Assembly: GCF_003073045.1 (NCBI RefSeq)
Contig: NC_037590.1
Location: 2,134,016 to 2,198,015, forward strand
Source: Pomacea canaliculata
Taxonomy: Eukaryota; Mollusca; Gastropoda; Architaenioglossa; Ampullariidae
DNA: 64,000 bases
Reading direction: 5' to 3'
Part shown: in pieces, positions 1 through 64,000 of the stretch
How the letters are laid out: every line of letters starts with the position of its first letter
How positions within the stretch are numbered: position 1 is the stretch's first letter
The notes under the pieces: generated by a model
Database searches by the model: none
Told to the model about the DNA's origin: nothing
The model's input: only the letters and a program-made list of their open reading frames with translations
Translations under genes and position numbers: made by a program

Positions 1-661
1 TAACGGATGTGATAAGTTTCCTAAAAGAACTTACATCTGAAATGAATACCAAGATTGACAATATGAATGTAAACGTAAACTCTGTGAGTGCTGGCATCAC
101 ATCTCTTGAAGATAAAGTGAAAGACTTGGTGATAGAAATAAAGGCACTCAAAGAAGAAAACAAAGAGCTAAGAGGAGAAAATATGGAGCTCAACAGGAAA
201 CTAGAAGAAGTAGAACATAAAGTGGACGATTTGGAAGGAAGATCACGGCGGAACAACATCATCATATATGGTGTGCCGAAGACTGGCGACGAACCAAAAA
301 CGTGGGAACAATGTGAAACCACAGTGAGAAATATGTTTAAGGAACATCTAAAAATCGATGATAACATCATTCTCGACAGAGCACATAGAATGAACTCTAG
401 AAACGCTAACTTTCCGATTGTTGTACGTTTTGCCTTCTTCAAGGATAAAGAAAAAGTCCTTAGAGAGAAACGGAACTTGAAAGGCACAAATATCTTTATT
501 GGAGAAGATTTTACGAAATGAGTGAGAGACATACGAAAAGGACTCTACCCACTATTGAAGAAGGCGAAAGAAGAAAACAAAAAGTTTAAGATGGTTTACG
601 ACCATCTGATCATAGACGGTAAGAGATTTGACTACAACACCCATGCGGGCAGACAAATAGA
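1..661 (+). pseudogene. LINE ORF1 protein, 5'-cut by window edge (copy 1)
   Basis: The reading frame enters the window already open and encodes a long coiled coil (heptad-rich, about residues 10-75) followed by the RRM-like and C-terminal parts seen in Transposase_22-type LINE ORF1 proteins (motifs IIIYGVPKTGD, ILDRAHRMNS, IVVRFAFFKDKEKVL). Proteins of this family trimerise and bind the element's RNA. It matches 18980-19650 almost base for base, but a TGA at 519-521 replaces the CGA of the other copy and removes the last 50 or so residues, so this copy is broken. The N-terminal part lies outside the window. Confidence 0.85.
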
Positions 662-1011
662 CCAGAGCTAGGAAACCGGCCGGGCCGCTGATTTTTTTTT
701 TTCCTAAACGTCCCAATGAAGGGAAAAACTTCGGAAGCCTTCAGAAGCGTGACGTCAGCGACCTTGGCCGACCGCGCTCAGAGAAACATTTCGCTTCAAC
801 CTTTGAAAGCTGTGAAAAAGCTATGAAACTTGCTCTGGGGCTAATTCAACTACTGTTAAACACTATGAAGGGCTGCATTAAATTAATTGTGACAGTCAAA
901 ATAACTCAAAGCCTAAAACTGATGAGAGGTAAAGGTAAAATAAATGAGAGCCCAACAACGCAACGCAGACAATGTTTAACTACAAGTAGGTTAGATTAGA
1001 GATGACTGTCA

Positions 1012-1085
1012 GGTGGCCTCTGTGGCCTAGTGGTTAGAATCGTCATCTCAAAATTAATAGGTGTTATGTTCAAATCTTGAAGTGG
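1012..1085 (+). repeat. tRNA-derived SINE-like head
   Basis: A box-like TGGCCTAGTGG at 1023-1033 and B box-like GTTCAAATC at 1068-1076 are spaced as in a tRNA. The acceptor stem does not pair well, so this is a tRNA-derived repeat head, not a tRNA gene. The second LINE block has the same sequence at about 19985-20050. Confidence 0.55.
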
Positions 1086-1569
1086 AGTTTAATATTTTTT
1101 TGGTTTTGTTTTGCGTTGAGATGTTTTCGTTCTCTAATATGATCAATTTTCTATCAAGCCTTTCATGAAAACATATTGATTGCCAAGCGAAACCATATAT
1201 ATATAAACAATTCTATGTCAACCATTTCATGAAGACCCACTACTATAGACACAGCCAGCCAGCCAGCATGGGACAATTGCTTCACTAATTGTTTTGAAGA
1301 TAGAAATCGCATTCGCAAATATGCGTGTTATACTTTGACAGTGCTAAGTGCAAACCCTTCGCTTCAATCTTTGGAAGTTATGAAAAAGCTATGAAACTTC
1401 TTCTGGGGCTAATTCAACAACTGTTAAACACTATGAAGGACTGCATAAAGTTAATTGCAGTCAAAATAACTCAAAGCCTAAAACTGATGAGAGGTAAAGG
1501 TAAAATAAATGAGAGCCCAACACAACACAGACAATGTTTAACTACAAGTAGGTTAGATTAGAGAGCACT

Positions 1570-1632
1570 GTGAGCTGCGCCTACGCGCCCACGTCTCAAG
1601 ATTGATAGTCGGTGTGTTCGAATCTTGGCATG
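1570..1632 (+). repeat. Second tRNA-like head, A box deleted
   Basis: B box-like GTGTTCGAATC is present, but the bases carrying the A box in the sister copy (20551-20619, TGGTCTATTGG) are missing here. This is a deletion of about 15 bp relative to the sister copy. Confidence 0.5.
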
Positions 1633-2404
1633 TTTTTTTTTTTGTTTGTTTTTTTTTCTTTTGCTGTTTTGCTTTGCTTTGGGATGTTTTCGTTCTCTAA
1701 TATGATCAATTTCTGTCAAGCCTTTCACGAAAACCTATTGATTGCAAAGCGAAACTATAAAATCTAGTGGTTACAAGCGACCATTAATTTTATTTGATAT
1801 GATCAACTATGTTAAAATCTATAGGTGGAGCTATTTTTTATGTATTTTGTTTTGTTTTTTGTTTATTCTTTTTCTAATATGAACAATTCTATGTCAACCA
1901 TGTCATGAAGACCCACCACTATATACACAGCATTGGACAATTGCTTCACTAATTGTTTTTAAGATGGAAATCGCATCTGCAAATATACGTATTGTACTTG
2001 AATCGCCCTTTTCTAATCTGGGACAACTCTGACGCGGAAAACGCGCCAAGAAAAATTCAAGCGGAACAACATCTATTATCAAGTCCATTTTGATGTTAGG
2101 ATGGCATCAGCACCAGACACCACACCTGCTTTGGGTGATCACGCCGGCAACGAGCAAGAACTTAAGTGTGTGCAAGTAAGTGTGATTCATTCAACTGACT
2201 TTATTTTTTAGATAGAAACATGATGTAATAACTGCAAGCAAAGCGCGCGAGAATCAGCCACAAGTACGTCGATCACATTTCGACCGCGCGTCGACCACTG
2301 AATTTGTTGTCAAACGCTCGCACAAGCAAATAGTAATAAGATCATATCACCTCACAAACTTCTTTTGAAATCGGGTTCATACGAGACAGAGTATAAATAA
2401 ATAA

Positions 2405-2843
2405 ATTCCAGTCGGCGTACAGACCCAAGCATAGCTGTGAGACAGCCCTTCTGCGTCTTATGAACGATCTTCTGTGCAGTGCGGATGCAGGGAAAGTGAC
2501 TCTTGTGGTCCTCCTTGATCTGAGTGCGGCCTTCGATGTCATTGATCACACCACTCTACTAACTCGTCTCCAGATGGAGATTGGTGGTTGATGGCATTGG
2601 TGGTTCGGCCTTGCAGTGGTTCCATTCCTACCTCAGTGATCGTACACAAAGGGTGATGGTCAATCAAGCTTCTTCAGTGACAGTTCCATTGCTGTGCGGT
2701 GTCCCGCAGGGCTCTGTTTTGGGCCCGGTTCTATTTTCTATTTACACACCTCAGCTTGGTCCTCTCATTGAGAAGCATAATGTGAACCGTAAGATGTTTG
2801 CAGATGACACTGAACTCTATTTTTCATTTAGTACTGACAGTGT
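2405..2843 (+). pseudogene. CR1-like LINE reverse transcriptase fragment, 5' part
   Basis: Translation gives typical CR1/Jockey-group RT motifs: FQSAYRPKHSCETALLRL, LLDLSAAFDVIDH, the CGVPQGSVLGP block, and FADDTELY, which carries the catalytic Asp pair. The piece starts abruptly near 2405 with no endonuclease domain, so it is 5'-truncated. It stops at SFSTDSV, where another LINE has inserted, and resumes after 3512. A small frame disruption lies near 2575. It is a dead retrotransposon gene. Confidence 0.85.
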
Positions 2844-3512
2844 AGATAGCAGCAACATCGTCATGAACGGCCAGAAACTGGAGGAGGTCAACAGCTTCAA
2901 GTACTTGGGTGCCACCCTGACTAGAGATGGTTGCTGTACAGCAGAGATCTGTATCAGGATTGGTATGGCAACATCCTCAATGTCCAGGCTGGACAGGATC
3001 TGGCGAAGCAACTCAATCAGCTTCAGTACCAAGCACAGGCTGTACAAGTCCCTCGTAGTGTCAATCCTTCTCTACGGCTGCGAAACTTGGACGCTGCTTG
3101 CAGCAACGGAAAAGAAACTCCAGGCCTTTGAAAACAAGTGCCTGAGAAAGCTGCTCCGCATCTTGTACCGCGAACACAAGACCAACGAGTACGTACGGAG
3201 CACCGTAACCTCTCTCGTGGGCCCACATGAGCCCCTTCTGGCAACAGTGAAGCGGCGCAAGCTCGCCTGGTTCGGTCACGTCACCCGCCACAACACCCTG
3301 TCCAAGACGATCCTACAAGGAACCCTCGAAGGGAGCCGTCGTCGTGGTCGTCCGAGGAAAAGCTGGGTCACCAACATTAAAGAATGGACGGAACGCGAGA
3401 TGCCAGACCTGCTCTCATCTGTTCAAGACAGGACCGGGTGGAAAATTCTCTGTTGCTGCTGCCGGACGGTCCCCCCTACGCCCGGACCGGGCATGGGACT
3501 GACCTGACCTGA
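2844..3512 (+). mobile_element. RTE-like LINE 3' end nested in the CR1-like RT
   Basis: One long frame encodes the thumb and C-terminal region of an RTE-type RT (KLEEVNSFKYLGATLTRDG, LYGCETWTLL, KRRKLAWFGHVTRHNTL, RRRGRPRKSW). The sequence ends in the tail actgacctgacctgac. It is flanked by CTGACAGTGT at 2834-2843 and CCGACAGTGT at 3513-3522, a target-site duplication with one difference; in the second block both copies read CTGACAGTGT. It is a 5'-truncated insertion. Removing it restores the CR1-like RT (SFSTDSV then VRAAACAVEDCCLEVKSWM). Confidence 0.85.
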
Positions 3513-3522
3513 CCGACAGTGT

Positions 3523-3570
3523 GTCGGTGCGTGCGGCAGCTTGTGCTGTAGAAGATTGTTGTTTAGAGGT
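3523..3570 (+). pseudogene. CR1-like RT, short continuation after nested LINE
   Basis: Forty-eight bases of the RT thumb continue here (VRAAACAVEDCC) before the sequence switches to satellite at 3571. The second block continues this frame for another 330 bp. Confidence 0.75.
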
Positions 3571-6500
3571 ACAGAACCCTCAGGGGCAGCAGCAAGCACA
3601 AGGCCAGCTAACGGCACCAATGCCGTACCACCAAGTGCAAGTGCAGGCACCAATGCCGTACCACCAAGTGCAAGTGCAGGCACCAATGCCATAACACCAA
3701 GTGCAAGTGCAGGCACCAATGCCATACCACCAAATGCAAGTGCCGGCACCACTGCAATAACAACAATTCCAAGCGCAGGCACCAATGCAACAACACCAAG
3801 TGCAAGTGCAGTGCCCAATGCCATAACACCAAGTGCAAAGTGCCGGCACAAACTGCAACCAACAACAAGTGCAAGCACAGGCACCAATGCAACACACCAA
3901 GTGCAAGTGCGGCACCACCATCACGTTTAATGATTCAACTATCAAACAAGACTCTTTATGTCTTCTGGTCGCAACAACACAATTTTCTTTATTATTTTTC
4001 ATCACGAGTGCGCACCCGTCTATTGCCGGGCGGCACAGCAGCAAGCCCGCCCAGGTCGAAATCCTCATGGAGAGGATGTGCGATACAGAACCCTCAGGCA
4101 GCAGCAAGCACAAGCCAGCTGCCACCAATCATACACAATGCAAGTGCCGCCCACCATCACGTAATCAACATACAGATACAGCATCTTTAGTTCTGTCGTC
4201 ACAATCAAACAATTTTCAATTATTTTTTCAGCGAGCGCACCTTATCCGGGGCGCAGCAGCAGGCCCGCCGCATCGAAATCCTGCGGTGGAGATGATTAGG
4301 GGCGTACGACCTCAGGGCAGCAGCAAGCAACAAGCATGCGCACCAATGCCGTACCACACGTGCAATCAGGCACCAATGCCATCCACCAAGTGTCAAAGGC
4401 CAGCACCACCATTCCATACTATGATTCAGACTTATACATAGATACAAGACATCTCTATTGTCTGTCTGGTTTTTTCTTATATTTTTTCACGACTGGTGGC
4501 CCGTATTCGCCGGGGGTGGCGCACATCAGCAGCCCCGCCCGTCGAATCTGCAGGTGGAGAGGATAGGTGGGTACAGAAACACTCAGGGCGCAGCAAGCAA
4601 GCACTGCGCACTCAATACCTACCACCAAGATGCAAGGCGCACCCACCTCACGTAAGATTCTAATAACAAATACAACACATCTTTTGTCTGTGGCACAGAC
4701 AATTTTATGTTATTTTTTCACGATGCACCTATGCCGGCGCGCGCACCCCCCCGCGTCGAATCCTTGCAGTGAGAGGATATGCCGTACGAACCCTCAGCGC
4801 AGCAAGCACAAGCCACTGCGCACCATCTCACAGCCAAGTCGCAATGCACACCACGCAATAACAACATCAGCGCAGACCAGTGCAACACCAATGAGCAGCA
4901 CCCAATCAACCACCAAGTCAAGTGCACACCACTGCACTAACAACAATTCCAGCGCAGGCAACAGTGCACACAGTGCAGCGCAGACCATCATCCACAATGC
5001 AATCCCACCATCACAATAATTCACTCAATACCAAGACATCTTTATGTCTCTGGTCGCAACAGACACAAAATTTTCGTATTAATTTTTTCAGCGAGTCGCA
5101 CCTATTGCCAGCCCACAGAGAGCCCCCCGCGTCGAAATCCTCAGGGGACGAGGAGATATGCGTACCAGAACCTCAGGCAGCAGCAAGACAGGCCCAGCCT
5201 GGCGGCACCGATGCCGGATACCACCACAAGTGCAAGTGCAGCACCACCATCCACGAATGATTCAACTAACAAGATAACACACATCTTTATTGTCTGTACT
5301 GGTCGCAACAGACACAAATTTTTCTTTATTATTTTTTCAGCGAGTGCGGCACCGTTATTGCCGGGGCGGCGACAGCAGCAGCCCCGCCGCGGTCGAATCC
5401 TGCAGGTGGAGAGGGGATACGGTGGCGTACAGAACCCTCAGGGGCAGCAGCAAGCACCAGGCCAGCTGCGGCACCAAATGCCATACCACCAGTGCAAGTG
5501 CGCACCATGACCATCCACGTAATGATTCAACTATACAAGAACAGCACATCTTTATTGTCTGTCTGGTCGCAACAGACACCAAATTTTTTTATTATTTTTT
5601 TGCAGCGAGTGCGGCACTAGCTTCGTTATTCCGGCGGGGCGGCGACAGCACAGCCCCGCCGCGGTCGAATCCTGCAGGTGGAGAGGGGATAGGTGCCGTA
5701 CAGAACCCTCAGGGGGGCAGCAGCAAGCACAGCCAGCTGCGCACCAATGCCGTACACCAAGTGCAAGTGCACGCACCACTGCAATAACAAGAATTCAAGC
5801 GCAGGCACCAATGCAACAACACCAAGTGCAAGTGCAGGCCCCAATGCCATAACACCAAGTGCAAGTGCCGGCACCAATGCAACAACACCAAGTGCAAGCA
5901 CAGGCACCAATGCCATACCACCAAGTGCAAGTGCCGGCACCACATCCACGTAATGATTCAACTATACAAGATACAAAGACATCTTTATTGTCTGTCTGGT
6001 CGCAACAGACACAAATTTTCTTTATTATTTTTTTTCAGCGAGTGCCACCCGTTATTGCCGGGGCGGCGACAGCAGCAGCCCCGCCGGGTCGAAATCCTGC
6101 AGGTGGAGAGGGGATAGGTGGGGACAGAACCCTCAGGGGGCAGCAGCAAGCACAAGGCCAGCGGCGGACCAATGCATACCACCAAGTGCAAGTGCCGGCA
6201 CACCATCCACGTAATGATTCAACTATCAAGATACAAGACATCTTTATTGTCTGTTGGTCGCAACAGACACAAATTTTTCTTTATTATTTTTTTCAGCGAG
6301 TGCGGCACCCGTATTGCCGGGCGGCGACAGCGAGCAGCCCCCGCGGTCGAAATCCTGCAGGTGGAGGGGATAGGTGCCTACAGAACCCTCAGGGCAGCAG
6401 CAGCACAAGGCCAGCTGCGTCACCAATGCCGTACCACCAAGTGCAATGTGCAGGCACCAATGCCATACCAAGTGCAAGTGCCGGCACCACCATCCACGTA

Positions 6501-7229
6501 ATGATTCACTATACAAGATACAAGACATCTTTATTGTCTGTTGGTCGCAACAGACACAAATTTTTCTTTATTATTTTTTTCAGCGAGTGCGGGCACCCGT
6601 TATGCCGGCCGGTCGGCGACAGCAGCAGCCCCGCCGCGGGCGAAATCCTGCAGGTGGAGAGGGATAGGTGGCGTACAGAACCTCAGGGGCAGCAGCAAGC
6701 ACAAGGCCATCTGGCGGCACCAATGCCATACCACCAAGTGCAAGTGCCGGCACCACCATCCACGTAATGATTCAACTATACAAGATACAAGACATCGTTT
6801 ATTGTCTGTCGGTCGACAACAGACAAAAATTTTTCTTTATTATTTTTTTCAGCGAGTGCGGCACCCGTTATTGCCGGGGCGGCGACAGCAGCAGCCCCGC
6901 CGCGGTCGAAATCCTGCAGGTGGAGAGGGGGGGATAGGCCCGTTACAGAACCTCAGGGGCAGCAGCAAGCACAAGGCCAGCTGGCGGCACCAATGCCGTA
7001 CCACCAAGTGCAAGTGCAGGCACCACTGCAATAACAACAATTCCAAGCGCAGGGACCAGTGCAACACCAAGTGCAAGCGCAGGCACCAATGCCATACCAC
7101 CAAGTGCAAGTGCCAGCACCACTGCAATAACAACAATTCCAAGCGCAGGCACCAGTGCAACAACAAGTGCAAGCGCAGGCACCAATGCCATACCACCAAG
7201 TGCAAGTGCCGGCACCACCATCCACGTAA

Positions 7230-7496
7230 TGATTCAACTATACAAGATACAAGACATCTTTATTGTCTGTCTGGTCGCAACAGACACAAATTTTTCTTTA
7301 TTATTTTTTTCAGCGAGTGCGGCACCCGTTATTGCCGGGGCGGCGACAGCAGCAGCCCCGCCGCGGTCGAAATCCTGCAGGTGGAGAGGGGATAGGTGGC
7401 GTACAGAACCCTCAGGGGCAGCAGCAAGCACAAGGCCAGCTGGCGGCACCGATGCCATACCACCAAGTGCAAGTGCCAGCACCACCATCCACGTAA
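7230..7496 (+). repeat. Type A satellite unit (reference 267-bp copy)
   Basis: This is a clean example of the short unit; the next one, 7497-7763, is the same length and nearly identical. Positions 7230-7300 contain, on the minus strand, a LINE-like 3' end (gaccagacagacaataaaga followed by tgtcttgtatcttgtat). Positions 7299-7313 form a pyrimidine-rich 3' splice-site-like stretch. Confidence 0.9.
7314..7496 (+). CDS. Exon-like Q/P/R-rich frame inside one satellite unit
   Basis: Starting right after the cag acceptor, the frame reads 60 codons and a stop. It begins RVRHPLLPGRRQQQPRRG, passes NPAGGEG and QGQQQAQGQ, and ends MPYHQVQVPAPPST. The same frame is open in most well-preserved units and matches the dispersed exons at 28471 and 28994 in frame (LLPGRRRQQPRRPRNPAGGEG). 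I do not recognise a domain. There is no start codon within the exon, so it would need splicing from an upstream exon. Whether any unit is expressed is unknown. Confidence 0.45.
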   Translation, partial: RVRHPLLPGRRQQQPRRGRNPAGGEGIGGVQNPQGQQQAQGQLAAPMPYHQVQVPAPPST

Positions 7497-8026
7497 TGAT
7501 TCAACTATACAAGATACAAGACATCTTTATTGTCTGTCTGGTCGCAACAGACACAAATTTTTCTTTATTATTTTTTTCAGCGAGTGCGGCACCCGTTATT
7601 GCCGGGGCGGCGACAGCAGCAGCCCCGCCGCGGTCGAAATCCTGCAGGTGGAGAGGGGATAGGTGGCGTACAGAACCCTCAGGGGCAGCAGCAAGCACAA
7701 GGCCAGCTGGCGGCACCAATGCCATACCACCAAGTGCAAGTGCCGGCACCACCATCCACGTAATGATTCAACTATACAAGATACAAGACATCTTTATTGT
7801 CTGTCTGGTCGCAACAGACACAAATTTTTCTTTATTATTTTTTTCAGCGAGTGCGGCACCCGTTATTGCCGGGCGGCGACAGCAGCAGCCCCGCCGCGGT
7901 CGAAATCTGCAGGTGGAGAGGGGATAGGTGCGTACAAGAACCCTCAGGGGCAGCAGCAAGCACAAGGCCAGCTGCGGCACAATGCCATACCACCAAGTGC
8001 AAGTGCCGGCACCACCATCCACGTAA

Positions 8027-8488
8027 TGATTCAACTATACAAGATACAAAGACATCTTTATTGTCTGTCTGGTCGCAACAGACACAAATTTTTCTTTATT
8101 ATTTTTTTCAGCGAGTGCGGCACCCGTTATTGCCGGGGCGGCGACAGCAGCAGCCCCGCCGCGGTCGAAATCCTGCAGGTGGAGAGGGGATAGGTGCCGT
8201 ACAGAACCCTCAGGGGCAGCAGCAAGCACAAGGCCAGCTGGCGGCACCAATGCCGTACCACCAAGTGCAAGTGCAGGCACCACTGCAATAACAACAATTC
8301 CAAGCGCAGGGACCAGTGCAACACCAAGTGCAAGCGCAGGCACCAATGCCATACCACCAAGTGCAAGTGCCAGCACCACTGCAATATTAACAATTCCAAG
8401 CGCAGGCCACCCAGTGCAACAACAAGTGCAAGCGCAGGCACCAATGCCATACCACCAAGTGCAAGTGCCGGCACCACCATCCACGTAA
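8027..8488 (+). repeat. Type B satellite unit (462 bp) with internal minisatellite
   Basis: It has the same 5' part as type A, then two extra copies of a roughly 95-bp block coding QQFQAQGPVQHQVQAQAP-like peptide before the common 3' end. In frame, each block meets TAA at ccactgcaataa, so B units encode a shorter peptide than A units if read from the same acceptor. Other B units start at 6768, 9014 and 9992. Confidence 0.88.
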
Positions 8489-11469
8489 TGATTCAACTAT
8501 ACAAGATACAAGACATCTTTATTGTCTGTCTGGTCGCAACAGACACAAATTTTTCTTTATTATTTTTTTCAGCGAGTGCGGCACCGTTATTCCGGGGCGG
8601 CGACAGCAGCAGCCCCGCCGCGGTCGAATCCTGCAGGTGGAGAGGGGATAGGTGGCGTACAGAACCCTCAGGGGCAGCAGCAAGCACAAGGCCAGCTGCG
8701 GCACCGATGCCATACCACCAAGTGCAAGTGCCAGCACCACCATCACGTAATGATTCAACTATACAAGATACAACACATCTTTATTGTCTGTCTGTCGCAA
8801 CAGACACAATTTTTCTTTATTATTTTTTTCAGCGAGTGCGGCACCCGTATTGCCGGGGGGCGACAGCAGCAGCCCCGCCGCGGTCGAAATCCTGCAGGTG
8901 GAGAGGGGATAGGTGGCGTACAGAACCCTCAGGGGCAGCAGCAAGCACAAGGCCAGCTGGCGGCACCAATGCCATACCACCAAGTGCAAGTGCCGGCACC
9001 ACCATCCACGTAATGATTCAACTATACAAGATACAAGACATCTTTATTGTCTGTCTGGTCGCAACAGACACAAATTTTCTTTATTATTTTTTCAGCGAGT
9101 GCGGCACCCGTTATTGCCGGGGCGGCGACAGCAGCAGCCCCGCCGCGGTCGAAATCCTGCAGGTGGAGAGGGGATAGGTGCCGTACAGAACCCTCAGGGG
9201 CAGCAGCAAGCACAAGGCCAGCTGGCGGCACCAATGCCGTACCACCAAGTGCAAGTGCAGGCACCACTGCAATAACAACAATTCCAAGCGCAGGGACCAG
9301 TGCAACACCAAGTGCAAGCGCAGGCACCAATGCCATACCACCAAGTGCAAGTGCCGGCACCACTGCAATAACAACAATTCCAAGCGCAGGCACCAGTGCA
9401 ACAAGTGCAAGCGCAGGCACCAATGCCATACCACCAAGTGCAAGTGCCGGCACCACCATCCACGTAATGATTCAACTATACAAGATACAAGACATCTTTA
9501 TTGTCTGTCTGGTCGCAACAGACACAAATTTTTCTTTATTATTTTTTCAGCGAGTGCGGCACCCGTTATTGCGGGGCGGCGACAGCAGCAGCCCCGCCGC
9601 GGTCGAAATCCTGCAGGTGGAGAGGGATAGTGGCGTACAGAACCCTCAGGGCAGCAGCAAGCACAAGGCCAGCTGCGCACCGATGCCATACCACCAAGTG
9701 CAAGTGCCAGCACCACCATCCACGTAATGATTCAACTAACAAGATACAACACATCTTTATTGTCTGTCTGGTCGCAACAGACACAAATTTTTCTTTATTA
9801 TTTTTTTCAGCGAGTGCGCACCCGTTATTGCCGGGGCGCGACAGCAGCAGCCCCGCCGCGGTCGAAATCCTGCAGGTGGAGAGGGGATAGGTGGCGTACA
9901 GAACCCTCAGGGGCAGCAGCAAGCACAAGGCCAGCTGGCGGCACCAATGCCATACCACCAAGTGCAAGTGCCGGCACCACCATCCACGTAATGATTCAAC
10001 TATACAAGATACAAGACATCTTTATTGTCTGTCTGGTCGCAACAGACACAAATTTTTCTTTATTATTTTTTTCAGCGAGTGCGGCACCCGTTATTGCCGG
10101 GGCGGCGACAGCAGCAGCCCCGCCGCGGTCGAAATCCTGCAGGTGGAGAGGGGATAGGTGCCGTACAGAACCCTCAGGGGCAGCAGCAAGCACAAGGCCA
10201 GCTGGCGGCACCAATGCCGTACCACCAAGTGCAAGTGCAGCACCACTTGCAATAACAACAATTCCAAGCGCAGGGACCAGTGCAACACCAAGTGCAAGCG
10301 CAGGCACCAATGCCATTACCACCAAGTGCAAGTGCCGCACCACTGCAATAACAACAATTCCAAGCGCAGGCACCAGTGCAACAAGTGCAAGCGCAGGCAC
10401 CAATGCCATACCACCAAGTGCAAGTGCCGGCACCACCATCCACGTAATGATTTCAACTATACAGATACAAGACATCTTTATTGTCTGTCTGGTCGCAACA
10501 GACACAATTTTTCTTTATTATTTTTTTCAGCGAGTGCGGCACCCGTTATTGCCGGGGCGGCGACAGCAGCAGCCCCGCCGCGGTCGAAATCCTGCAGGTG
10601 GAGAGGGGATAGGTGGCGTACAGAACCCTCAGGGGCAGCAGCAAGCACAAGGCCAGCTGGCGGCACCAATGCCATACCACCAAGTGCAAGTGCCGGCACC
10701 ACCATCCACGTAATGATTCAACTATACAAGATACAAGACATCTTTATTGTCTGTCTGGTCGCAACAGACACAAATTTTTCTTTATTATTTTTTTCAGCGA
10801 GTGCGGCACCCGTTATTGCCGGGGCGGCGACAGCAGCAGCCCCGCCGCGGTCGAAATCCTGCAGGTGGAGAGGGGATAGGTGGCGTACAGAACCCTCAGG
10901 GGCAGCAGCAAGCACAAGGCCAGCTGGCGGCACCAATGCCATACCACCAAGTGCAAGTGCCGGCACCACCATCCACGTAATGATTCAACTATACAAGATA
11001 CAAGACATCTTTATTGCAGGGCATAGCATTGTACGCCGTTCGGCGCATTTACGCCGACTTGACTTCTGACTTACGCCGATTTCGAAGTAGCGTACGCCGA
11101 TCGCGCTCGCCTCGTCAGTAGCACATTTTGTACTCAAACGGTCTCCGGTTCCCAAACGGTCTCCGATTCTTGCATTTTGTGTTACTTCCTTTGCGCGCCA
11201 CACGTGTTGGCTTTAGTCAGTTCTTACGCTGCGCGGCATTTGCGAGTACAAAGAAAAAAGCTTGTGGTACGTTCGACGATGGCAAGATCTGACATCGTAC
11301 GGCGCGGTGAGCTATTTCAGCGATAAGGGTTCCGTATTCGTGGAATTGGGAATGGCTTGAAAAAGAACAGTTACCGTGTCGGAAAAGGAGGGGAAGAAAG
11401 GAAAACAGACCAAGATTATGATCTTGTGCTACGATCATTGCATTAAAAAACTCGCAGCAGTGGCAAGGC

Positions 11470-14400
11470 ATATTGTGATGTATGCAGAAAAGAAGTAGCC
11501 TACGGGAATAAAGGGTTCACTGCCATCAAAGTCCATTGTGACACATCTTCTCACAAGGAGAAAATAATCTGCCGATCAGAGAACAATCATCTGCCTGGTA
11601 AGTAATTTAGATTGTAAGTTTGAATAGACTTTAACTCTTAGTTGCAACTTTCAGTTGAAACAATTTTATCTTAGGACGTTTATCTTAACATGAACTTGTA
11701 ATCAGATAAATCTATTATCTTTTCTTAGGGTAAGCGTGCTGAATAAATAAACATTTGAAAATTAGGTCATGAAAGCTAAGGCTTGGGGTTTTTTTTGAAT
11801 TTCTAGGCCAGCCTTTGGAATCTGAAACTTGTGGACCTCATGCTGGTCCAAGTCAGAAACAGAAGGAAAATGTTTTGACTCTCACACCAGTATCAGACAG
11901 AGTTCACATCTTACGGCACTCACCTTGGATTTGTGGCTGAACATTCACTGCCTGTGAACTTGGTACCAAGTCTTCTGGATTACGTTAAAGTAAGTCCTAC
12001 TGTTATTTTATTTATTTATGTATTTTTATATTGTTTTTATTTATTCATTATTATTATTAAATGTGTGCTTTGATTTTTTTACTGGATGCTACACACTAGA
12101 TCTGTACATGAACAACGTTGATATTAATACTCAAGGCAAGGTATATCAGATACAATGTGGTATGGACCTGTGTTGCAAAGAGTAGGATGAACAAAAATAT
12201 TGGCAGAATTATATTCGCTATCCATTCCGTGTCTGTGAACCCAAAGCAATTGCTGACACAATATTCTCACACTATTCCTCTATTTCTGGAAAAAAGAGGC
12301 AAAGAAAAACAAAAAGACATGCAATTCACACGTACACAAACAGAATTAAAGAGGGTTGGGGGTGGGGGATGAACTTTGAGAGAGAGAGAACTCAAGCTTT
12401 GTCTGATTTTTTTTTTTATTTTTGTTTCTTTACTACAGGCCATGGCTTCTGACAGACGTGCTGTTCAGCGCATGCCTAGCATAGCAGCAAGCACTGCTTC
12501 TTACAAGCTTAGGCACGGGCTGCAGAAGACACTACAGGATGAGATACTGGCAGAATTGAAAACATGCAATTCACACGTACACAAACAGAATTAAGAGGGT
12601 TGGGGGTGGGGGATGAACTTTGAGAGAGAGAGAACTCAAGCTTTGTCTGATTTTTTTTTTTATTTTTGTTTCTTTACTACAGGCCATGGCTTCTGACAGA
12701 CGTGCTGTTCAGCGCATGCCTAGCATAGCAGCAAGCACTGCTTCTTACAAGCTTAGGCACGGGCTGCAGAAGACACTACAGGATGAGATACTGGCAGAAT
12801 TGAAAACATGCTATTTCAGTCTCAATATTGATGAAGCTATGAGCAAAACCAAGAAGAAAGTGCTGGCGATTTTTGACCAGCCATTTCTCGCCGTCCATGA
12901 ACAGGATTGTGGTGCATCATTTCGCTGCCATCAGTGTTTGTGAAGGTGACATCTGACAATCTGTTTGAGGAAGTATCCAACTTCATGACAAAGCATGGCC
13001 TTCCTTGGGCCAATTTGACATCGGTTTTGATGGACTCGTGCAGGGTGATGAGGGGAAGCAAGTCAGGGCTGGAAGTACAGATCAAGGAGAAAGCACCAAA
13101 CATGCTAGATATTGATGTGACACATGTCATCATGCTAATAATGCAGCACACGTCTTCTGCAAACCGTTTGGAAAGCACGTGGAACAACTTCTTGGAGATC
13201 TGCACACAGAATTCCACTACAGCAACAGAACTGCGAGATGTCTTCTTCAAGTTCTGTGTGGCATTGCAGATAAAGGCAACAGCAGCAGAGCAGTTTTGCT
13301 TCTCACCGCTGGTTGTCAGTACTTGATGTGTCAGTTGACACACTGCGTCTCTGGGATGCAACTGTTCTCTACACTGCCAGCTTTTTGATGGAGAAAGACA
13401 TGCCTGCGTATCAGCCTTTGATTGATGAAGTTTTTCCAAAGAAGAGGAGTGAATGAGAAGGGTCGGGACTCTATCAGAAAGGCACAGATCTATCTGAGAA
13501 AGAAATGGTCTACATTCACCGTAGCTGGCAAGGATCGGAAGTTTGAGGCTGGTGAACAAGATTTTCATCTTGGGCGAACAGACTCTCATCTTGTTGAACT
13601 TGTACGTTTCCATTCTTTCCATTCTGAAAGAGTACATCGTCTTCTTCCAGAAGAGAGAGCCTGTTGTGCACAGGTTGCATGACAAGCAGACGAATTGCTG
13701 AAAGATTTTTGGCTTGTTTCGTCAAACCAGAGGCTTTGTCCGCTGCCTCAGATGTTACCAGCATTGATCTGACAGATCCAGACAAACATCCACATGGAGT
13801 CTATGTTCACCATCAGCTCAGCAGCCAACACTCTGATGAAGAAGCAGCCCAAGGAAGTGAAGAAGTCCTATCAGACTCAAAATGAGAGAAGCGTTTGTGA
13901 AGTGTGGCACTTACCTTCAAGAGAAAATGCCTGTAAACAACAAAGTGCTGAAGATCTGCTCTGTACTAGATCCTATCATGAGGAACACAAACGCAGGCAA
14001 GACAACTGCTGGGCCAGATTCCTTCAAGGACAATTAGTGCAGAATGACCAGGACCAGTGGATAGATTTCACAGGGAGGTGAACAAGTACACCTACGACGT
14101 GAGTCCAAGCAGTGCCTCAGAAATGCACCTGTGGATGTGTGGTGGGGTGGAGTTTCGCAGGACAGGTTTCCTCTCCTGTGTGCAGCAGCAAAAGCCTTGC
14201 TCAGTTGCTTCCATGGCCCAATTGTGGAATCCACCTTTCAGCGAGATGGGAAAGATCCTGTCCAAGGAAAAGACCAACATGGATGTTGACACATACATGG
14301 CCATGCAGACTGTGAAGTCAAGACTGGCTACAGCCAAGAAAACAGCAGTGGAGTACTTTTTGCTAAGGCAGACCCCATCAAAGAACCTGTGAGCAAGCAG

Positions 14401-14760
14401 CTAGTTGAGAACATGAGGAATGCTTGGATTTGACAATGAAGAAAGAAAAGCCACAAACCAGGAAACCAGGAACAAAACTTTGCCATGAAATGGGCTTGGA
14501 ACCTGATCAGAAACTGCCGTCTAAAGCAAAAGAAAAAAGGAAAATACTGGATGAAGCAGTGCTCGAAAGAAAATCTAGCAAGAAGCAGAAAACAAACAGC
14601 CAGAATGACAATCCTGACCAAGAAAGGGTTGTCAACGGCCAGAAAGCAGATGCTGTCAAGGATAATGTTGTCAACAGCCAGGAGGATGCTGGGGAGGATA
14701 TATATCTGACCAATTAGTTGATGTGGCAGTTGTCGCAGACAAACCAAAGAAGCAAGCAAA
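11470..14760 (+). pseudogene. hAT-like transposase gene, multi-exon, broken
   Basis: Exon 1 codes a BED-like zinc finger (CDVCRKEVAYGNKG, HCDTSSHKEK) and ends with donor gtaagt at 11598. A second exon spans 11807-11989 (FVAEHSLPVNLVPSLLDYVK). A third starts at 12439 and again, duplicated, at 12683 (AMASDRRAVQRMPSIAAST, then CYFSLNIDEAMSKT), and runs on through LMDSCRVMRGSKSGLE and APNMLDID. Later parts include FLACFVKPEALSAASDVTS and a basic, Lys/Gln-rich tail to 14717. The layout (zinc finger, then Asp-containing IDEAMS and DSC blocks) fits hAT-type transposases. Several frame changes between 13110 and 14100 make it inactive. No complete C-terminal dimerisation domain is seen. Confidence 0.7.
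12317..12806 (+). repeat. Tandem duplication of a transposase exon (245-bp period)
   Basis: The block starting acatgcaattcacacg at 12317 repeats at 12562, including the intron end, acceptor cag and the exon (12439 and 12683). The breakpoint shares acatgc at 12317, 12562 and 12807, so a short homology joined the copies. The first exon copy runs into the repeated intron end and would disrupt the message. Confidence 0.88.
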
Positions 14761-15095
14761 GCTGTCTTCATTCTTTAGATTTGACTGTGCATAGAAAAGA
14801 AAACAATGCAAACTGATATTGTGACAATTCCTGCTAGTTTTATTGACAGCCTAGTAAAGTGTCAAGGATAATGAAGATGCTAACCAAGGAGTGAATGTTG
14901 TCAGCAGCCAGAAGGGCTGGGGAGGATATTCAAAACGCTGACCAAGTAGTTGAACATTGTGACAGTTGTCGCAGACAAACCAAAGAAGCAAACAAAGCTG
15001 TCTTCATTCTTTAGTTTTTGACAGTGCATGAAAAAAAAAACCAACGCAAGCTGATATTTGACAATTCCTGCTAGTTTATTGACAGCCAAGTAAAT
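14640..15095 (+). repeat. Imperfect 236-bp tandem duplication of the transposon tail
   Basis: The stretch with cagttgtcgcagacaaacca at 14727 recurs at 14963. It is preceded in each copy by a gtcaacagccag/gtcagcagccag motif and followed by gctgtcttcattcttta. It covers the end of the transposase frame and its 3' region. The copies differ by several small indels, so this duplication is older than the exon duplication in the same element. Confidence 0.75.
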
Positions 15096-15109
15096 AATTA
15101 TATAAGTAT

Positions 15110-15180
15110 AATTTGTGTGTGTGTGTTTCATTGGTCCCAATGGATTTTATGTTTGGTATACATGTGTGTGTGTGTCTTGT
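15110..15180. repeat. (GT)n-rich microsatellite tracts
   Basis: Two short GT runs (near 15115 and 15164) flank a non-repetitive 40-bp spacer within the 3' region of the hAT-like element. Confidence 0.7.
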
Positions 15181-15367
15181 TAATGTTATTGTGAATGAAA
15201 AATTTGCAAAACGTTGCAGGAAAAGGGTGAAATTAATGCTTCTCAAAACTGAAAATCTTTCAGCTGACCCCCAGTAGGGGTTTTGCCCCTACACCCCACC
15301 AGGGGTACGTCGGCCCCTGGACCCCGACCCTGTAAGCGGAACTCAAGTTTTCCAATGCTATGCCCTG

Positions 15368-15700
15368 TAGGACACAAGGTAAGTCATGGGACAATCGCAT
15401 TGGCAGACAGCAAAGTGGCACAACTTCTAGACGCCGCAGGGCCAGTTACAAAGACAGGTTTGTAGCTTCATAGGGCTAGCAGGGTTTTATAGACAATACA
15501 TCCCTAACTTTAGTGCAATAGCTTGTCCTTTGACCGATTTAATACCAACTGACCACCTTTCAACGGAGAGACGCTTGTCAAAGGGCGTTTGAGACCCTGA
15601 AGCAGAACCTAGCATCTGGTGTCGTCACAAAAAACCGGACCTCGCTAGGCTGTTCATTCTCCGGACAGACACGAGCGACAGGGGTGGTGGTTCGAGGAGG
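15368..15700 (+). mobile_element. Ty3/Gypsy LTR-retrotransposon pol fossil
   Basis: Translation shows pieces typical of the Ty3/Gypsy pol region between RT and RNase H (GHKVSHGTIALADSKVAQL, then FETLKQNLASGVVTKN). It begins directly at the outer edge of the hAT terminus. It is a short, broken internal fragment without LTRs and looks old. Confidence 0.7.
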
Positions 15701-15756
15701 TGTGTAAATGAAATGTAACGTGCACATTCATTTCATGTAAACGTCTTCTGCATTAG

Positions 15757-16267
15757 GTGAGACTTGAAAAGTGTACGCTTATGAGTGGCCTAACAAATGA
15801 TTGTCACCAACACCAAAAAGAAGTCTATATGGACCACTGTCGCAGAAAAAGTGTCAGCAGTGGGTGGCTTGGAAATCCGGACTGCTCAAAATGTTCGAAG
15901 AAATGGGGTGCCCTTAAATCCGAGGCACAGCCCCGCCAGAAACAAACAAAGAGCGACCTGTGGCAGTGCTGTATAGAGTGGAGAATATAATCCCCTCGTT
16001 TTTGACATTATGGGGAGGATTCGGCCCTTATTGATGGCATTAATGGTTAGTACCATTTAAGCTTGTAATTTTGTACATTCAACCAATGCCAATCAACAAA
16101 ACAAGTTTTAGTATTTGGTTAACCCTAAAGGGCTAAATCAACATTTAATTCATTTATATTTGTGACTTAAACTTTGTTTTAAAATAATATTTCATGTCAT
16201 TAAATGTTTTATTTTCAGCTGAAGAGACTGAGGTTTTTGAGGCTGTAGTGAGCCCAGTTATGGTTTA
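15757..16267 (+). pseudogene. NAIF1/Harbinger-like Myb-SANT fragment, copy 1
   Basis: Bases 15778-15990 match 42950-43060 closely and, with frame changes, encode the Myb/SANT-like DNA-binding fold seen in NAIF1 and Harbinger-associated proteins (LMSGLTND, KKSIWTTV, VSAVGGLEIRTAQNV in the sister copy; KKWGALKSEAQPRQKQTKSD here). An acceptor ttttcag at 16212-16218 opens an in-frame short exon (EETEVFEAVVSPVMV, stop). The frame changes near 15797 make this copy a pseudogene, most likely from a DNA transposon's accessory gene. Confidence 0.55.
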
Positions 16268-16457
16268 ATAAGCATTAAGAAGCAAGACGGAACTATGAGG
16301 GTATTGCAAATTATTGAGTGGAAATGCCTGAACGTACATCTAGGACATTTACTGTAGGTTTCCTGATTTGCCATACATTATGGTTAGGCATAAAAAGCCT
16401 GAATGCCATTTTTTTCCATAAGATAATGAGCTCCCTTTGATACCACAAGATTTTTTG

Positions 16458-16567
16458 TCGCCAGAATCTATTCCTTTTAATCTCCTACATATAATCTTCC
16501 CTCTAGTGTGCTGGCGTGTCATACCTGTAATTGCCCTTTCGGATTAATAAAGTTGTATTGTATTGTA
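16458..16567 (+). mobile_element. LINE 3' tail (short insertion)
   Basis: This matches the tail of the LINE at 41625-42125 (ctacatataatcttccctct, cggattaataaagttgtatt) and ends in a (TTGTA)n run. It is an extremely 5'-truncated copy. The AATAAA inside could act as a polyadenylation signal. Confidence 0.8.
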
Positions 16568-16715
16568 TCTGTTGCACATGTTAGTTTTATTGGGTGATTG
16601 TTTTTGACATGATGTTATGGGCAAAAATGCCCCCTAGGCTTACAGCCAATAAATGAAAAGTGATACCTGTCCCAAATCCATTTGCTTGAATGCCTTTATA
16701 GAAAAGCACCTTTAG

Positions 16716-17494
16716 TCTGGGTGATGATGGAGAAATGTGCTATATTAATCAGCTAAATGAAGAGGCATCTGGAGTGCTGGATATCCCTGGTCAGTATACA
16801 GAGATTTCTCTTGTATGCAAGAATTGTGCATTTGACATTCTGTGCAAGAATGCATTAGAATAAGATCTCATAATTTCACTAGTTGTGATCTTTCATGGAG
16901 CATAAAATCCTTCTAAAGATTTTGCAATGGATATTTTATTTTAAATTATTTCAAGGATTTCTTAGTTTGGTATCTCTTTTTCTTTAAAGTCATACAAGAG
17001 TCAGAGCAGAGACCACTGGATGGGACTTCTAAAGCGCATGTCATAAAAAAAGCTAGTCATGGTAATGGACATTTAAAAAAATTATTTGCTCGGTCTGATC
17101 TTATGCTAGTTGGTTATCTTTTTAGTTAAGATCTTTAATCACACATAGGTTTATTGCAAATGCTTTGACGTATTCATTTACGTACTAGGTATTGATCTGT
17201 ATGTACTTAGTAGATTGAGACATTTTGACTTGGTTGGCTATAGAATATGATGCTATCTTATGATTTCTTTGTGCAGGAACACAGAAAAGCTCATGGTCTT
17301 CTGAAGAGATCAGAACTCTTCAGGAGTATTTTGCAGATGAGCTGCATGGTAGGAGAGTCATCCGCATGATAAATATTAAAACATTTATCAGCATTTCAAA
17401 TTTCAAAAGGACACCAGCTGCAGTCCAGAACTATTTGTTAAGAAGAAGGCAAGTGCAAGACATTATAGCACCAGAACAAACTCACCTGTTATAG
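16716..17494 (+). CDS. SANT-like protein, three exons (partial model)
   Basis: Three exons join in phase: 16716-16789 (GEMCYINQLNEEASGVLDIP), 16990-17061 (VIQESEQRPLDGTSKAHVI) and 17277-17494, ending TAG. Donors are gtcagt and gtaatg; acceptors are tttag, taaag and gtgcag. The last exon starts GTQKSSWSSEEIRTLQEYF and contains RTPAAVQNYLLRRR. This resembles the SANT/Myb-like domains (W..EE...L..F, then R....I...L) found at the end of several transposon-associated proteins. No first exon or start is found; the NAIF1-like fragment just upstream may be part of the same locus. No stop interrupts the model, unlike its neighbours. Function is unknown; DNA binding is inferred. Confidence 0.45.
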
Positions 17495-17739
17495 GTGCTA
17501 CACAGATTTTAAAAATCTACTTTTTTCTTTTATTTGCACACTTCTATTTATAACCAGAACCAAAGATTAGTTGGGGAATTTTGTTGCTGAAACTGAAGGA
17601 CATAATCTCCTAGTGTCTTAATTTTTTCGGCTTCAGATTTTTAAAATGTATTTGGTAATATTAATTCTTGCTTTTCATTTGCTTCTCATTTCAGAAAAGA
17701 GAACACAATCAAAGACAATTAAGGTAAAACATTGTTATG

Positions 17740-18085
17740 TCATTCAACAAGATACAGACATTTGTCAACAGATGTCTGCACTGCACCATCAACATCAGAT
17801 GGCCTGAGAAGATCTCCAATACAGACCTGTGGGAGATAGCCAAGCAAAAACCTGCCAGCCAAGAAATCAAGAAGCGGAAGTGGGGCTGGATTGGTCACAC
17901 TTTATGAAAGCCAGGTTGGGAGACCCAGAGAGACGTGGAGGAGATCAGTCCACAGAGAGGCAGAGACAGCTGGCATGACATGGTCTCAAATGGAAAGGGA
18001 AGCCCAGAACAGGCTCCGATGGTGGGGTGTGGTTGCGACCCTATGCTCCAATTTGGACGAATAGGAACAAGAAGAAGATGAATTG
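17740..18085 (+). mobile_element. RTE-like LINE 3' end
   Basis: Translation gives the C-terminal signature of RTE-type LINE proteins ([48 protein letters not shown]), followed by a degraded Arg/Trp-rich end and the tail aacaagaagaagatgaa. It is 5'-truncated and carries at least one stop, so it is inactive. Confidence 0.8.
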
Positions 18086-18600
18086 TTATGTCATTAGGAA
18101 GTGAAATGTTAGAGATTTCACTTTTTATTCAGTTTTATTTAATCATCATATTATGGATATACATTCTATTAGTTTATCAGTTGTTACTACCACATATGTG
18201 ATAAAAATGTGCGTATATTGCGTAACCGGCTACTGGAGTTTGAAAGCAGAACTGATTAGGATAGTGAATCTGAAAATGTAAAAGAATTAAAATCTGACTT
18301 TGGATGTCTCGATTTTCCATGCTCAATGAGATCATTTAACATGTTAAGTTTGGGTCTGACTTGCACTGGACTGTGAGAAAGTTTGTGGTTATAATGTAAT
18401 TAACACAGCCGGGGATGGTCTAACTTTGGTGTTTTTGTTTTTCACATTTATTTTACATTACAGTACGAGGGCACTGAGTGGTAGTCAGGGAAGAAGGACG
18501 CTTGTAGTGTGGTCTCCGGAATATCTCAAAGTTTTCCACTAATTATAAAAGCAGTTTTAGATTATTCTTGTTTTCTCAACACTAAGTGTTTCGAGGAAAC
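18086..18600. other. Non-coding stretch upstream of LINE ORF1
   Basis: No gene is evident. The last 150 bp or so probably form the 5' untranslated region of the LINE that starts with ORF1 at 18601, but its exact 5' end and target duplication could not be placed because copy 1 is cut by the window edge. Confidence 0.4.
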
Positions 18601-19650
18601 ATGCCAGCCAGTCCTTTGCTATTTCGTGCTTGTTGTGGATGTTTTACAGCGGTGTTTGTGCACTTCATGTGGAGACGCGCCATGGCCAAGCAACGAAACC
18701 ATGTGAGTACTGTGCGACTGAACAGCCTCTCGCTGTCTCTTGTTTTGACTTTCGCGATCGCTACATTACTTCTGCAGTGCGGTGACATTGAAACGAATCC
18801 TGGGCCCCCCAAACAAACAAAAGCAGCCTCTAAATCGTTTGCTTCACCACATGTTTCGCCATGGCTAAGAAGTAATACAAGTGTTGTAGAAGAAAATGTT
18901 GCCAGACCCCCACCCGAGAAGATGAATTCAAATACTAACAGTTCTGAACCTAAGGCAGCTTCTAAGCAAGAACCTACCCTAACGGATGTGATAAGTTTCC
19001 TAAAAGAACTTAAATCTGAAATGAATACCAAGATTGACAATATGAATGTAAACGTAAACTCTGTGAGTGCTGGCATCACATCTCTTGAAGATAAAGTGAA
19101 AGACTTGGTGATAGAAATAAAGGCACTCAAAGAAGAAAACAAAGAGCTAAGAGGAGAAAATATGGAGCTCAACAGGAAACTAGAAGAAGTAGAACATAAA
19201 GTGGACGATTTGGAAGGAAGATCACGGCGGAACAACATCATCATATATGGTGTGCCGAAGACTGGCGACGAACCAAAAACGTGGGAACAATGTGAAACCA
19301 CAGTGAGAAATATGTTTAAGGAACATCTAAAAATCGATGATAACATCATTCTCGACAGAGCACATAGAATGAACTCTAGAAACGCTAACTCTCCGATTGT
19401 TGTACGTTTTGCCTTCTTCAAGGATAAAGAAAAAGTCCTTAGAGAGAAACGGAACTTGAAAGGCACAAATATCTTTATTGGAGAAGATTTTACGAAACGA
19501 GTGAAAGACATACGAAAAGGACTCTACCCACTATTGAAGAAGGCGAAAGAAGAAAACAAAAAGTGTAAGATGGTTTACGACCATCTGATCATAGACGGTA
19601 AGAGATTTGACTACGACACCCATGCGGGCAGACAAATAGACCAGAGCTAG
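18601..19650 (+). CDS. LINE ORF1 protein with N-terminal 2A peptide (intact)
   Basis: This is an unbroken 349-residue frame from ATG 18601. Residues 1-60 are hydrophobic and Cys-containing, ending SLSLVLTFAIATLLLQC. They lead directly into GDIETNPGP (residues 61-69), a full match to the 2A consensus D-[V/I]-E-x-N-P-G-P. 2A peptides make the ribosome skip the last Gly-Pro bond, so translation should yield a short signal-like peptide and the main protein starting at Pro69. Residues 130-205 or so form a coiled coil, and 205-349 the RRM-like and C-terminal RNA-binding parts of Transposase_22-type ORF1. 2A sequences at this position are known from several animal CR1- and L1-related non-LTR elements. 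An in-frame GTG upstream is not needed as start. Endonuclease and RT do not follow directly. Confidence 0.88.
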   Translation: MPASPLLFRACCGCFTAVFVHFMWRRAMAKQRNHVSTVRLNSLSLSLVLTFAIATLLLQCGDIETNPGPPKQTKAASKSFASPHVSPWLRSNTSVVEENVARPPPEKMNSNTNSSEPKAASKQEPTLTDVISFLKELKSEMNTKIDNMNVNVNSVSAGITSLEDKVKDLVIEIKALKEENKELRGENMELNRKLEEVEHKVDDLEGRSRRNNIIIYGVPKTGDEPKTWEQCETTVRNMFKEHLKIDDNIILDRAHRMNSRNANSPIVVRFAFFKDKEKVLREKRNLKGTNIFIGEDFTKRVKDIRKGLYPLLKKAKEENKKCKMVYDHLIIDGKRFDYDTHAGRQIDQS

Positions 19651-19754
19651 GAAACCGGCCGGGCCGCTGATTTTTTTCCCCTCAACGTCCCAATGAAGGG
19701 AAAAACTTCGGAAGCCTTCAGAAGCGTGACGTCAGCGACCTTGCTCAGAGAAAC

Positions 19755-20990
19755 CCTTCGCTTCAATCTTTGAAAGCTGTGAAAAAGCTATGAAACTTGC
19801 TCTGGGGCTAATTCAACTACTGTTAAACACTATGAAGGGCTGCATTAAATTAATTGTGACAGTCAAAATAACTCAAGCCTAAAACTGATGAGAGGTAAAG
19901 GTAAAATAAATGAGAGCCCAACAACGCAACGCAGACAATGTTTAACTACAAGTAGGTTAGATTAGAGATGACTGTCAGGTGGCCTCTGTGGCCTAGTGGT
20001 TAGAATCGTCATCTCAAAATTAATAGGTGTTATGTTCAAATCTTGAAGTGGAGTTTAATATTTTTTTGGTTTTGTTTTGCGTTGAGATGTTTTCGTTCTC
20101 TAATATGATCAATTTTCTATCAAGCCTTTCATGAAAACATATTGATTGCCAAGCGAAACCATATATATATAAACAATTCTATGTCAACCATTTCATGAAG
20201 ACCCACTACTATAGACACAGCCAGCCAGCCAGCATGGGACAATTGCTTCACTAATTGTTTTGAAGATAGAAATTGCATTCGCAAATATGCGTGTTATACT
20301 TTGACAGTGCTAAGTGCAAACCCTTCGCTTCAATCTTTGGAAGTTATGAAAAAGCTATGAAACTTCTTCTGGGGCTAATTCAACAACTGTTAAACACTAT
20401 GAAGGACTGCATTAAATTAATTGTGACAGTCAAAATAACTCAAAGCCTAAAACTGATGAGAGGTAAAGGTAAAATAAATGAGAGCCCAACAACGCAACGC
20501 AGACAATGTTTAACTACAAGTAGGTTAGATTAGAGAGCACTGTGAGCTGCGCCTGTGTGGTCTATTGGTTACGCGTCCACGTCTCAAGATTGATAGTCGG
20601 TGTGTTCGAAACTTGGCATGTTTTTTTTTTTGTTTGTTTTTTTTTTTTTTTTGCTGTTTTGTTTTGCTTTGCTTTGGGATGTTTTCGTTCTCTAATATGA
20701 TCAATTTCTGTCAAGCCTTTCACGAAAGGAAATTGATTGCAAAGCGAAACTATAAAATCTAGTGGTTACAAGCGACCATTAATTTTGTTTGATATGATCA
20801 ACTATGTTAAAATCTAGGTGGAGCTACTTTTTATGTATTTTGTTTTGCTTTTTGTTTATTCTTTTTCTAATATGAACAATTCTATGTCAACCATGTCATG
20901 AAGACCCACCACTATATACACAGCATTGGACAATTGCTTCACTAATTGTTTTTAAGATGGAAATCGCATCTGCAAATATACGTATTGTAC
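19755..20990 (+). repeat. Tandem repeat of about 565 bp between ORF1 and RT (second block)
   Basis: Two units with conserved starts near 19758 and 20327 each end in ttagattagag and continue into a tRNA-like head and a T-rich stretch. The arrangement is identical to 785-1990. Each unit contains a partly open stretch of about 75 codons (KAMKLLLGLIQQLLNTMKD), which I regard as fortuitous because it has no separate start context and is not conserved in length. Confidence 0.7.
20551..20619 (+). repeat. tRNA-like SINE head, A and B boxes present
   Basis: A box-like TGGTCTATTGG and B box-like GTGTTCGAAAC are 40 bp or so apart, as in pol III type 2 promoters. The other head in this block lies at about 19985-20050. 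Stem pairing is poor, so it is not called as a tRNA gene. Confidence 0.55.
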
Positions 20991-21404
20991 TTGAATCGCC
21001 CTTTTCTAATCTGTGACAACTCTGACGCGGAAAACGCGCCAAGAAAAATTCAAGCGGAACAACATCTATTATCAAGTCCATTTTGATGTTAGGATGGCAT
21101 CAGCACCAGACACCACACCTGCTTTGGGTGATCACGCCGGCAACGAGCAAGAACTTAAGTGTGTGCAAGTAAGTGTGATTCATTCAACTGACTTTATTTT
21201 TTAGATAAAAACATGATGTAATAACTGCAAGCAAAGCGCGCGAGAATCGGCCACAAGTACGTCGATCACATTTCGACCGCGCGCCGACCACTGAATTTGT
21301 TGTCAAACGCTCGCACAAGCAAATAGTAATAAGATCATATCACCTCACAAACTTCTTTTGAAATCGGGTTCATACGAGACAGAGTATAAATAAATAAATT
21401 CCAG

Positions 21405-21826
21405 TCGGCGTACAGACCCAAGCATAGCTGTGAGACAGCCCTTCTGCGTCTTATGAACGATCTTCTGTGCAGTGCGGATGCAGGGAAAGTGACTCTTGTG
21501 GTCCTCCTTGATCTGAGTGCGGCTTTGATGTCATTGATCACACACTCTACTAACTCGTCTCCAGATGGAGGTGGGCATTTGGTGGTTCCGCCTTTGCAGT
21601 GGTTCCATTCCTACCTCAGTGATCGTACACAAAGGGTGATGGTCAATCAAGCTTCTTCAGAGACAGTTCCATTGCTGTGCGGTGTCCCGCAGGGCTCTGT
21701 TTTGGGCCCGGTTCTATTTTCTATTTACACACCTCAGCTTGGTCCTCTCATTGAGAAGCATAATGTGAACCGTAAGATGTTTGCAGATGACACTGAACTC
21801 TATTTTTCATTTAGTTCTGACAGTGT
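21405..21826 (+). pseudogene. CR1-like RT, 5' part (second block)
   Basis: It shares the motifs of 2405-2843 (CGVPQGSVLGP, FADDTELYFSF). A one-base loss near 21524 and changes near 21545-21600 break the frame. It ends at target duplication CTGACAGTGT (21817-21826). Confidence 0.82.
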
Positions 21827-22492
21827 AGCAGCAGCAACATCGTCATGAATGTCATGAAACTGGAGGAGGTCAACAGCTTCAAGTACTTGGGTGCCACCCT
21901 GACTAGAGATGGTTACTGTACAGCAGAGATCTGTATCAGGATTGGTATGGCAACATCCGCAATGTCCAGGCTGGACAGGATCTGGAGAAGCAACTCAATC
22001 AGCTTCAGTACCAAGCACAGGCTGTACAAGTCCCTCGTAGTGTCAATCCTACTCTACGGCTGCGAAACTTGGACGCTGCTTGCAGCAATGGAAAAGAAAC
22101 TCCAGGCCTTTTGAGAACAAGTGCTGAGAAAGCTGCTCCGCATCTTGTACCGCGAACACAAGACCAACGAGTACGTACGGAGCACCGTAACCTCTCTCGT
22201 GGCCCACATGAGCCCCTTCTGGCAACAGTGAGCGGCGCAAGCTCGCCTGGTTCGGTCACGTCACCCGCCACAACACCCTGTCCAAGACGATCCTACAAGG
22301 AACCCTCGAAGGGAGCCGTCGTCGTGGTCGTCCGAGGAAAAGCTGGGTCACCAACATTAAAGAATGGACGGAACGCGGGATGCCAGACCTGCTCTCATCT
22401 GTTCAAGACAGAACCGGGTGGAAAATTCTCTGTTGCTGCTGCCGGACGGTCCCCCCTACGCCCGGACCGGGCATGGGACTGACCTGACCTGA
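21827..22492 (+). mobile_element. RTE-like LINE nested in CR1-like RT (second block)
   Basis: This is the orthologous insertion to 2844-3512, with perfect flanking CTGACAGTGT at 21817-21826 and 22493-22502 and the same actgacctgacctgac tail. The frame here is broken near 22110 and 22230, whereas the copy at 2844 stays open throughout. Confidence 0.87.
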
Positions 22493-22502
22493 CTGACAGT
22501 GT

Positions 22503-22880
22503 GTCGGTGCGTGCGGCAGCTTGTGCTGTAGAAGATTGTTGTTTAGAGGTCAAGTCATGGATGCTGAGGAATAAACTCAAGCTTAATGATGAGAAGACAG
22601 AGGCGATGCTATGTGGTTCCAAGCTGAGCCTTAGCAAAGTCTCTCTAGACTCCATCCAAGTGGGTCAAGCTAGAATCCCCCTCTCCAGCTCCGTACGGAA
22701 CCTTGGACTCTATGTCGACAATCTTCTAACTATGTCTGATCATGTCAGTTCTGTAGTCAAGGCATGTTATTTCCATATCCGCACACCACACTCCGATCCA
22801 GTCTTAATAAGAAGACTGCAAATGCAGTTGCTGTGTCCTTCATCGGTTCTAAATTAGACTATGCAAAAAACGGCCTGCCT
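22503..22880 (+). pseudogene. CR1-like RT, 3' part (thumb region)
   Basis: The frame continues past the nested LINE: VRAAACAVEDCCLEVKSWM, then LRNKLKLNDEKTEAMLCGSK and RNLGLYVDNLLTMSDHVSSV. This is the standard CR1-group palm-thumb sequence. It decays after KTANAVAVSFIGSKLDYA-like codons near 22860, where it meets hAT-type sequence. The C-terminus and 3' tail are missing. Confidence 0.8.
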
Positions 22881-23019
22881 CAGACTGTTGACACTTCCAA
22901 CCTCCCCCTTTCCAATTTCCTATCCCCTTCCTAGCTAAAAAAAAAAAAAATTTAAAGAAAATAACACAGCAGGTTTGTGACATACTACTAAAATGTCCTT
23001 TAGTCATGGCGGGTGACAG

Positions 23020-24832
23020 GTGAAATGGGAGAGCCGAAAGGAAAGAGTTGACTCTGAGTGCAGAAACTTCCAAGAAAAGTGGACAGATCTGTACTTTTTT
23101 ATACAACATGATAGCAAGCCAACGTGTTTGATTTGCAAAGAAAGTGTGGCTGTTTTTAAGGAACACAACATTAAACGGCACTATGAAACAGAGCACAAGA
23201 ACAAGTATGGCTGCATCCTTGCTTCGAGCCTCACAGAAAAGATTGCTAAGTTACGTCAAGAAATTGGAGGCTTGACGAGAATATTTAGCAAGAAAAGACA
23301 AGAAAATGAGGCGGCGGTAATTGCAAGCTACCGAGTTGCTCACATTTTGAGCAGAGAAATGAAGCCATTTTCCGACGGTGAATGTGTAAAAAAGTGCTTG
23401 CTAGCAGTGGTGGAGGAACTGTGTCCTTAAAAGAAGAATGCATTTGAAGCCGTCAGCCTTTCTCGCACGACAATTGCACGGCGAGTGGAAGATATGGGGA
23501 AACATCTCCAGTCAAAACTAAGGGACAAAGCAACACGTTTCGAAATGTTTTCTATTGCTGCTGACGAGTCAACCGACTCATCTGACACCGCTCAACTCTT
23601 GGTATTTATTCGCGGTACAAACAGCGATTTTGAACTTACAGAAGAGTTAGCGGCCATAAGGGGCATGCACGGGAACACCACTGGCGAAGACCTATTCAAA
23701 GAAGTTTCAGCCGTAATATAGGGTCTTGCTCTTTCTTGGGAAAAATTAGTGGGAGTGACTACCGATGGTGCCAGAAGTATGGTTGGATGCCACAGCGGAC
23801 TGGCATCAAGGGTTATTAGAAAAGTCGTCGAGTCTAATGGAACCGAGCCTCTGCGGCTTCAGGGCATTATTCACCATCAAAATCTCTGTGGCAAGGTGTT
23901 CAATCTGGACCATGTGATGAAGATTGTGGTCAGCACTGTAAACTTCATCAGATCACAGGCGTTGAACCACAGAACTTTCAAGGAATTTTTGACAGAAATA
24001 GAATGCGAATATGAAGACGTTCTCTTTCACAGTGAAGTCCGCTGGTTAAGCCGAGGAAAGGTACTTAAACGGTTTTTTGATTTGAGACATGAGATTGAAA
24101 TTTTTATGACAAAGAAATCAAAGCAAGTGCCTCAGCTGAACGACCCCTTGTGGCTGTGGGATTTGGCGATTTTATGCGACATCACGTGACATCTGAATGA
24201 ACTCAACACCAAACTACAAGGGAAAGACAAGTTGATTTCGCATATGTATGCGGACATAACAGCATTCCAAGCGAAATTACTACTCTTCATTCAGCAGGCG
24301 GGAAGGATGGAGCTTGTCCACTTCCCAACGTGTACATCTCTACGTCAGGATCAGCAGCAACATGTCTTTCCCCAAAGAAAGAATGATAGAACTTTTGGAG
24401 CTCTTGAAGGATAATTTCAGTGAAAGATTTAAGGATTTTCATGATTTGAAGGATGAAATACGTCTCTTCGAAAATCCATTTGCGGCAGATGTGTCAAGTG
24501 CCCCGACAGACCTGCAACTGGAACTGATTGACTTGCAAAGCCAGACATCCCTGCTTGACAAATTTCGAGCGATGCAGACAATTGCTTTCTGCGCAGTGTT
24601 GCCTGCAGAAACTTTTCCAAATCTCCGAAAACAAGCGTTAAGGATGATCACGATGTTTACAAGTACTTATGTGTGTGAACAAACGTTTTCAGTGATGAAA
24701 CGGGTGAAACCCATCTTACGTAATCGCATAGCGGACGAACATTTCGATTCAGTGCTCAGACTTGGTGTTTCTTCGATGCAGCCAGACATTCAGAAGCTGG
24801 TTTCGGAAAAGCAGCTTCAAATATCCCACTAA
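23020..24832 (+). pseudogene. hAT transposase, GTF2IRD2/Charlie-like (type B)
   Basis: A nearly complete transposase: an N-terminal zinc-binding segment (DLYFFIQHDSKPTCLICKES, VFKEHNIKRHYETEH), the catalytic region ([59 protein letters not shown]), and the C-terminal dimerisation domain (FTSTYVCEQTFSVMKRVKPI, LRNRIADEHFDSVLRLGVSS). In-frame stops at 23428, 23719 and 24187, plus a frameshift near 24360, inactivate it. The family cuts and pastes hAT DNA, and relatives were domesticated as GTF2IRD2 C-termini in vertebrates. No start codon context is preserved. Confidence 0.88.
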
Positions 24833-25371
24833 GTACAACTTTTTTCTAATAAAAATGGCATGTTCTATTTTTTTTTTTTTTTTTGGTAACTTTTGCGGTG
24901 AAGCGGCCCGCGACACGCGTGTCGGAAGGGATTATGGCTCGTAGGCCGAAAAAGGTTGTGCATCACTGCTTTAGCATATCACGAATAAATATTTAGTGTT
25001 TTCATGCACAGTGTGATCACCACGATTTTATTTTTCAGTGGAGATCTCCAGAGATGGGAGCTAATTTCCAAAAATTGGGTGCACAAGATTTGCAATATAG
25101 TACAGTGGAGCAGAAAGAGGGATATCACAATATGGTAAACAGTGTACAATGCAAATGATGTCAACTGCTGCATTTTTTTCTACTAACAAATGACAATTCA
25201 GCTGATTTCACAATGAGGAATAAATATGCTGTTAGTTTAAATTGTAAATTTATGTTTTGTATCATGTACGACAGTACTGTACTACTCTGATTGCTTACAA
25301 CCCACACAACATGGATTGCCAGCCAGACAACTGCACAGAGAATAAACCCGGGCCCCCTCGCTCATGTGATA
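24001..25371 (+). repeat. Direct repeat of 1.37 kb, copy 1 (pairs with 30532-31892)
   Basis: It covers the last third of the hAT type B transposase, its right terminus and 400 bp of flank, ending at ccccctcgc. The match to 30532-31892 is nearly perfect, apart from a few small indels and substitutions. Shared flank beyond the transposon end shows that a genomic segment, not just the transposon, was copied. Confidence 0.9.
24833..24972 (+). mobile_element. Right end of hAT type B element
   Basis: After the stop comes a poly-T run and the terminal sequence ggttgtgcatcactg at 24953-24967, which would be the outer end of a hAT inverted repeat (CAGTGATGCACAACC when read inward). No partner left terminus is found upstream in 22880-23020, so the left end is lost. 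Confidence 0.55.
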
Positions 25372-25738
25372 GATACATCATCACATTAAGTCAAATGAGA
25401 ATTAAGAAACATCAAAAGTTTTGCCACACGTTTCTGTAAAATACACACAGGTTTCATTGTTTTCATTTAACTTCTACTGTTCATGCTGTTATATAAGTGA
25501 CTTAGTACCCAGATTATGACCCTAGAGTTGTGGGTAAAGCACTGTACCAGTGTACATGCATTATTACTCAATAAATCTTAGTTGTCCTTAATGTATAAGG
25601 TGAATGCCCATGAAAAATATGTTGTTGGCACACGCACTTAAAATGGACACTTACAACACCTACACTTGCAAATGAATATTTGCCTTACGCTTACATATGT
25701 ATATATAAGCACACACTCACATATACATACACCATCCC
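25372..25738. other. Non-coding flank
   Basis: AT-rich sequence with alternating CACAT/TATAT motifs at 25680-25735. No gene or element is recognised. The last bases carry tacaccatccc, which also follows the poly(A) at 29731-29744. Confidence 0.5.
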
Positions 25739-27447
25739 AAAGCAATAATCTTTCCTTTACACAAGAAAGATGATAAAGGTAAAGTAAATAACTTTAGAGG
25801 GATTTCACTTTTAAATATTATTAGCAAACTGTACAGCTGCATTATTAACAAAAGACTGACCCAATTCTGTGAAGAAAATGAACTTATCCCAGAAGCTCAA
25901 GCAGGTTTTCGTAAAGGTTACAGTACAACAGATAATATTTTCTGCCTTCAGTCACTGATTCAGAAATATTTGACAAAACAAGGTGGACGCTTTTACACCC
26001 TTTTTGTAGATTTTTCGAAAGCATTCGACAGTATTGACAGATCTAAACTGTTATACATCCTGCTAAAAAAGGGTGTCCATGGAAGAATGTTTCAAACACT
26101 ACATAGTATGTATAAAACTGTGAAAGCGGCTGTTAAGGTTGGATCTCAAATAACTGATTGTATATCTGGTGTCAAACAAGGATGTGTACTAAGCCCTTTA
26201 CTGTTTTCTATATTTCTATCTGAGCTTTGGTCAGACCTAACATTATGTGGTGCACGTGGTATTGATGTCCTGGCAGATCCACTTGGGATCTCCCTTTTGA
26301 TGTATGCTGATGACATTGCTATTGTTGCTGATTCCCCTGTTGACCTTCAACGTAAAATATGTTATCTTGAAACATTTTGTAAAAAATGGGGACTTACAGT
26401 CAATATGGACAAAACAAAAGTAATAGTTTTTAAAAATGGTGGATTTATTAAAGATTGCGAAAAATGGTACTATGCTGGAAAGAAGATTATTGTAGAACCC
26501 AGCTATAATATTTGGGGATTACATTCACATCTACATGTACTGAAAATGCATTAAAAGCCTTTGCAGGAGTCAAGAAGATGTATTTCAGACTAAAGAGCCT
26601 TCCAACAGACATAATCTTTAAAATATTTGACACAAAAATAAAACCTATCCTTTTATATGGATCTGAGATTTGGGGTTGGAAGCAATACAATGATATAGAG
26701 AAAGTTCAAATAAAACTTTGTAAATTAATTTTAAATGTAGGTAGGGATGTTAAAAATGATAGAGCTTTGAGTGAATGTGGAAGGCTTCCTCTTGTGTCTG
26801 ATTCATATATAAGAGTTATTCAATACTGGTGCAGAATATTAATGTTGCCAGAACACAGGTACCCAAAACAATGTTACAACATGTTATATTTACAAGATAA
26901 GGCAGGCAGAACCAACTGGGCCTCCCAAGTTAGAATTTTACTATGTAGCTATGGTTTTGGATATATATGGGAATGGCAGACAGTTGGTAATCTCCCCTTA
27001 TTCATCACCACTATAAAAGAAAGATTCAAGGATTGCTCTCTCCAAAAATGGCATGATTCAGTATCTTCTTCTTCTTCTTCAGATTACTGTGATTACCAGC
27101 CAGATTTACTTAGAGCAACATATATAGACCAGATATTACGACGTGAACATAGACGGGTCCTGTGTTTGTTGAGAAGTAATTGTTTACCCCTTAATGGAAA
27201 TACTCGTCACCAAACTAGCAACAAACCTGAGTGCAACCAATGTGATAGTCAAAGTGTGAAAGACCGATACCATTTTCTGTTAATATGCCCTAAATATACA
27301 ACTCTACGTAAGCGATATATCCCACTCTTTTACCATAAATTTCCCTCATCCTTTAAGGTTCTACTTTTGTGTAAAAACCTTAAGGGTAAAGTAGCTATTA
27401 ATGTAGCCCTCTATATAACAGAATGTCTGAAAATGAGGACATCATGA
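25739..27447 (+). pseudogene. LINE reverse transcriptase with C-terminal zinc knuckle
   Basis: It begins mid-protein at FPLHKKDDKGKVNNFRGISL and encodes RT motifs EAQAGFRKGYSTTDNIFCLQ, TLFVDFSKAFDSIDRSKL, GVKQGCVLSPLLFSIFLSEL and the active site MYADDIAIVA. These are followed by the thumb, a tryptophan-rich connector (GSEIWGWKQYNDIEKVQIKL) and a C-terminal CNQCDSQSVKDRYHFLLICP zinc ribbon as in zf-RVT proteins. A single frameshift near 26515 separates the two long frames. The endonuclease and ORF1 parts are absent, so the copy is 5'-truncated. Clade assignment (L1/Tx1-like or related) is uncertain. Confidence 0.88.
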
Positions 27448-27765
27448 CAGTGTACATATAATTACTTAGCACTAAATGTCATTATACTGTTGATCATTTA
27501 ACTAAAAACCAAATACAACTAAAAGGTTGATCATGTACAGCAATCCACTGCTAATTTGCATGTAACATACAATATAAGAGGTTGATGTGAACCAAATGGT
27601 ATCTAGAAAATGTACATTACACATGTAAGATCTGTATGACCATGTGCATTGCATGAGGTATAGGGATGAATGTCGGTCTTGTCGAATTGTTACTATTTTT
27701 TTGATGTTGATGTGGGCCAGATGGCCTCCTAAAAACTGAAAGAATAAAAATAAAAAAAAACCAAA
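27448..27765 (+). mobile_element. LINE 3' untranslated region and poly(A)
   Basis: It continues the LINE to gggccagatggcctcctaaa and an A-rich tail (27740-27765). Compared with the sister 3' end at 29466-29728 it holds an extra 195 bp or so between tataatt and gttactattttt. Confidence 0.75.
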
Positions 27766-27994
27766 AAAACCATGCAAACTATTTGATTTGACACACAGCA
27801 AATTGGCATTTGTCATTCTGTCTTTACATTTATAACATACATGCAGTATAAGATGTATACTTGGATGTAACTTATCATAATACTTATATACTAATTGTTA
27901 AAACATAGCATACATTCAGTTGTGACATTAGTCTTTATAAAATGTATGATATTCTGATAAAACTCTAGTTTGCTTAGGGTCTAGTCGATTAGAC

Positions 27995-28372
27995 CAGTGG
28001 TTCTCAAAGTGTTGTCCGTGGACCACTAGTGGTCCGTGGGCATAAGTCAGGTGGTCTGCTGCTGACAGTCGTCCTATGTCAGCAAAGTGATGTTTAAAGT
28101 GATGCACTCCTTGCATTAACATTTTAATTACAAACAATGAGGTGGGTAGTTTTGTGTCAACTTAATTTATTACTATACTTCTTTCACAGAAGTACATTAA
28201 TTTAGTTTTGAATTGTAATGAAACAAAAGCGGCAATTTAAATTTGAATTATAGTACAGACTGATTTTTAGGCCTTGGTGGTCCGCCATAGATTTTACCTA
28301 GGCCTTGGTGGTCCGCCATATGTTTTACTTAAGTAAAGTGGTCCGCGGTCCGAAATACTTTGAGAACCACTG
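27995..28372 (+). mobile_element. hAT MITE with perfect 8-bp target duplication
   Basis: The 378-bp non-autonomous element starts CAGTGGTTCTCAAAG and ends CTTTGAGAACCACTG. Its flanks are identical octamers, GATTAGAC at 27987-27994 and 28373-28380. It contains several ggtccg-type short repeats but no coding frame. A relative lies at 47592-47905. Confidence 0.92.
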
Positions 28373-28384
28373 GATTAGACCATT

Positions 28385-28911
28385 TGATTCAACTATACAA
28401 GATACAAGACATCTTTATTGTCTATGTCTGGTCGCAACAGACAGAAATTTTTCTTTATTATTTTTTTCAGCACGTTCCAGCAGGTGTGCCTCATAACTTG
28501 CTGCCAGGGCGGCGGCGGCAGCAGCCCCGCCGTCCTAGGAATCCCGCCGGGGGGGAAGGGGCAGAGGGGGCAGGCCCTGCACAAGGACCACAACAGCAAG
28601 TGCCTGCACCTGTTCATCAGTTACAACCACCTGCGGCGGTGCAAAATCAGCAGCTATTTCAAGCACCTGGGCAAGTGCAGCACCAGTTACAAGCGCCGGC
28701 ACTTGCAGTTCCATACCAACAGCAGGCACAAGTGCAGCTGCTGCCGCCAGTGCGTGTTGCCCCAGGTCTACTCTATGCCAATGAGACGATGGCAATTTTG
28801 TCAAATCCAGACGCGCGACGTCTGGAATCCAGAATCGTAGAACTAACATTAAATGCAGCTCGCACGGTGTACCCTGACCCTAACCCCCAACCCCCCCCCC
28901 CAAACCCTTAG
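28385..28911 (+). CDS. Dispersed long relative of the satellite exon
   Basis: The first 85 bases repeat the satellite unit start (tgattcaactatacaaga, antisense LINE-like tail, tttttttcag). From acceptor 28470 an open frame of 146 codons ends TAG at 28909-28911. It starts HVPAGVPHNLLPGRRRQQPR, passes a Gln/Pro/Ala-rich middle (QQQVPAPVHQLQPPAA, QVQHQLQAPALAVPYQQQ), and ends with a more ordered part, LLYANETMAILS, ARRLESRIVELTLNAARTVY, then PDPNPQPPPPNP. The satellite frames lack this last part. There is no recognisable domain. It could be an exon of an undescribed gene or a piece of an unknown element. Confidence 0.5.
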
Positions 28912-28959
28912 ACGGCTTTCTTCCTACCTAGAGTTGATCCCCCAGATCACTTTTGTTGA

Positions 28960-29371
28960 ATATGTAAGTTCATTTGTTTCCTCTTTTTTTCAGCGCGTTG
29001 CACAAGGAGTGCGTCATCCATTGTTGCCAGGGCGGCGGCGGCAGAAATCCTAGAAATCCTGCGGGTGGTGAGGAGGCAGGCCCTGCACAGGGTCACCTGG
29101 CGGGACCAAGACCACAACAGTAAATGCACTTGCAGGTACGGCATTGGTGCCAATTCCATACCGCCAGCAAGTGCAGGCACAAGCACACATGCAGCTGCTG
29201 CCTCCACAGCATATGTCTGCAGCGTGTTTGTACGCAAACGAGACGATGTCAATTTTGTCAACCTCAGAGGCTCGGCGTCTTGAGTCCAGAATCATAGAAC
29301 TTAGTTTGAATGCAGTACGCACCATCTACCCTGACCCTAACCCCCAAACCCCCCCCCCAAACCTTAGACGG
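28960..29371 (+). pseudogene. Second dispersed exon copy, frame broken
   Basis: It has its own acceptor (tttttttcag at 28984-28993) and the same start (GVRHPLLPGRRRQ), then loses frame near 29050. The conserved end is intact in another frame: LYANETMSILS, EARRLESRIIELSLNAVRTI, YPDPNPQTPPPNLRR. It stops at a plausible donor, cgg|gtaata at 29372. Copies at 28471 and 28994 lie head to tail 520 bp apart, so the locus itself is a tandem exon duplication. Confidence 0.5.
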
Positions 29372-29465
29372 GTAATATAAAGGAATACATCTCTGGAAGA
29401 GTGCTTGCAAAGTAATTATTTTTCCTGATGCTTTTACACATTTCATTAATGGTATTTAATGGGAG

Positions 29466-29728
29466 ATTAAATTTTCTGTTAATATGCCCTAAATATACAA
29501 CTCTACGTAAGAGATATATCCCACTCTTTTACCATAAATTTCCCTCATCCTTTAAGGTTCTACTTTTGTGTAAGAACCTTAAGGGTAAAGTAGCTATTAA
29601 TGTAGCCCTCTATATAACAGAATGTCTGAAAATGAGGACATCATGACAGTGTACATATAATTGTTACTATTTTTGATGTTGATGTGGGCCAGATGGCCTC
29701 CTAAAAACTGAACGAAAAAAAAAAAAAA
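29466..29728 (+). mobile_element. LINE 3' end, second copy
   Basis: It matches the last 60 codons of the LINE at 25739-27447 (LLICPKYTTLRKRYIPLFYH, ending LKMRTS) and its 3' region but without the 195-bp segment. It ends in a run of about 18 A followed by tacaccatccc. Confidence 0.85.
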
Positions 29729-29929
29729 AAAATACACCATCCCCTTTCATGTACACATGCAGGCACCCTCACAAAAAAAAAAAAAATGTTAATACCACAT
29801 AATTATGAACCCTCATGCTTCATATTGAGATGGGTGTAGCTGAGAACATAAAGAACATATGGCTATTCAGATTGTTCATATCAGTGTACAGCTTCCTCAC
29901 AGTGTTACATTGTCCCAGTGTACAGTGAC

Positions 29930-30095
29930 TATTGTTGTTATTAATAATCTATTTAACTGTAAAAAATTTGATGACCAGTGTAAAAATGATTTACCACACT
30001 ACTATATTCACAATCCAAATGCTTATAAATTCCAGCCATTATTAACCTTAAAGAAATCAAAAGACCCTCAGCATATTAGCGAAAGTTGTTGATAT
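29930..30095 (+). pseudogene. Possible LINE C-terminal fragment
   Basis: The short frame NLFNCKKFDDQCKNDLPHYY, then NPNAYKFQPLL, resembles the extreme C-terminus of zinc-ribbon LINE proteins in length and composition. Support is weak. The rest of 29745-30531 shows no gene. Confidence 0.25.
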
Positions 30096-30531
30096 TACTA
30101 AGGATGGTGAACCAGATAAATGAATAAAATGTATATGTGAGATATTGTACATTGCAATGGATGGGAGTGTGTACCCCTTGGAGGGTGAATAAATAGTAAA
30201 GAATACAGAATGTATATGACAGGAAGAGAGAGAGCAAAGGTGTGTTTATCCTGTTTGAGTATGCTTTTATTACATATGCATGTATGAGGCTGGAGGAAGG
30301 AAAGAATGAGTGCTACAAAAAATTAGTTGGGATTTTTTTTATATATATAAGCTGTCTGCATGTAGGTCTGCAGTGCTCAGCCAAGTGGATAGACCCGCGT
30401 CCCGTTGGTGTGGTGCCATCAGAGACTTACAAAAAATTGCAACTTACTGTCCTTTCAGGGCGGCTTCAGTTAAAGATTCCAAAGGGGTGAGGAGGCTTGG
30501 TCCCCCCCTTATGCAGGAGTACGCATATGAA

Positions 30532-31892
30532 GAATGCGAATATGAAGACGTTCTCTTTCACAGTGAAGTCCGCTGGTTAAGCCGAGGAAAGGTACTTAAA
30601 CGGTTTTTTGATTTGAGACATGAGATTGAAATTTTTATGACAAAGAAATCAAAGCAAGTGCCTCAGCTGAACGACCCCTTGTGGCTGTGGGATTTGGCGA
30701 TTTTATGCGACATCACGTGACATCTGAATGAACTCAACACCAAACTACAAGGGAAAGACAAGTTGATTTCGCATATGTATGCGGACATAACAGCATTCAA
30801 GCGAAATTACTACTCTTCATTCAGCAGGCGGGAAGGATGGAGCTTGTCCACTTCCCAACGTGTACATCTCTACGTCAGGATCAGCAGCAAACATGTCTTT
30901 CCCAAAGAAAGAATGATAGAACTTTTGGAGCTCTTGAAGGATAATTTCAGTGAAAGATTTAAGGATTTTCATGATTTGAAGGATGAAATAGGTCTCTTCG
31001 AAATCCATTTGCGGCAGATGTGTCAAGTGCCCCGACAGACCTGCAACTGGAACTGATTGACTTGCAAAGCCAGACATCCCTGCTTGACAAATTTCGAGCG
31101 ATGCAGACAATTGCTTTCTGCGCAGTGTTGCCTGCAGAAACTTTTCCAAATCTCCGAAAACAAGCGTTAAGGATGATCACGATGTTTACAAGTACTTATG
31201 TGTGTGAACAAACGTTTTCAGTGATGAAACGGGTGAAACCCATCTTACGTAATCGCATAGCGGACGAACATTTCGATTCAGTGCTCAGACTTGGTGTTTC
31301 TTCGATGCAGCCAGACATTCAGAAGCTGGTTTCGGAAAAGCAGCTTCAAATATCCCACTAAGTACAACTTTTTTCTAATAAAAATGGCATGTTCTATTTT
31401 TTTTTTTTTTTTTTTGGTAACTTTTGCGGTGAAGCGGCCCGCGACACGCGTGTCGGAAGGGATTATGGCTCGTAGGCCGAAAAAGGTTGTGCATCACTGC
31501 TTTAGCATATCACGAATAAATATTTAGTGTTTTCATGCACAGTGTGATCACCACGATTTTATTTTTCAGTGGAGATCTCCAGAGATGGGAGCTAATTTCC
31601 AAAAATTGGGTGCACAAGATTTGCAATATAGTACAGTGGAGCAGAAAGAGGGATATCACAATATGGTAAACAGTGTACAATGCAAATGATGTCAACTGCT
31701 GCATTTTTTTCTACTAACAAATGACAATTCAGCTGATTTCACAATGAGGAATAAATATGCTGTTAGTTTAAATTGTAAATTTATGTTTTGTATCATGTAC
31801 GACAGTACTGTACTACTCTGATTGCTTACAACCCACACAACATGGATTGCCAGCCAGACAACTGCACAGAGAATAAACCCGGACCCCCTCGC
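30532..31892 (+). repeat. Direct repeat of 1.36 kb, copy 2 (pairs with 24001-25371)
   Basis: It holds the C-terminal third of the hAT type B transposase (30532-31361, same stop at 30718 and the same dimerisation domain), its right terminus and the same flank. After ccccctcgc the two copies diverge; here gtaagg follows. Confidence 0.9.
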
Positions 31893-31900
31893 GTAAGGAA
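31800..31900 (+). other. Short frame with degenerate 2A-like motif
   Basis: The frame reads CQPDNCTENKPGPPR, which shares N-x-PGP with 2A peptides but has K for P after N and lacks the D-x-E. It lies upstream of a LINE ORF1, which is where 2A sequences occur, so it may be a decayed 2A. Chance is equally likely. Confidence 0.2.
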
Positions 31901-32049
31901 CCTGTACGCTCATCGTGGACTGAGATACGCCGGACCTTTTTATGTTTGATGAGGTGACCCTGGCAAACAGTAACCGTAAGTGTTTTCATATGAACTGTTA
32001 TTTATGTTTGAAGTTTTTCGTGTGTAATATTAAATGGACATCCCAACCT

Positions 32050-32990
32050 CAAGTGATGTCGTGTTTATCCTTTGCAAGAATGCGCAATGTCAGACTGCCG
32101 AATGCAGGTACGTGACAAACTGATATTAGCAAAGTTAGACGGCAATGGAGCAAAAATTGACAAAGCCACTGCAACTATTGAAAGAATGGAATCTACAAAG
32201 CTCGTGTTGCAACAGGAATTTGACAGATTGAAAAGGCAAGTGACAGAATTGAGAAAGCAGCAGGAGGCAGCACAAGCGGACATAGAAGTTGCTAATATTA
32301 AAGCTCTGAAGGCTGAAAACATAAGCAATACCGCAGGAATTGCAACATTAGAATTTATTATGCCATGGAACCGGAAGGTGAAACGATCAGAGAGTGCCAG
32401 GAAACTGTTCTAAAACTTTTCCGTGAAAAACTGGGAGTAAAACAAATAACAGAAAGAGACTTGGATGCGGTCCATCGACTAGGGAGAAGGTTACAGCAGA
32501 ACCAGCCATGACCGATCATTGTCCGCTTTGTGTCAAGAAAGACACGAGAAGAAATAATTAAGAACAGAAAGAAACTGAAGGCACAGCCAGGACAGAGTTC
32601 GGTGGTCATTGTGGAAAACCTCACCAAAGATAATTACTTTCTTTATCAGCGGGCCCGGCACACAGAAACAGGCAAGCAGTGTTGGACAAAGATGGGCAAA
32701 ATCTTTGTGAAGACTTGCTCTGGAGTTACCAAGCAGATCAGGATTCTCTCTAATCTCAACAACGACAAGCCAGAACAGAACTTCACAATAGAGAGACAGC
32801 ACCTCCAGCACCACCAGCCTGAACTGACTGACCAGAAGGAAAGATCTATCAGATTACAACAAAAGGGTACGGCAAGGACTACTAAAGGTCAAGGCGAGGG
32901 CTGCACAAGGGGCGGTGTCAAAAGTCGTGTGACATGTCTCAGAGCAGAGTGGGCAGTCAGAGTGACATGAGTGACAGCGAATGGATCACT
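32050..32990 (+). pseudogene. LINE ORF1 protein (Transposase_22-like), frameshifted
   Basis: The first frame gives a coiled coil of about 75 residues (LAKLDGNGAKIDKATATIER, DRLKRQVTELRKQQEA). After a frameshift near 32345, the RRM-like domain follows in another frame: EPEGETIRECQETVLKLFRE, RDLDAVHRLGRR, PIIVRFVSRKTREEIIKNRK, NLTKDNYFLYQRARHTE. A further stop lies at 32508. The architecture matches the ORF1 at 18601 but the sequence is distant, so it is another LINE family. ORF2 begins at 33757. Confidence 0.75.
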
Positions 32991-33756
32991 CAAGGCGAAA
33001 GTGAAGACGACGAGGCATTCGGATTCCAATAATTTAAATGTGTAGGGTGTGTATTTACGTTTAGAATGTAAATTTTTTATCCTTTATGCGACAATCTTTT
33101 CACCGAAAGGATGTACTCACCATTTTTATATGACCCCACTTCACAAGCAACAGAGTGACAAGACTTGTTCAACAACCGGGACAGAAGTGTTTTCAAAATA
33201 CTCCATACCAGGTTATTCACAATAAACCGTCTTATTCAAGTGACAGAGGGATTTGTGCAGGTGAGCGGCGAAACCCTTCCTAAATGGTTTGTAAGTGCAA
33301 GTGTGTATTGTCAGCGAGGGTGAGTTGTGTGTATCGATATGTGTGTGTGGGCTATGTGTTTTTATTCTTAACCCCAATAACTTTGCTATCCCCTTTTTCT
33401 CTCTTACTTCTAGCACTGAAATCTCCAGCTCCACTTATGTACAAGCTATATAATTTAATATCTTTCTCTTTATTTCAACATAATTGTAGAAAATTTGGGA
33501 CATTGAAAATAACCAAAGAAGTTATATATAAGAATCATTGCAAATCCCTGATATCATCTCTTATCTAATGTTTCACTTACCGATAACCTCCCCATCTGGT
33601 ATTAAACTAAGACAAAACTTGCTCGACCATAGGCCTAAGCTCTATTCTACTGTATTAGCTACTGTAATAGATGTTAAATTGTCCAAATATTATTGCATTA
33701 TTGTATATTTCAAGGTGTTTTGCTATTCATTGTACAGTTATACAACTTATGTACTA

Positions 33757-34225
33757 TAATGGATACTAAGAAATCTGTTGATATTTGTTCTTTTAACTGT
33801 AATGGCCTTGGGAGGGGGGGGGGGCCTTGGTGTTTTACGACGTGCCAGCAACTGAGGCTATATTACGGCAAGCAGCCAGCCCTGTAAACAGATGCCACGT
33901 GCAGAGAAAGAACAGCGTGCCCGAGATGAGAAACGAACTCTGGGCAGCAAACCTTCACTGTATTGGTGACAGGCGCTAACCGTTGCGCCACCGGGCCACT
34001 CGTAATGGCCTTGGGAGCCAAATGAAACGCAAAGATGTGTTTGATTATTTATGGAAACAGAAGTTTGATATATACCTTTTGCAAGAGACACACTGGATAA
34101 CTAATTCTGAAAACTATAAGATCATGCTGGGGATATGACTGTTTCTTAGAAGGTGATAACACAAATAGTAAGGGTGTAGCCATTCTTTTGGCTAACTCAT
34201 GTGAATATCAAGTCCATAAAGTGCA
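33757..34225 (+). pseudogene. LINE APE-type endonuclease start, split by a SINE
   Basis: The frame starts ATG-DTKKSVDICSFNCNGLG. After the SINE it resumes SQMKRKDVFDYLWKQKFDIY, LLQETHWITNSENY and GDNTNSKGVAILLANSCEYQ, the conserved opening of an L1/Tx1-like AP endonuclease (Asn near the N-terminus, catalytic Glu in LQETH). A frameshift lies near 34125. The domain is cut off near 34226, where a different LINE's C-terminus follows. Confidence 0.82.
33815..34001 (-). mobile_element. tRNA-derived SINE with 16-bp target duplication
   Basis: Read on the minus strand: A box GTGGCGCAACGGTTAGC (plus 33975-33991), B box-like AGAGTTCGTTTCTCA (plus 33928-33942), then a conserved-looking 3' part with GTTGCTGGCACGTCGTAAAA and a G-rich run. 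Flanking GTAATGGCCTTGGGAG occurs at 33799-33814 and 34002-34017. The insertion interrupts the LINE endonuclease exactly between codons of NCNGLG, so it is younger than that LINE copy. Confidence 0.9.
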
Positions 34226-34876
34226 TAAGAAGGCACAACAACAGTTGTATCTGATCAGGAAGCGTCGCAGTTTTAATGTAAGCGAACACATTTTGGGAGA
34301 TGTCTATCGTGCGCTGGTAGAAAGCATAATTACAGTCAATATTGTCTCTTGGTATGGCCAGACAAGCGTGACAAACAAGAACAAACTGAGGCGCGTCATA
34401 AACACAGCCAGCAAAATCGTAGGCTCACAACAGCTGATCCTTTCCCACCTGTACGATTCAGCCCTTGTCCGGAAAGCAAAACAAATCATGCTTGACCCCA
34501 CCCATCCACTCAACCCCCGCTTCGAGCCTATGCCCTCAGGACGGAGATTGAGGGTCCCTCTTGCGAAAAAGAACGTTTATAGAAGGTCATTCATTCCATC
34601 CGCCATCTCTGTTCTCAACAAACAAAAAACTATAAGCGACTAGTAGACCGAACCTGACGTGTTACACACAAGGGGGATGACATAATCCCATCTCTGTTAT
34701 CACTATTATGTAGTCATGGAAACTGGTGTATTGTCCTTTTGATGCGGGCGTGTGTGTGTGTGTGCTCACTTCTGCCATTGCTGATGTTATTGTTGATGTT
34801 TTTGATTTTCTCTCTGACTGCTTGCATGCTGAAAGACAAATCTCCTTTGCTGGACAATAAAGTTATCTTATCTTAA
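34226..34876 (+). mobile_element. CR1/RTE-group LINE 3' end (RT C-terminus and tail)
   Basis: The frame runs from KKAQQQLYLIRKRRSFNVSE through ESIITVNIVSWYGQTSVTNK, KLRRVINTASKIVG and PSGRRLRVPLAKKNVYRRSF to a TAG at 34641-34643. It then continues as 3' UTR to gacaataaagttatcttatc. This is the usual C-terminus of animal CR1-group LINEs. It is 5'-truncated and directly fused to the endonuclease fragment upstream. Confidence 0.8.
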
Positions 34877-35754
34877 TATTATAAGAGATCCCGAGGGAAA
34901 CCATATCAAAATTATTAATATAAGCGCAATTAGTGGAAGCTGGGATTGTTCTCTTTCACTTCTTCTCCACGTCTTTCCTCTATACTCCTTTCCCCCCTTC
35001 TATACTGAATGAATGTAGTAATCAATGTAATAAATGTCATATATGTTGTGCTATTAAAAAAAAAAAAGACAAAGATTATAGTGAAAAAGTGTTGCTGTAA
35101 ACTGCCTTCATAACATAAAGAAACTTTTAAAGTTTACTTTTGTTTTCGTTGCTTCAGTCCACAGTTACTACAGACCTGCTGGCTAAAAAATATTTGGTTA
35201 AACCATTTTGCATTTTTAAAATGTAATATCTGCAAATATTAGAAAAGATAGAATGTTACAGTAGCACTAGGAAGAAGCTTCGTTTCATGGAGCGGGAAAT
35301 CAAACTTTGTGGTGACAGTGAACGATTTTTACATTCTTGCCGCCTCATTACATTTTTTGAGGAGATGGCTGTCCCCTTTCCTCCAGCTGCTAAATGCCAC
35401 TGCATTATACAGAGTTTGATCAAATTTTGTACATATGTCCAAAATCACAAGTAATTAATTTTATATGCATTTTTATTACTCCATATATGGGGATTAAAAA
35501 AGAGTGTAATGTCTATTAATTTCATGTTGTTCTTGTGATACAATATGGAGATATATGCATTGTAATTGCTGATTTTCTGCTTTTAGACCTCAATGTTGAA
35601 ATTATGTTTTTTAATCATATCATGCATTTTCAGCATTTTGAGGAAAAACGGTAAACAGAGAGGTAATAAAAATCAAGGTGAAAGACAAACATCTTGAGCA
35701 ATAATTGGAAAATTTGCTGAAACTGTTTCTGCATCAATTACTGGAAATTGAACC
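34877..35754. other. AT-rich region, no gene recognised
   Basis: I see a CT-rich patch (34950-35000), an A run near 35055 and no coherent coding frame, terminal repeat or RNA gene. Confidence 0.5.
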
Positions 35755-36000
35755 AGATCACAGAATTCGTCACAGAACCTCTGCCTGATCCTGACACCTT
35801 TGCACAGCTTGTGGAGGCCAAATTTTTTACAAAGATAGACTTGGCCAAAGGCTATTGGCAGATCCCCATCAGACCAGAAGACAATGCAAAACTTTGCCTC
35901 CCCCCCACCATTGGGTGCTACTAATGGAAAGTTATGACATTCGGAGTCCAGAATGCAGAGTATTTTCGCTCACATGATGAGGCAATTGCTAGTACCACTA
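35755..36000 (+). mobile_element. Ty3/Gypsy pol (RT) fossil
   Basis: The sequence FFTKIDLAKGYWQIPI is the conserved Ty3/Gypsy RT block. The piece is short, broken and without its surroundings; it is probably part of the same old element as the LTR-like sequences at 36393-36918. Confidence 0.75.
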
Positions 36001-36392
36001 GAGGGGAGAAGCGCCCATAACTTCACATCTTCCATATGATAATACTTAACAAATCCAAGCAAGAGGGATGACATAAATGTGAGCACTCTCACTGTATATA
36101 TGTCTATTTCAGACACGACAGTGGAAGAAGTAGCAGGAAAAAATTAGCATCAATGTTTCAAAACAAGGATTTTGAACCTTCAGAAACATTCTTATGGGAA
36201 GAAATATCCAGGCGAGACCTACCATCAATATTACTGCATGGGTCAGACATGGCTTAGTCTTTACAAGGAGAGGACTCTGTCTAGTGACTGCTAAAGGTTT
36301 GCTGCTAGGGTGTATTATGGTAGTGTGTGGGCGAGGGGGCGGCGATGGGGGGTGGTCGCCGATAGAGGGCCGGTAGTCCAGCGCTTGTTAGG

Positions 36393-36918
36393 CAGAAATA
36401 TAATCTAGAACCCACGAGAGCGTTGTCTTTTGTGTTGTTGAGGAGAGATTGGGGAAAAGCCCGAATCTTACCGTTACATTTTTGGCGCCCAATGTGGGGC
36501 ACTGGGCGAAACTGTGAACTTATCAAGTCAGCTTAGTGCCGCCAGAGACGATGGCACTGACAGAAGAAGAGAAAACTGCGAAGTGAAAGCGCAAGACAAG
36601 TGACGCAGCCGTGACTGTGGATCTAGCCTGCATTAAAGAGTTGTGCAACTGCTGACAGGTCCCTGCCTTTCCGAGTGCTGGACTGTTGTGGTCGCTGTTC
36701 GACTCCCCTCACCACGTGCCACTTGGTTACAAATATAAGGAGACAGAGCAGAGGTGTGGGGTGCAGTTGGTGTGAGGTCAGAAAGTGTGTTGGATCGAGG
36801 TTCGCCAGAGCCAGCAGCATCGACTGGCATCAGAAATATAATCTAGAACCCACGAGAGCGTTGTCTTTTGTGTTGTTGAGGAGAGATTGGGGAAAAGCCC
36901 GAATCTTACCCTGTTACA
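36393..36918 (+). mobile_element. LTR-like direct repeats with primer-binding site (fossil)
   Basis: An 86-88-bp sequence starting cagaaatataatctagaacc occurs at 36393-36478 and 36831-36918. Right after the first copy, TGGCGCCCAATGTGGGGC (36483-36500) resembles a tRNA-Lys-type primer-binding site of LTR retroelements. This is a broken remnant, probably Ty3/Gypsy, with almost all of its inside missing between the two copies. Confidence 0.65.
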
Positions 36919-36956
36919 GTATTATAACCACCTCTGAATTAAGAGATGCCCTACAG

Positions 36957-39711
36957 CAGGGGTCTCAAACTCGCGACCCGCGGGCCAAAAGTTTGCGGCC
37001 CACACCTCAATATCAAAGTTTCATGTTAGTGCGGCTCGAGTTTGATACTGTTATATCTTCTCTCTCGCTCCTTAGTCTGCAACTTCCAGTTTCTGTCAAC
37101 TGTCCTCTGGATGACCCGGGTGGGTGGCCATAAATCTTGACCAGTGACACGTGGCCCGCGGACGGCCGTGGGAAAAGTTGGGTGCCTGCCAGTTTCCCTG
37201 AATCGGTCAACTTCAAAGAGAGGACTGGAGACACGCCACGCGGAGGGAGAACATCTTGGCTTCTGCGTGAGAAAAATCCTCACTTTCAAACTGCGTGCTG
37301 GCGAAGGAGGTCCGTCTCGAGAAACGTCAAGTTGTATGTGGTGAAGATATGCCTTTGTGTTGGTAGTTCAAAGTGGTGAAGTGTGATTTGCCACAGAACT
37401 GTGAGTGACTATTGGAGTATGTGGTTGTAATGAGGTGTGCGGAACGAAAGTCAGTTTAAGTTTGCCATTGCGCAACAGTGAGCCGCAAAGACCTCTACGC
37501 ACAGCCCAAACATGTCTTTTTCAAGCCTGCAGTTAAGAGAAAGGTTGGTGATGAGCACAGACAATTTCAGGAAAAGTGGGAAGAGCAATATTTCTTTGTT
37601 GAGCACAGAGGCAGCCCAACGTGTCTTATTTGCACCAGAGAAAGTTGCAGTGCACAAAGAATACAATTTCAAATGTCATTACACAACTAGACATGCTGAG
37701 AGTATGCAAAATACCAGGGAGATGAGAGAGTCAACTGGTTGCTAAAAACATATCTACTGAGGCAACAAAATTTCTTACGAAAGCAACCAAAGAGAATGAC
37801 GCAGCAGTCGAAGCTAGCTACGTGGTTAGTGAGATGATTGATAAAGCAGGAAAGCCATTCAAAGAAGGTGAATTTTTAAAAATGTGCATATTACAGGCTG
37901 CAAGTATTGTCTGTCCAGAAAAGAAAGGTCAGTTTAGCAACATCAGCCTTTCTGCCAACACCGTAGCAGAGCCCATTTCTGACCTGTCAAGTGACATTTA
38001 TGATCAACTGTATGAGAAGGCAAAATGTTTCAGTGTATACTCAGTCGCTCTTGATGAGACCACAGACATCGCCGACACTGCCCAACTCGCAGTCTTTGTC
38101 TGCGGTGTTGATGACACTTTTGAAGTCATAGAGGAGTTGCTCAGTGATTCCAATGCATGGCCAGACCACTGCTCAGGAGATATTTCACCAGCTGTGTGAT
38201 GCCTTTGAGAATGCGGGTTTGCCTTGGAGGTTTGTTGGAATAACAACTGATGGAGCGCCATCAATGACAGGGAGGAAAAATGGACTGGTGGCACTTGTTC
38301 AAAAGAAACTGGAAGAGGAAGGTGTGGAGGAGGCCATTGCTCTGCACTGCATTATTCATCAGCAGGCCCTTTGCAGCAAATGCCTGAAGTTTGACAATGT
38401 GATGCCTTTCGTTGGGAAATGTATCAACCAAATCAGATCCAGGGGCTTAAAGCACAGAAAGTTTCGTGCTTTTTTTTTTAGAGGAAATGGAGTCAGAATA
38501 TGGGGATGTGCTCTACTTCACCGAGGTACGTTGGCTCAGCAGGGGAAACATATTGAAGAGATTTTTTGAGTTGAGAGCCGAAGTGAAAGCCTACATGGAG
38601 AAAGATGGGGTTGCTGTTCCTGTGCTAAGTGATCCAAAATGGCTCATGGACTTTTTTGGTTGATATGACACATGAGCTTAACGTACTGAACAAGAAGCTA
38701 CAAGGTCAGGGGCAACTTGTCAGTGCTGCCTATGACAATGTGAGAGCATTCTCTACAAAACTTATGTTATGGAAAGCCCAGCTTTCTCAGACAAACCTTT
38801 GCCATTTCCCAGCATGCAAGGCACTCATGGATGCAGGCACACCGTTCAGTGGTGAAGAGTATGTGGATGTCATTTTGAAGCTACAGGAGGAATTTGATCA
38901 CAGATTTGCAGACTTCAAGACGCACAGAACCACATTTCAAATTTTTGGGACCCCTTCTCCTTTGAATGTGCAGATGCTCCTCCAGTGCTTCAAATGGAGC
39001 TCATTGACCTGCAGTGCAACTCTGAACTCAAAGCCAAATTCAGGGAGGTGAGTGGAAAAGCAGACAAGCTCGGGCAATTTTTGAGAGAATTGCCCCTAGC
39101 TTCCCTGAATGTTCAAGTGGACCATGTGTCTTTTTGGGAGCACATACTTGTGCGAAAACCTCTTCTCTACCTTGAACTTCAATAAGTCCAAGTACAGATC
39201 CAGACTTACTGATGAGCATCTTCAAGCCGTACTGAGGGTCTCAACTGCTTCCTCCCTTAAGCCAAATATGGCTCGGCTATGCGAGAGCAAGCGCTGCCAG
39301 ATCTCTAGCAGCAAGAAGTAGGCAGAAGAAGCCATGCTCAAAACAGTTTATGTTCAATGTTCCATTCATGTTCAGAAAGTTAAATGTTAAAGAAATGCTA
39401 ATACAGACATTTGAATCTGAATAATAATAATTACATTTCTCTGGTCAGCAACTATATTTTCTTCAGTCTTCTATATCTGCTGTTATTATTTTATTTTCAT
39501 TTTCAATTTATTTATTACTGATTGATTTATTTTTTCTTATGAATGTTAATTTATTTTTTATTTTTTAACACAAAAATAAGATAAAAAATAAGACATTTGA
39601 TAACATTGGAATGTTTTTGTAAGGGCTTTTCTTGTGGAAAACCTGATGCGGCCCAGCCTCATCCAGACTCTGCCTCCAGTGGCCCCCGGTAAATTGAGTT
39701 TGAGACCCCTG
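36957..39711 (+). mobile_element. Complete hAT element (type C) with TIRs and TSD
   Basis: The ends are CAGGGGTCTCAAACTC (36957-36972) and GAGTTTGAGACCCCTG (39696-39711). The octamer flanks are ccctacag (36949-36956) and ccctagag (39712-39719), seven of eight identical and of the usual hAT type. At 2755 bp it is a typical autonomous length, and it holds one transposase gene. It lies just outside the LTR-like repeat. Confidence 0.92.
37478..39321 (+). pseudogene. hAT transposase, GTF2IRD2/Charlie-like (type C)
   Basis: Parts in order: a zinc-binding N-terminus (KRKVGDEHRQFQEKWEEQYF, GSPTCLIC, then VHKEYNFKCHYTTRHAE in another frame); a middle region from about 37800 (SEMIDKAGKPFKEGEFLKMC, SVYSVALDETTDIADTAQLA); the catalytic block (GLPWRFVGITTDGAPSMTGR, ALHCIIHQQALCSKCLKFDN); [20 protein letters not shown]; and the C-terminus (VDHVSFWEHILVRKP and FSTLNFNKSKYRSRLTDEHL in different frames). 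Frameshifts near 37640, 37690, 38150, 38465 and 38660, and near 38960 and 39130, split the frame, so it is dead although the termini are intact. It is a distant relative of type B at 23020-24832. Confidence 0.85.
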
Positions 39712-39719
39712 CCCTAGAG

Positions 39720-40035
39720 CTAGGCTGAAATATGTACTAGAGGCTGCTCTTAGAAGATTCCCTTCATGGATAAATAAGAGGGCCTATTATAATACTCAAG
39801 ATAAATGTGAGACAGGCACTGAAAACTGTTTCTTTTTTTTCAGAATATTTTCTTATACTGTGTTTTCATATTCTTCAACCTGTATGGCGGTACATACATC
39901 ATTGTTTAAGAATGTATTGTCATTCATAAGTGTAATACTAAAACTTCCTCTGTTTAAAGTGTTGAATTTGGTTAATTTTTCATCTTTTGCAGACCAAAAT
40001 GAAAACATACGCTGTGATTTCCGGACCTTCGTGGC
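39720..40035 (+). other. Flank of hAT type C; short frame of unknown origin
   Basis: Right after the target duplication a 35-codon frame is open (LKYVLEAALRRFPSWINKRA, then YYNTQDKCETGTENC), which looks protein-like but is not recognised. On the other side of the transposon, SELRDAL precedes the target site, so the hAT may have inserted into an older coding sequence. Confidence 0.3.
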
Positions 40036-40635
40036 AAGTTAGTTCGGCTTGCGGTTACTCTCTAAGCCTGCAAGCCATTTTGGGCTGAACTGTCGCTGCT
40101 GTGCTGGATTTTGTGCCCACAGCAGCGGCTCATCGTTAACGTGGTACCAGCAAGTACCATTGCCATCAGTCGAAAATCCGAAGGCCTACGAGGAAGAGCC
40201 TTCCCATTACACCATCCCTCAAAAATTAATATTACTTTCAGTGGCAGGGGATATAGTCATTGCAAGACACCACTAATTGGCACTGAATGTAAACTAATAT
40301 CTAATCTAATAAACCACTGACACTTTGCTTGCTCCCCGGTTATTTCTTCAATACAATTACGGAGCCTCAAAAGAGTTCCATGTTGTTATTTTTGCACTAC
40401 TCCCGAGCTGGGAGTGGGCAAGTTGCGCGCCTGCTGCCTTCCTTGGATGTGGTAGCCGTTTCTCGTGCTCTATTTTTTTATTTTTAGATGCTGCAAGAAA
40501 AACTTGTCCTCAAGCGATGGAAGCAGAAGTGCAGACAAAGATCTCTACCTGGTTAACTGGTGCCAGGGATCATGAAAATGGAAGAAGAGAATGGGCAGCC
40601 TTGAGCACAGACTCATTAAATAGTTCTGGGGTTGG

Positions 40636-41044
40636 GAACATACGCTGTGAATGATTTTCGAAGTGACTGCGAACTTGAAACGGCCATGGTGCCAACTTTG
40701 TGGCTAAATCTTGCCAATAAAACATGCTACTGGCCTAAACATTCCAGAGCAGTTATAAAATGCATTAAACCAGAAGAATCGTGGAGTATGTTCCCATTTG
40801 TGGGAATAAAGAATGAATCAGGTGAGTTCTTTCATGTGCTCATATTTTGTTAAATAATTAATAAATATTTGGCACATGTGTAACATATTATGATTATAAC
40901 TTTGCTTATGATATTTTGTTTAGACAACTATCCCAAAGCAGCAGAAAAAATTAAGCAGCTCATGAATGAGGTTGCAGATGCTGCTAGCACATCCAAAAAT
41001 GAAGAATGCCTGCAGTGCAGCAAGCGCAGGGTTAGACGTCACTG
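40636..41044 (+). pseudogene. DUF4806-associated protein N-terminus, two exons
   Basis: Exon 40636-40821 codes TYAVNDFRSDCELETAMVPT, LWLNLANKTCYWPKHSRAV and CIKPEESWSMFPFVGIKNES with donor ggtgag. Exon 40924-41044 codes DNYPKAAEKIKQLMNEVADA, then ends in a stop. The pattern (acidic start, V-P-x-x-W-L, CYWP, E-x-W, then Y-x-K-A-x-x-K) is that of the N-terminal region of invertebrate proteins annotated with DUF4806, many of which ride in DNA transposons. No start codon or C-terminal domain is found. A second copy lies at 44845-45150. A possible first exon start (MKTYAVISG) lies at 39995. Confidence 0.5.
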
Positions 41045-41343
41045 AACGTATCTGTCAGCTGTTGCCAGTTCTGACCCTGTACTATGCAGGTCTAGTGACA
41101 GAAGCAGAATCCACAAAATACAGGTGCTTTCACTTTTTATTTTTACCATTTCTTGACAAATTCATGCACTCATGACAACAGCCAAGCAAGGCCAAGAGAA
41201 TGGAATATTTATAAATTTTAGTCTCACGTGATTTCATTAATCCTACCTTGATGAGGCCTCACAATATATAAGGATATTTTGAGCAACTTGTTTCATTGCA
41301 GAATTGTTTTGCATTTTTCATCCAATGTTCATATTGTTAGTTT

Positions 41344-41566
41344 GTGCTTGGTATGAATTACAGAATGCTGTTTGCAAGCATCACCGAAGGGGCTTCCCAA
41401 AAGAAAAAAAGCACGGATTTCAGAGCTCATGCTTCAGCTGCGAAAACAGTCAAAGACCAAAGCTGGAGATGTAAGAAAAGACAAAATTGTGACAGCCTTT
41501 TTCTTACAGAGGTCCAAGTTTCTGCACACCTGGATCTTTACAGATAGGTTATATATTGCAGTATGA
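41344..41566 (+). other. Unidentified short reading frame
   Basis: Overlapping frames encode basic peptides (EGLPKRKKARISELMLQLRK, then KTKAGDVRKDKIVTAFF). Nothing recognisable; it could be one more exon of the element whose DUF4806-like exons lie upstream. Confidence 0.2.
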
Positions 41567-41624
41567 TTTTTTCATTTACTTTTTAACATGAAGCATAATT
41601 AAATGCTTTTATTACAACTATTTT

Positions 41625-42125
41625 AGTGCTTTTGTACCAGTCATTAACCGTAGGGAACAAGAACAGCCTTGTCTCCCTTGTTAAGATCTGTTCCAAAATA
41701 ACCGGAACCAAGCAGAGGGATTTAGCCCTCTTAAATAAACAGCAAATCCTTAGGACGGCATCTCGTATCCTTACTATTCCTGGTCATGTGTTGGCGAGTG
41801 AGTTCTCACTTCTGCGGTCTGATCGCAGATACGCTGCACCGGTATGTCGAACAAACCGTTACTGAAACTCGTTCATTCCACGTGCCATTCACTTCTTCAA
41901 TTCCACTAGCTGTGATGATGTGTCAGCCTGAGGCGACCTTGCGCGGGGTGCCCACTGAACCGCCTGTTGCTGTGTTACTATATGAGTGGGTGTGTGAGCA
42001 CATGTGTGTACATCGCCAGAATCTATTCCCTTTAATCTCCTACATATAATCTTCCCTCTAGTGTGCTGGCGAGTCATCATACCTGTAATTGCCCTTGCGG
42101 ATTAATAAAGTTGTATTGTATTGTA
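41625..42125 (+). mobile_element. LINE 3' end (RT C-terminus and (TTGTA)n tail)
   Basis: The frame LTVGNKNSLVSLVKICSKIT, GTKQRDLALLNKQQILRTAS, RILTIPGHVLASEFSLLRSD is the RT C-terminus of a CR1-group LINE. The tail cggattaataaagttgtatt plus gtattgtat matches 16458-16567, and the coding part matches 53627-53911. It is 5'-truncated. Confidence 0.82.
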
Positions 42126-42214
42126 TGCTAAGCAGGCTGAGACTTAGGATAACAATTGGTTTTTCTGCTTTTATTACCATTCATTCTTGATTATATGTTC
42201 TCTTTCGTGTTATG

Positions 42215-42650
42215 AAGAGGAATTCTTCCCGAGTTTCTGCCTTACATCAAAATGCACCAGAGAGAAGATCCAGTCCTTCATAAAATACATGGGGAGATGT
42301 TCAGCATGATCGTAATGTTTCTCGCACATTTTTTGAAACCGGAAGCCATTCCTGAGCAAGCACGTGTTCTGCAAAAACTTGACTGCAGGGATAAAAAAAA
42401 AAAAACTACTTTCTGACAAAAATATTGCTCTTGGGCGTTTTCTCCAGGGCTGTATGATGAACCTCAGGCAAGACAAATCAGGCCAGCACTGAATGCCCGA
42501 GTTTCAGAGAAAGATTCTAGAGGGGTTCAAGGAAGCAGGTGCATTTCTAATTAAAAAAATCTGCCTTTTGTGGGAGCTCTCAGCAACAAAGGAAAATTTC
42601 TATCTCTGTTACGACCAGACATAGACAATAAAGATGTATTGTATTGTAAA
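42215..42650 (+). pseudogene. hAT-like fragment ending in a LINE tail
   Basis: The frame EEFLPYIKMHQREDPVLHKI, then GEMFSMIVMFLAHFLKPEAI and PEQARVLQKLDCRD, resembles the middle of the hAT type A transposase (FLACFVKPEALSAAS). After a homopolymer frameshift it continues KNIALGRFLQGCMMNLRQDK. From about 42598 the sequence is a LINE-like 3' tail (gaccagacatagacaataaa, then gatgtattgtattgta), the sense version of the tail found in antisense in every satellite unit. Confidence 0.5.
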
Positions 42651-42726
42651 GTAATTGGATCTAGGTAATGTTTATTATCTCAAGCTATCTGTGATTCTAT
42701 CTCAGTAGGTGTAACATATATTCGTT

Positions 42727-43066
42727 TTGTGTTGGGTTTTTTTTTTACGAGATGTTGTGATGCTACAGGTAATAGAAATATTGCCTGACTCTTTTGACAA
42801 GGATTTTATGTTAACAGAATCACGTGGTCTGAACCAATTTCCCTACATGAGAGGGCCAGAAAGGGTGAAGTCATCATACATGGAATTCCCCCATTCTGCC
42901 CTGCAGCCCCCTGGAAGGCTGGCCACGAAGGAACTCATACAAACGCTTATGAGTGGCCTAACAAATGATGTCAGCAACACCAAAAAGAAGTCTATATGGA
43001 CCACTGTCACAGAAAAAGTGTCAGCAGTGGGTGGCTTGGAAATCCGGACTGCTCAAAATGTTTGAG
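42727..43066 (+). pseudogene. NAIF1/Harbinger-like Myb-SANT fragment, copy 2
   Basis: The open frame includes SALQPPGRLATKELIQTLMS, GLTNDVSNTKKKSIWTTVTE and KVSAVGGLEIRTAQNV before a stop at 43063. It matches 15778-15890 at DNA level but keeps the frame longer. NAIF1-like Myb/SANT domains accompany Harbinger transposases and bind element DNA. The rest of the element is missing. Confidence 0.55.
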
Positions 43067-43178
43067 AGAATATCTGTGAATATCTAATCCTGTCACATAC
43101 TACTTTAATCAGAATTCTACTTCTAAGTGAACGAACACCTCAAACACTAGTTCAAAATAGCTGCACATGTGAAATACT

Positions 43179-43785
43179 CAGTGTTGTCCATAGGAATGTT
43201 ATTACCATGGGAAACTTTGCATGGGATGGGACAGCACACATTTGTATTTCCGATGGTAATCGATACTTGATATTGTAAAATAAATTTACGCTGAAATTTG
43301 CAGTTGCGTAAGTGCAACAAAACATAATTCATTCATCATCTGCATGGTGCTTGAGAAGGATTTCAAGTCTAAAGAATAATTTAGGCTTTCCTAGGTTTTC
43401 TCAATTTAACGAGCGGTAACACTGCCAGACTGGCACATTGCGCATGTAAGATGAAAATTGTGGAAATGGTTCGGGGATTACCTGGATTAACTGATTTATT
43501 AGAAACGGTCAATGAGCAGGAAATTGAGTGTCAGAATGATACCGAATTGTCATACTTAGATTATACTTTTGAGTGTTAAAGTTAATAAATTTTGTCGTTT
43601 TGCATGTCTCTTTGTACATGTAGTCCTATTTAGTAGACACTATACCTAAACGTTCATAAACTTAATGATTTTATTCGAACTGTATTCCTTATTAATATTA
43701 TATAATGGAAATCCTGTGGGATGGGATAGGCATAAATTGCCATAGGATGGGATGGGATAGAAAATATGCCCCATGGACAACCCTG
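43179..43785 (+). mobile_element. MITE-like element with perfect 8-bp target duplication
   Basis: The 607-bp non-coding element runs from CAGTGTTGTCCATAGG to CCATGGACAACCCTG. Flanks are GAAATACT on both sides (43171-43178 and 43786-43793). Both subterminal regions carry repeats of gggatggga in opposite senses (43212-43234 and 43718-43757). The octamer duplication and CAG...CTG ends place it with hAT-type non-autonomous elements. Confidence 0.88.
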
Positions 43786-44064
43786 GAAATACTGTCCTAG
43801 AAGAGTATAAGAATTTAATAGCCAAGTGACAAAACTAAGAACATGTCTTTGCGATGATGGCCAGGTATAGCTCTAACACTACATGCACTGCTGAAGCCAT
43901 ATTTGCATTAAAAAAAAAAACCAAACATATCTGGCATCCATGCTTGTATGCATGCATAATCTTGCATACGCCTACGTCAGTGCCACCATTGAAACATGCA
44001 TGCACAGACACCAACAGTACATATATTGCTGACAGAGACCAAGGTGATGCACTGAAGATTAGTC

Positions 44065-44832
44065 ATGATGTGTTTAAGCAGAGTTGAGAAAGTCCAAAAG
44101 ACCTCGAACACTTCTAAAAACACCACAACTGCAGTAAAATCTGTTGGCTCAGATTCTTACTACCATTTTGGGATTTGGAGTAAACTAATAGATGTTGTTG
44201 CAGGATTGGATTTGAATTTAAGCAGTTGCCACATGCAGCTACATATTAATGTTGATGGCGTACCACTTTGAAAATCACCAGGAACTCAGTTTTGGCCTAT
44301 ACTTGGCCGTGTTTCAGTTCCATTTGTTACCGACCTTTTTGTTATTGGTATTTATTATGGCAAAGAAAAACCAAACAATGTTAACGAGTATTATCTGATT
44401 TTGTGAAGGAAATGTGCATGCTGCAAAAAGGGTCTCATTATCTTCCATGAGTTCTAGAAAAAGTGACGATAGCCATATATGTGTTATTTGTTATACTCCG
44501 GCACGGCTTTTGTCAAGCAGGTTAAAGGTCATACAGGCTATTATGGATGTGATAAATGCACTCAGAAGGGTATGTGGGAAGGTAAAACGACTTTTCCTGA
44601 AATGAATTCACCATTGCACACTGATGCTCATTTAGATGAGATGGTACAGTCATCGCATCATGTCGGAAATAGTTAGCCAGTTCCCCCTTGATTATATGCA
44701 CCTTGTTTGTTTAGGGGTAACTAGACGACTGCTCTGGTACTGGATACACAGCCATATATCTAAAGGATTTCGACTTGGTCAGCACAGCATTTCTGAAATG
44801 TGCACTTCTTGTTGTTAAAGAACATCTACCAG
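44065..44832 (+). pseudogene. DNA-transposon transposase-like gene, broken
   Basis: Pieces in order: SYYHFGIWSKLIDVVAGLDL, CHMQLHINVDGVPL, a TQFWPILGRVSVPFV block, FVKQVKGHTGYYGCDKCTQK, MWEGKTTFPEMNSPLHTDAH and SQFPLDYMHLVCLGVTRRLL, LWYWIHSHISKGFRLGQ. This set (N-x-DG-x-P-L, CDKC, YMHLVCLG) is a recurrent transposase-like protein of animal DNA transposons whose superfamily I cannot name with confidence. Several frameshifts split it. The last exon ends near a donor, ccag|gtgagt, at 44833. DUF4806-like exons follow. Confidence 0.6.
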
Positions 44833-44844
44833 GTGAGTGCCAAC

Positions 44845-45150
44845 TTTGGTAAAACATGGCACTGGCCTGATTGGCCGGTACATTTCAGACGGTTATAGAC
44901 TGCATTAGACCAGAAAAATTGTGGAGCATATTTCCATTTGTGGGAATAAAGTATGAATCAGGTGAGTTTCTCATGTTCACATTGAAATAATGAATATTTG
45001 GGATGTGTAACATGATTATAACTTTGCTTATATGATGTTTTGTTTTAGATGACTATCGCAAAGCTGCAGAGAAAATTAAGCAGCTTATGAATGGGTTTTC
45101 GGATGTTGCGAGCACCTCCGAACATGAAAGGGTCTGCACCAGAGGAGGGT
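44845..45150 (+). pseudogene. DUF4806-associated N-terminal exons, second copy
   Basis: It is paralogous to 40636-41044 with the same intron position: exon 1 ends in a CIRPEKLWSIFPFVGIKYES-like frame followed by gtgagttt, and exon 2 starts DDYRKAAEKIKQLMNGFSDV after tttag. It is broken by frameshifts. It lies directly after the transposase-like gene, supporting the idea that both belong to one element type. Confidence 0.5.
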
Positions 45151-46640
45151 GACTTGAAAAAAAAATAAAATAAAAAAAAATAAATAAATCTGATACATAT
45201 TTTAATATGTACACTAGCTGCTGCTTAATTTGATTCAATAAATTTTAAATCAATTTTAAAACTGTAGTCATGGTATTGAAACTTGTGCCCGTTTGTTTTC
45301 TTCTAAATTTTTTGTTCAATTTTAGACACTAGTCTTTATCCGAGTCAGATGGAGAAGCGCTTAGTGCCAGCACTACTGAAAGGTATCAGTTGTTCAGAAA
45401 AGTTGTTCGGTATCTGAAATATTCATCATCCGAAACAATTTTCCCCACAAGAAAAAAAGGAAAGAGATTTAATTGGTTCCCAGCCCCTGTTGACTCGCTA
45501 ATATTTGAAAGTTACAGGCTCCATAGGTATTTTTCTTTTAGTGAAAAGTTATAATACAATATAAATGGAGTTAAATAAACATAAAAACATTAACGAAAGC
45601 ATTAAAACATAAGAAAACTTGCCGTTTTGACGCATGGGTGGATGAAGGGGTGGAATTACTGCCTGGAGGGGGAATCCCCTCCATGAGCACATGTGACATT
45701 GCAAAATCGGGGGTAACTTCCCTTTTCTGCCACATTGGGGTTGAAGGAAAAAACTTGTCCAAAGTCTATTGCTTCTGCCTTTTTTGCAATGCTTTTTGGT
45801 AATACATCACATTATCATTGAACATATTTAGGTTCCTACTGTCTATTGCACTGTTAGGGAAAAACTTTTCTACAAATTGCAATTTCCCCCCACTTTGCAC
45901 ACATTTCTTAAATTAAAAAAAAAAAATCTACACAAAAAAGATAACGAACGACTGATCATAACTGTGTCTCGAGTGCGAATGGTGCTTGGTCTAACATGCT
46001 GGTCGGTCACGTGTGGGTGACATGGCTGTTCGTTATCCGAAGTTTTGTTTGTTATCTGGTGCAAATTTCTAACAAAATTTTTGTTCGTTATCCGAAATGT
46101 TCGCTAGCTGAGGTTCCCCTCTATTATTATACAAAAATAGACACTTATAATGACTAAGATTTTGTTGTCATATCTAATGCAATGCCTCAAAGGTACAACA
46201 AAAGCACAAGAGGGAGGAAGAAGGACTCTACCTCTTGGAAGACCAGAACTCCAGAAAAATATGCTCTTCCGTGTTATCACTGCAAGGCACTGATTGTTGT
46301 GCTTGTAACTGTCATCACTTGATATTCAGTCCCAATCCATCGATAAGCTTGCTAAAGGACCGCTCTGCGGGCATCTCAGCAAAACCATGTGATGTAAATG
46401 GCACAATGAATACCGCTGCATTTAACGATGCTGAGTGGCAGAACCTCTCCAAACTGTGGAATTTAATCATTTTTAAGAATCTGCAATATACAATAAAAAC
46501 AAAATGCAAAAACTATAAGCATCTTGTTATTTAGAGTAACCAAAATAAGCATTTAGTAAATTAGCTCATATCTATTGTTTTCTGCATCAATATTGTTATG
46601 CTTGTCTTAGTCTGCATGTATATTTGTTGTCGTGAGAGTT
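45151..46640. other. Low-content region with a decayed Tigger-like end
   Basis: No gene is supported. Bases 45945-46125 contain repeated gttcgttatccgaa motifs and, read on the minus strand, gaggggaacctcagctagcg, similar to Tigger/pogo termini. The matching other end was not found. Confidence 0.35.
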
Positions 46641-46646
46641 ATTTAC

Positions 46647-48447
46647 CTCGTCTTCAGTGTTCTTCATATTTATCTGAGGTGGAAGTGGCGAGTCTGCCCA
46701 ATCTTCCGGCAATCTAAATGTGCCACTGCCTTGTATGCCTGAACTTTCATGTTACTTGCATCACTCCATTACAAGTGGCTTTTCTTTGTAAATTTAAGCG
46801 CATTGTTGATATTTGTTGAGACAAGTGCACTCGTAAGTTGACGTTCCTTTGCCCACACACATATATAAATGTCAAGAAGAAGAAACCTGCGAAGAAGAAA
46901 ATTTTTTCTTCACACTAACATTAACATACATAACAGACAGCAAATACAGACAGTCCTCGGGTTAGGATGTTTTGTGGTTACGAACACATCTTCCACTGTA
47001 TAAAGCCTTGTTTCGACTTAAGTGGTTTTGTATCGTAAACGTCCTAAGGCAAACTTCGTGTTTGATGTGCGCGACGGAAGAATTTAACATATGTGTTTTT
47101 TGATAATTTCTGTGTTAGGATAGGATAAGTGCTTACAGTCTGTACAGTACAGTATGTAAGTGTAATTCTCGTCAGAATTACATATGTATGTTCCGACTTA
47201 CAGCGAAAATCAGTTTACGACACGATGCGGGAACAGAACAAAGTCGTAAGTTGAGGACTGCCTGTATAAGTTAAAATATAAGCTTTTATAACAAGAAGTA
47301 ATTTTATGCATCAAAGCATGCACAGAAGGCAGAAAGTCAATCAGCTTGCTACTGTTAAAATTATTGCTTTGTTGTGTTTACGAGAGTGTGGATACCAAAC
47401 AAGTGAGAGTTTATCACCCTACATCCTTGGTCTGTATACTCAAAAGCAAAAACGAATGTCAATCATAACTTATAACATAGGCCAATCTGTCATCTAAAGG
47501 CTGAACTTCTATCCTAAGGCGGGAATGAATGGTTCAACCTAAGGGAGGGAAGTGAGGAGAACAAGCAATGCTTTGTGGTCATGCTTTAGTACAGTGGTTC
47601 TCAAAGTGTGGTCCGCGCCATAGGTCAGGTGGTCCGCGGCTGCAGTCGTCATGCCAGCAAAGTGATGTTTAAAGTGATGCATTCCTTGCATTAACATTTT
47701 AATTACAAATAACGAGGTAGTTTTATGCCAACTTATTACTATACTACTGTCACAAAAGGACATTTAGTTTTGAATTGTAATGAAAAACATGCGGCAATTT
47801 AAATTGGAAATTTATAGTACAGACTGATTTTTAGGACTTGGTGGTCCGCCATATTTTTTACTTAAGTAAAGTGGTCTCCGGTCCGAAATACTTTGAGAAC
47901 CCCTGCTTTAGTACGTGCTTCCACCTAGCTTGGCAAGTACTCTCACCTACACCGAGACCTGAGGGATGGTGAAGGTTCAGCCTTTAAAACCATTTAACGC
48001 CAGAGTTTTACATTAAAATACTGAGCATAAAACACTAAGGGAAACCAAAGAGACAACCTGAAGATTAGATGGAACTTTTTGTGGGCGGTTTTTAAAATGG
48101 TTTAATTCATTTTTATGGTCGTTCCAATTATGTCACCTGTCAGTCTAAGACTAATGACCTAAGTATTATCAATTTTAGTTAAACTTCTTTGCAAAGTAAC
48201 TAGAAACTGATTTAATAGTTCAGAAAAAGCCTCGAGCCTCCATCGCCTCTGTGATGAGCAAAGTCAAATCGAGATAACCCTTCTCTCAGCGCCGGTTAAA
48301 TTCAAAAATAAAATTTAACTATTTACGCAAATCTCAGTCATAAAATTCACACAGCAAGCTAATCTTGAATAACTAAAATTTAACTTACTTTAAAACACGT
48401 ATCCTTTCACTTGTGCTTTGGCTCTGCGTCTCGTAAGCATCAGACAT
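46647..48447 (-). CDS. Candidate divergent gene upstream of LSM5 (two exons, partial)
   Basis: On the minus strand an ATG at 48445-48447 opens MSDAYETQSQSTSERIRVL, ending in a consensus donor GTAAGT after 48389 (phase 2). An exon at 46647-46743 continues in the right phase (SGIQGSGTFRLPEDWADSPL, then PPQINMKNTEDE) and ends with donor GTAAAT. Its acceptor lacks a strong pyrimidine tract. No later exon was identified and I do not recognise the protein. The start codon is about 250 bp from that of LSM5 on the opposite strand, suggesting a shared promoter. The intron contains two MITEs. Confidence 0.35.
46947..47264 (+). mobile_element. Tigger/mariner-type MITE with TA target duplication
   Basis: The 318-bp element reads inward CAGACAGTCCTCGGGTTA from the left and CAGGCAGTCCTCAACTTACG from the right, bordered by TA on both sides (46945-46946, 47265-47266). 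It is non-coding and includes cagtacagta-type repeats. Confidence 0.85.
47592..47905 (+). mobile_element. hAT MITE, second copy, perfect 8-bp TSD
   Basis: It has the same ends as 27995-28372 (CAGTGGTTCTCAAAGTG, then CTTTGAGAACCCCTG) and flanking CTTTAGTA at 47584-47591 and 47906-47913. At 314 bp it is shorter than the other copy through internal deletions. Confidence 0.92.
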
Positions 48448-48699
48448 CGAATTTCCGCCATGAAGTTTTAGCGGGTCTCTGCGGTCTACAAATTTGCAGT
48501 CGTAAACTACCACTGCTATCATTCTGCAGATATCTTAATTTTCAACACTGCAAAGTCATGTGTTAGATTTACAAGCAAGACTCGCTGCACTGACTCTACA
48601 TGTAACATTAGAAGACGAAGTGGGCATCGTGCAGATGGCGGCGGCCGCTCGCTACATGGCGGAGAGCGGGAAAGGGGAAGTCACTCTTTTAAATTTAAC
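48448..48699. promoter_or_regulatory. Probable bidirectional promoter of LSM5 and divergent gene
   Basis: This is the 252-bp gap between the two opposed start codons. It and the adjoining leader contain repeated ATGGCGG motifs (48635, 48656, 48700 and, on the minus strand, near 48459), which resemble YY1 sites common in housekeeping TATA-less promoters. No TATA box is seen. The motif at 48635 also forms an upstream ATG out of frame with LSM5. Confidence 0.45.
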
Positions 48700-51600
48700 A
48701 TGGCGGGCACGACGTTCACAAATCCTTCACAGCTACTTCCACTCGGTTCGTAAAATGGTTGTGGTAGCTTTGAAAACAGTTATGAGATAAAGACATATGA
48801 AAATACACTAAAATTTTCAATAGTTTGACATTGTTAAGCAAATAACATTTGATATCGAAACCACGGTGTTACTCAACACTTTGGTTAATGGTTGCTACCA
48901 CAATCAGCTCGTAATGGTTTCTCATATATTGATAGAACACTACTACTTGTGTATAAAATAAAGACACGGTTATATTACATACTATAAATGGTGCAGTATC
49001 ATGTCTTCAACATACGCTTTTATTTTGATCTTCTAAAGCTTACAGTAACTTGATATCTCTTTGTATTTACATATATAACTGATGTGTAAAACAGTAGTTC
49101 TGTTGTCTGTTTAAAAATCCTTTGTCTTTATTTTTTTTTCTACTTAAAGTTTATATATGGCAGCAGAAAAGTCGTCTTTAAATGAAAAGTATAGATAGTC
49201 CCTGATGTTTTGGTCATTAGAGGTGAGGTGTTGTGTAGAGACTTCACTTATTTCAGGGCAGTTTTCTGTGAGGATGATGTTTATCTGCCTCCATCACTGT
49301 CTTTCATTTCCCAACACAATTTCAAGGGTTTAAAGGGGAGTTCTGCAGCATCTCAGGAGGCATTCTTAAGGCCAATTTCATTTTCATTTATTACCTTGGA
49401 CTTTTATTAGCATATAAATAATGCGCTTGGTACAAATATTAATTTCTATCTCAAAAAGTATTTTACAAAACTAGTCAGACTATCCTCCTTGCTGCCTTAC
49501 CTTCCAGAGTTCTCTGAAAAGTCAGATACCTATTTCCAACAGTGAGTATAATAGGAAATATACTGCCTCACACAGGTATTGAACTTGCATGATTCCAGAT
49601 TCAAGGCCAGTACTCTAAAACTGTTCGGCTGTCTGTTTCCCCAGTCTTTTCAAGACAATTGTGCTAATGCCTATGTATGAAATTTGGTGGAGAAAGTGTG
49701 TGTTGCTGTTACCCAGTCTCTGCATCATTTTAAAATACAGTTTTAGCCAGTTTTATTTTCAGATGACTTTTTTTTTTTGTTCTAATAATAGTTGGTTCCA
49801 AAACTACAAAATAGTAAACCTGATTGGGAAGGTGTGGGTAGACATTTGCAGTGGTGTCATGATAGCAGATAGTGCACTGATTGTCATGCCAAACAGAATA
49901 CTCATAAACATTTTATGTACAGAATTAAAAGTTTAGTAAATTTGATGTTGTACATATGAAAAAAATAATAAAATAATAGATCATTTCATTTTTACTTGAT
50001 TTTGTTAGCCACATTTTGATATTTTCAATCATTTTGGCTGAGACAATTTTTTTTCTTTAGAAATTATTTATCTGTCAGTTCTTCTCTGAGACATTTTATT
50101 TTATTTGTTTGGTAAAGAGGAACAGTTTTTTTGATATTTTTGTTTTAATTTATATCTCTTATCCATGATCTTTAAGTGAACTTTTTAGCTATATTCATAG
50201 ACACGAAGTACTATTGTCTACCACTTACAACAGCATGCATCTGAAATGTGATCAAAATGAGACTAATTCAATGTGCATAATGGGCATCTTAGGCTTGAAA
50301 TTATGAAGAATGACAAAAAAGATTGTTTTAAAATTTGTCTACAGAGTTGGTTGACAAGTGCATTGGATCAAAACTCCACATTATTATGAAAAATGACAAA
50401 GAGATTGTTGGCACACTGCTTGGTTTTGATGACTATGTCAGTATCCTTTAAAAATGTTCGATCAGCAATGATATCAGAATTTATTTTTTTGTTGCCAAAT
50501 ATCCATGACTACAGTGTGTGACATTGTAAAACATTTTCAGAAATAGTAGCATTTGAAAGAAATAATTAAATAATGATCTATGTGAAGTTCTTTAACCAAT
50601 CTTTCAGACATGGTGTTGGAAGATGTAACAGAATAGTAAGTGTCTAGAAACTTTGTTAATTTGCTTAAGTTATGAGTCTTTTTCTTTAATAAACTGTTTG
50701 CATTTCACCTTGCCAAACAAAATTCATTCATTTTAGAAAGGAGCATTTTAAACGATTATTTAGCCACAACGAATGCATCTCCCAGCTTTCTTTCAGTTGA
50801 ATTTTGCATCTGTCTCATGCTTGAAGGAAAAAAAGGGAAACTGTGGTTGTATTTTTGTATTATTGCCATATTTTATTGTCGTGGGTAGGAATTTGTATAC
50901 GGTTCTTAACTGATGGCTTTTCTGACTGTCATCTAATTTTATCAGTGTTTTTTGTTTTATGTTAGTGAATTTTTTTTCTCTGCATGTGTGTACATGAGAG
51001 AGAGAAAGCAAGAGATGTGTGTGTGTGTCTGATATGAAATGCTTATTGCTGCATATTTTCATTTTCCAGTGAGAGTACACCAGAAGGAAGGCGAGTTACA
51101 AAGCTGGACAAGCTTTTGTTAAATGGAAACAACATTACGATGGTAAGCGGTGTAGTACACATATTTTGTTCAATAGAAACAATTTTAAAATATCGTTTGT
51201 TCTGTAACTGTTCATATAAAAACTATCCTTGGTTGCATGTTATCAGATTTTTTTGTTAAAAGAAAACAGGCACTTATATTGAAATGGATGTTTTGCAGTA
51301 CCATTATAGTTATAAAATACCTTTTACATTTCTCATTGAATGAAAATGGTATTTTTTTAATTTAGCAAGAAACGAAGAGCAATATTTTAATAATGATGAT
51401 TAGATGAAAGAATCTCCAGCTGCATGGGAGAGTAATAGTGGGTGCCATTATTTTCTTTTTTAATGCAAGCAGTATTGCAAATATAAGCTCTGTGAATTTC
51501 CTGTCATTTAATAAATCTTGATTTCTTTGCAATATGTGAAATATTTACACAGCTATGAATATAGTGTCTGATATTAATGTTATGAATTAAACACATCTGG

Positions 51601-52782
51601 TCATTAATCACATTGAAGCAGCCTATGTTTTTAGCTTTTATTCTTGTTAGAGTAATAGTAATTGTAGCAGTCTTGATGAACAGACATGGGGTCCATGTGG
51701 CTGAGGAAAAGGAATAAATATCCAGAGGAGACTCAATGAAATGTAGTTACAGTGATACCTCGGTTCTCGAACATAATTCGTTCCGGGAGGACGGTCGAGA
51801 ACCAAATTGTTCGAGAACCAAAGCAATGAAACCCATAGGAAATAATGGAAACTGGATTAATTCGTTCCAAGCCCCAGAAAATGCCTATTTACTGGCCTAA
51901 TTTGTATATAATATGTAGAAAAACATGAGTCTCAACAAAAAATAAGAAATAAAAGTGTATTTATTAAAACAAAACAAAAAAAATAAAATGTACTGTACAG
52001 TACAGTACAGTACAGTACAGTAAATTGTGTTTCATTTACTGTACCTGTACGAAACTTTATGGCAGGAGGGAATGAATGTGGAGGGAGGAGGGAAGAGGGA
52101 TGGTTATTGTTTTGAAGGTCCTCTTCAATAAACAGAGGGTAACTGCTCTTCGGGTGTTTCTGTTCTCTGTATCTTTTGCTGAGGAGAATCAGAATCTTGC
52201 TCTGCAGTTGCTTGTCTGATTTCTTTACGGAAGAATTTGTCAATTGTTTGCTGTTTTTTCTCCTCTGCACTCACACTGATGACGCAAGCAAGGCGCGCTG
52301 GCCGAATGAACGCCATTCGGCTCAACTCGGCTCATCTCGGACGTTCGGATGTTCGAGTTCCAAATATTTGTTCGGATTCCAAGACAAAATTTTCTCGAAT
52401 TTCCTGGTCGAATACCGATTTGGTCGAAAGTCAAGGCGTTCGAGAACCGAGGTATCACTGTATATAGATTGGAGACAAGATCAGGTTTTTGAAAGATGGG
52501 GAATGAGGTTACTTTTTAAAAATTGTTATTCATAGTTGATGCAAGGCATTCTATTAATAAGTATTAATGTATGTGGCTGAGCAGAGGGCTAAGATGCAAA
52601 TGAATGGACCAGCTATGGGAACAGTGTATCAAGTTGTGTTCACAGTGTATTGTAGTGTGAATCTTAAGGAAAGTGTTATTGGTTGCAGTCCTAAAAGCAT
52701 AGACTCATGAAGAGCATGTGGTTTCTACAAATCTTTTGTTCTGCAGCTTGTGCCTGGAGGTGAGGGCCCAGAGATGCCTTGA
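48700..52782 (+). CDS. LSM5: U6 snRNA-associated Sm-like protein LSm5
   Basis: Five coding exons, 48700-48745, 50345-50440, 50608-50635, 51070-51142 and 52747-52782, splice in phase with GT-AG borders to a 92-residue protein. It begins [20 protein letters not shown], continues [40 protein letters not shown] and [20 protein letters not shown], and ends [12 protein letters not shown]. The human protein has 91 residues and nearly the same sequence. Sm1 ([11 protein letters not shown]) and Sm2 ([11 protein letters not shown]) motifs are present. LSm5 is one subunit of the LSm2-8 ring that binds the U6 snRNA 3' end in the nucleus and of the LSm1-7 ring that promotes mRNA decapping in the cytoplasm. 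The short third exon (28 nt) is clear. Intron 1 is 1.6 kb; intron 4 holds a Tigger-like element. Confidence 0.97.
48746..50344 (+). other. LSM5 intron 1
   Basis: AT-rich sequence with no recognised element or gene. A frame of 91 codons at 49661-49936 has no coding character. Confidence 0.6.
51750..52460. mobile_element. Tigger/pogo-like element in LSM5 intron 4
   Basis: The ends are CAGTGATACCTCGGTTCTCG and CGAGAACCGAGGTATCACTG, part of a 23-bp perfect inverted repeat flanked by TA (51748-51749, 52461-52462). On the minus strand, 52140-52260 still codes [15 protein letters not shown], the C-terminal signature of Tigger-type DDE transposases, so this is an internally deleted copy. A short cagta-cagta microsatellite lies at 51990-52022. 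Confidence 0.88.
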
Positions 52783-52858
52783 GGAGCATATTTTTTCACT
52801 TCATTACAGTCATCCAGTATTCATCTTCCTCATCGTTCTGAACATGATATTGTGGAAG

Positions 52859-52868
52859 TAAATAAATT
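52859..52868 (+). terminator. Candidate LSM5 polyadenylation signal
   Basis: AATAAA within gtaaataaattg, about 80 bp after the LSM5 stop codon, is the first canonical signal downstream. Confidence 0.55.
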
Positions 52869-53626
52869 GTATTATTTTGCACGATGAAAAACAAAGACAT
52901 CAATTTTTTAAGAACTTTATTGTTTGGAATATCAAGAGAAAGTGTCCCAATAACAAGTTGGCTTGATAATGTGAGTAAATTCTTAAGCACAGTACTTCAT
53001 TCATCTGGTGTTAACCTTAATATTGCATTTTGAAAATGAAGTTTTGTTTGACTGTCGTGCTTAGCTTGGTTTACTTGAGAGGCTGCTCCTTATGAAAGTG
53101 AAGCACGGGAAATGAAGTTTATTATGCAAGAATACTGTCCAGAGCATTTCAGTTTATTAATGTAATAAACTTGTTTATGTAAAAGTTTTCCTGTTATTCA
53201 GTGTAATTGCAAGGATGTGTGTACGAACATGATGCAGCTTAAAGATTATATCTGTTCTCCAGCAGTAATATCTTACCAGGTGTCTGCACTTTCATTACCT
53301 TAATTTTTTTTTTTTTGGTCCATTGTTTGATCAGCGCTGGTGTTTTCATCCTTGCTCTGTTTTTCGCTTATCATCAATGACTGTTAGTTATCTCTAACAT
53401 CATAACAATCAAAGTTTATTTACTGTGAAACAGGATACAATATATCTTAATTATCTGTCAGGGCAATAACAGGAAACATTTACACATGCTCGTGTACCAT
53501 CAATATACGACTGACTATATATATGTTGACTAGAGTTCTTAATAAAATTTATATATACACAAAATAACAACAGTTAGTGTACTGCATTAGGTCCCCAAGT
53601 TCACACATCACGGCCAATAGAACTGA

Positions 53627-53911
53627 TCAAGTGTATGGTTTGTGGAATGAATGAGTTTTGTGACAATATGTTCTGTGGCTGGACCGCAAGAGTAAGAAAT
53701 CACGAGCTAACACAAGATCAGGAATAGTGAGGATACGGAATGCCTTCCTAAAAATTGGTTTATTACTAAAATTTGTGTATAAGTTCCTCTGCTTGGTTCC
53801 GTTGATCTTGGAACAAATAATAAGGGAGATAAGATAGTTCCTGTTCCCTAGGAAGAGGTGGTGGAACCAGAAAAGAAAAATAATGAGACAATGAAGTAGA
53901 TAATGCTGCAT
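53627..53911 (-). mobile_element. LINE RT C-terminal fragment
   Basis: The minus-strand frame LFLGNRNYLISLIICSKING, TKQRNLYTNFSNKPIFRKAF, RILTIPDLVLARDFLLLRSS is the same LINE family as 41625-42125. It lacks the 3' tail and is inactive. Confidence 0.78.
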
Positions 53912-54715
53912 TACCAGCTGGTCCTATGGCTAACCATCAGACAGCGCCTGTTCTTTTCCTAGACAGTTCGTCTTCTGGCTTTTTTACACGAGCATTTTTA
54001 AACAGGACTGCAGTGTCAGTGAAATGCATGCATTATGCGCAGAAACACTAAAACTTAAATATATTGCTTTATGATGTCGACATCGTGGTATGGCTACAAA
54101 TACCCGTCGAGCATCCGGGTGAGATGCCCTCTCTATCTTGAGATTTCGCCTGTTGTTTCCGTCTTTTGTGACGCAAGAAGCAACTTTGAAATTCTAATGC
54201 TCCTGGATAAAGTTCATAAAATCACGCTTTAAATCAGCAAAAGGCCCTGAATGGCTTGCAAATATTCAATTAAACTTACCACTTAACCCGCAGAGCGTCC
54301 TACAAAACATCAACTTTACTGTCCAGAAGAAGCTTGTCTCGACAACACTATTCCTCTAAGGAAGAAAGCAGAAGGGTCACGTGACACCATGATCTTGGTT
54401 TGTGGCATGTTTGTGTTCACGAGGAAGTTGCGGGTTGCTAAGCAATTTAATTGTTTTCAGTTGGCAATTGCGCACTTGCGTGACTATGGGACAACGAACA
54501 TTGGACAGATCTTGCACGTGTACGTTACACACGCGCGCGCGCACACACACAAACACACACACGTCTTTCATATGAATCTCCCGCAATTTTATTTGATGGC
54601 CTCATAAAAGAAGCTTCCAATAACAAGGAAAAACAAAGTGAAAACTGTCACAATTTTGCTCCCCCTGGCGGAAACCAAGTGAGCAAACAAGTTTCATGTC
54701 AGACACCCTTTCCTG
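53912..54715. other. Intergenic, with a (CA)n/(CG) tract
   Basis: No gene is recognised. An alternating purine-pyrimidine tract (acacgcgcgcgcgcacacac and on to about 54560) could adopt Z-DNA. Confidence 0.5.
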
Positions 54716-54723
54716 CCACGGAC

Positions 54724-54729
54724 TATAAA
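54724..54729 (+). promoter_or_regulatory. TATA box of the 8-cysteine secreted peptide gene
   Basis: TATAAA in gactataaagacggctggg, placed about 30 bp before the likely transcript start near 54755. Confidence 0.6.
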
Positions 54730-54754
54730 GACGGCTGGGAAGGTCCAGGACACA

Positions 54755-56483
54755 GAGACGAGGACACTCCAGACATCAACTGGCTTCTAGTTCTGATCGT
54801 CTTCGTCCGAAGCTGTTCTTGCTGGGATCCGACACTTCGTCATCTGCATCCTAACCTGAACCTGACCCACGTCCTTCATTGGCACTGGTCTGGGCTGTGA
54901 GGTACAAGACTTCTGTAAGTGTTTACTTTATGCGAATATGCTAATATTTTAATATTTTCCAGTCACTTTTTCTCTCTGTAATAAAGAATTGTTTTGTGTG
55001 TGAGAGAGAAAAGTGTAATTATTGTTGTTTTTGTGTAGTGTTTTTTGCTTTTGTTTTGTTGACCTGCAAAATTTGCATAGTTTGCCAAAAGTAAACATTT
55101 ATTTCGCAAGACACAGCTGAGGTACTGTCGGAATTTGCGACTTTATTGTAGCAAAGTCTGAATTGCATCAAAGATACTATTGAGATGTTTGTCTGCTCTT
55201 ACGAGTACACGTTGTCTGTCCACAAGTCCGTCCTACGTATTCAAGCATCATGCAATCTGAATTGTATTTCACTGATTGGCTTGATAACAGCATTAAAGAG
55301 AAACTAATGCATACACATGGAAATAAATCTTTTAAGAATGTTATTTAAATTTGTAACATTTACACCTCTTCCCTTTGTTTAAAACTGCTATTTAAAACTT
55401 TAAGATGTATACAGCCGCGAGAAGAGGAACCCAGATGACCGATTGCTGCTTTAAACTCACTTTAAAATGTGTTTCCTTACAGTTTCATCTGCTGAACAAC
55501 TACAACGATGTTGTCCTTTGTCGCGACATCAGCTGTACTGTTTGTGGCTATTGTACCCGTTCTGGGTGAGGATGCTTATTACGGGTATCCTAACGACAAA
55601 GGTGTGGCCTACCCTTCCAACACGCAGCAGTACCGGCCCGTGGATCCATACCCTTCTTATAAACAGCCCTCACCTGCCTACCCTCCCGTGTCGAGATCCT
55701 ACATCGGCAAGAGGCCCTACAGTGCTCCGGTGTACGACGGAACTCACAGACTAGAACCGCAGACCGGCGCAGCAAGACAGTTGGGCCTCAACGGTCCAGG
55801 AGTAAGTATGATCGATGTAATGTCTTGTCTACAGTCGCTTTCTTCCTCAATGATGTCGGTGGAGACGATTTGAAAAGGTTTTTGTGCGATATAAAAGACG
55901 AAAGACAAAACTATTATTGAAGACAAAACAACAGACGAATGAATGGACAAAGAGTGGCAGCTGTTGGTTGTGATGGAAGGTCTGGGGGTTTCAGGAGACT
56001 GCAGCTGGTTTTCTATTGATTGGGCAAAGGTAATATTTACCCAAATTATGGGCGTGTGCATTCCGTTCTCGAGATGCATGCCTACAAATATCACCGGCAC
56101 CAGGAAAGCAATGCCGTCAAGATAGTACATGGACACTCCTACAATATTAAGGTTTCAGCCAGTGGGAGAGCTCAGACCATATGTTAATCTGTGGACAAAC
56201 GTGACGTCACGAGTGTGACTGATGCCTGCGCCCCACTGGACCTTAAAGTCTGAACTGTTATTAGAGAGACTGACCGTAGAATGGAGATGGAAAGATGCCG
56301 AAATGTTCGCGTTTGTTTAGGCCTGAGTACTATATCTATCATTTCATATTGTAATCTCTTTATATTTGTTTACAGCAAGGGGCGCCGTGTAGCCCCGGTA
56401 CCAAGCACCAGTGTCCATGGTTACTGCAATGCCAGTGTAAAGACTGTTCGGGGTATGGAGGCTGCAAGCACTTTTGTTGTTAA
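54755..56483 (+). CDS. Secreted 8-cysteine peptide precursor
   Basis: Gene model: 5' non-coding exon about 54755-54914 (donor gtaagt), exon 55483-55801 with ATG at 55508, exon 56376-56483 ending TAA. The CDS (55508-55801 joined to 56376-56483) encodes 133 residues. Residues 1-20 or so (MLSFVATSAVLFVAIVPVLG) form a clear signal peptide. A Tyr/Pro/Ser-rich propeptide-like region without cysteine follows (YYGYPNDKGVAYP, YRPVDPYPSYKQPSPAYPPV). The second coding exon alone encodes the Cys-rich end, QGAPCSPGTKHQCPWLLQCQ then CKDCSGYGGCKHFCC, spacing C-X7-C-X5-C-X-C-X2-C-X5-C-X3-CC. Eight cysteines could make four disulfides. I do not recognise the family; a secreted structural, defence or signalling peptide is possible. 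No cleavage dibasic site precedes the Cys domain. Confidence 0.72.
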
Positions 56484-57550
56484 AGACATCCACGCAGTCT
56501 ACACACAACTTACAGCTGTGTTGGAAGCACTATAACAACGGGATGAACTTTAATACCTACAGATTCTTTTGTTACATTGTTTGTAATTAAAACTTTGAAT
56601 TTGCTAGTTACCTCGCTCTCTTTATTTGTGTGTCAGAATCTGTGCTCATCATCTTTTATTATAAGATGTCAACAGTGCCTAAAGTGTCTGAGTTGCAATT
56701 ACACGGTTATTACCAGCCTCATGTTGTTACCAGACTTTCTGACATTATTTTTGTTGATGGACTGATGGACTTTTTTTTTTTTTAAACAAACATTCACTGC
56801 ACACAATGTACATGTCATTACATGTCATTCAGAAATACACTTTGAAAATTTCATTCGTCGGACTTGTGGATTTGCATAGCACTCACAAACACGAGAAAGC
56901 GCGTGCGTGCACACACACACACACACAAAACAATCAGCACACCATCGACTTGCTCACGTGCTGTCAATGTGAGTGATATCTTTATTATTCAGTGTGAGCG
57001 AGGGCTGGTGTCGGCACACACGCCCCAAATCTGATGCAACCTTAATAATACAATTTTATTTTATTTTGCTTCGTACGAAACTAGAGGGGTGCGAACACAA
57101 CATACGGACTGATAATCACAGAACACGTACTCAGTCACAGAACCTAGCATAACAGCAGAGAAGTCAACCGAGTCATCAGCAAAGGCAACTAAGTGTCTAC
57201 AATTAGGCGATTAGGTGTGGGTGATTATTCTGCCTGTAATTTGAGAGTAGAAAAATGTTGGATGCCATGGAATGAGATGCAGGAGTTTCGCTCAGTAATA
57301 CAGGTTACAACTGTTACTTGTGATGACGTCACAGTGCAACATTTCGTAATAAGTTTTTTGACTCTTTCAAAGAAAACTTCTGCAGAATATATCTTGTTGG
57401 CTTTGAAAGGTTTGAAAAGGAAAAGGAAGCCTTTAGTCCTCGTCAGGAGCTTGCGCCTGCTGTAGAAGGTGAAGCAGACGTGACATCATTTCCTGTGGCT
57501 CACTGGAGCGGAACTTGAGAACAGAGTTGTCTCTAGACGGCTCCACGCTG
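56484..57550. other. Intergenic with (CA)n and poly-T tracts
   Basis: It contains the likely 3' end of the secreted peptide gene (aattaaa near 56585), a T run at 56770-56782 and a CA run at 56910-56927. No further gene is seen. Confidence 0.5.
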
Positions 57551-58562
57551 TCATAATCCCTGATTGTCTCCCCTGCATCGCCTCCTGAGATTGTGTAACA
57601 TTTGGAAACTCCAGATACCCTGGTAGGATCGCTGGGCCCAGACTTTGGCTGAAGGGACCAAGACTTTGAAACATCCCAGCTCGACCTGGGCAACCACTTT
57701 CTTCACGAGTTTAGCCTGAAGACGAGAGCATCCTGTGAAGTGTTTGCTGTCCCAGTCAAGGTTGTAGAACTGGACACAGAGCTGAGCCAGCTTAACCTTT
57801 GGCACCCCGACACAAAGGGCTGGAGGGTTTTTCACTGCAACAGAAAGTGCTAACTTCTCTTGCAACTATAACTTTGGTTTCAGAGTCCTACGCGAAAATT
57901 GTTACATAATATAATAAAATAATCTAGGAGTAGGGAAATGTAACTGGGATGAGGAGACAGTAATGAATTCAGTTTAACAGCTGCTGTGAAATGGGAAATT
58001 TCTGTTCACAAAATGGATTCTTCTCACTTTCAGTCGATTTTACTGTCAAGAGAAGTTCTTCCAGAAGTAAAATATTTACATTCCCAACACACCCTGCTAC
58101 GAAAATCTCTTATGCACAAGTGCCCCCCCCCCCCCCCGTCTCTCTCTCACACACACAACTGGCCAATTGATCAGGGATTATTGATCAAACACAATCAAAC
58201 ATAATGAGTAAGCCAGCAGTACTTAGCAATGACGAACTCACCAGTGATACTTTTCTGGAAAATCACTTTGCCGTTATTCGTCAGAGTAAAAACAAAACCG
58301 ATCTGGCGAGGGTCGTATGCTACGTTGGCACACACTGCAAACAAGACATCATCACATAATCAAGTTTCAATGCTGTGGATGTGTTCGAGAATAATAATGA
58401 GTGAGTATTTTTGCACATACCACTGGGTGTAACAGTAACTATCACTCTGATGGACTGGTGGGATGAGGGTTTGTTTAAGCTCTTTTTGACAACTTTTAAG
58501 GACGAACGTCTGTCTGTCTGTCTGCCTGCCTGCCTGCCTGCCTGCCTGTCTGTCTGCCTGCC

Positions 58563-58609
<47 letters not shown>

Positions 58610-59303
58610 GGATGTTTCTGTCCAGGCACACTGTTAAGTAGTGATAACATACCGGTTGACTCAAATTTTATCTTCTTGATACTGATCCGGGCGCAGCAGC
58701 TGCAGGATTTTGATGCCCCGGAACACGAGCAGCCATTGGGTTCAAGTGTCACTTCCTCTCTCAACAGGTCTGCCAGTTCCTGTGTCTCCTCCAAGTCCAG
58801 TGAAATCGGTTGCAGGTCGGAACTTTCTGTAACAGAGAAACCAAGAGATCAAAGACCTTCACAGATGGAAGTAAGCAGTTAAAGCCCTTCTTAACAGGAC
58901 ACATCGAACATTTAACCAAATTTGGCAAAGTTGTGAGTAAAAGTCACAGGAAACCAATGGTTTGGGGACGAACTCTCGGGACACTGGGGTTTGGGTCAAC
59001 AAGTTCAACATGTCGCTAATAATTTTCTAGTGCAATTAAATGTTAGAGCAGTTGAAGGTATATAGCACTTTGCCCTCTTAAGAGCGGTCTTTAAAATATT
59101 GTTTTAAACTCAAACAATCTAACAACCAGCTACATTTCTTTTTTTTAAAAGCGAGAATTTATAATATTTCCTTGGAACTCACCTTCTTCCAGAAAACTCT
59201 CGCGAAACTCAAACAGACGAGCGGCGACAACCTCAGGACGGCCAGCAGCGGACAGCCACACTGCCATCGAGCCAACCAGCAGCAAGATCATCGCAGAGGA
59301 CAT
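57551..59303 (-). CDS. Secreted DUF4773-domain protein
   Basis: Four minus-strand exons, 59303-59183, 58826-58653, 58334-58242 and 57834-57551, all join in phase 1 with GT-AG borders to a 223-residue protein. Residues 1-20 (MSSAMILLLVGSMAVWLSAA) are a signal peptide. An acidic linker follows (LDLEETQELADLLREEV). The domain starts at GCSCSGASKSCSCCARISIK and continues CANVAYDPRQIGFVFTLTNN, VKNPPALCVGVPKVKLAQLC, VQFYNLDWDSKHFTGCSRLQ, with ten or more cysteines, as in arthropod and mollusc DUF4773 proteins, whose function is unknown. After VELGCFKVLVP the frame gives a basic tail and stops at 57551-57553; a different frame stays open to 57433 with an acidic tail. Introns hold the 58510-58612 microsatellite. 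Confidence 0.82.
58508..58612. repeat. (CTGT)n/(CTGC)n microsatellite
   Basis: It has about 26 tetranucleotide units, a mix of CTGT and CTGC with the right half pure CTGT. It sits inside intron 2 of the DUF4773 gene. The frames it creates on either strand are artefacts. Confidence 0.95.
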
Positions 59304-61788
59304 TCTGCAAGAAGACTTCGGGTCTTTCGTCTGACACGGGAGGGACACGAGGATGTGACTGTGTCGGTACAGAGCAAGGTCTGAGCAAGACTGACACAGG
59401 GCGGCTTAATGTACCACAGGAGACGACAGGATGTGTTTGAGTCCTTAAGGTGGCTCAGTGTGATCAGGAAGTCTTGATAGAAGTTTCCAAAACTCTCAGT
59501 GACAATGGAAGGACAGTGCGATAGTCAGTGCATATAAATAGGTCAACGACATGCTCCACCAACATGTACATAGCGCAGCATCTTCGCACTTACATTATTA
59601 TATGTTTACTTACCACAGGATTTTTCCTGTTGTTTTATGCATAATTGGCTTTGTGTGAAGCTGATGAATATCTTCTTGTACTCAGTGTTTACTGATAATC
59701 AAAATACGCGATATTTAAATTTTCTTTAAAAATATAATTTACTAGCATATGTTCTGAAACATAGCAGAACTTGATAGGATTGCTGAGAATGGGAATATTA
59801 TTCTAAATTACTTCTAAGCTCATTTCTTTCTTTAGTCTAGACAGCAACAGCTACAGTTTTCTTCCCACTCTTCTTAATGACTTCTTTGAATAAGGTAAAA
59901 GTACAAAGTATCATGCATATTACAAGTATGGTAATGCACTGCACTGTAGGATGACTGACAAAAGTAAAGTATATAATACATTGTAAAGGGCTGGCATACA
60001 TCATAAGCTACATATTACATTGTAAAATGAGTTTTAGAATAATAATTCAGACAGTAAACAGATAAATGCAGGCTGGTCTGTCTTTAACTGTGGACACTCC
60101 AAGTTCCCTATTCCCATGCCAGGTCTCTTCACAAGGTTGATGCATACATCGTCGGCGGGTTTTTGGGGAAAGCGACAGCGAGCGGCAAGAACGCGGATGT
60201 TGTAGTAGTCTCCTGTTTACGACGTTTGTCGTCTGACCTCTTTCCTTTGTTTACCGCTTGTCTCTGCCCCACAGGGGCTGTGACAGGTTGTGATAGATGT
60301 GTCTCACAATCAGGATTCCCTATCCCCCTCCCCACACACTCACCCGCCTCCATCTCGATCACATCGTCCCATCTGCTCCGTCTTCTAGTTTATTCGCTAC
60401 TGTTTCTGATACGAATGCCAGGGAGGATGACATTTTTTTTTCAAACAGAACAAAACTGATTAATAGAAATGTCACATGTCGCAGTACACATATACCAGTG
60501 ATATCAGAAGATCTCAATTTTATGCTTTGTTTCACTAATACTCGGCTTCATATGAGAATATTATTGACATCATCAATAAACACACAATAGTAATCGCAAG
60601 ATGAGTCATTTATCTTCCTCGGTATCTCAGAGTGACAAGGGTCACCAACCTTTTGACACTGAGAGCCACTTTAAGGTCGATGAGTAATCATCAGAACCAC
60701 TTGTTTGATGCAAATCTCTCTGTGTGCGTGAGAGAGAGAGACAAAGGCAGGGAATAAACAGTAAAGATAAAACCTTGAACAGTATCAGGGGGCATACAAT
60801 CCACTTCTCCAGAAAACTGATTGAATAAAACTTTCAAATAAAAGGTCTAGCAAATGTTTGTGGGTCACAGAGAGAAAGCGAAGGACATAAGTCTATATCT
60901 ACATTAACAGATTGAGTGGCTCACAATGGCTAACAGTAAGCTGGTGAATCATTGTGTCGGGTAAAAAGTCAAATTTATGGAGCGTATGAAGAAAATACTT
61001 ACCCAAGCGACATTTAATAAATCGTGTTGATTGTATCTTCACTGTCAGTGAGAATATTGTCCTCAAACAACAAGCTGTTCATGTCTTTGTGCGACCAGTG
61101 GTCACCTGTTGTTCACACCACTGCACTGAATCATAATCACAGCTTCAATGGCATGATCAGCAACATCACTCTGAGAGATCGACAGACAGAAAGGACAGAC
61201 AGAGTAGTCCTTTTTCATGGTCAGTTAGGTTGCTAATTACATGAAACAAGACAAAAGAATGAGTATAGTAGTATACTTCATAAAGTCTCTCTCTCTCACA
61301 CACACAAACACATTGTCGTTTATCTCTTTACCCTATCGCACATTTCATAAATCTTGGATTACTTTATTATTTAATTAACGAGTGCTATTTTTTCTTTCTT
61401 TGCAGTGTGTCTGCATTTGAATGAGTCTGATTGTCTTCCTTTTTTTGAGACGACATGCTTTGATGTCTATATATGTATGTCCGAAAATACCAGTGAAAAT
61501 GCTCCTCGTGCTTTCATTGTGTATTTTTTTAAAACTATTTCGGTGGAGTGTTTAAATATTATAGCTTGCATGTTTCACCAACTCATGCACACTGTATTCT
61601 AAACATCTATAGACAGTGAGGACTACACTCTGATTTTATTAGTACCAATCGCCGGCTGTCACACCCATTAAGTTTCATAAATTAGAAACAAGATGAATAC
61701 GACTTGAGACACGTGGCGTTGATGAGACTGTCCTAAGGATGGCCTTGACATTGCAGTGACCACAGGTCACGTGGGAAACAGATGAGCA
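59304..61788. other. Intergenic region between two secreted-protein genes
   Basis: It includes the DUF4773 promoter side; cctatttatatgc read on the minus strand near 59537-59545 is a possible distant TATA. A partial hAT-like terminus lies near 60636 (caagggtcaccaaccttttg), and 60900-60935 is similar to the inverted repeat at the window's right end (ggctaacagtaagctggtga). No coding gene is supported. Confidence 0.45.
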
Positions 61789-62838
61789 TCAGTTGCATGT
61801 GCGAAACAGTTTATTAAAACAGAAGCCACCCTCCTTGTTTCTGAGATCATACTGAGCGGCTTCATAAGCTTCAGCGAAATCTTGTTGGACAGCAAGCTTG
61901 ATGCCAGCCTCGCCCTTTGTGACATCTGTGACACACACAGAAGCTTCTGGAATAGTGTGATGTAGCTTACTGAAACAATAGCAATACTCTCTCTTTCTTT
62001 ACCTATCTTTTGATTTCTAAATCTTCATTATTTTCTAATTTTAATTGTTTTCTCTCACTCATTCCTCCTCTCCACTCACAGCATCTTTTGTTCTTCTCAC
62101 TAATCCTGCCTTCTCTTGCAACTATTTCTATTCTCTATCATAGACAGGGGTCACTCACCAACCTCATAGACATAGCTTTTAAATGGGTTTAATAACTGGT
62201 TGGTTTAATTAATAGCCATTGACAAGGAGATGTGGCACTAATGTTACGAAAATGACAATCCTTTGACACAAAAAGCATGACAAGCATCAGCACGTGCGGC
62301 GCAGACGAGAAGGGGCCGAGGAAGCGACTTTCTAGGTGACACAACTCTTACTAAGTACCACGGTGCTGGACACCCCAATGTTTCTTAGCGAACAGTGGAA
62401 ACACTATAGAAAACAAGTCTGTCTGTATACACCTGCTGCTATCTGATGCACACACAACAAGCTGCACTCACGCCCAAAGGACCAGATGACGACGATGAGG
62501 ACCACAAGACCAACACCTGGAGCAGCCATCGTCTGTACACCTGCAAGTACCAGGCACAGTAAGCAATGTACATACAGTATAGGTGATGGCGCTGACGACA
62601 ATGCTAGATGTCATGTCTGCAAGCTTTCATGTCTACAGAAATGTTCTCAGTCTTCATCAGTCTCACACATCTTTCTTGAAATTTGTATCAAGTATTCAAA
62701 AACAGAAATAAACGTGAACATGAAGCATGAATGAAGAGGTTTTCAATGAAAATGAACACCAACTCACGTCAGTTCCAAGCGGTTTCAGAAGCAGAACTGT
62801 GTCCTTCTCTGGCAGGAGGACAGAATCCAGCTCTGAGT
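61789..62838 (-). CDS. Small secreted peptide precursor with one Cys loop
   Basis: Minus-strand model: 5' non-coding exon about 62838-62768, exon 62540-62472 with ATG at 62527-62529, exon 61925 ending TGA at 61789-61791. The CDS (62529-62472 joined to 61925-61789) encodes 64 residues. A signal peptide (MAAPGVGLVVLIVVIWSFG) is followed by HVTKGEAGIKLAVQQDFAEA, then YEAAQYDLRNKEGG and FCFNKLFRTCN. The only two cysteines are seven residues apart near the C-terminus and could close a nine-residue ring, as in some neuropeptides and hormones. No dibasic cleavage site or amidation Gly is present. I do not recognise a family. All splice borders are GT-AG, and the frame is clean. Confidence 0.62.
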
Positions 62839-62864
62839 GTCTGAAACGCTGTTTGCCTCCCCTG

Positions 62865-62870
62865 CTTATA
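62865..62870 (-). promoter_or_regulatory. TATA box of the small secreted peptide gene
   Basis: Minus-strand TATAAG within ggaatataagcaggggag lies about 100 bp before the first donor and gives a 5' exon of normal length. Confidence 0.6.
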
Positions 62871-62979
62871 TTCCGGTGCCAGGTCTGTCCACGTGATTTC
62901 AGTATCTCCATTTCTCAAATGTCGCTTGTAGGAGATTTATCTTCACACGCTTTATACATTTGTAGTCTACTTGGACACA

Positions 62980-64000
62980 GTGATTCACCAGCTTACTGTC
63001 AGCCATGTCACTGGTAAGTAGTTTGTATGTCAGTCGTTTGATGTAGATACACACAGCGACCCCATCCTTACGCCCTCCGCTTTCTTTCTCTCATCCACAA
63101 CCAACCAACAAGTCCTTTTATACAAGATACCGCTTAAAGTTTTATCTTTACTGTTTATCATCCTCCGTTCTCTCTCTCTCTCTCTCTCACATGAAGATTT
63201 TTCTCACTCTGTTTTTGAATTGATGTACTATGGTGATTCTAAGATCAGTAGAAGAAAAGAACAGAAAGGAAAAGAGTCTTTTGTTAGCCTTGTAAATGGC
63301 TTAGTGACTTATGATGCACGTTGAACTAATAATAACTTTTGTGTCGTGACAAAAGGTGGCCGTTTCTTTTTTCTCCAAAGTTATCAACATTCGTTTATAA
63401 ATAATTGTCTTTATAGTCTTATGAACAGGAAGACATACGCTCGCGCATCTCATTGACAGTGTGTATGTGTGTCTGTGTGTCTGTGTGTTGCTATGTGTGA
63501 GTGAGAGAGAGAGACGAGGGGGATAAACAGCGGCGTGACCTGAATCCTGCACTCAATGGTTCTGTACCCTCGTGAGTAGTGTATTTTCTCAAACTGATCC
63601 CAGCTGTGGGGAGGAGATTGAAATCATGAAAAGGTTAGGGAAGGTAAGGTAGAGAGTGACAGAAGATGAGTACCTCCCCCACAAACGTTGGGAATTATTT
63701 ATAAACGAATGATGGTAACTTTGGTGAAAAAAGAAATGGTCACCTTTTGGTCACGACACAAAAGTTATTATTAGTCCAACGTGCATCATAAGTCACTAAG
63801 CCATTTACAAGGCTAACAAAAGACTCTTTTCCTTTCTGTTCTTTTCTTACTGATCTTAGAACCACCATAGTACATCAATTCAAAGATAGAGTGAGAAAAT
63901 ATCTTAATGTGTGTGTGAGAGAGTATGTGTATCTACATCAAACGACTGACAGACAAACTACTTACCAGTGACATGGCTGACAGTAAGCCGGTGAATCACT
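62980..64000. repeat. Large inverted repeat, right arm cut by window end
   Basis: Left arm about 62980-63410 (agtgattcaccagcttactg, gttgaactaataataacttt, tcgtttataaataatt) pairs with right arm about 63690-64000 (aattatttataaacga, aaagttattattagtccaac, cagtaagccggtgaatcact). Arms are similar but not identical: the left arm carries extra blocks near 63060-63180. The spacer is about 280 bp and contains a GTGT/GAGA tract. The right arm runs past the window, so total size is unknown. It may be a foldback element. Confidence 0.8.

Follow-up and report, generated by a model that had tools for sequence, protein, structure and literature searches.

A satellite array in Pomacea canaliculata probably built from a truncated protein-coding terminal exon with its splice acceptor attached

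Results

Tandem units at the locus carry a splice acceptor and the start of an exon

We analysed a stretch of 64,000 nucleotides of Pomacea canaliculata (contig NC_037590.1, here C1; positions 2,134,016 to 2,198,015, forward strand), referred to as the window and numbered from its first letter. The following features were identified.

1..3570, plus strand: LINE-like, reverse-transcriptase-bearing sequence that shares 96.9% identity with 18980-22550 and breaks off at the array start
3571..11016, plus strand: exon-bearing satellite array of 17 short and 7 long units (anchor scan, TRF), in long-short-short order from 8112 on
7581..7847, plus strand: reference short unit, consisting of an exon piece (60 codons), stop, LINE-like tail, pyrimidine tract and CAG
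7581..7763, plus strand: truncated terminal-exon frame RVRHPLLPGRRQQQPRRGRNPAGGEG...PAPPST plus TAA, the TAA lying in intron-derived sequence past the tandem junction
7766..7836, minus strand: LINE-like 3' tail, antisense, a dispersed 60-65-bp repeat with ATACAAG repeats at one end
7837..7847, plus strand: end of the pyrimidine tract plus acceptor CAG, adjoining the LINE-like tail
8112..8572, plus strand: example long unit with extra 33/96-bp in-frame repeats (APMPYHQVQVP-like) and an internal TAA
11017..11600, no strand assigned: dispersed transposable element closing the array on the right, with 28 match rows including itself
27995..28372, no strand assigned: element (CAGTGGTTCTCAAAGT...ACTTTGAGAACCACTG) within an intron piece, with GATTAGAC on both sides, which we take to be hAT-like
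28385..28470, plus strand: intron end (LINE-like tail plus acceptor), identical over 86/86 bp to two places in locus L009 on contig C11
28471..28911, plus strand: terminal exon copy A, 146 open codons, C-terminal part LYANETMAILSNPDARRLESRIVELTLNAARTVYPDPNP
28994..29371, plus strand: terminal exon copy B, frame interrupted, C-terminal part with 78.9% DNA identity to copy A

The array was delimited by an edit-distance scan of 3501-11100 with a 30-letter acceptor pattern ending in ...TTTTTTTCAG/CGAGTGCGGCACC. This gave 23 acceptor anchors, in agreement with the 23 acceptor-plus-exon units counted by an earlier sequence-only reading, and 24 stop/tail anchors. Together with one acceptor-less partial unit (3571-4003), the array thus comprises 24 units. 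Eleven of the 23 acceptor anchors were exact and five had one edit, while the remaining seven, with 2-8 edits, all lay at the left, between 4016 and 6049. The 17 short units measure 219-288 bp, mostly near 267 bp, the last one being cut; the seven long units reach 373-461 bp because of their extra coding-phase repeats. Units run head-to-tail and are nearly identical (265-267-bp TRF rows at 95-99% matches). Among the 40 of 103 genome candidates that were scored, no other locus matched the whole unit, and pieces of it only were found elsewhere.

The left end of the array, at 3570, lies inside the LINE-like reverse-transcriptase sequence. On the right, 12 of the 28 match rows of the dispersed element start exactly at 11017, so 11016 is not the natural end of the array. 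The frames around the array are transposon-like, and the LINE-like tail inside the unit is dispersed over many contigs. The abutment of this tail on the pyrimidine tract was also seen at 28.4 kb and in L009. The right end of the hAT-like element lies at the same site in L009, and this site is uninterrupted in locus L012 on contig C12. Rfam (gathering scores) and a tRNA scan gave zero matches in the window.

The unit is a truncated exon with a stop from the intron side

As assembled, 8 of the 23 units keep the Q/P/R-rich frame free of interruptions between the acceptor and the end of NPAGGEG. A second, S/A/P-rich frame had zero stops across the tandem consensus, so openness alone cannot single out the Q/P/R frame, which is marked out instead by homology and codon-position bias. 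Judged from its sequence, the unit is an intron end (antisense LINE-like tail, pyrimidine tract, CAG) followed by the first part of an exon. The sequence-only reading had described each unit as an acceptor and an open frame with its own stop. The acceptor and the exon beginning were borne out, but the stop was not the exon's own: in both L009 and L012, CCACGTAATGATTCAACTATACAAG, the source of the array stop, precedes the acceptor, and the stop is evidently intron-side sequence reached across the tandem junction.

Furthermore, the C-terminal part of the exon family (GCxYxxxxLxLLxPxEAxxLEAxIV), present at 28471-28911, was absent from the frames of the array units, and the unit evidently represents a truncated exon from which the tandem junction removes this part. 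The plus (exon) strand of the consensus unit contained neither AATAAA nor ATTAAA, and its minus strand contained two AATAAA. For the start-type mini-exon block of the family, nothing in the window scored better than E 0.07. As neither a start exon nor the C-terminal part nor a poly(A) signal was found for it, the array is unlikely to yield a protein of the family.

The source exon belongs to a clustered family on three contigs

The frame had been said to be shared with two longer copies at 28.4-29.4 kb, and both were confirmed. Copy A has its acceptor at 28470/28471 and is open to 28911; copy B has its acceptor at 28993/28994 and meets a stop after 19 codons. A genome search, which the earlier reading had recommended, added protein relatives on C11 and C12 to the family. 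In clusters on C12, C11 and C1, we read over 20 exon copies, many of which were partial. Among the matches listed, which are lower bounds, a protein search with the 28.4-kb exon gave 19 rows, 12 on C1 (itself included) and 7 on C11 at 15.971-15.981 Mb. Under the same limit, one C12-type query gave 26 rows (17 on C12, 8 on C11, 1 on C1; 14 of them at E <= 0.001) and another 22 (21 on C12, 1 on C11; 19 at E <= 0.001).

The relatives on C11 and C12 have the acceptor and phase 0 in common. Their frames share an R-rich beginning, contain a PAGGEG/AAGEG-like motif and a middle part rich in P and Q, and include the conserved C-terminal part. The array units fit this terminal-exon family, with a T-rich acceptor followed by a frame in phase 0, the R-rich start and the PAGGEG/AAGEG-like motif; the source exon belongs to the family, whose copies lie on C12, C11 and C1. 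The C11 array exons at 15.97 Mb deviate in that their open frame begins one base past the acceptor. For the C-terminal part, a helical hairpin is predicted in a C12 member (residues 61-98, block pLDDT 92-97). Short, basic mini-exon-like blocks occur in tandem on C11 and C12, with a length of 30-54 bp in the listed C12 copies. On C11 the array combines mini-exon block and last exon at a spacing of 618-669 bp, and on C12 the block is paired with a dispersed repeat at a spacing of mostly 355-494 bp. In the C12 clusters, numerous last exons also follow one another on the same strand, every one of them preceded by its own acceptor. A candidate membrane-spanning exon (VTIGAFNAYVIFIFVLVVCYPF) behind the mini-exon block was dropped, because the AG/GTAATTCC before it resembles, in our judgement, a conserved donor.

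Pfam gave no match for the exons above its cut-offs; below them were Cuticle_3 (E 0.65) and a FAD_binding-like entry (E 0.039). A PDB search with a profile of four sequences (A1) gave no match up to E 1, and one single-protein query of viral contigs gave 29 pattern hits, of which none was confirmed.

Signs of coding constraint are seen between the array and its relatives

Substitutions had been proposed as a test of the frame. In DNA alignments, the first 130 nt of the array exon differed from the 28.4-kb copy at 6/11/18 sites by codon position (third-position excess, p 0.020), and the array differed from the 29.0-kb copy at 5/3/12 (p 0.013). The same excess was found between the C-terminal parts at 28.7 and 29.2 kb (12/5/21, p 0.004) and between two C12 exons (5/1/13, p 0.002). 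It was absent between the 28.4-kb and a C11 exon (11/12/12), a pair that aligned poorly. The NG86 dN/dS of the C12 exon pair was 0.19 over 75 codons, from protein-guided alignments in which many pairs were saturated. The third-position excess marks the array frame as inherited from a coding exon. Between 18 array units, exon-part substitutions were 2/6/8 by codon position, with 5 outside the exon part; the third-position share of 8/16 is somewhat above one third, and these changes appear to be without clear coding constraint. The proposed test thus came out positive between the array and its relatives, but gave no clear excess between units.

Part of the apparent decay may be assembly error

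At equal scoring, the short units showed 1.1 short gaps per substitution at the left, 2.6 in the middle and 3.1 at the right of the array; cheaper gap scoring gave 3.7, 6.1 and 3.4 instead. Among the 12 other repeat pairs compared in the window, 11 had a ratio of 0-0.5, and one young pair (2 mismatches) had 2.5. From the indel pattern alone, we infer that a considerable share of the frameshifts seen in units of the middle and right part stem from errors of assembly. In the units at the left, noise, real decay or a combination of the two may be at work.

It is possible, though we lean against it, that assembly produced part of the array, or of its left end, by joining a noisy stretch to the LINE at position 3570. 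Such an artefact would be compatible with a satellite made of exon fragments. The published assembly was built from PacBio reads at 60x, and short indels number 160 per 1127 aligned bases at 4004-5340 vs 37 per 3389 at 6853-11016. However, substitutions rise leftward as well (83 in four left vs 9 in seven right short units), a pattern expected of real divergence, which argues against an assembly product. Moreover, the right part of the array is clean and regular, and a LINE interrupted by the array is possible biology.

Discussion

We consider it likely that the array is a satellite that arose when a single fragment of a protein-coding terminal exon was duplicated in tandem, and that it is most likely a non-functional relic. 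In the course that we propose, an exon module of C12-like sequence would have gained the hAT-like insertion as well as a deletion that brought the LINE-like tail up to the acceptor. Modules with this tail-acceptor join would have spread to C11 and C1, and on C1 unequal exchange would have amplified a piece. As this piece starts within the intron and ends within the exon, the stop of each unit would be supplied by intron sequence, and the array would now evolve as a near-neutral satellite.

The origins suggested by the sequence-only reading fit this course to different degrees. A decayed multi-exon gene comes close, the array being rather an amplified fragment of a multi-copy exon family. An amplified transposon exon is half right, in that the unit holds an antisense LINE-like tail, but the exon itself was not found within a transposon. 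It is improbable that the amplified sequence was the last exon of a transposon or of a virus-like element. The dispersed LINE-like tail inside the unit, and the mini-exon array on C12, which likewise pairs a dispersed repeat with an exon block, would fit such an element. However, among the matches listed the exon occurs on C12, C11 and C1 only and the tail on many contigs; neither a Pfam match above cut-off nor, with the one viral query, a viral-contig relative was obtained; and the low dN/dS of the two C12 copies also speaks against it.

Still less probable is a functional bank in which the units act as alternative terminal exons, with an upstream gene splicing into them to obtain many short Q/P/R-rich tails. 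The acceptor, within one edit of the pattern in 16 of 23 units, the phase 0 shared with the C12 exons and the frame kept intact in about a third of the units as assembled would suit such a bank. Set against this are the transposon-like frames around the array and the absence of a clear codon-position constraint between units. In addition, the window yielded no start-type mini-exon of the family, the units lack the conserved C-terminal part, and their consensus has neither AATAAA nor ATTAAA on its plus strand. A chance frame and acceptor in an ordinary satellite is very improbable: the second open frame shows that an open frame comes easily in a repeat as GC-rich as this one, but divergent homologous exons in other chromosomal regions have the same acceptor position and phase, and a third-position excess was found in four of five DNA comparisons.

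Satellite DNAs derived from gene or transposon fragments are a known general class. The array resembles them in its higher-order units, its many near-identical copies and its combination of a dispersed-element tail with a genic fragment. Unlike in these satellites, the genic fragment retains a splice acceptor and an in-phase coding start, and the source exon family is still recognisable and has formed arrays elsewhere as well. Alternative terminal exons in arrays are known from mod(mdg4) and lola of Drosophila, and the immunoglobulin heavy-chain constant regions are comparable. The C12 clusters resemble such loci as rows of last exons on one strand with their own acceptors, whereas the units on C1 are truncated and their exon strand carries no poly(A) signal. 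Flatworms have micro-exon genes, and the short basic mini-exon-like blocks in tandem on C11 and C12 recall them; the snail family differs in having only one mini-exon-like block and one large terminal exon, and belongs to another phylum. Among the literature listings surveyed, no comparable exon-bearing array is described, and one may still exist in print.

The preferred reading, a satellite of exon fragments, implies that a satellite can begin from a protein-coding exon with the splice acceptor still attached. It also implies that apparent decay in long-read arrays may partly be assembly error. The analysis further exposes a clustered, unnamed exon family in Pomacea canaliculata that bears signs of coding constraint and lacks a relative in Pfam. 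The exons of this one gene family may repeatedly have turned into tandem arrays, which could, as a speculative and rather unlikely extension, serve as a splice-ready reservoir of last exons for a fast-evolving small basic protein. If the arrays are not transcribed and spliced, they would warn that gene predictors may call exons in them; if any array of the family is, satellite formation would here have served to supply exons.

Structure and composition of the array

A scan of the satellite array identified 23 anchors for the acceptor and 24 for the stop/tail, and the 23 acceptor-plus-exon units proposed by the sequence-only reading are thus real. The array and other features of the window (C1, 2134016-2198015) are as follows:

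1-3570 and 18980-22550: LINE-like sequence with reverse transcriptase, in two copies that share 96.9% identity across 3602 aligned columns; the array interrupts the first
3571-11016: exon-bearing satellite array
12317-12815: 244-bp tandem pair, 99% matches
24000-25361 and 30531-31892: two direct copies with 99.4% identity, which overlap a frame similar to the hAT dimerisation domain (Dimer_Tnp_hAT at E 0.00048, narrowly short of the cut-off)
27995-28372: hAT-like element, flanked by GATTAGAC
28471-28911: 28.4-kb exon
28994-29371: 29.0-kb exon, frame interrupted
42585-42652, minus strand: a further copy of the dispersed LINE-like tail, running on into GTTGCTGAGAGCTCCCAC as in C12 introns
63176-63923: inverted repeat, arms of ~230 bp (93% identical), ~290-bp spacer

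By length, 17 units were short, at 219-288 bp (most of them close to 267 bp, the last one cut), and seven were long (373-461 bp), the latter extended by additional 33-bp steps of 11 codons (APMPYHQVQVP-like) and containing an internal TAA. From 8112 rightward, the order long-short-short forms a higher-order repeat of ~980 bp; left of 8112, two or three short units come after each long one. The leftmost partial unit (3571-4003) has no acceptor. In the sequence as assembled, the frame is kept through NPAGGEG in 8 of 23 units. The left border of the array lies inside the LINE-like reverse transcriptase sequence, and at the right border a dispersed element begins at 11017, with 28 match rows including itself, 12 of which begin exactly there.

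Three parts make up the unit: a 60-65-bp repeat that is dispersed in the genome, a pyrimidine tract plus CAG, and the start of an exon. A genome search (440,159,624 bases in 24 contigs) with a 401-bp query gave at least 67 match rows, with 40 of 103 candidates scored. Outside the array locus, 28.4 kb, C11 at 15.93 Mb and a few places on C12, the rows covered mainly query positions 208-270, on many contigs. In four such copies (L015-L018) the repeat adjoins a varying number of ATACAAG repeats, which read (CTTGTAT)n on the other strand, the strand that also carries AATAAA. The dispersed repeat resembles, and is presumably, an antisense LINE or SINE 3' tail. The stop had been described as the frame's own, which did not hold: the stop-carrying stretch CCACGTAATGATTCAACTATACAAG recurs upstream of the acceptor both in L009 (C11) and in L012 (C12), showing that the array unit reaches from within an intron into an exon. 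The exon is cut by the tandem junction and the unit's stop is intron-derived.

A terminal-exon family probably under coding constraint

The search for other copies found relatives of the exon on C12, C11 and C1. The 28.4-kb exon gave 19 match rows, 12 on C1 (self included) and seven on C11 at 15.971-15.981 Mb. One C12 exon gave 26 rows at E <= 0.1, 14 of them at E <= 0.001 (17 on C12, at 18.68-18.70, 19.26, 19.65-19.67, 20.63-20.72 and 23.13 Mb, eight on C11 and one on C1), and a second gave 22 (21 on C12, one on C11; 19 at E <= 0.001). These lists overlap and one exon may yield two rows; more than 20 copies are visible in the regions read, many of them partial or interrupted. The published Pomacea canaliculata assembly is described in PMC6129957 as comprising 440,071,717 bp in 14 chromosomes, the longest of 45.4 Mb, from 60x PacBio coverage.

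Most C12 exons are in phase 0 and begin behind CTTTATTATTATTTTCAG; [W/R/L/H]Y and basic residues come first, then an AAGEG/GAGEG/PAGGEG motif, and the P/Q-rich stretch that follows leads to a conserved end, for example IRPGCCYISYCLNLLQPAEANELEALMVQEAASRV. The Q/P/R-rich frame of the array is an inherited exon frame. The structure predicted for one C12 exon (98 residues, eight aligned sequences; mean pLDDT 66.9, pTM 0.39) has two helices within residues 61-98, with blocks at pLDDT 92-97, and residues 14-45 below 50. Searches with the exons found no Pfam family above the cut-off, no matching PDB chain and, for one single-protein query, no match among viral contigs. Among the terminal exons on C12 near 19.652 Mb (L044) lies a frame, RRNSMP...FRVNMMGAAGVGKTSLAQQF, without a Pfam match at E 0.01, which we take to resemble the start of an RGK-type GTPase.

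Differences were counted by codon position in DNA alignments built without protein guidance, and third-position excess was assessed by a one-sided binomial test against one third. An excess was found for the array (first 130 nt) against the 28.4-kb exon (6/11/18; p 0.020) and the 29.0-kb exon (5/3/12; p 0.013), between the C-terminal parts at 28.7 and 29.2 kb (12/5/21; p 0.004), and between two C12 exons (5/1/13; p 0.002). The 28.4-kb and C11 exons, which align poorly as DNA, showed no bias (11/12/12). For the C12 pair, dN/dS was 0.19 (NG86, protein-guided alignment, 75 codons); synonymous sites were saturated in many of the other pairs. The excess in four comparisons, together with this ratio, indicates that the exon family most likely evolved under coding constraint.

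Related arrays on C11 and C12

On C11 (L041), ten successive blocks are spaced 618-669 bp apart. The intervals contain a mini-exon-like block (gatatgtag|ATGGTGGGAAATAGAAGA...GAG|gtaattcc) together with a terminal exon and a short stretch resembling an intron. A block with similar acceptor and donor occurs in tandem on C12 (L046; 19,270,394 to about 19,278,544), with spacings of 355-494 bp and, within the part read, a single step of 1063; this unit includes ~200 bp of dispersed repeat. The block is R/K-rich, with ATG at its start in several copies. It could be the start exon of the family, which is only a conjecture because six of eight C12 blocks matching the strict pattern have an in-frame stop (the open ones being MAPNKKRKQERKQKKVRK and MAIKGRGKRKGE) and because on C11 the block and the terminal exon differ in phase at the first acceptor. 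Within the window the block was not found (best E 0.07). Beside the C11 exon arrays, at 15.916-15.994 Mb (L050 to L042), frames recur about 43-48 kb apart, which suggests a large local duplication.

Probable origin and apparent decay of the array

In L009, the right end of the hAT-like element is followed by the same flank as on C1, and in L012 the site is uninterrupted. The LINE-like tail directly abuts the acceptor in both C1 and L009 (86/86 bp identical) and is separated from it by ~150 bp in L012. Since both features are common to C1 and L009 and absent from L012, a C12-like module was probably the ancestor of those on C1 and C11. CCACGTAATG is lost from the 28.4-kb copy and retained in the array, which suggests that the array is a sister and not a descendant of that copy.

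With cheap gaps, short indels per substitution were 3.7, 6.1 and 3.4 in the left, middle and right units. With scoring matched to the comparison pairs and 15 short units only, the ratios were 1.1 (93/83), 2.6 (42/16) and 3.1 (28/9). Among 12 other repeat pairs of the window the ratio was 0 to 0.5 in 11 and 2.5 in one young pair with two mismatches, and a BLAST comparison of repeat pairs gave the same picture. The C11 array likewise has many single-base gaps and few substitutions. Such an indel excess is expected from residual long-read errors in repeats, and some of the array's 'decay' is therefore probably of technical origin. This is clearest for the middle and right units; substitutions are also numerous in the left ones.

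Between 18 array units, a count that leaves out the five leftmost acceptor-bearing units and the acceptor-less one, the exon part had 16 substitutions (2/6/8 at codon positions one to three) and the other 87 bp had five, so the comparison between units proposed by the sequence-only reading revealed no clear constraint. A working bank of alternative exons is conceivable but found no support in this analysis; the best explanation of the array is a satellite that grew out of a fragment of an exon.
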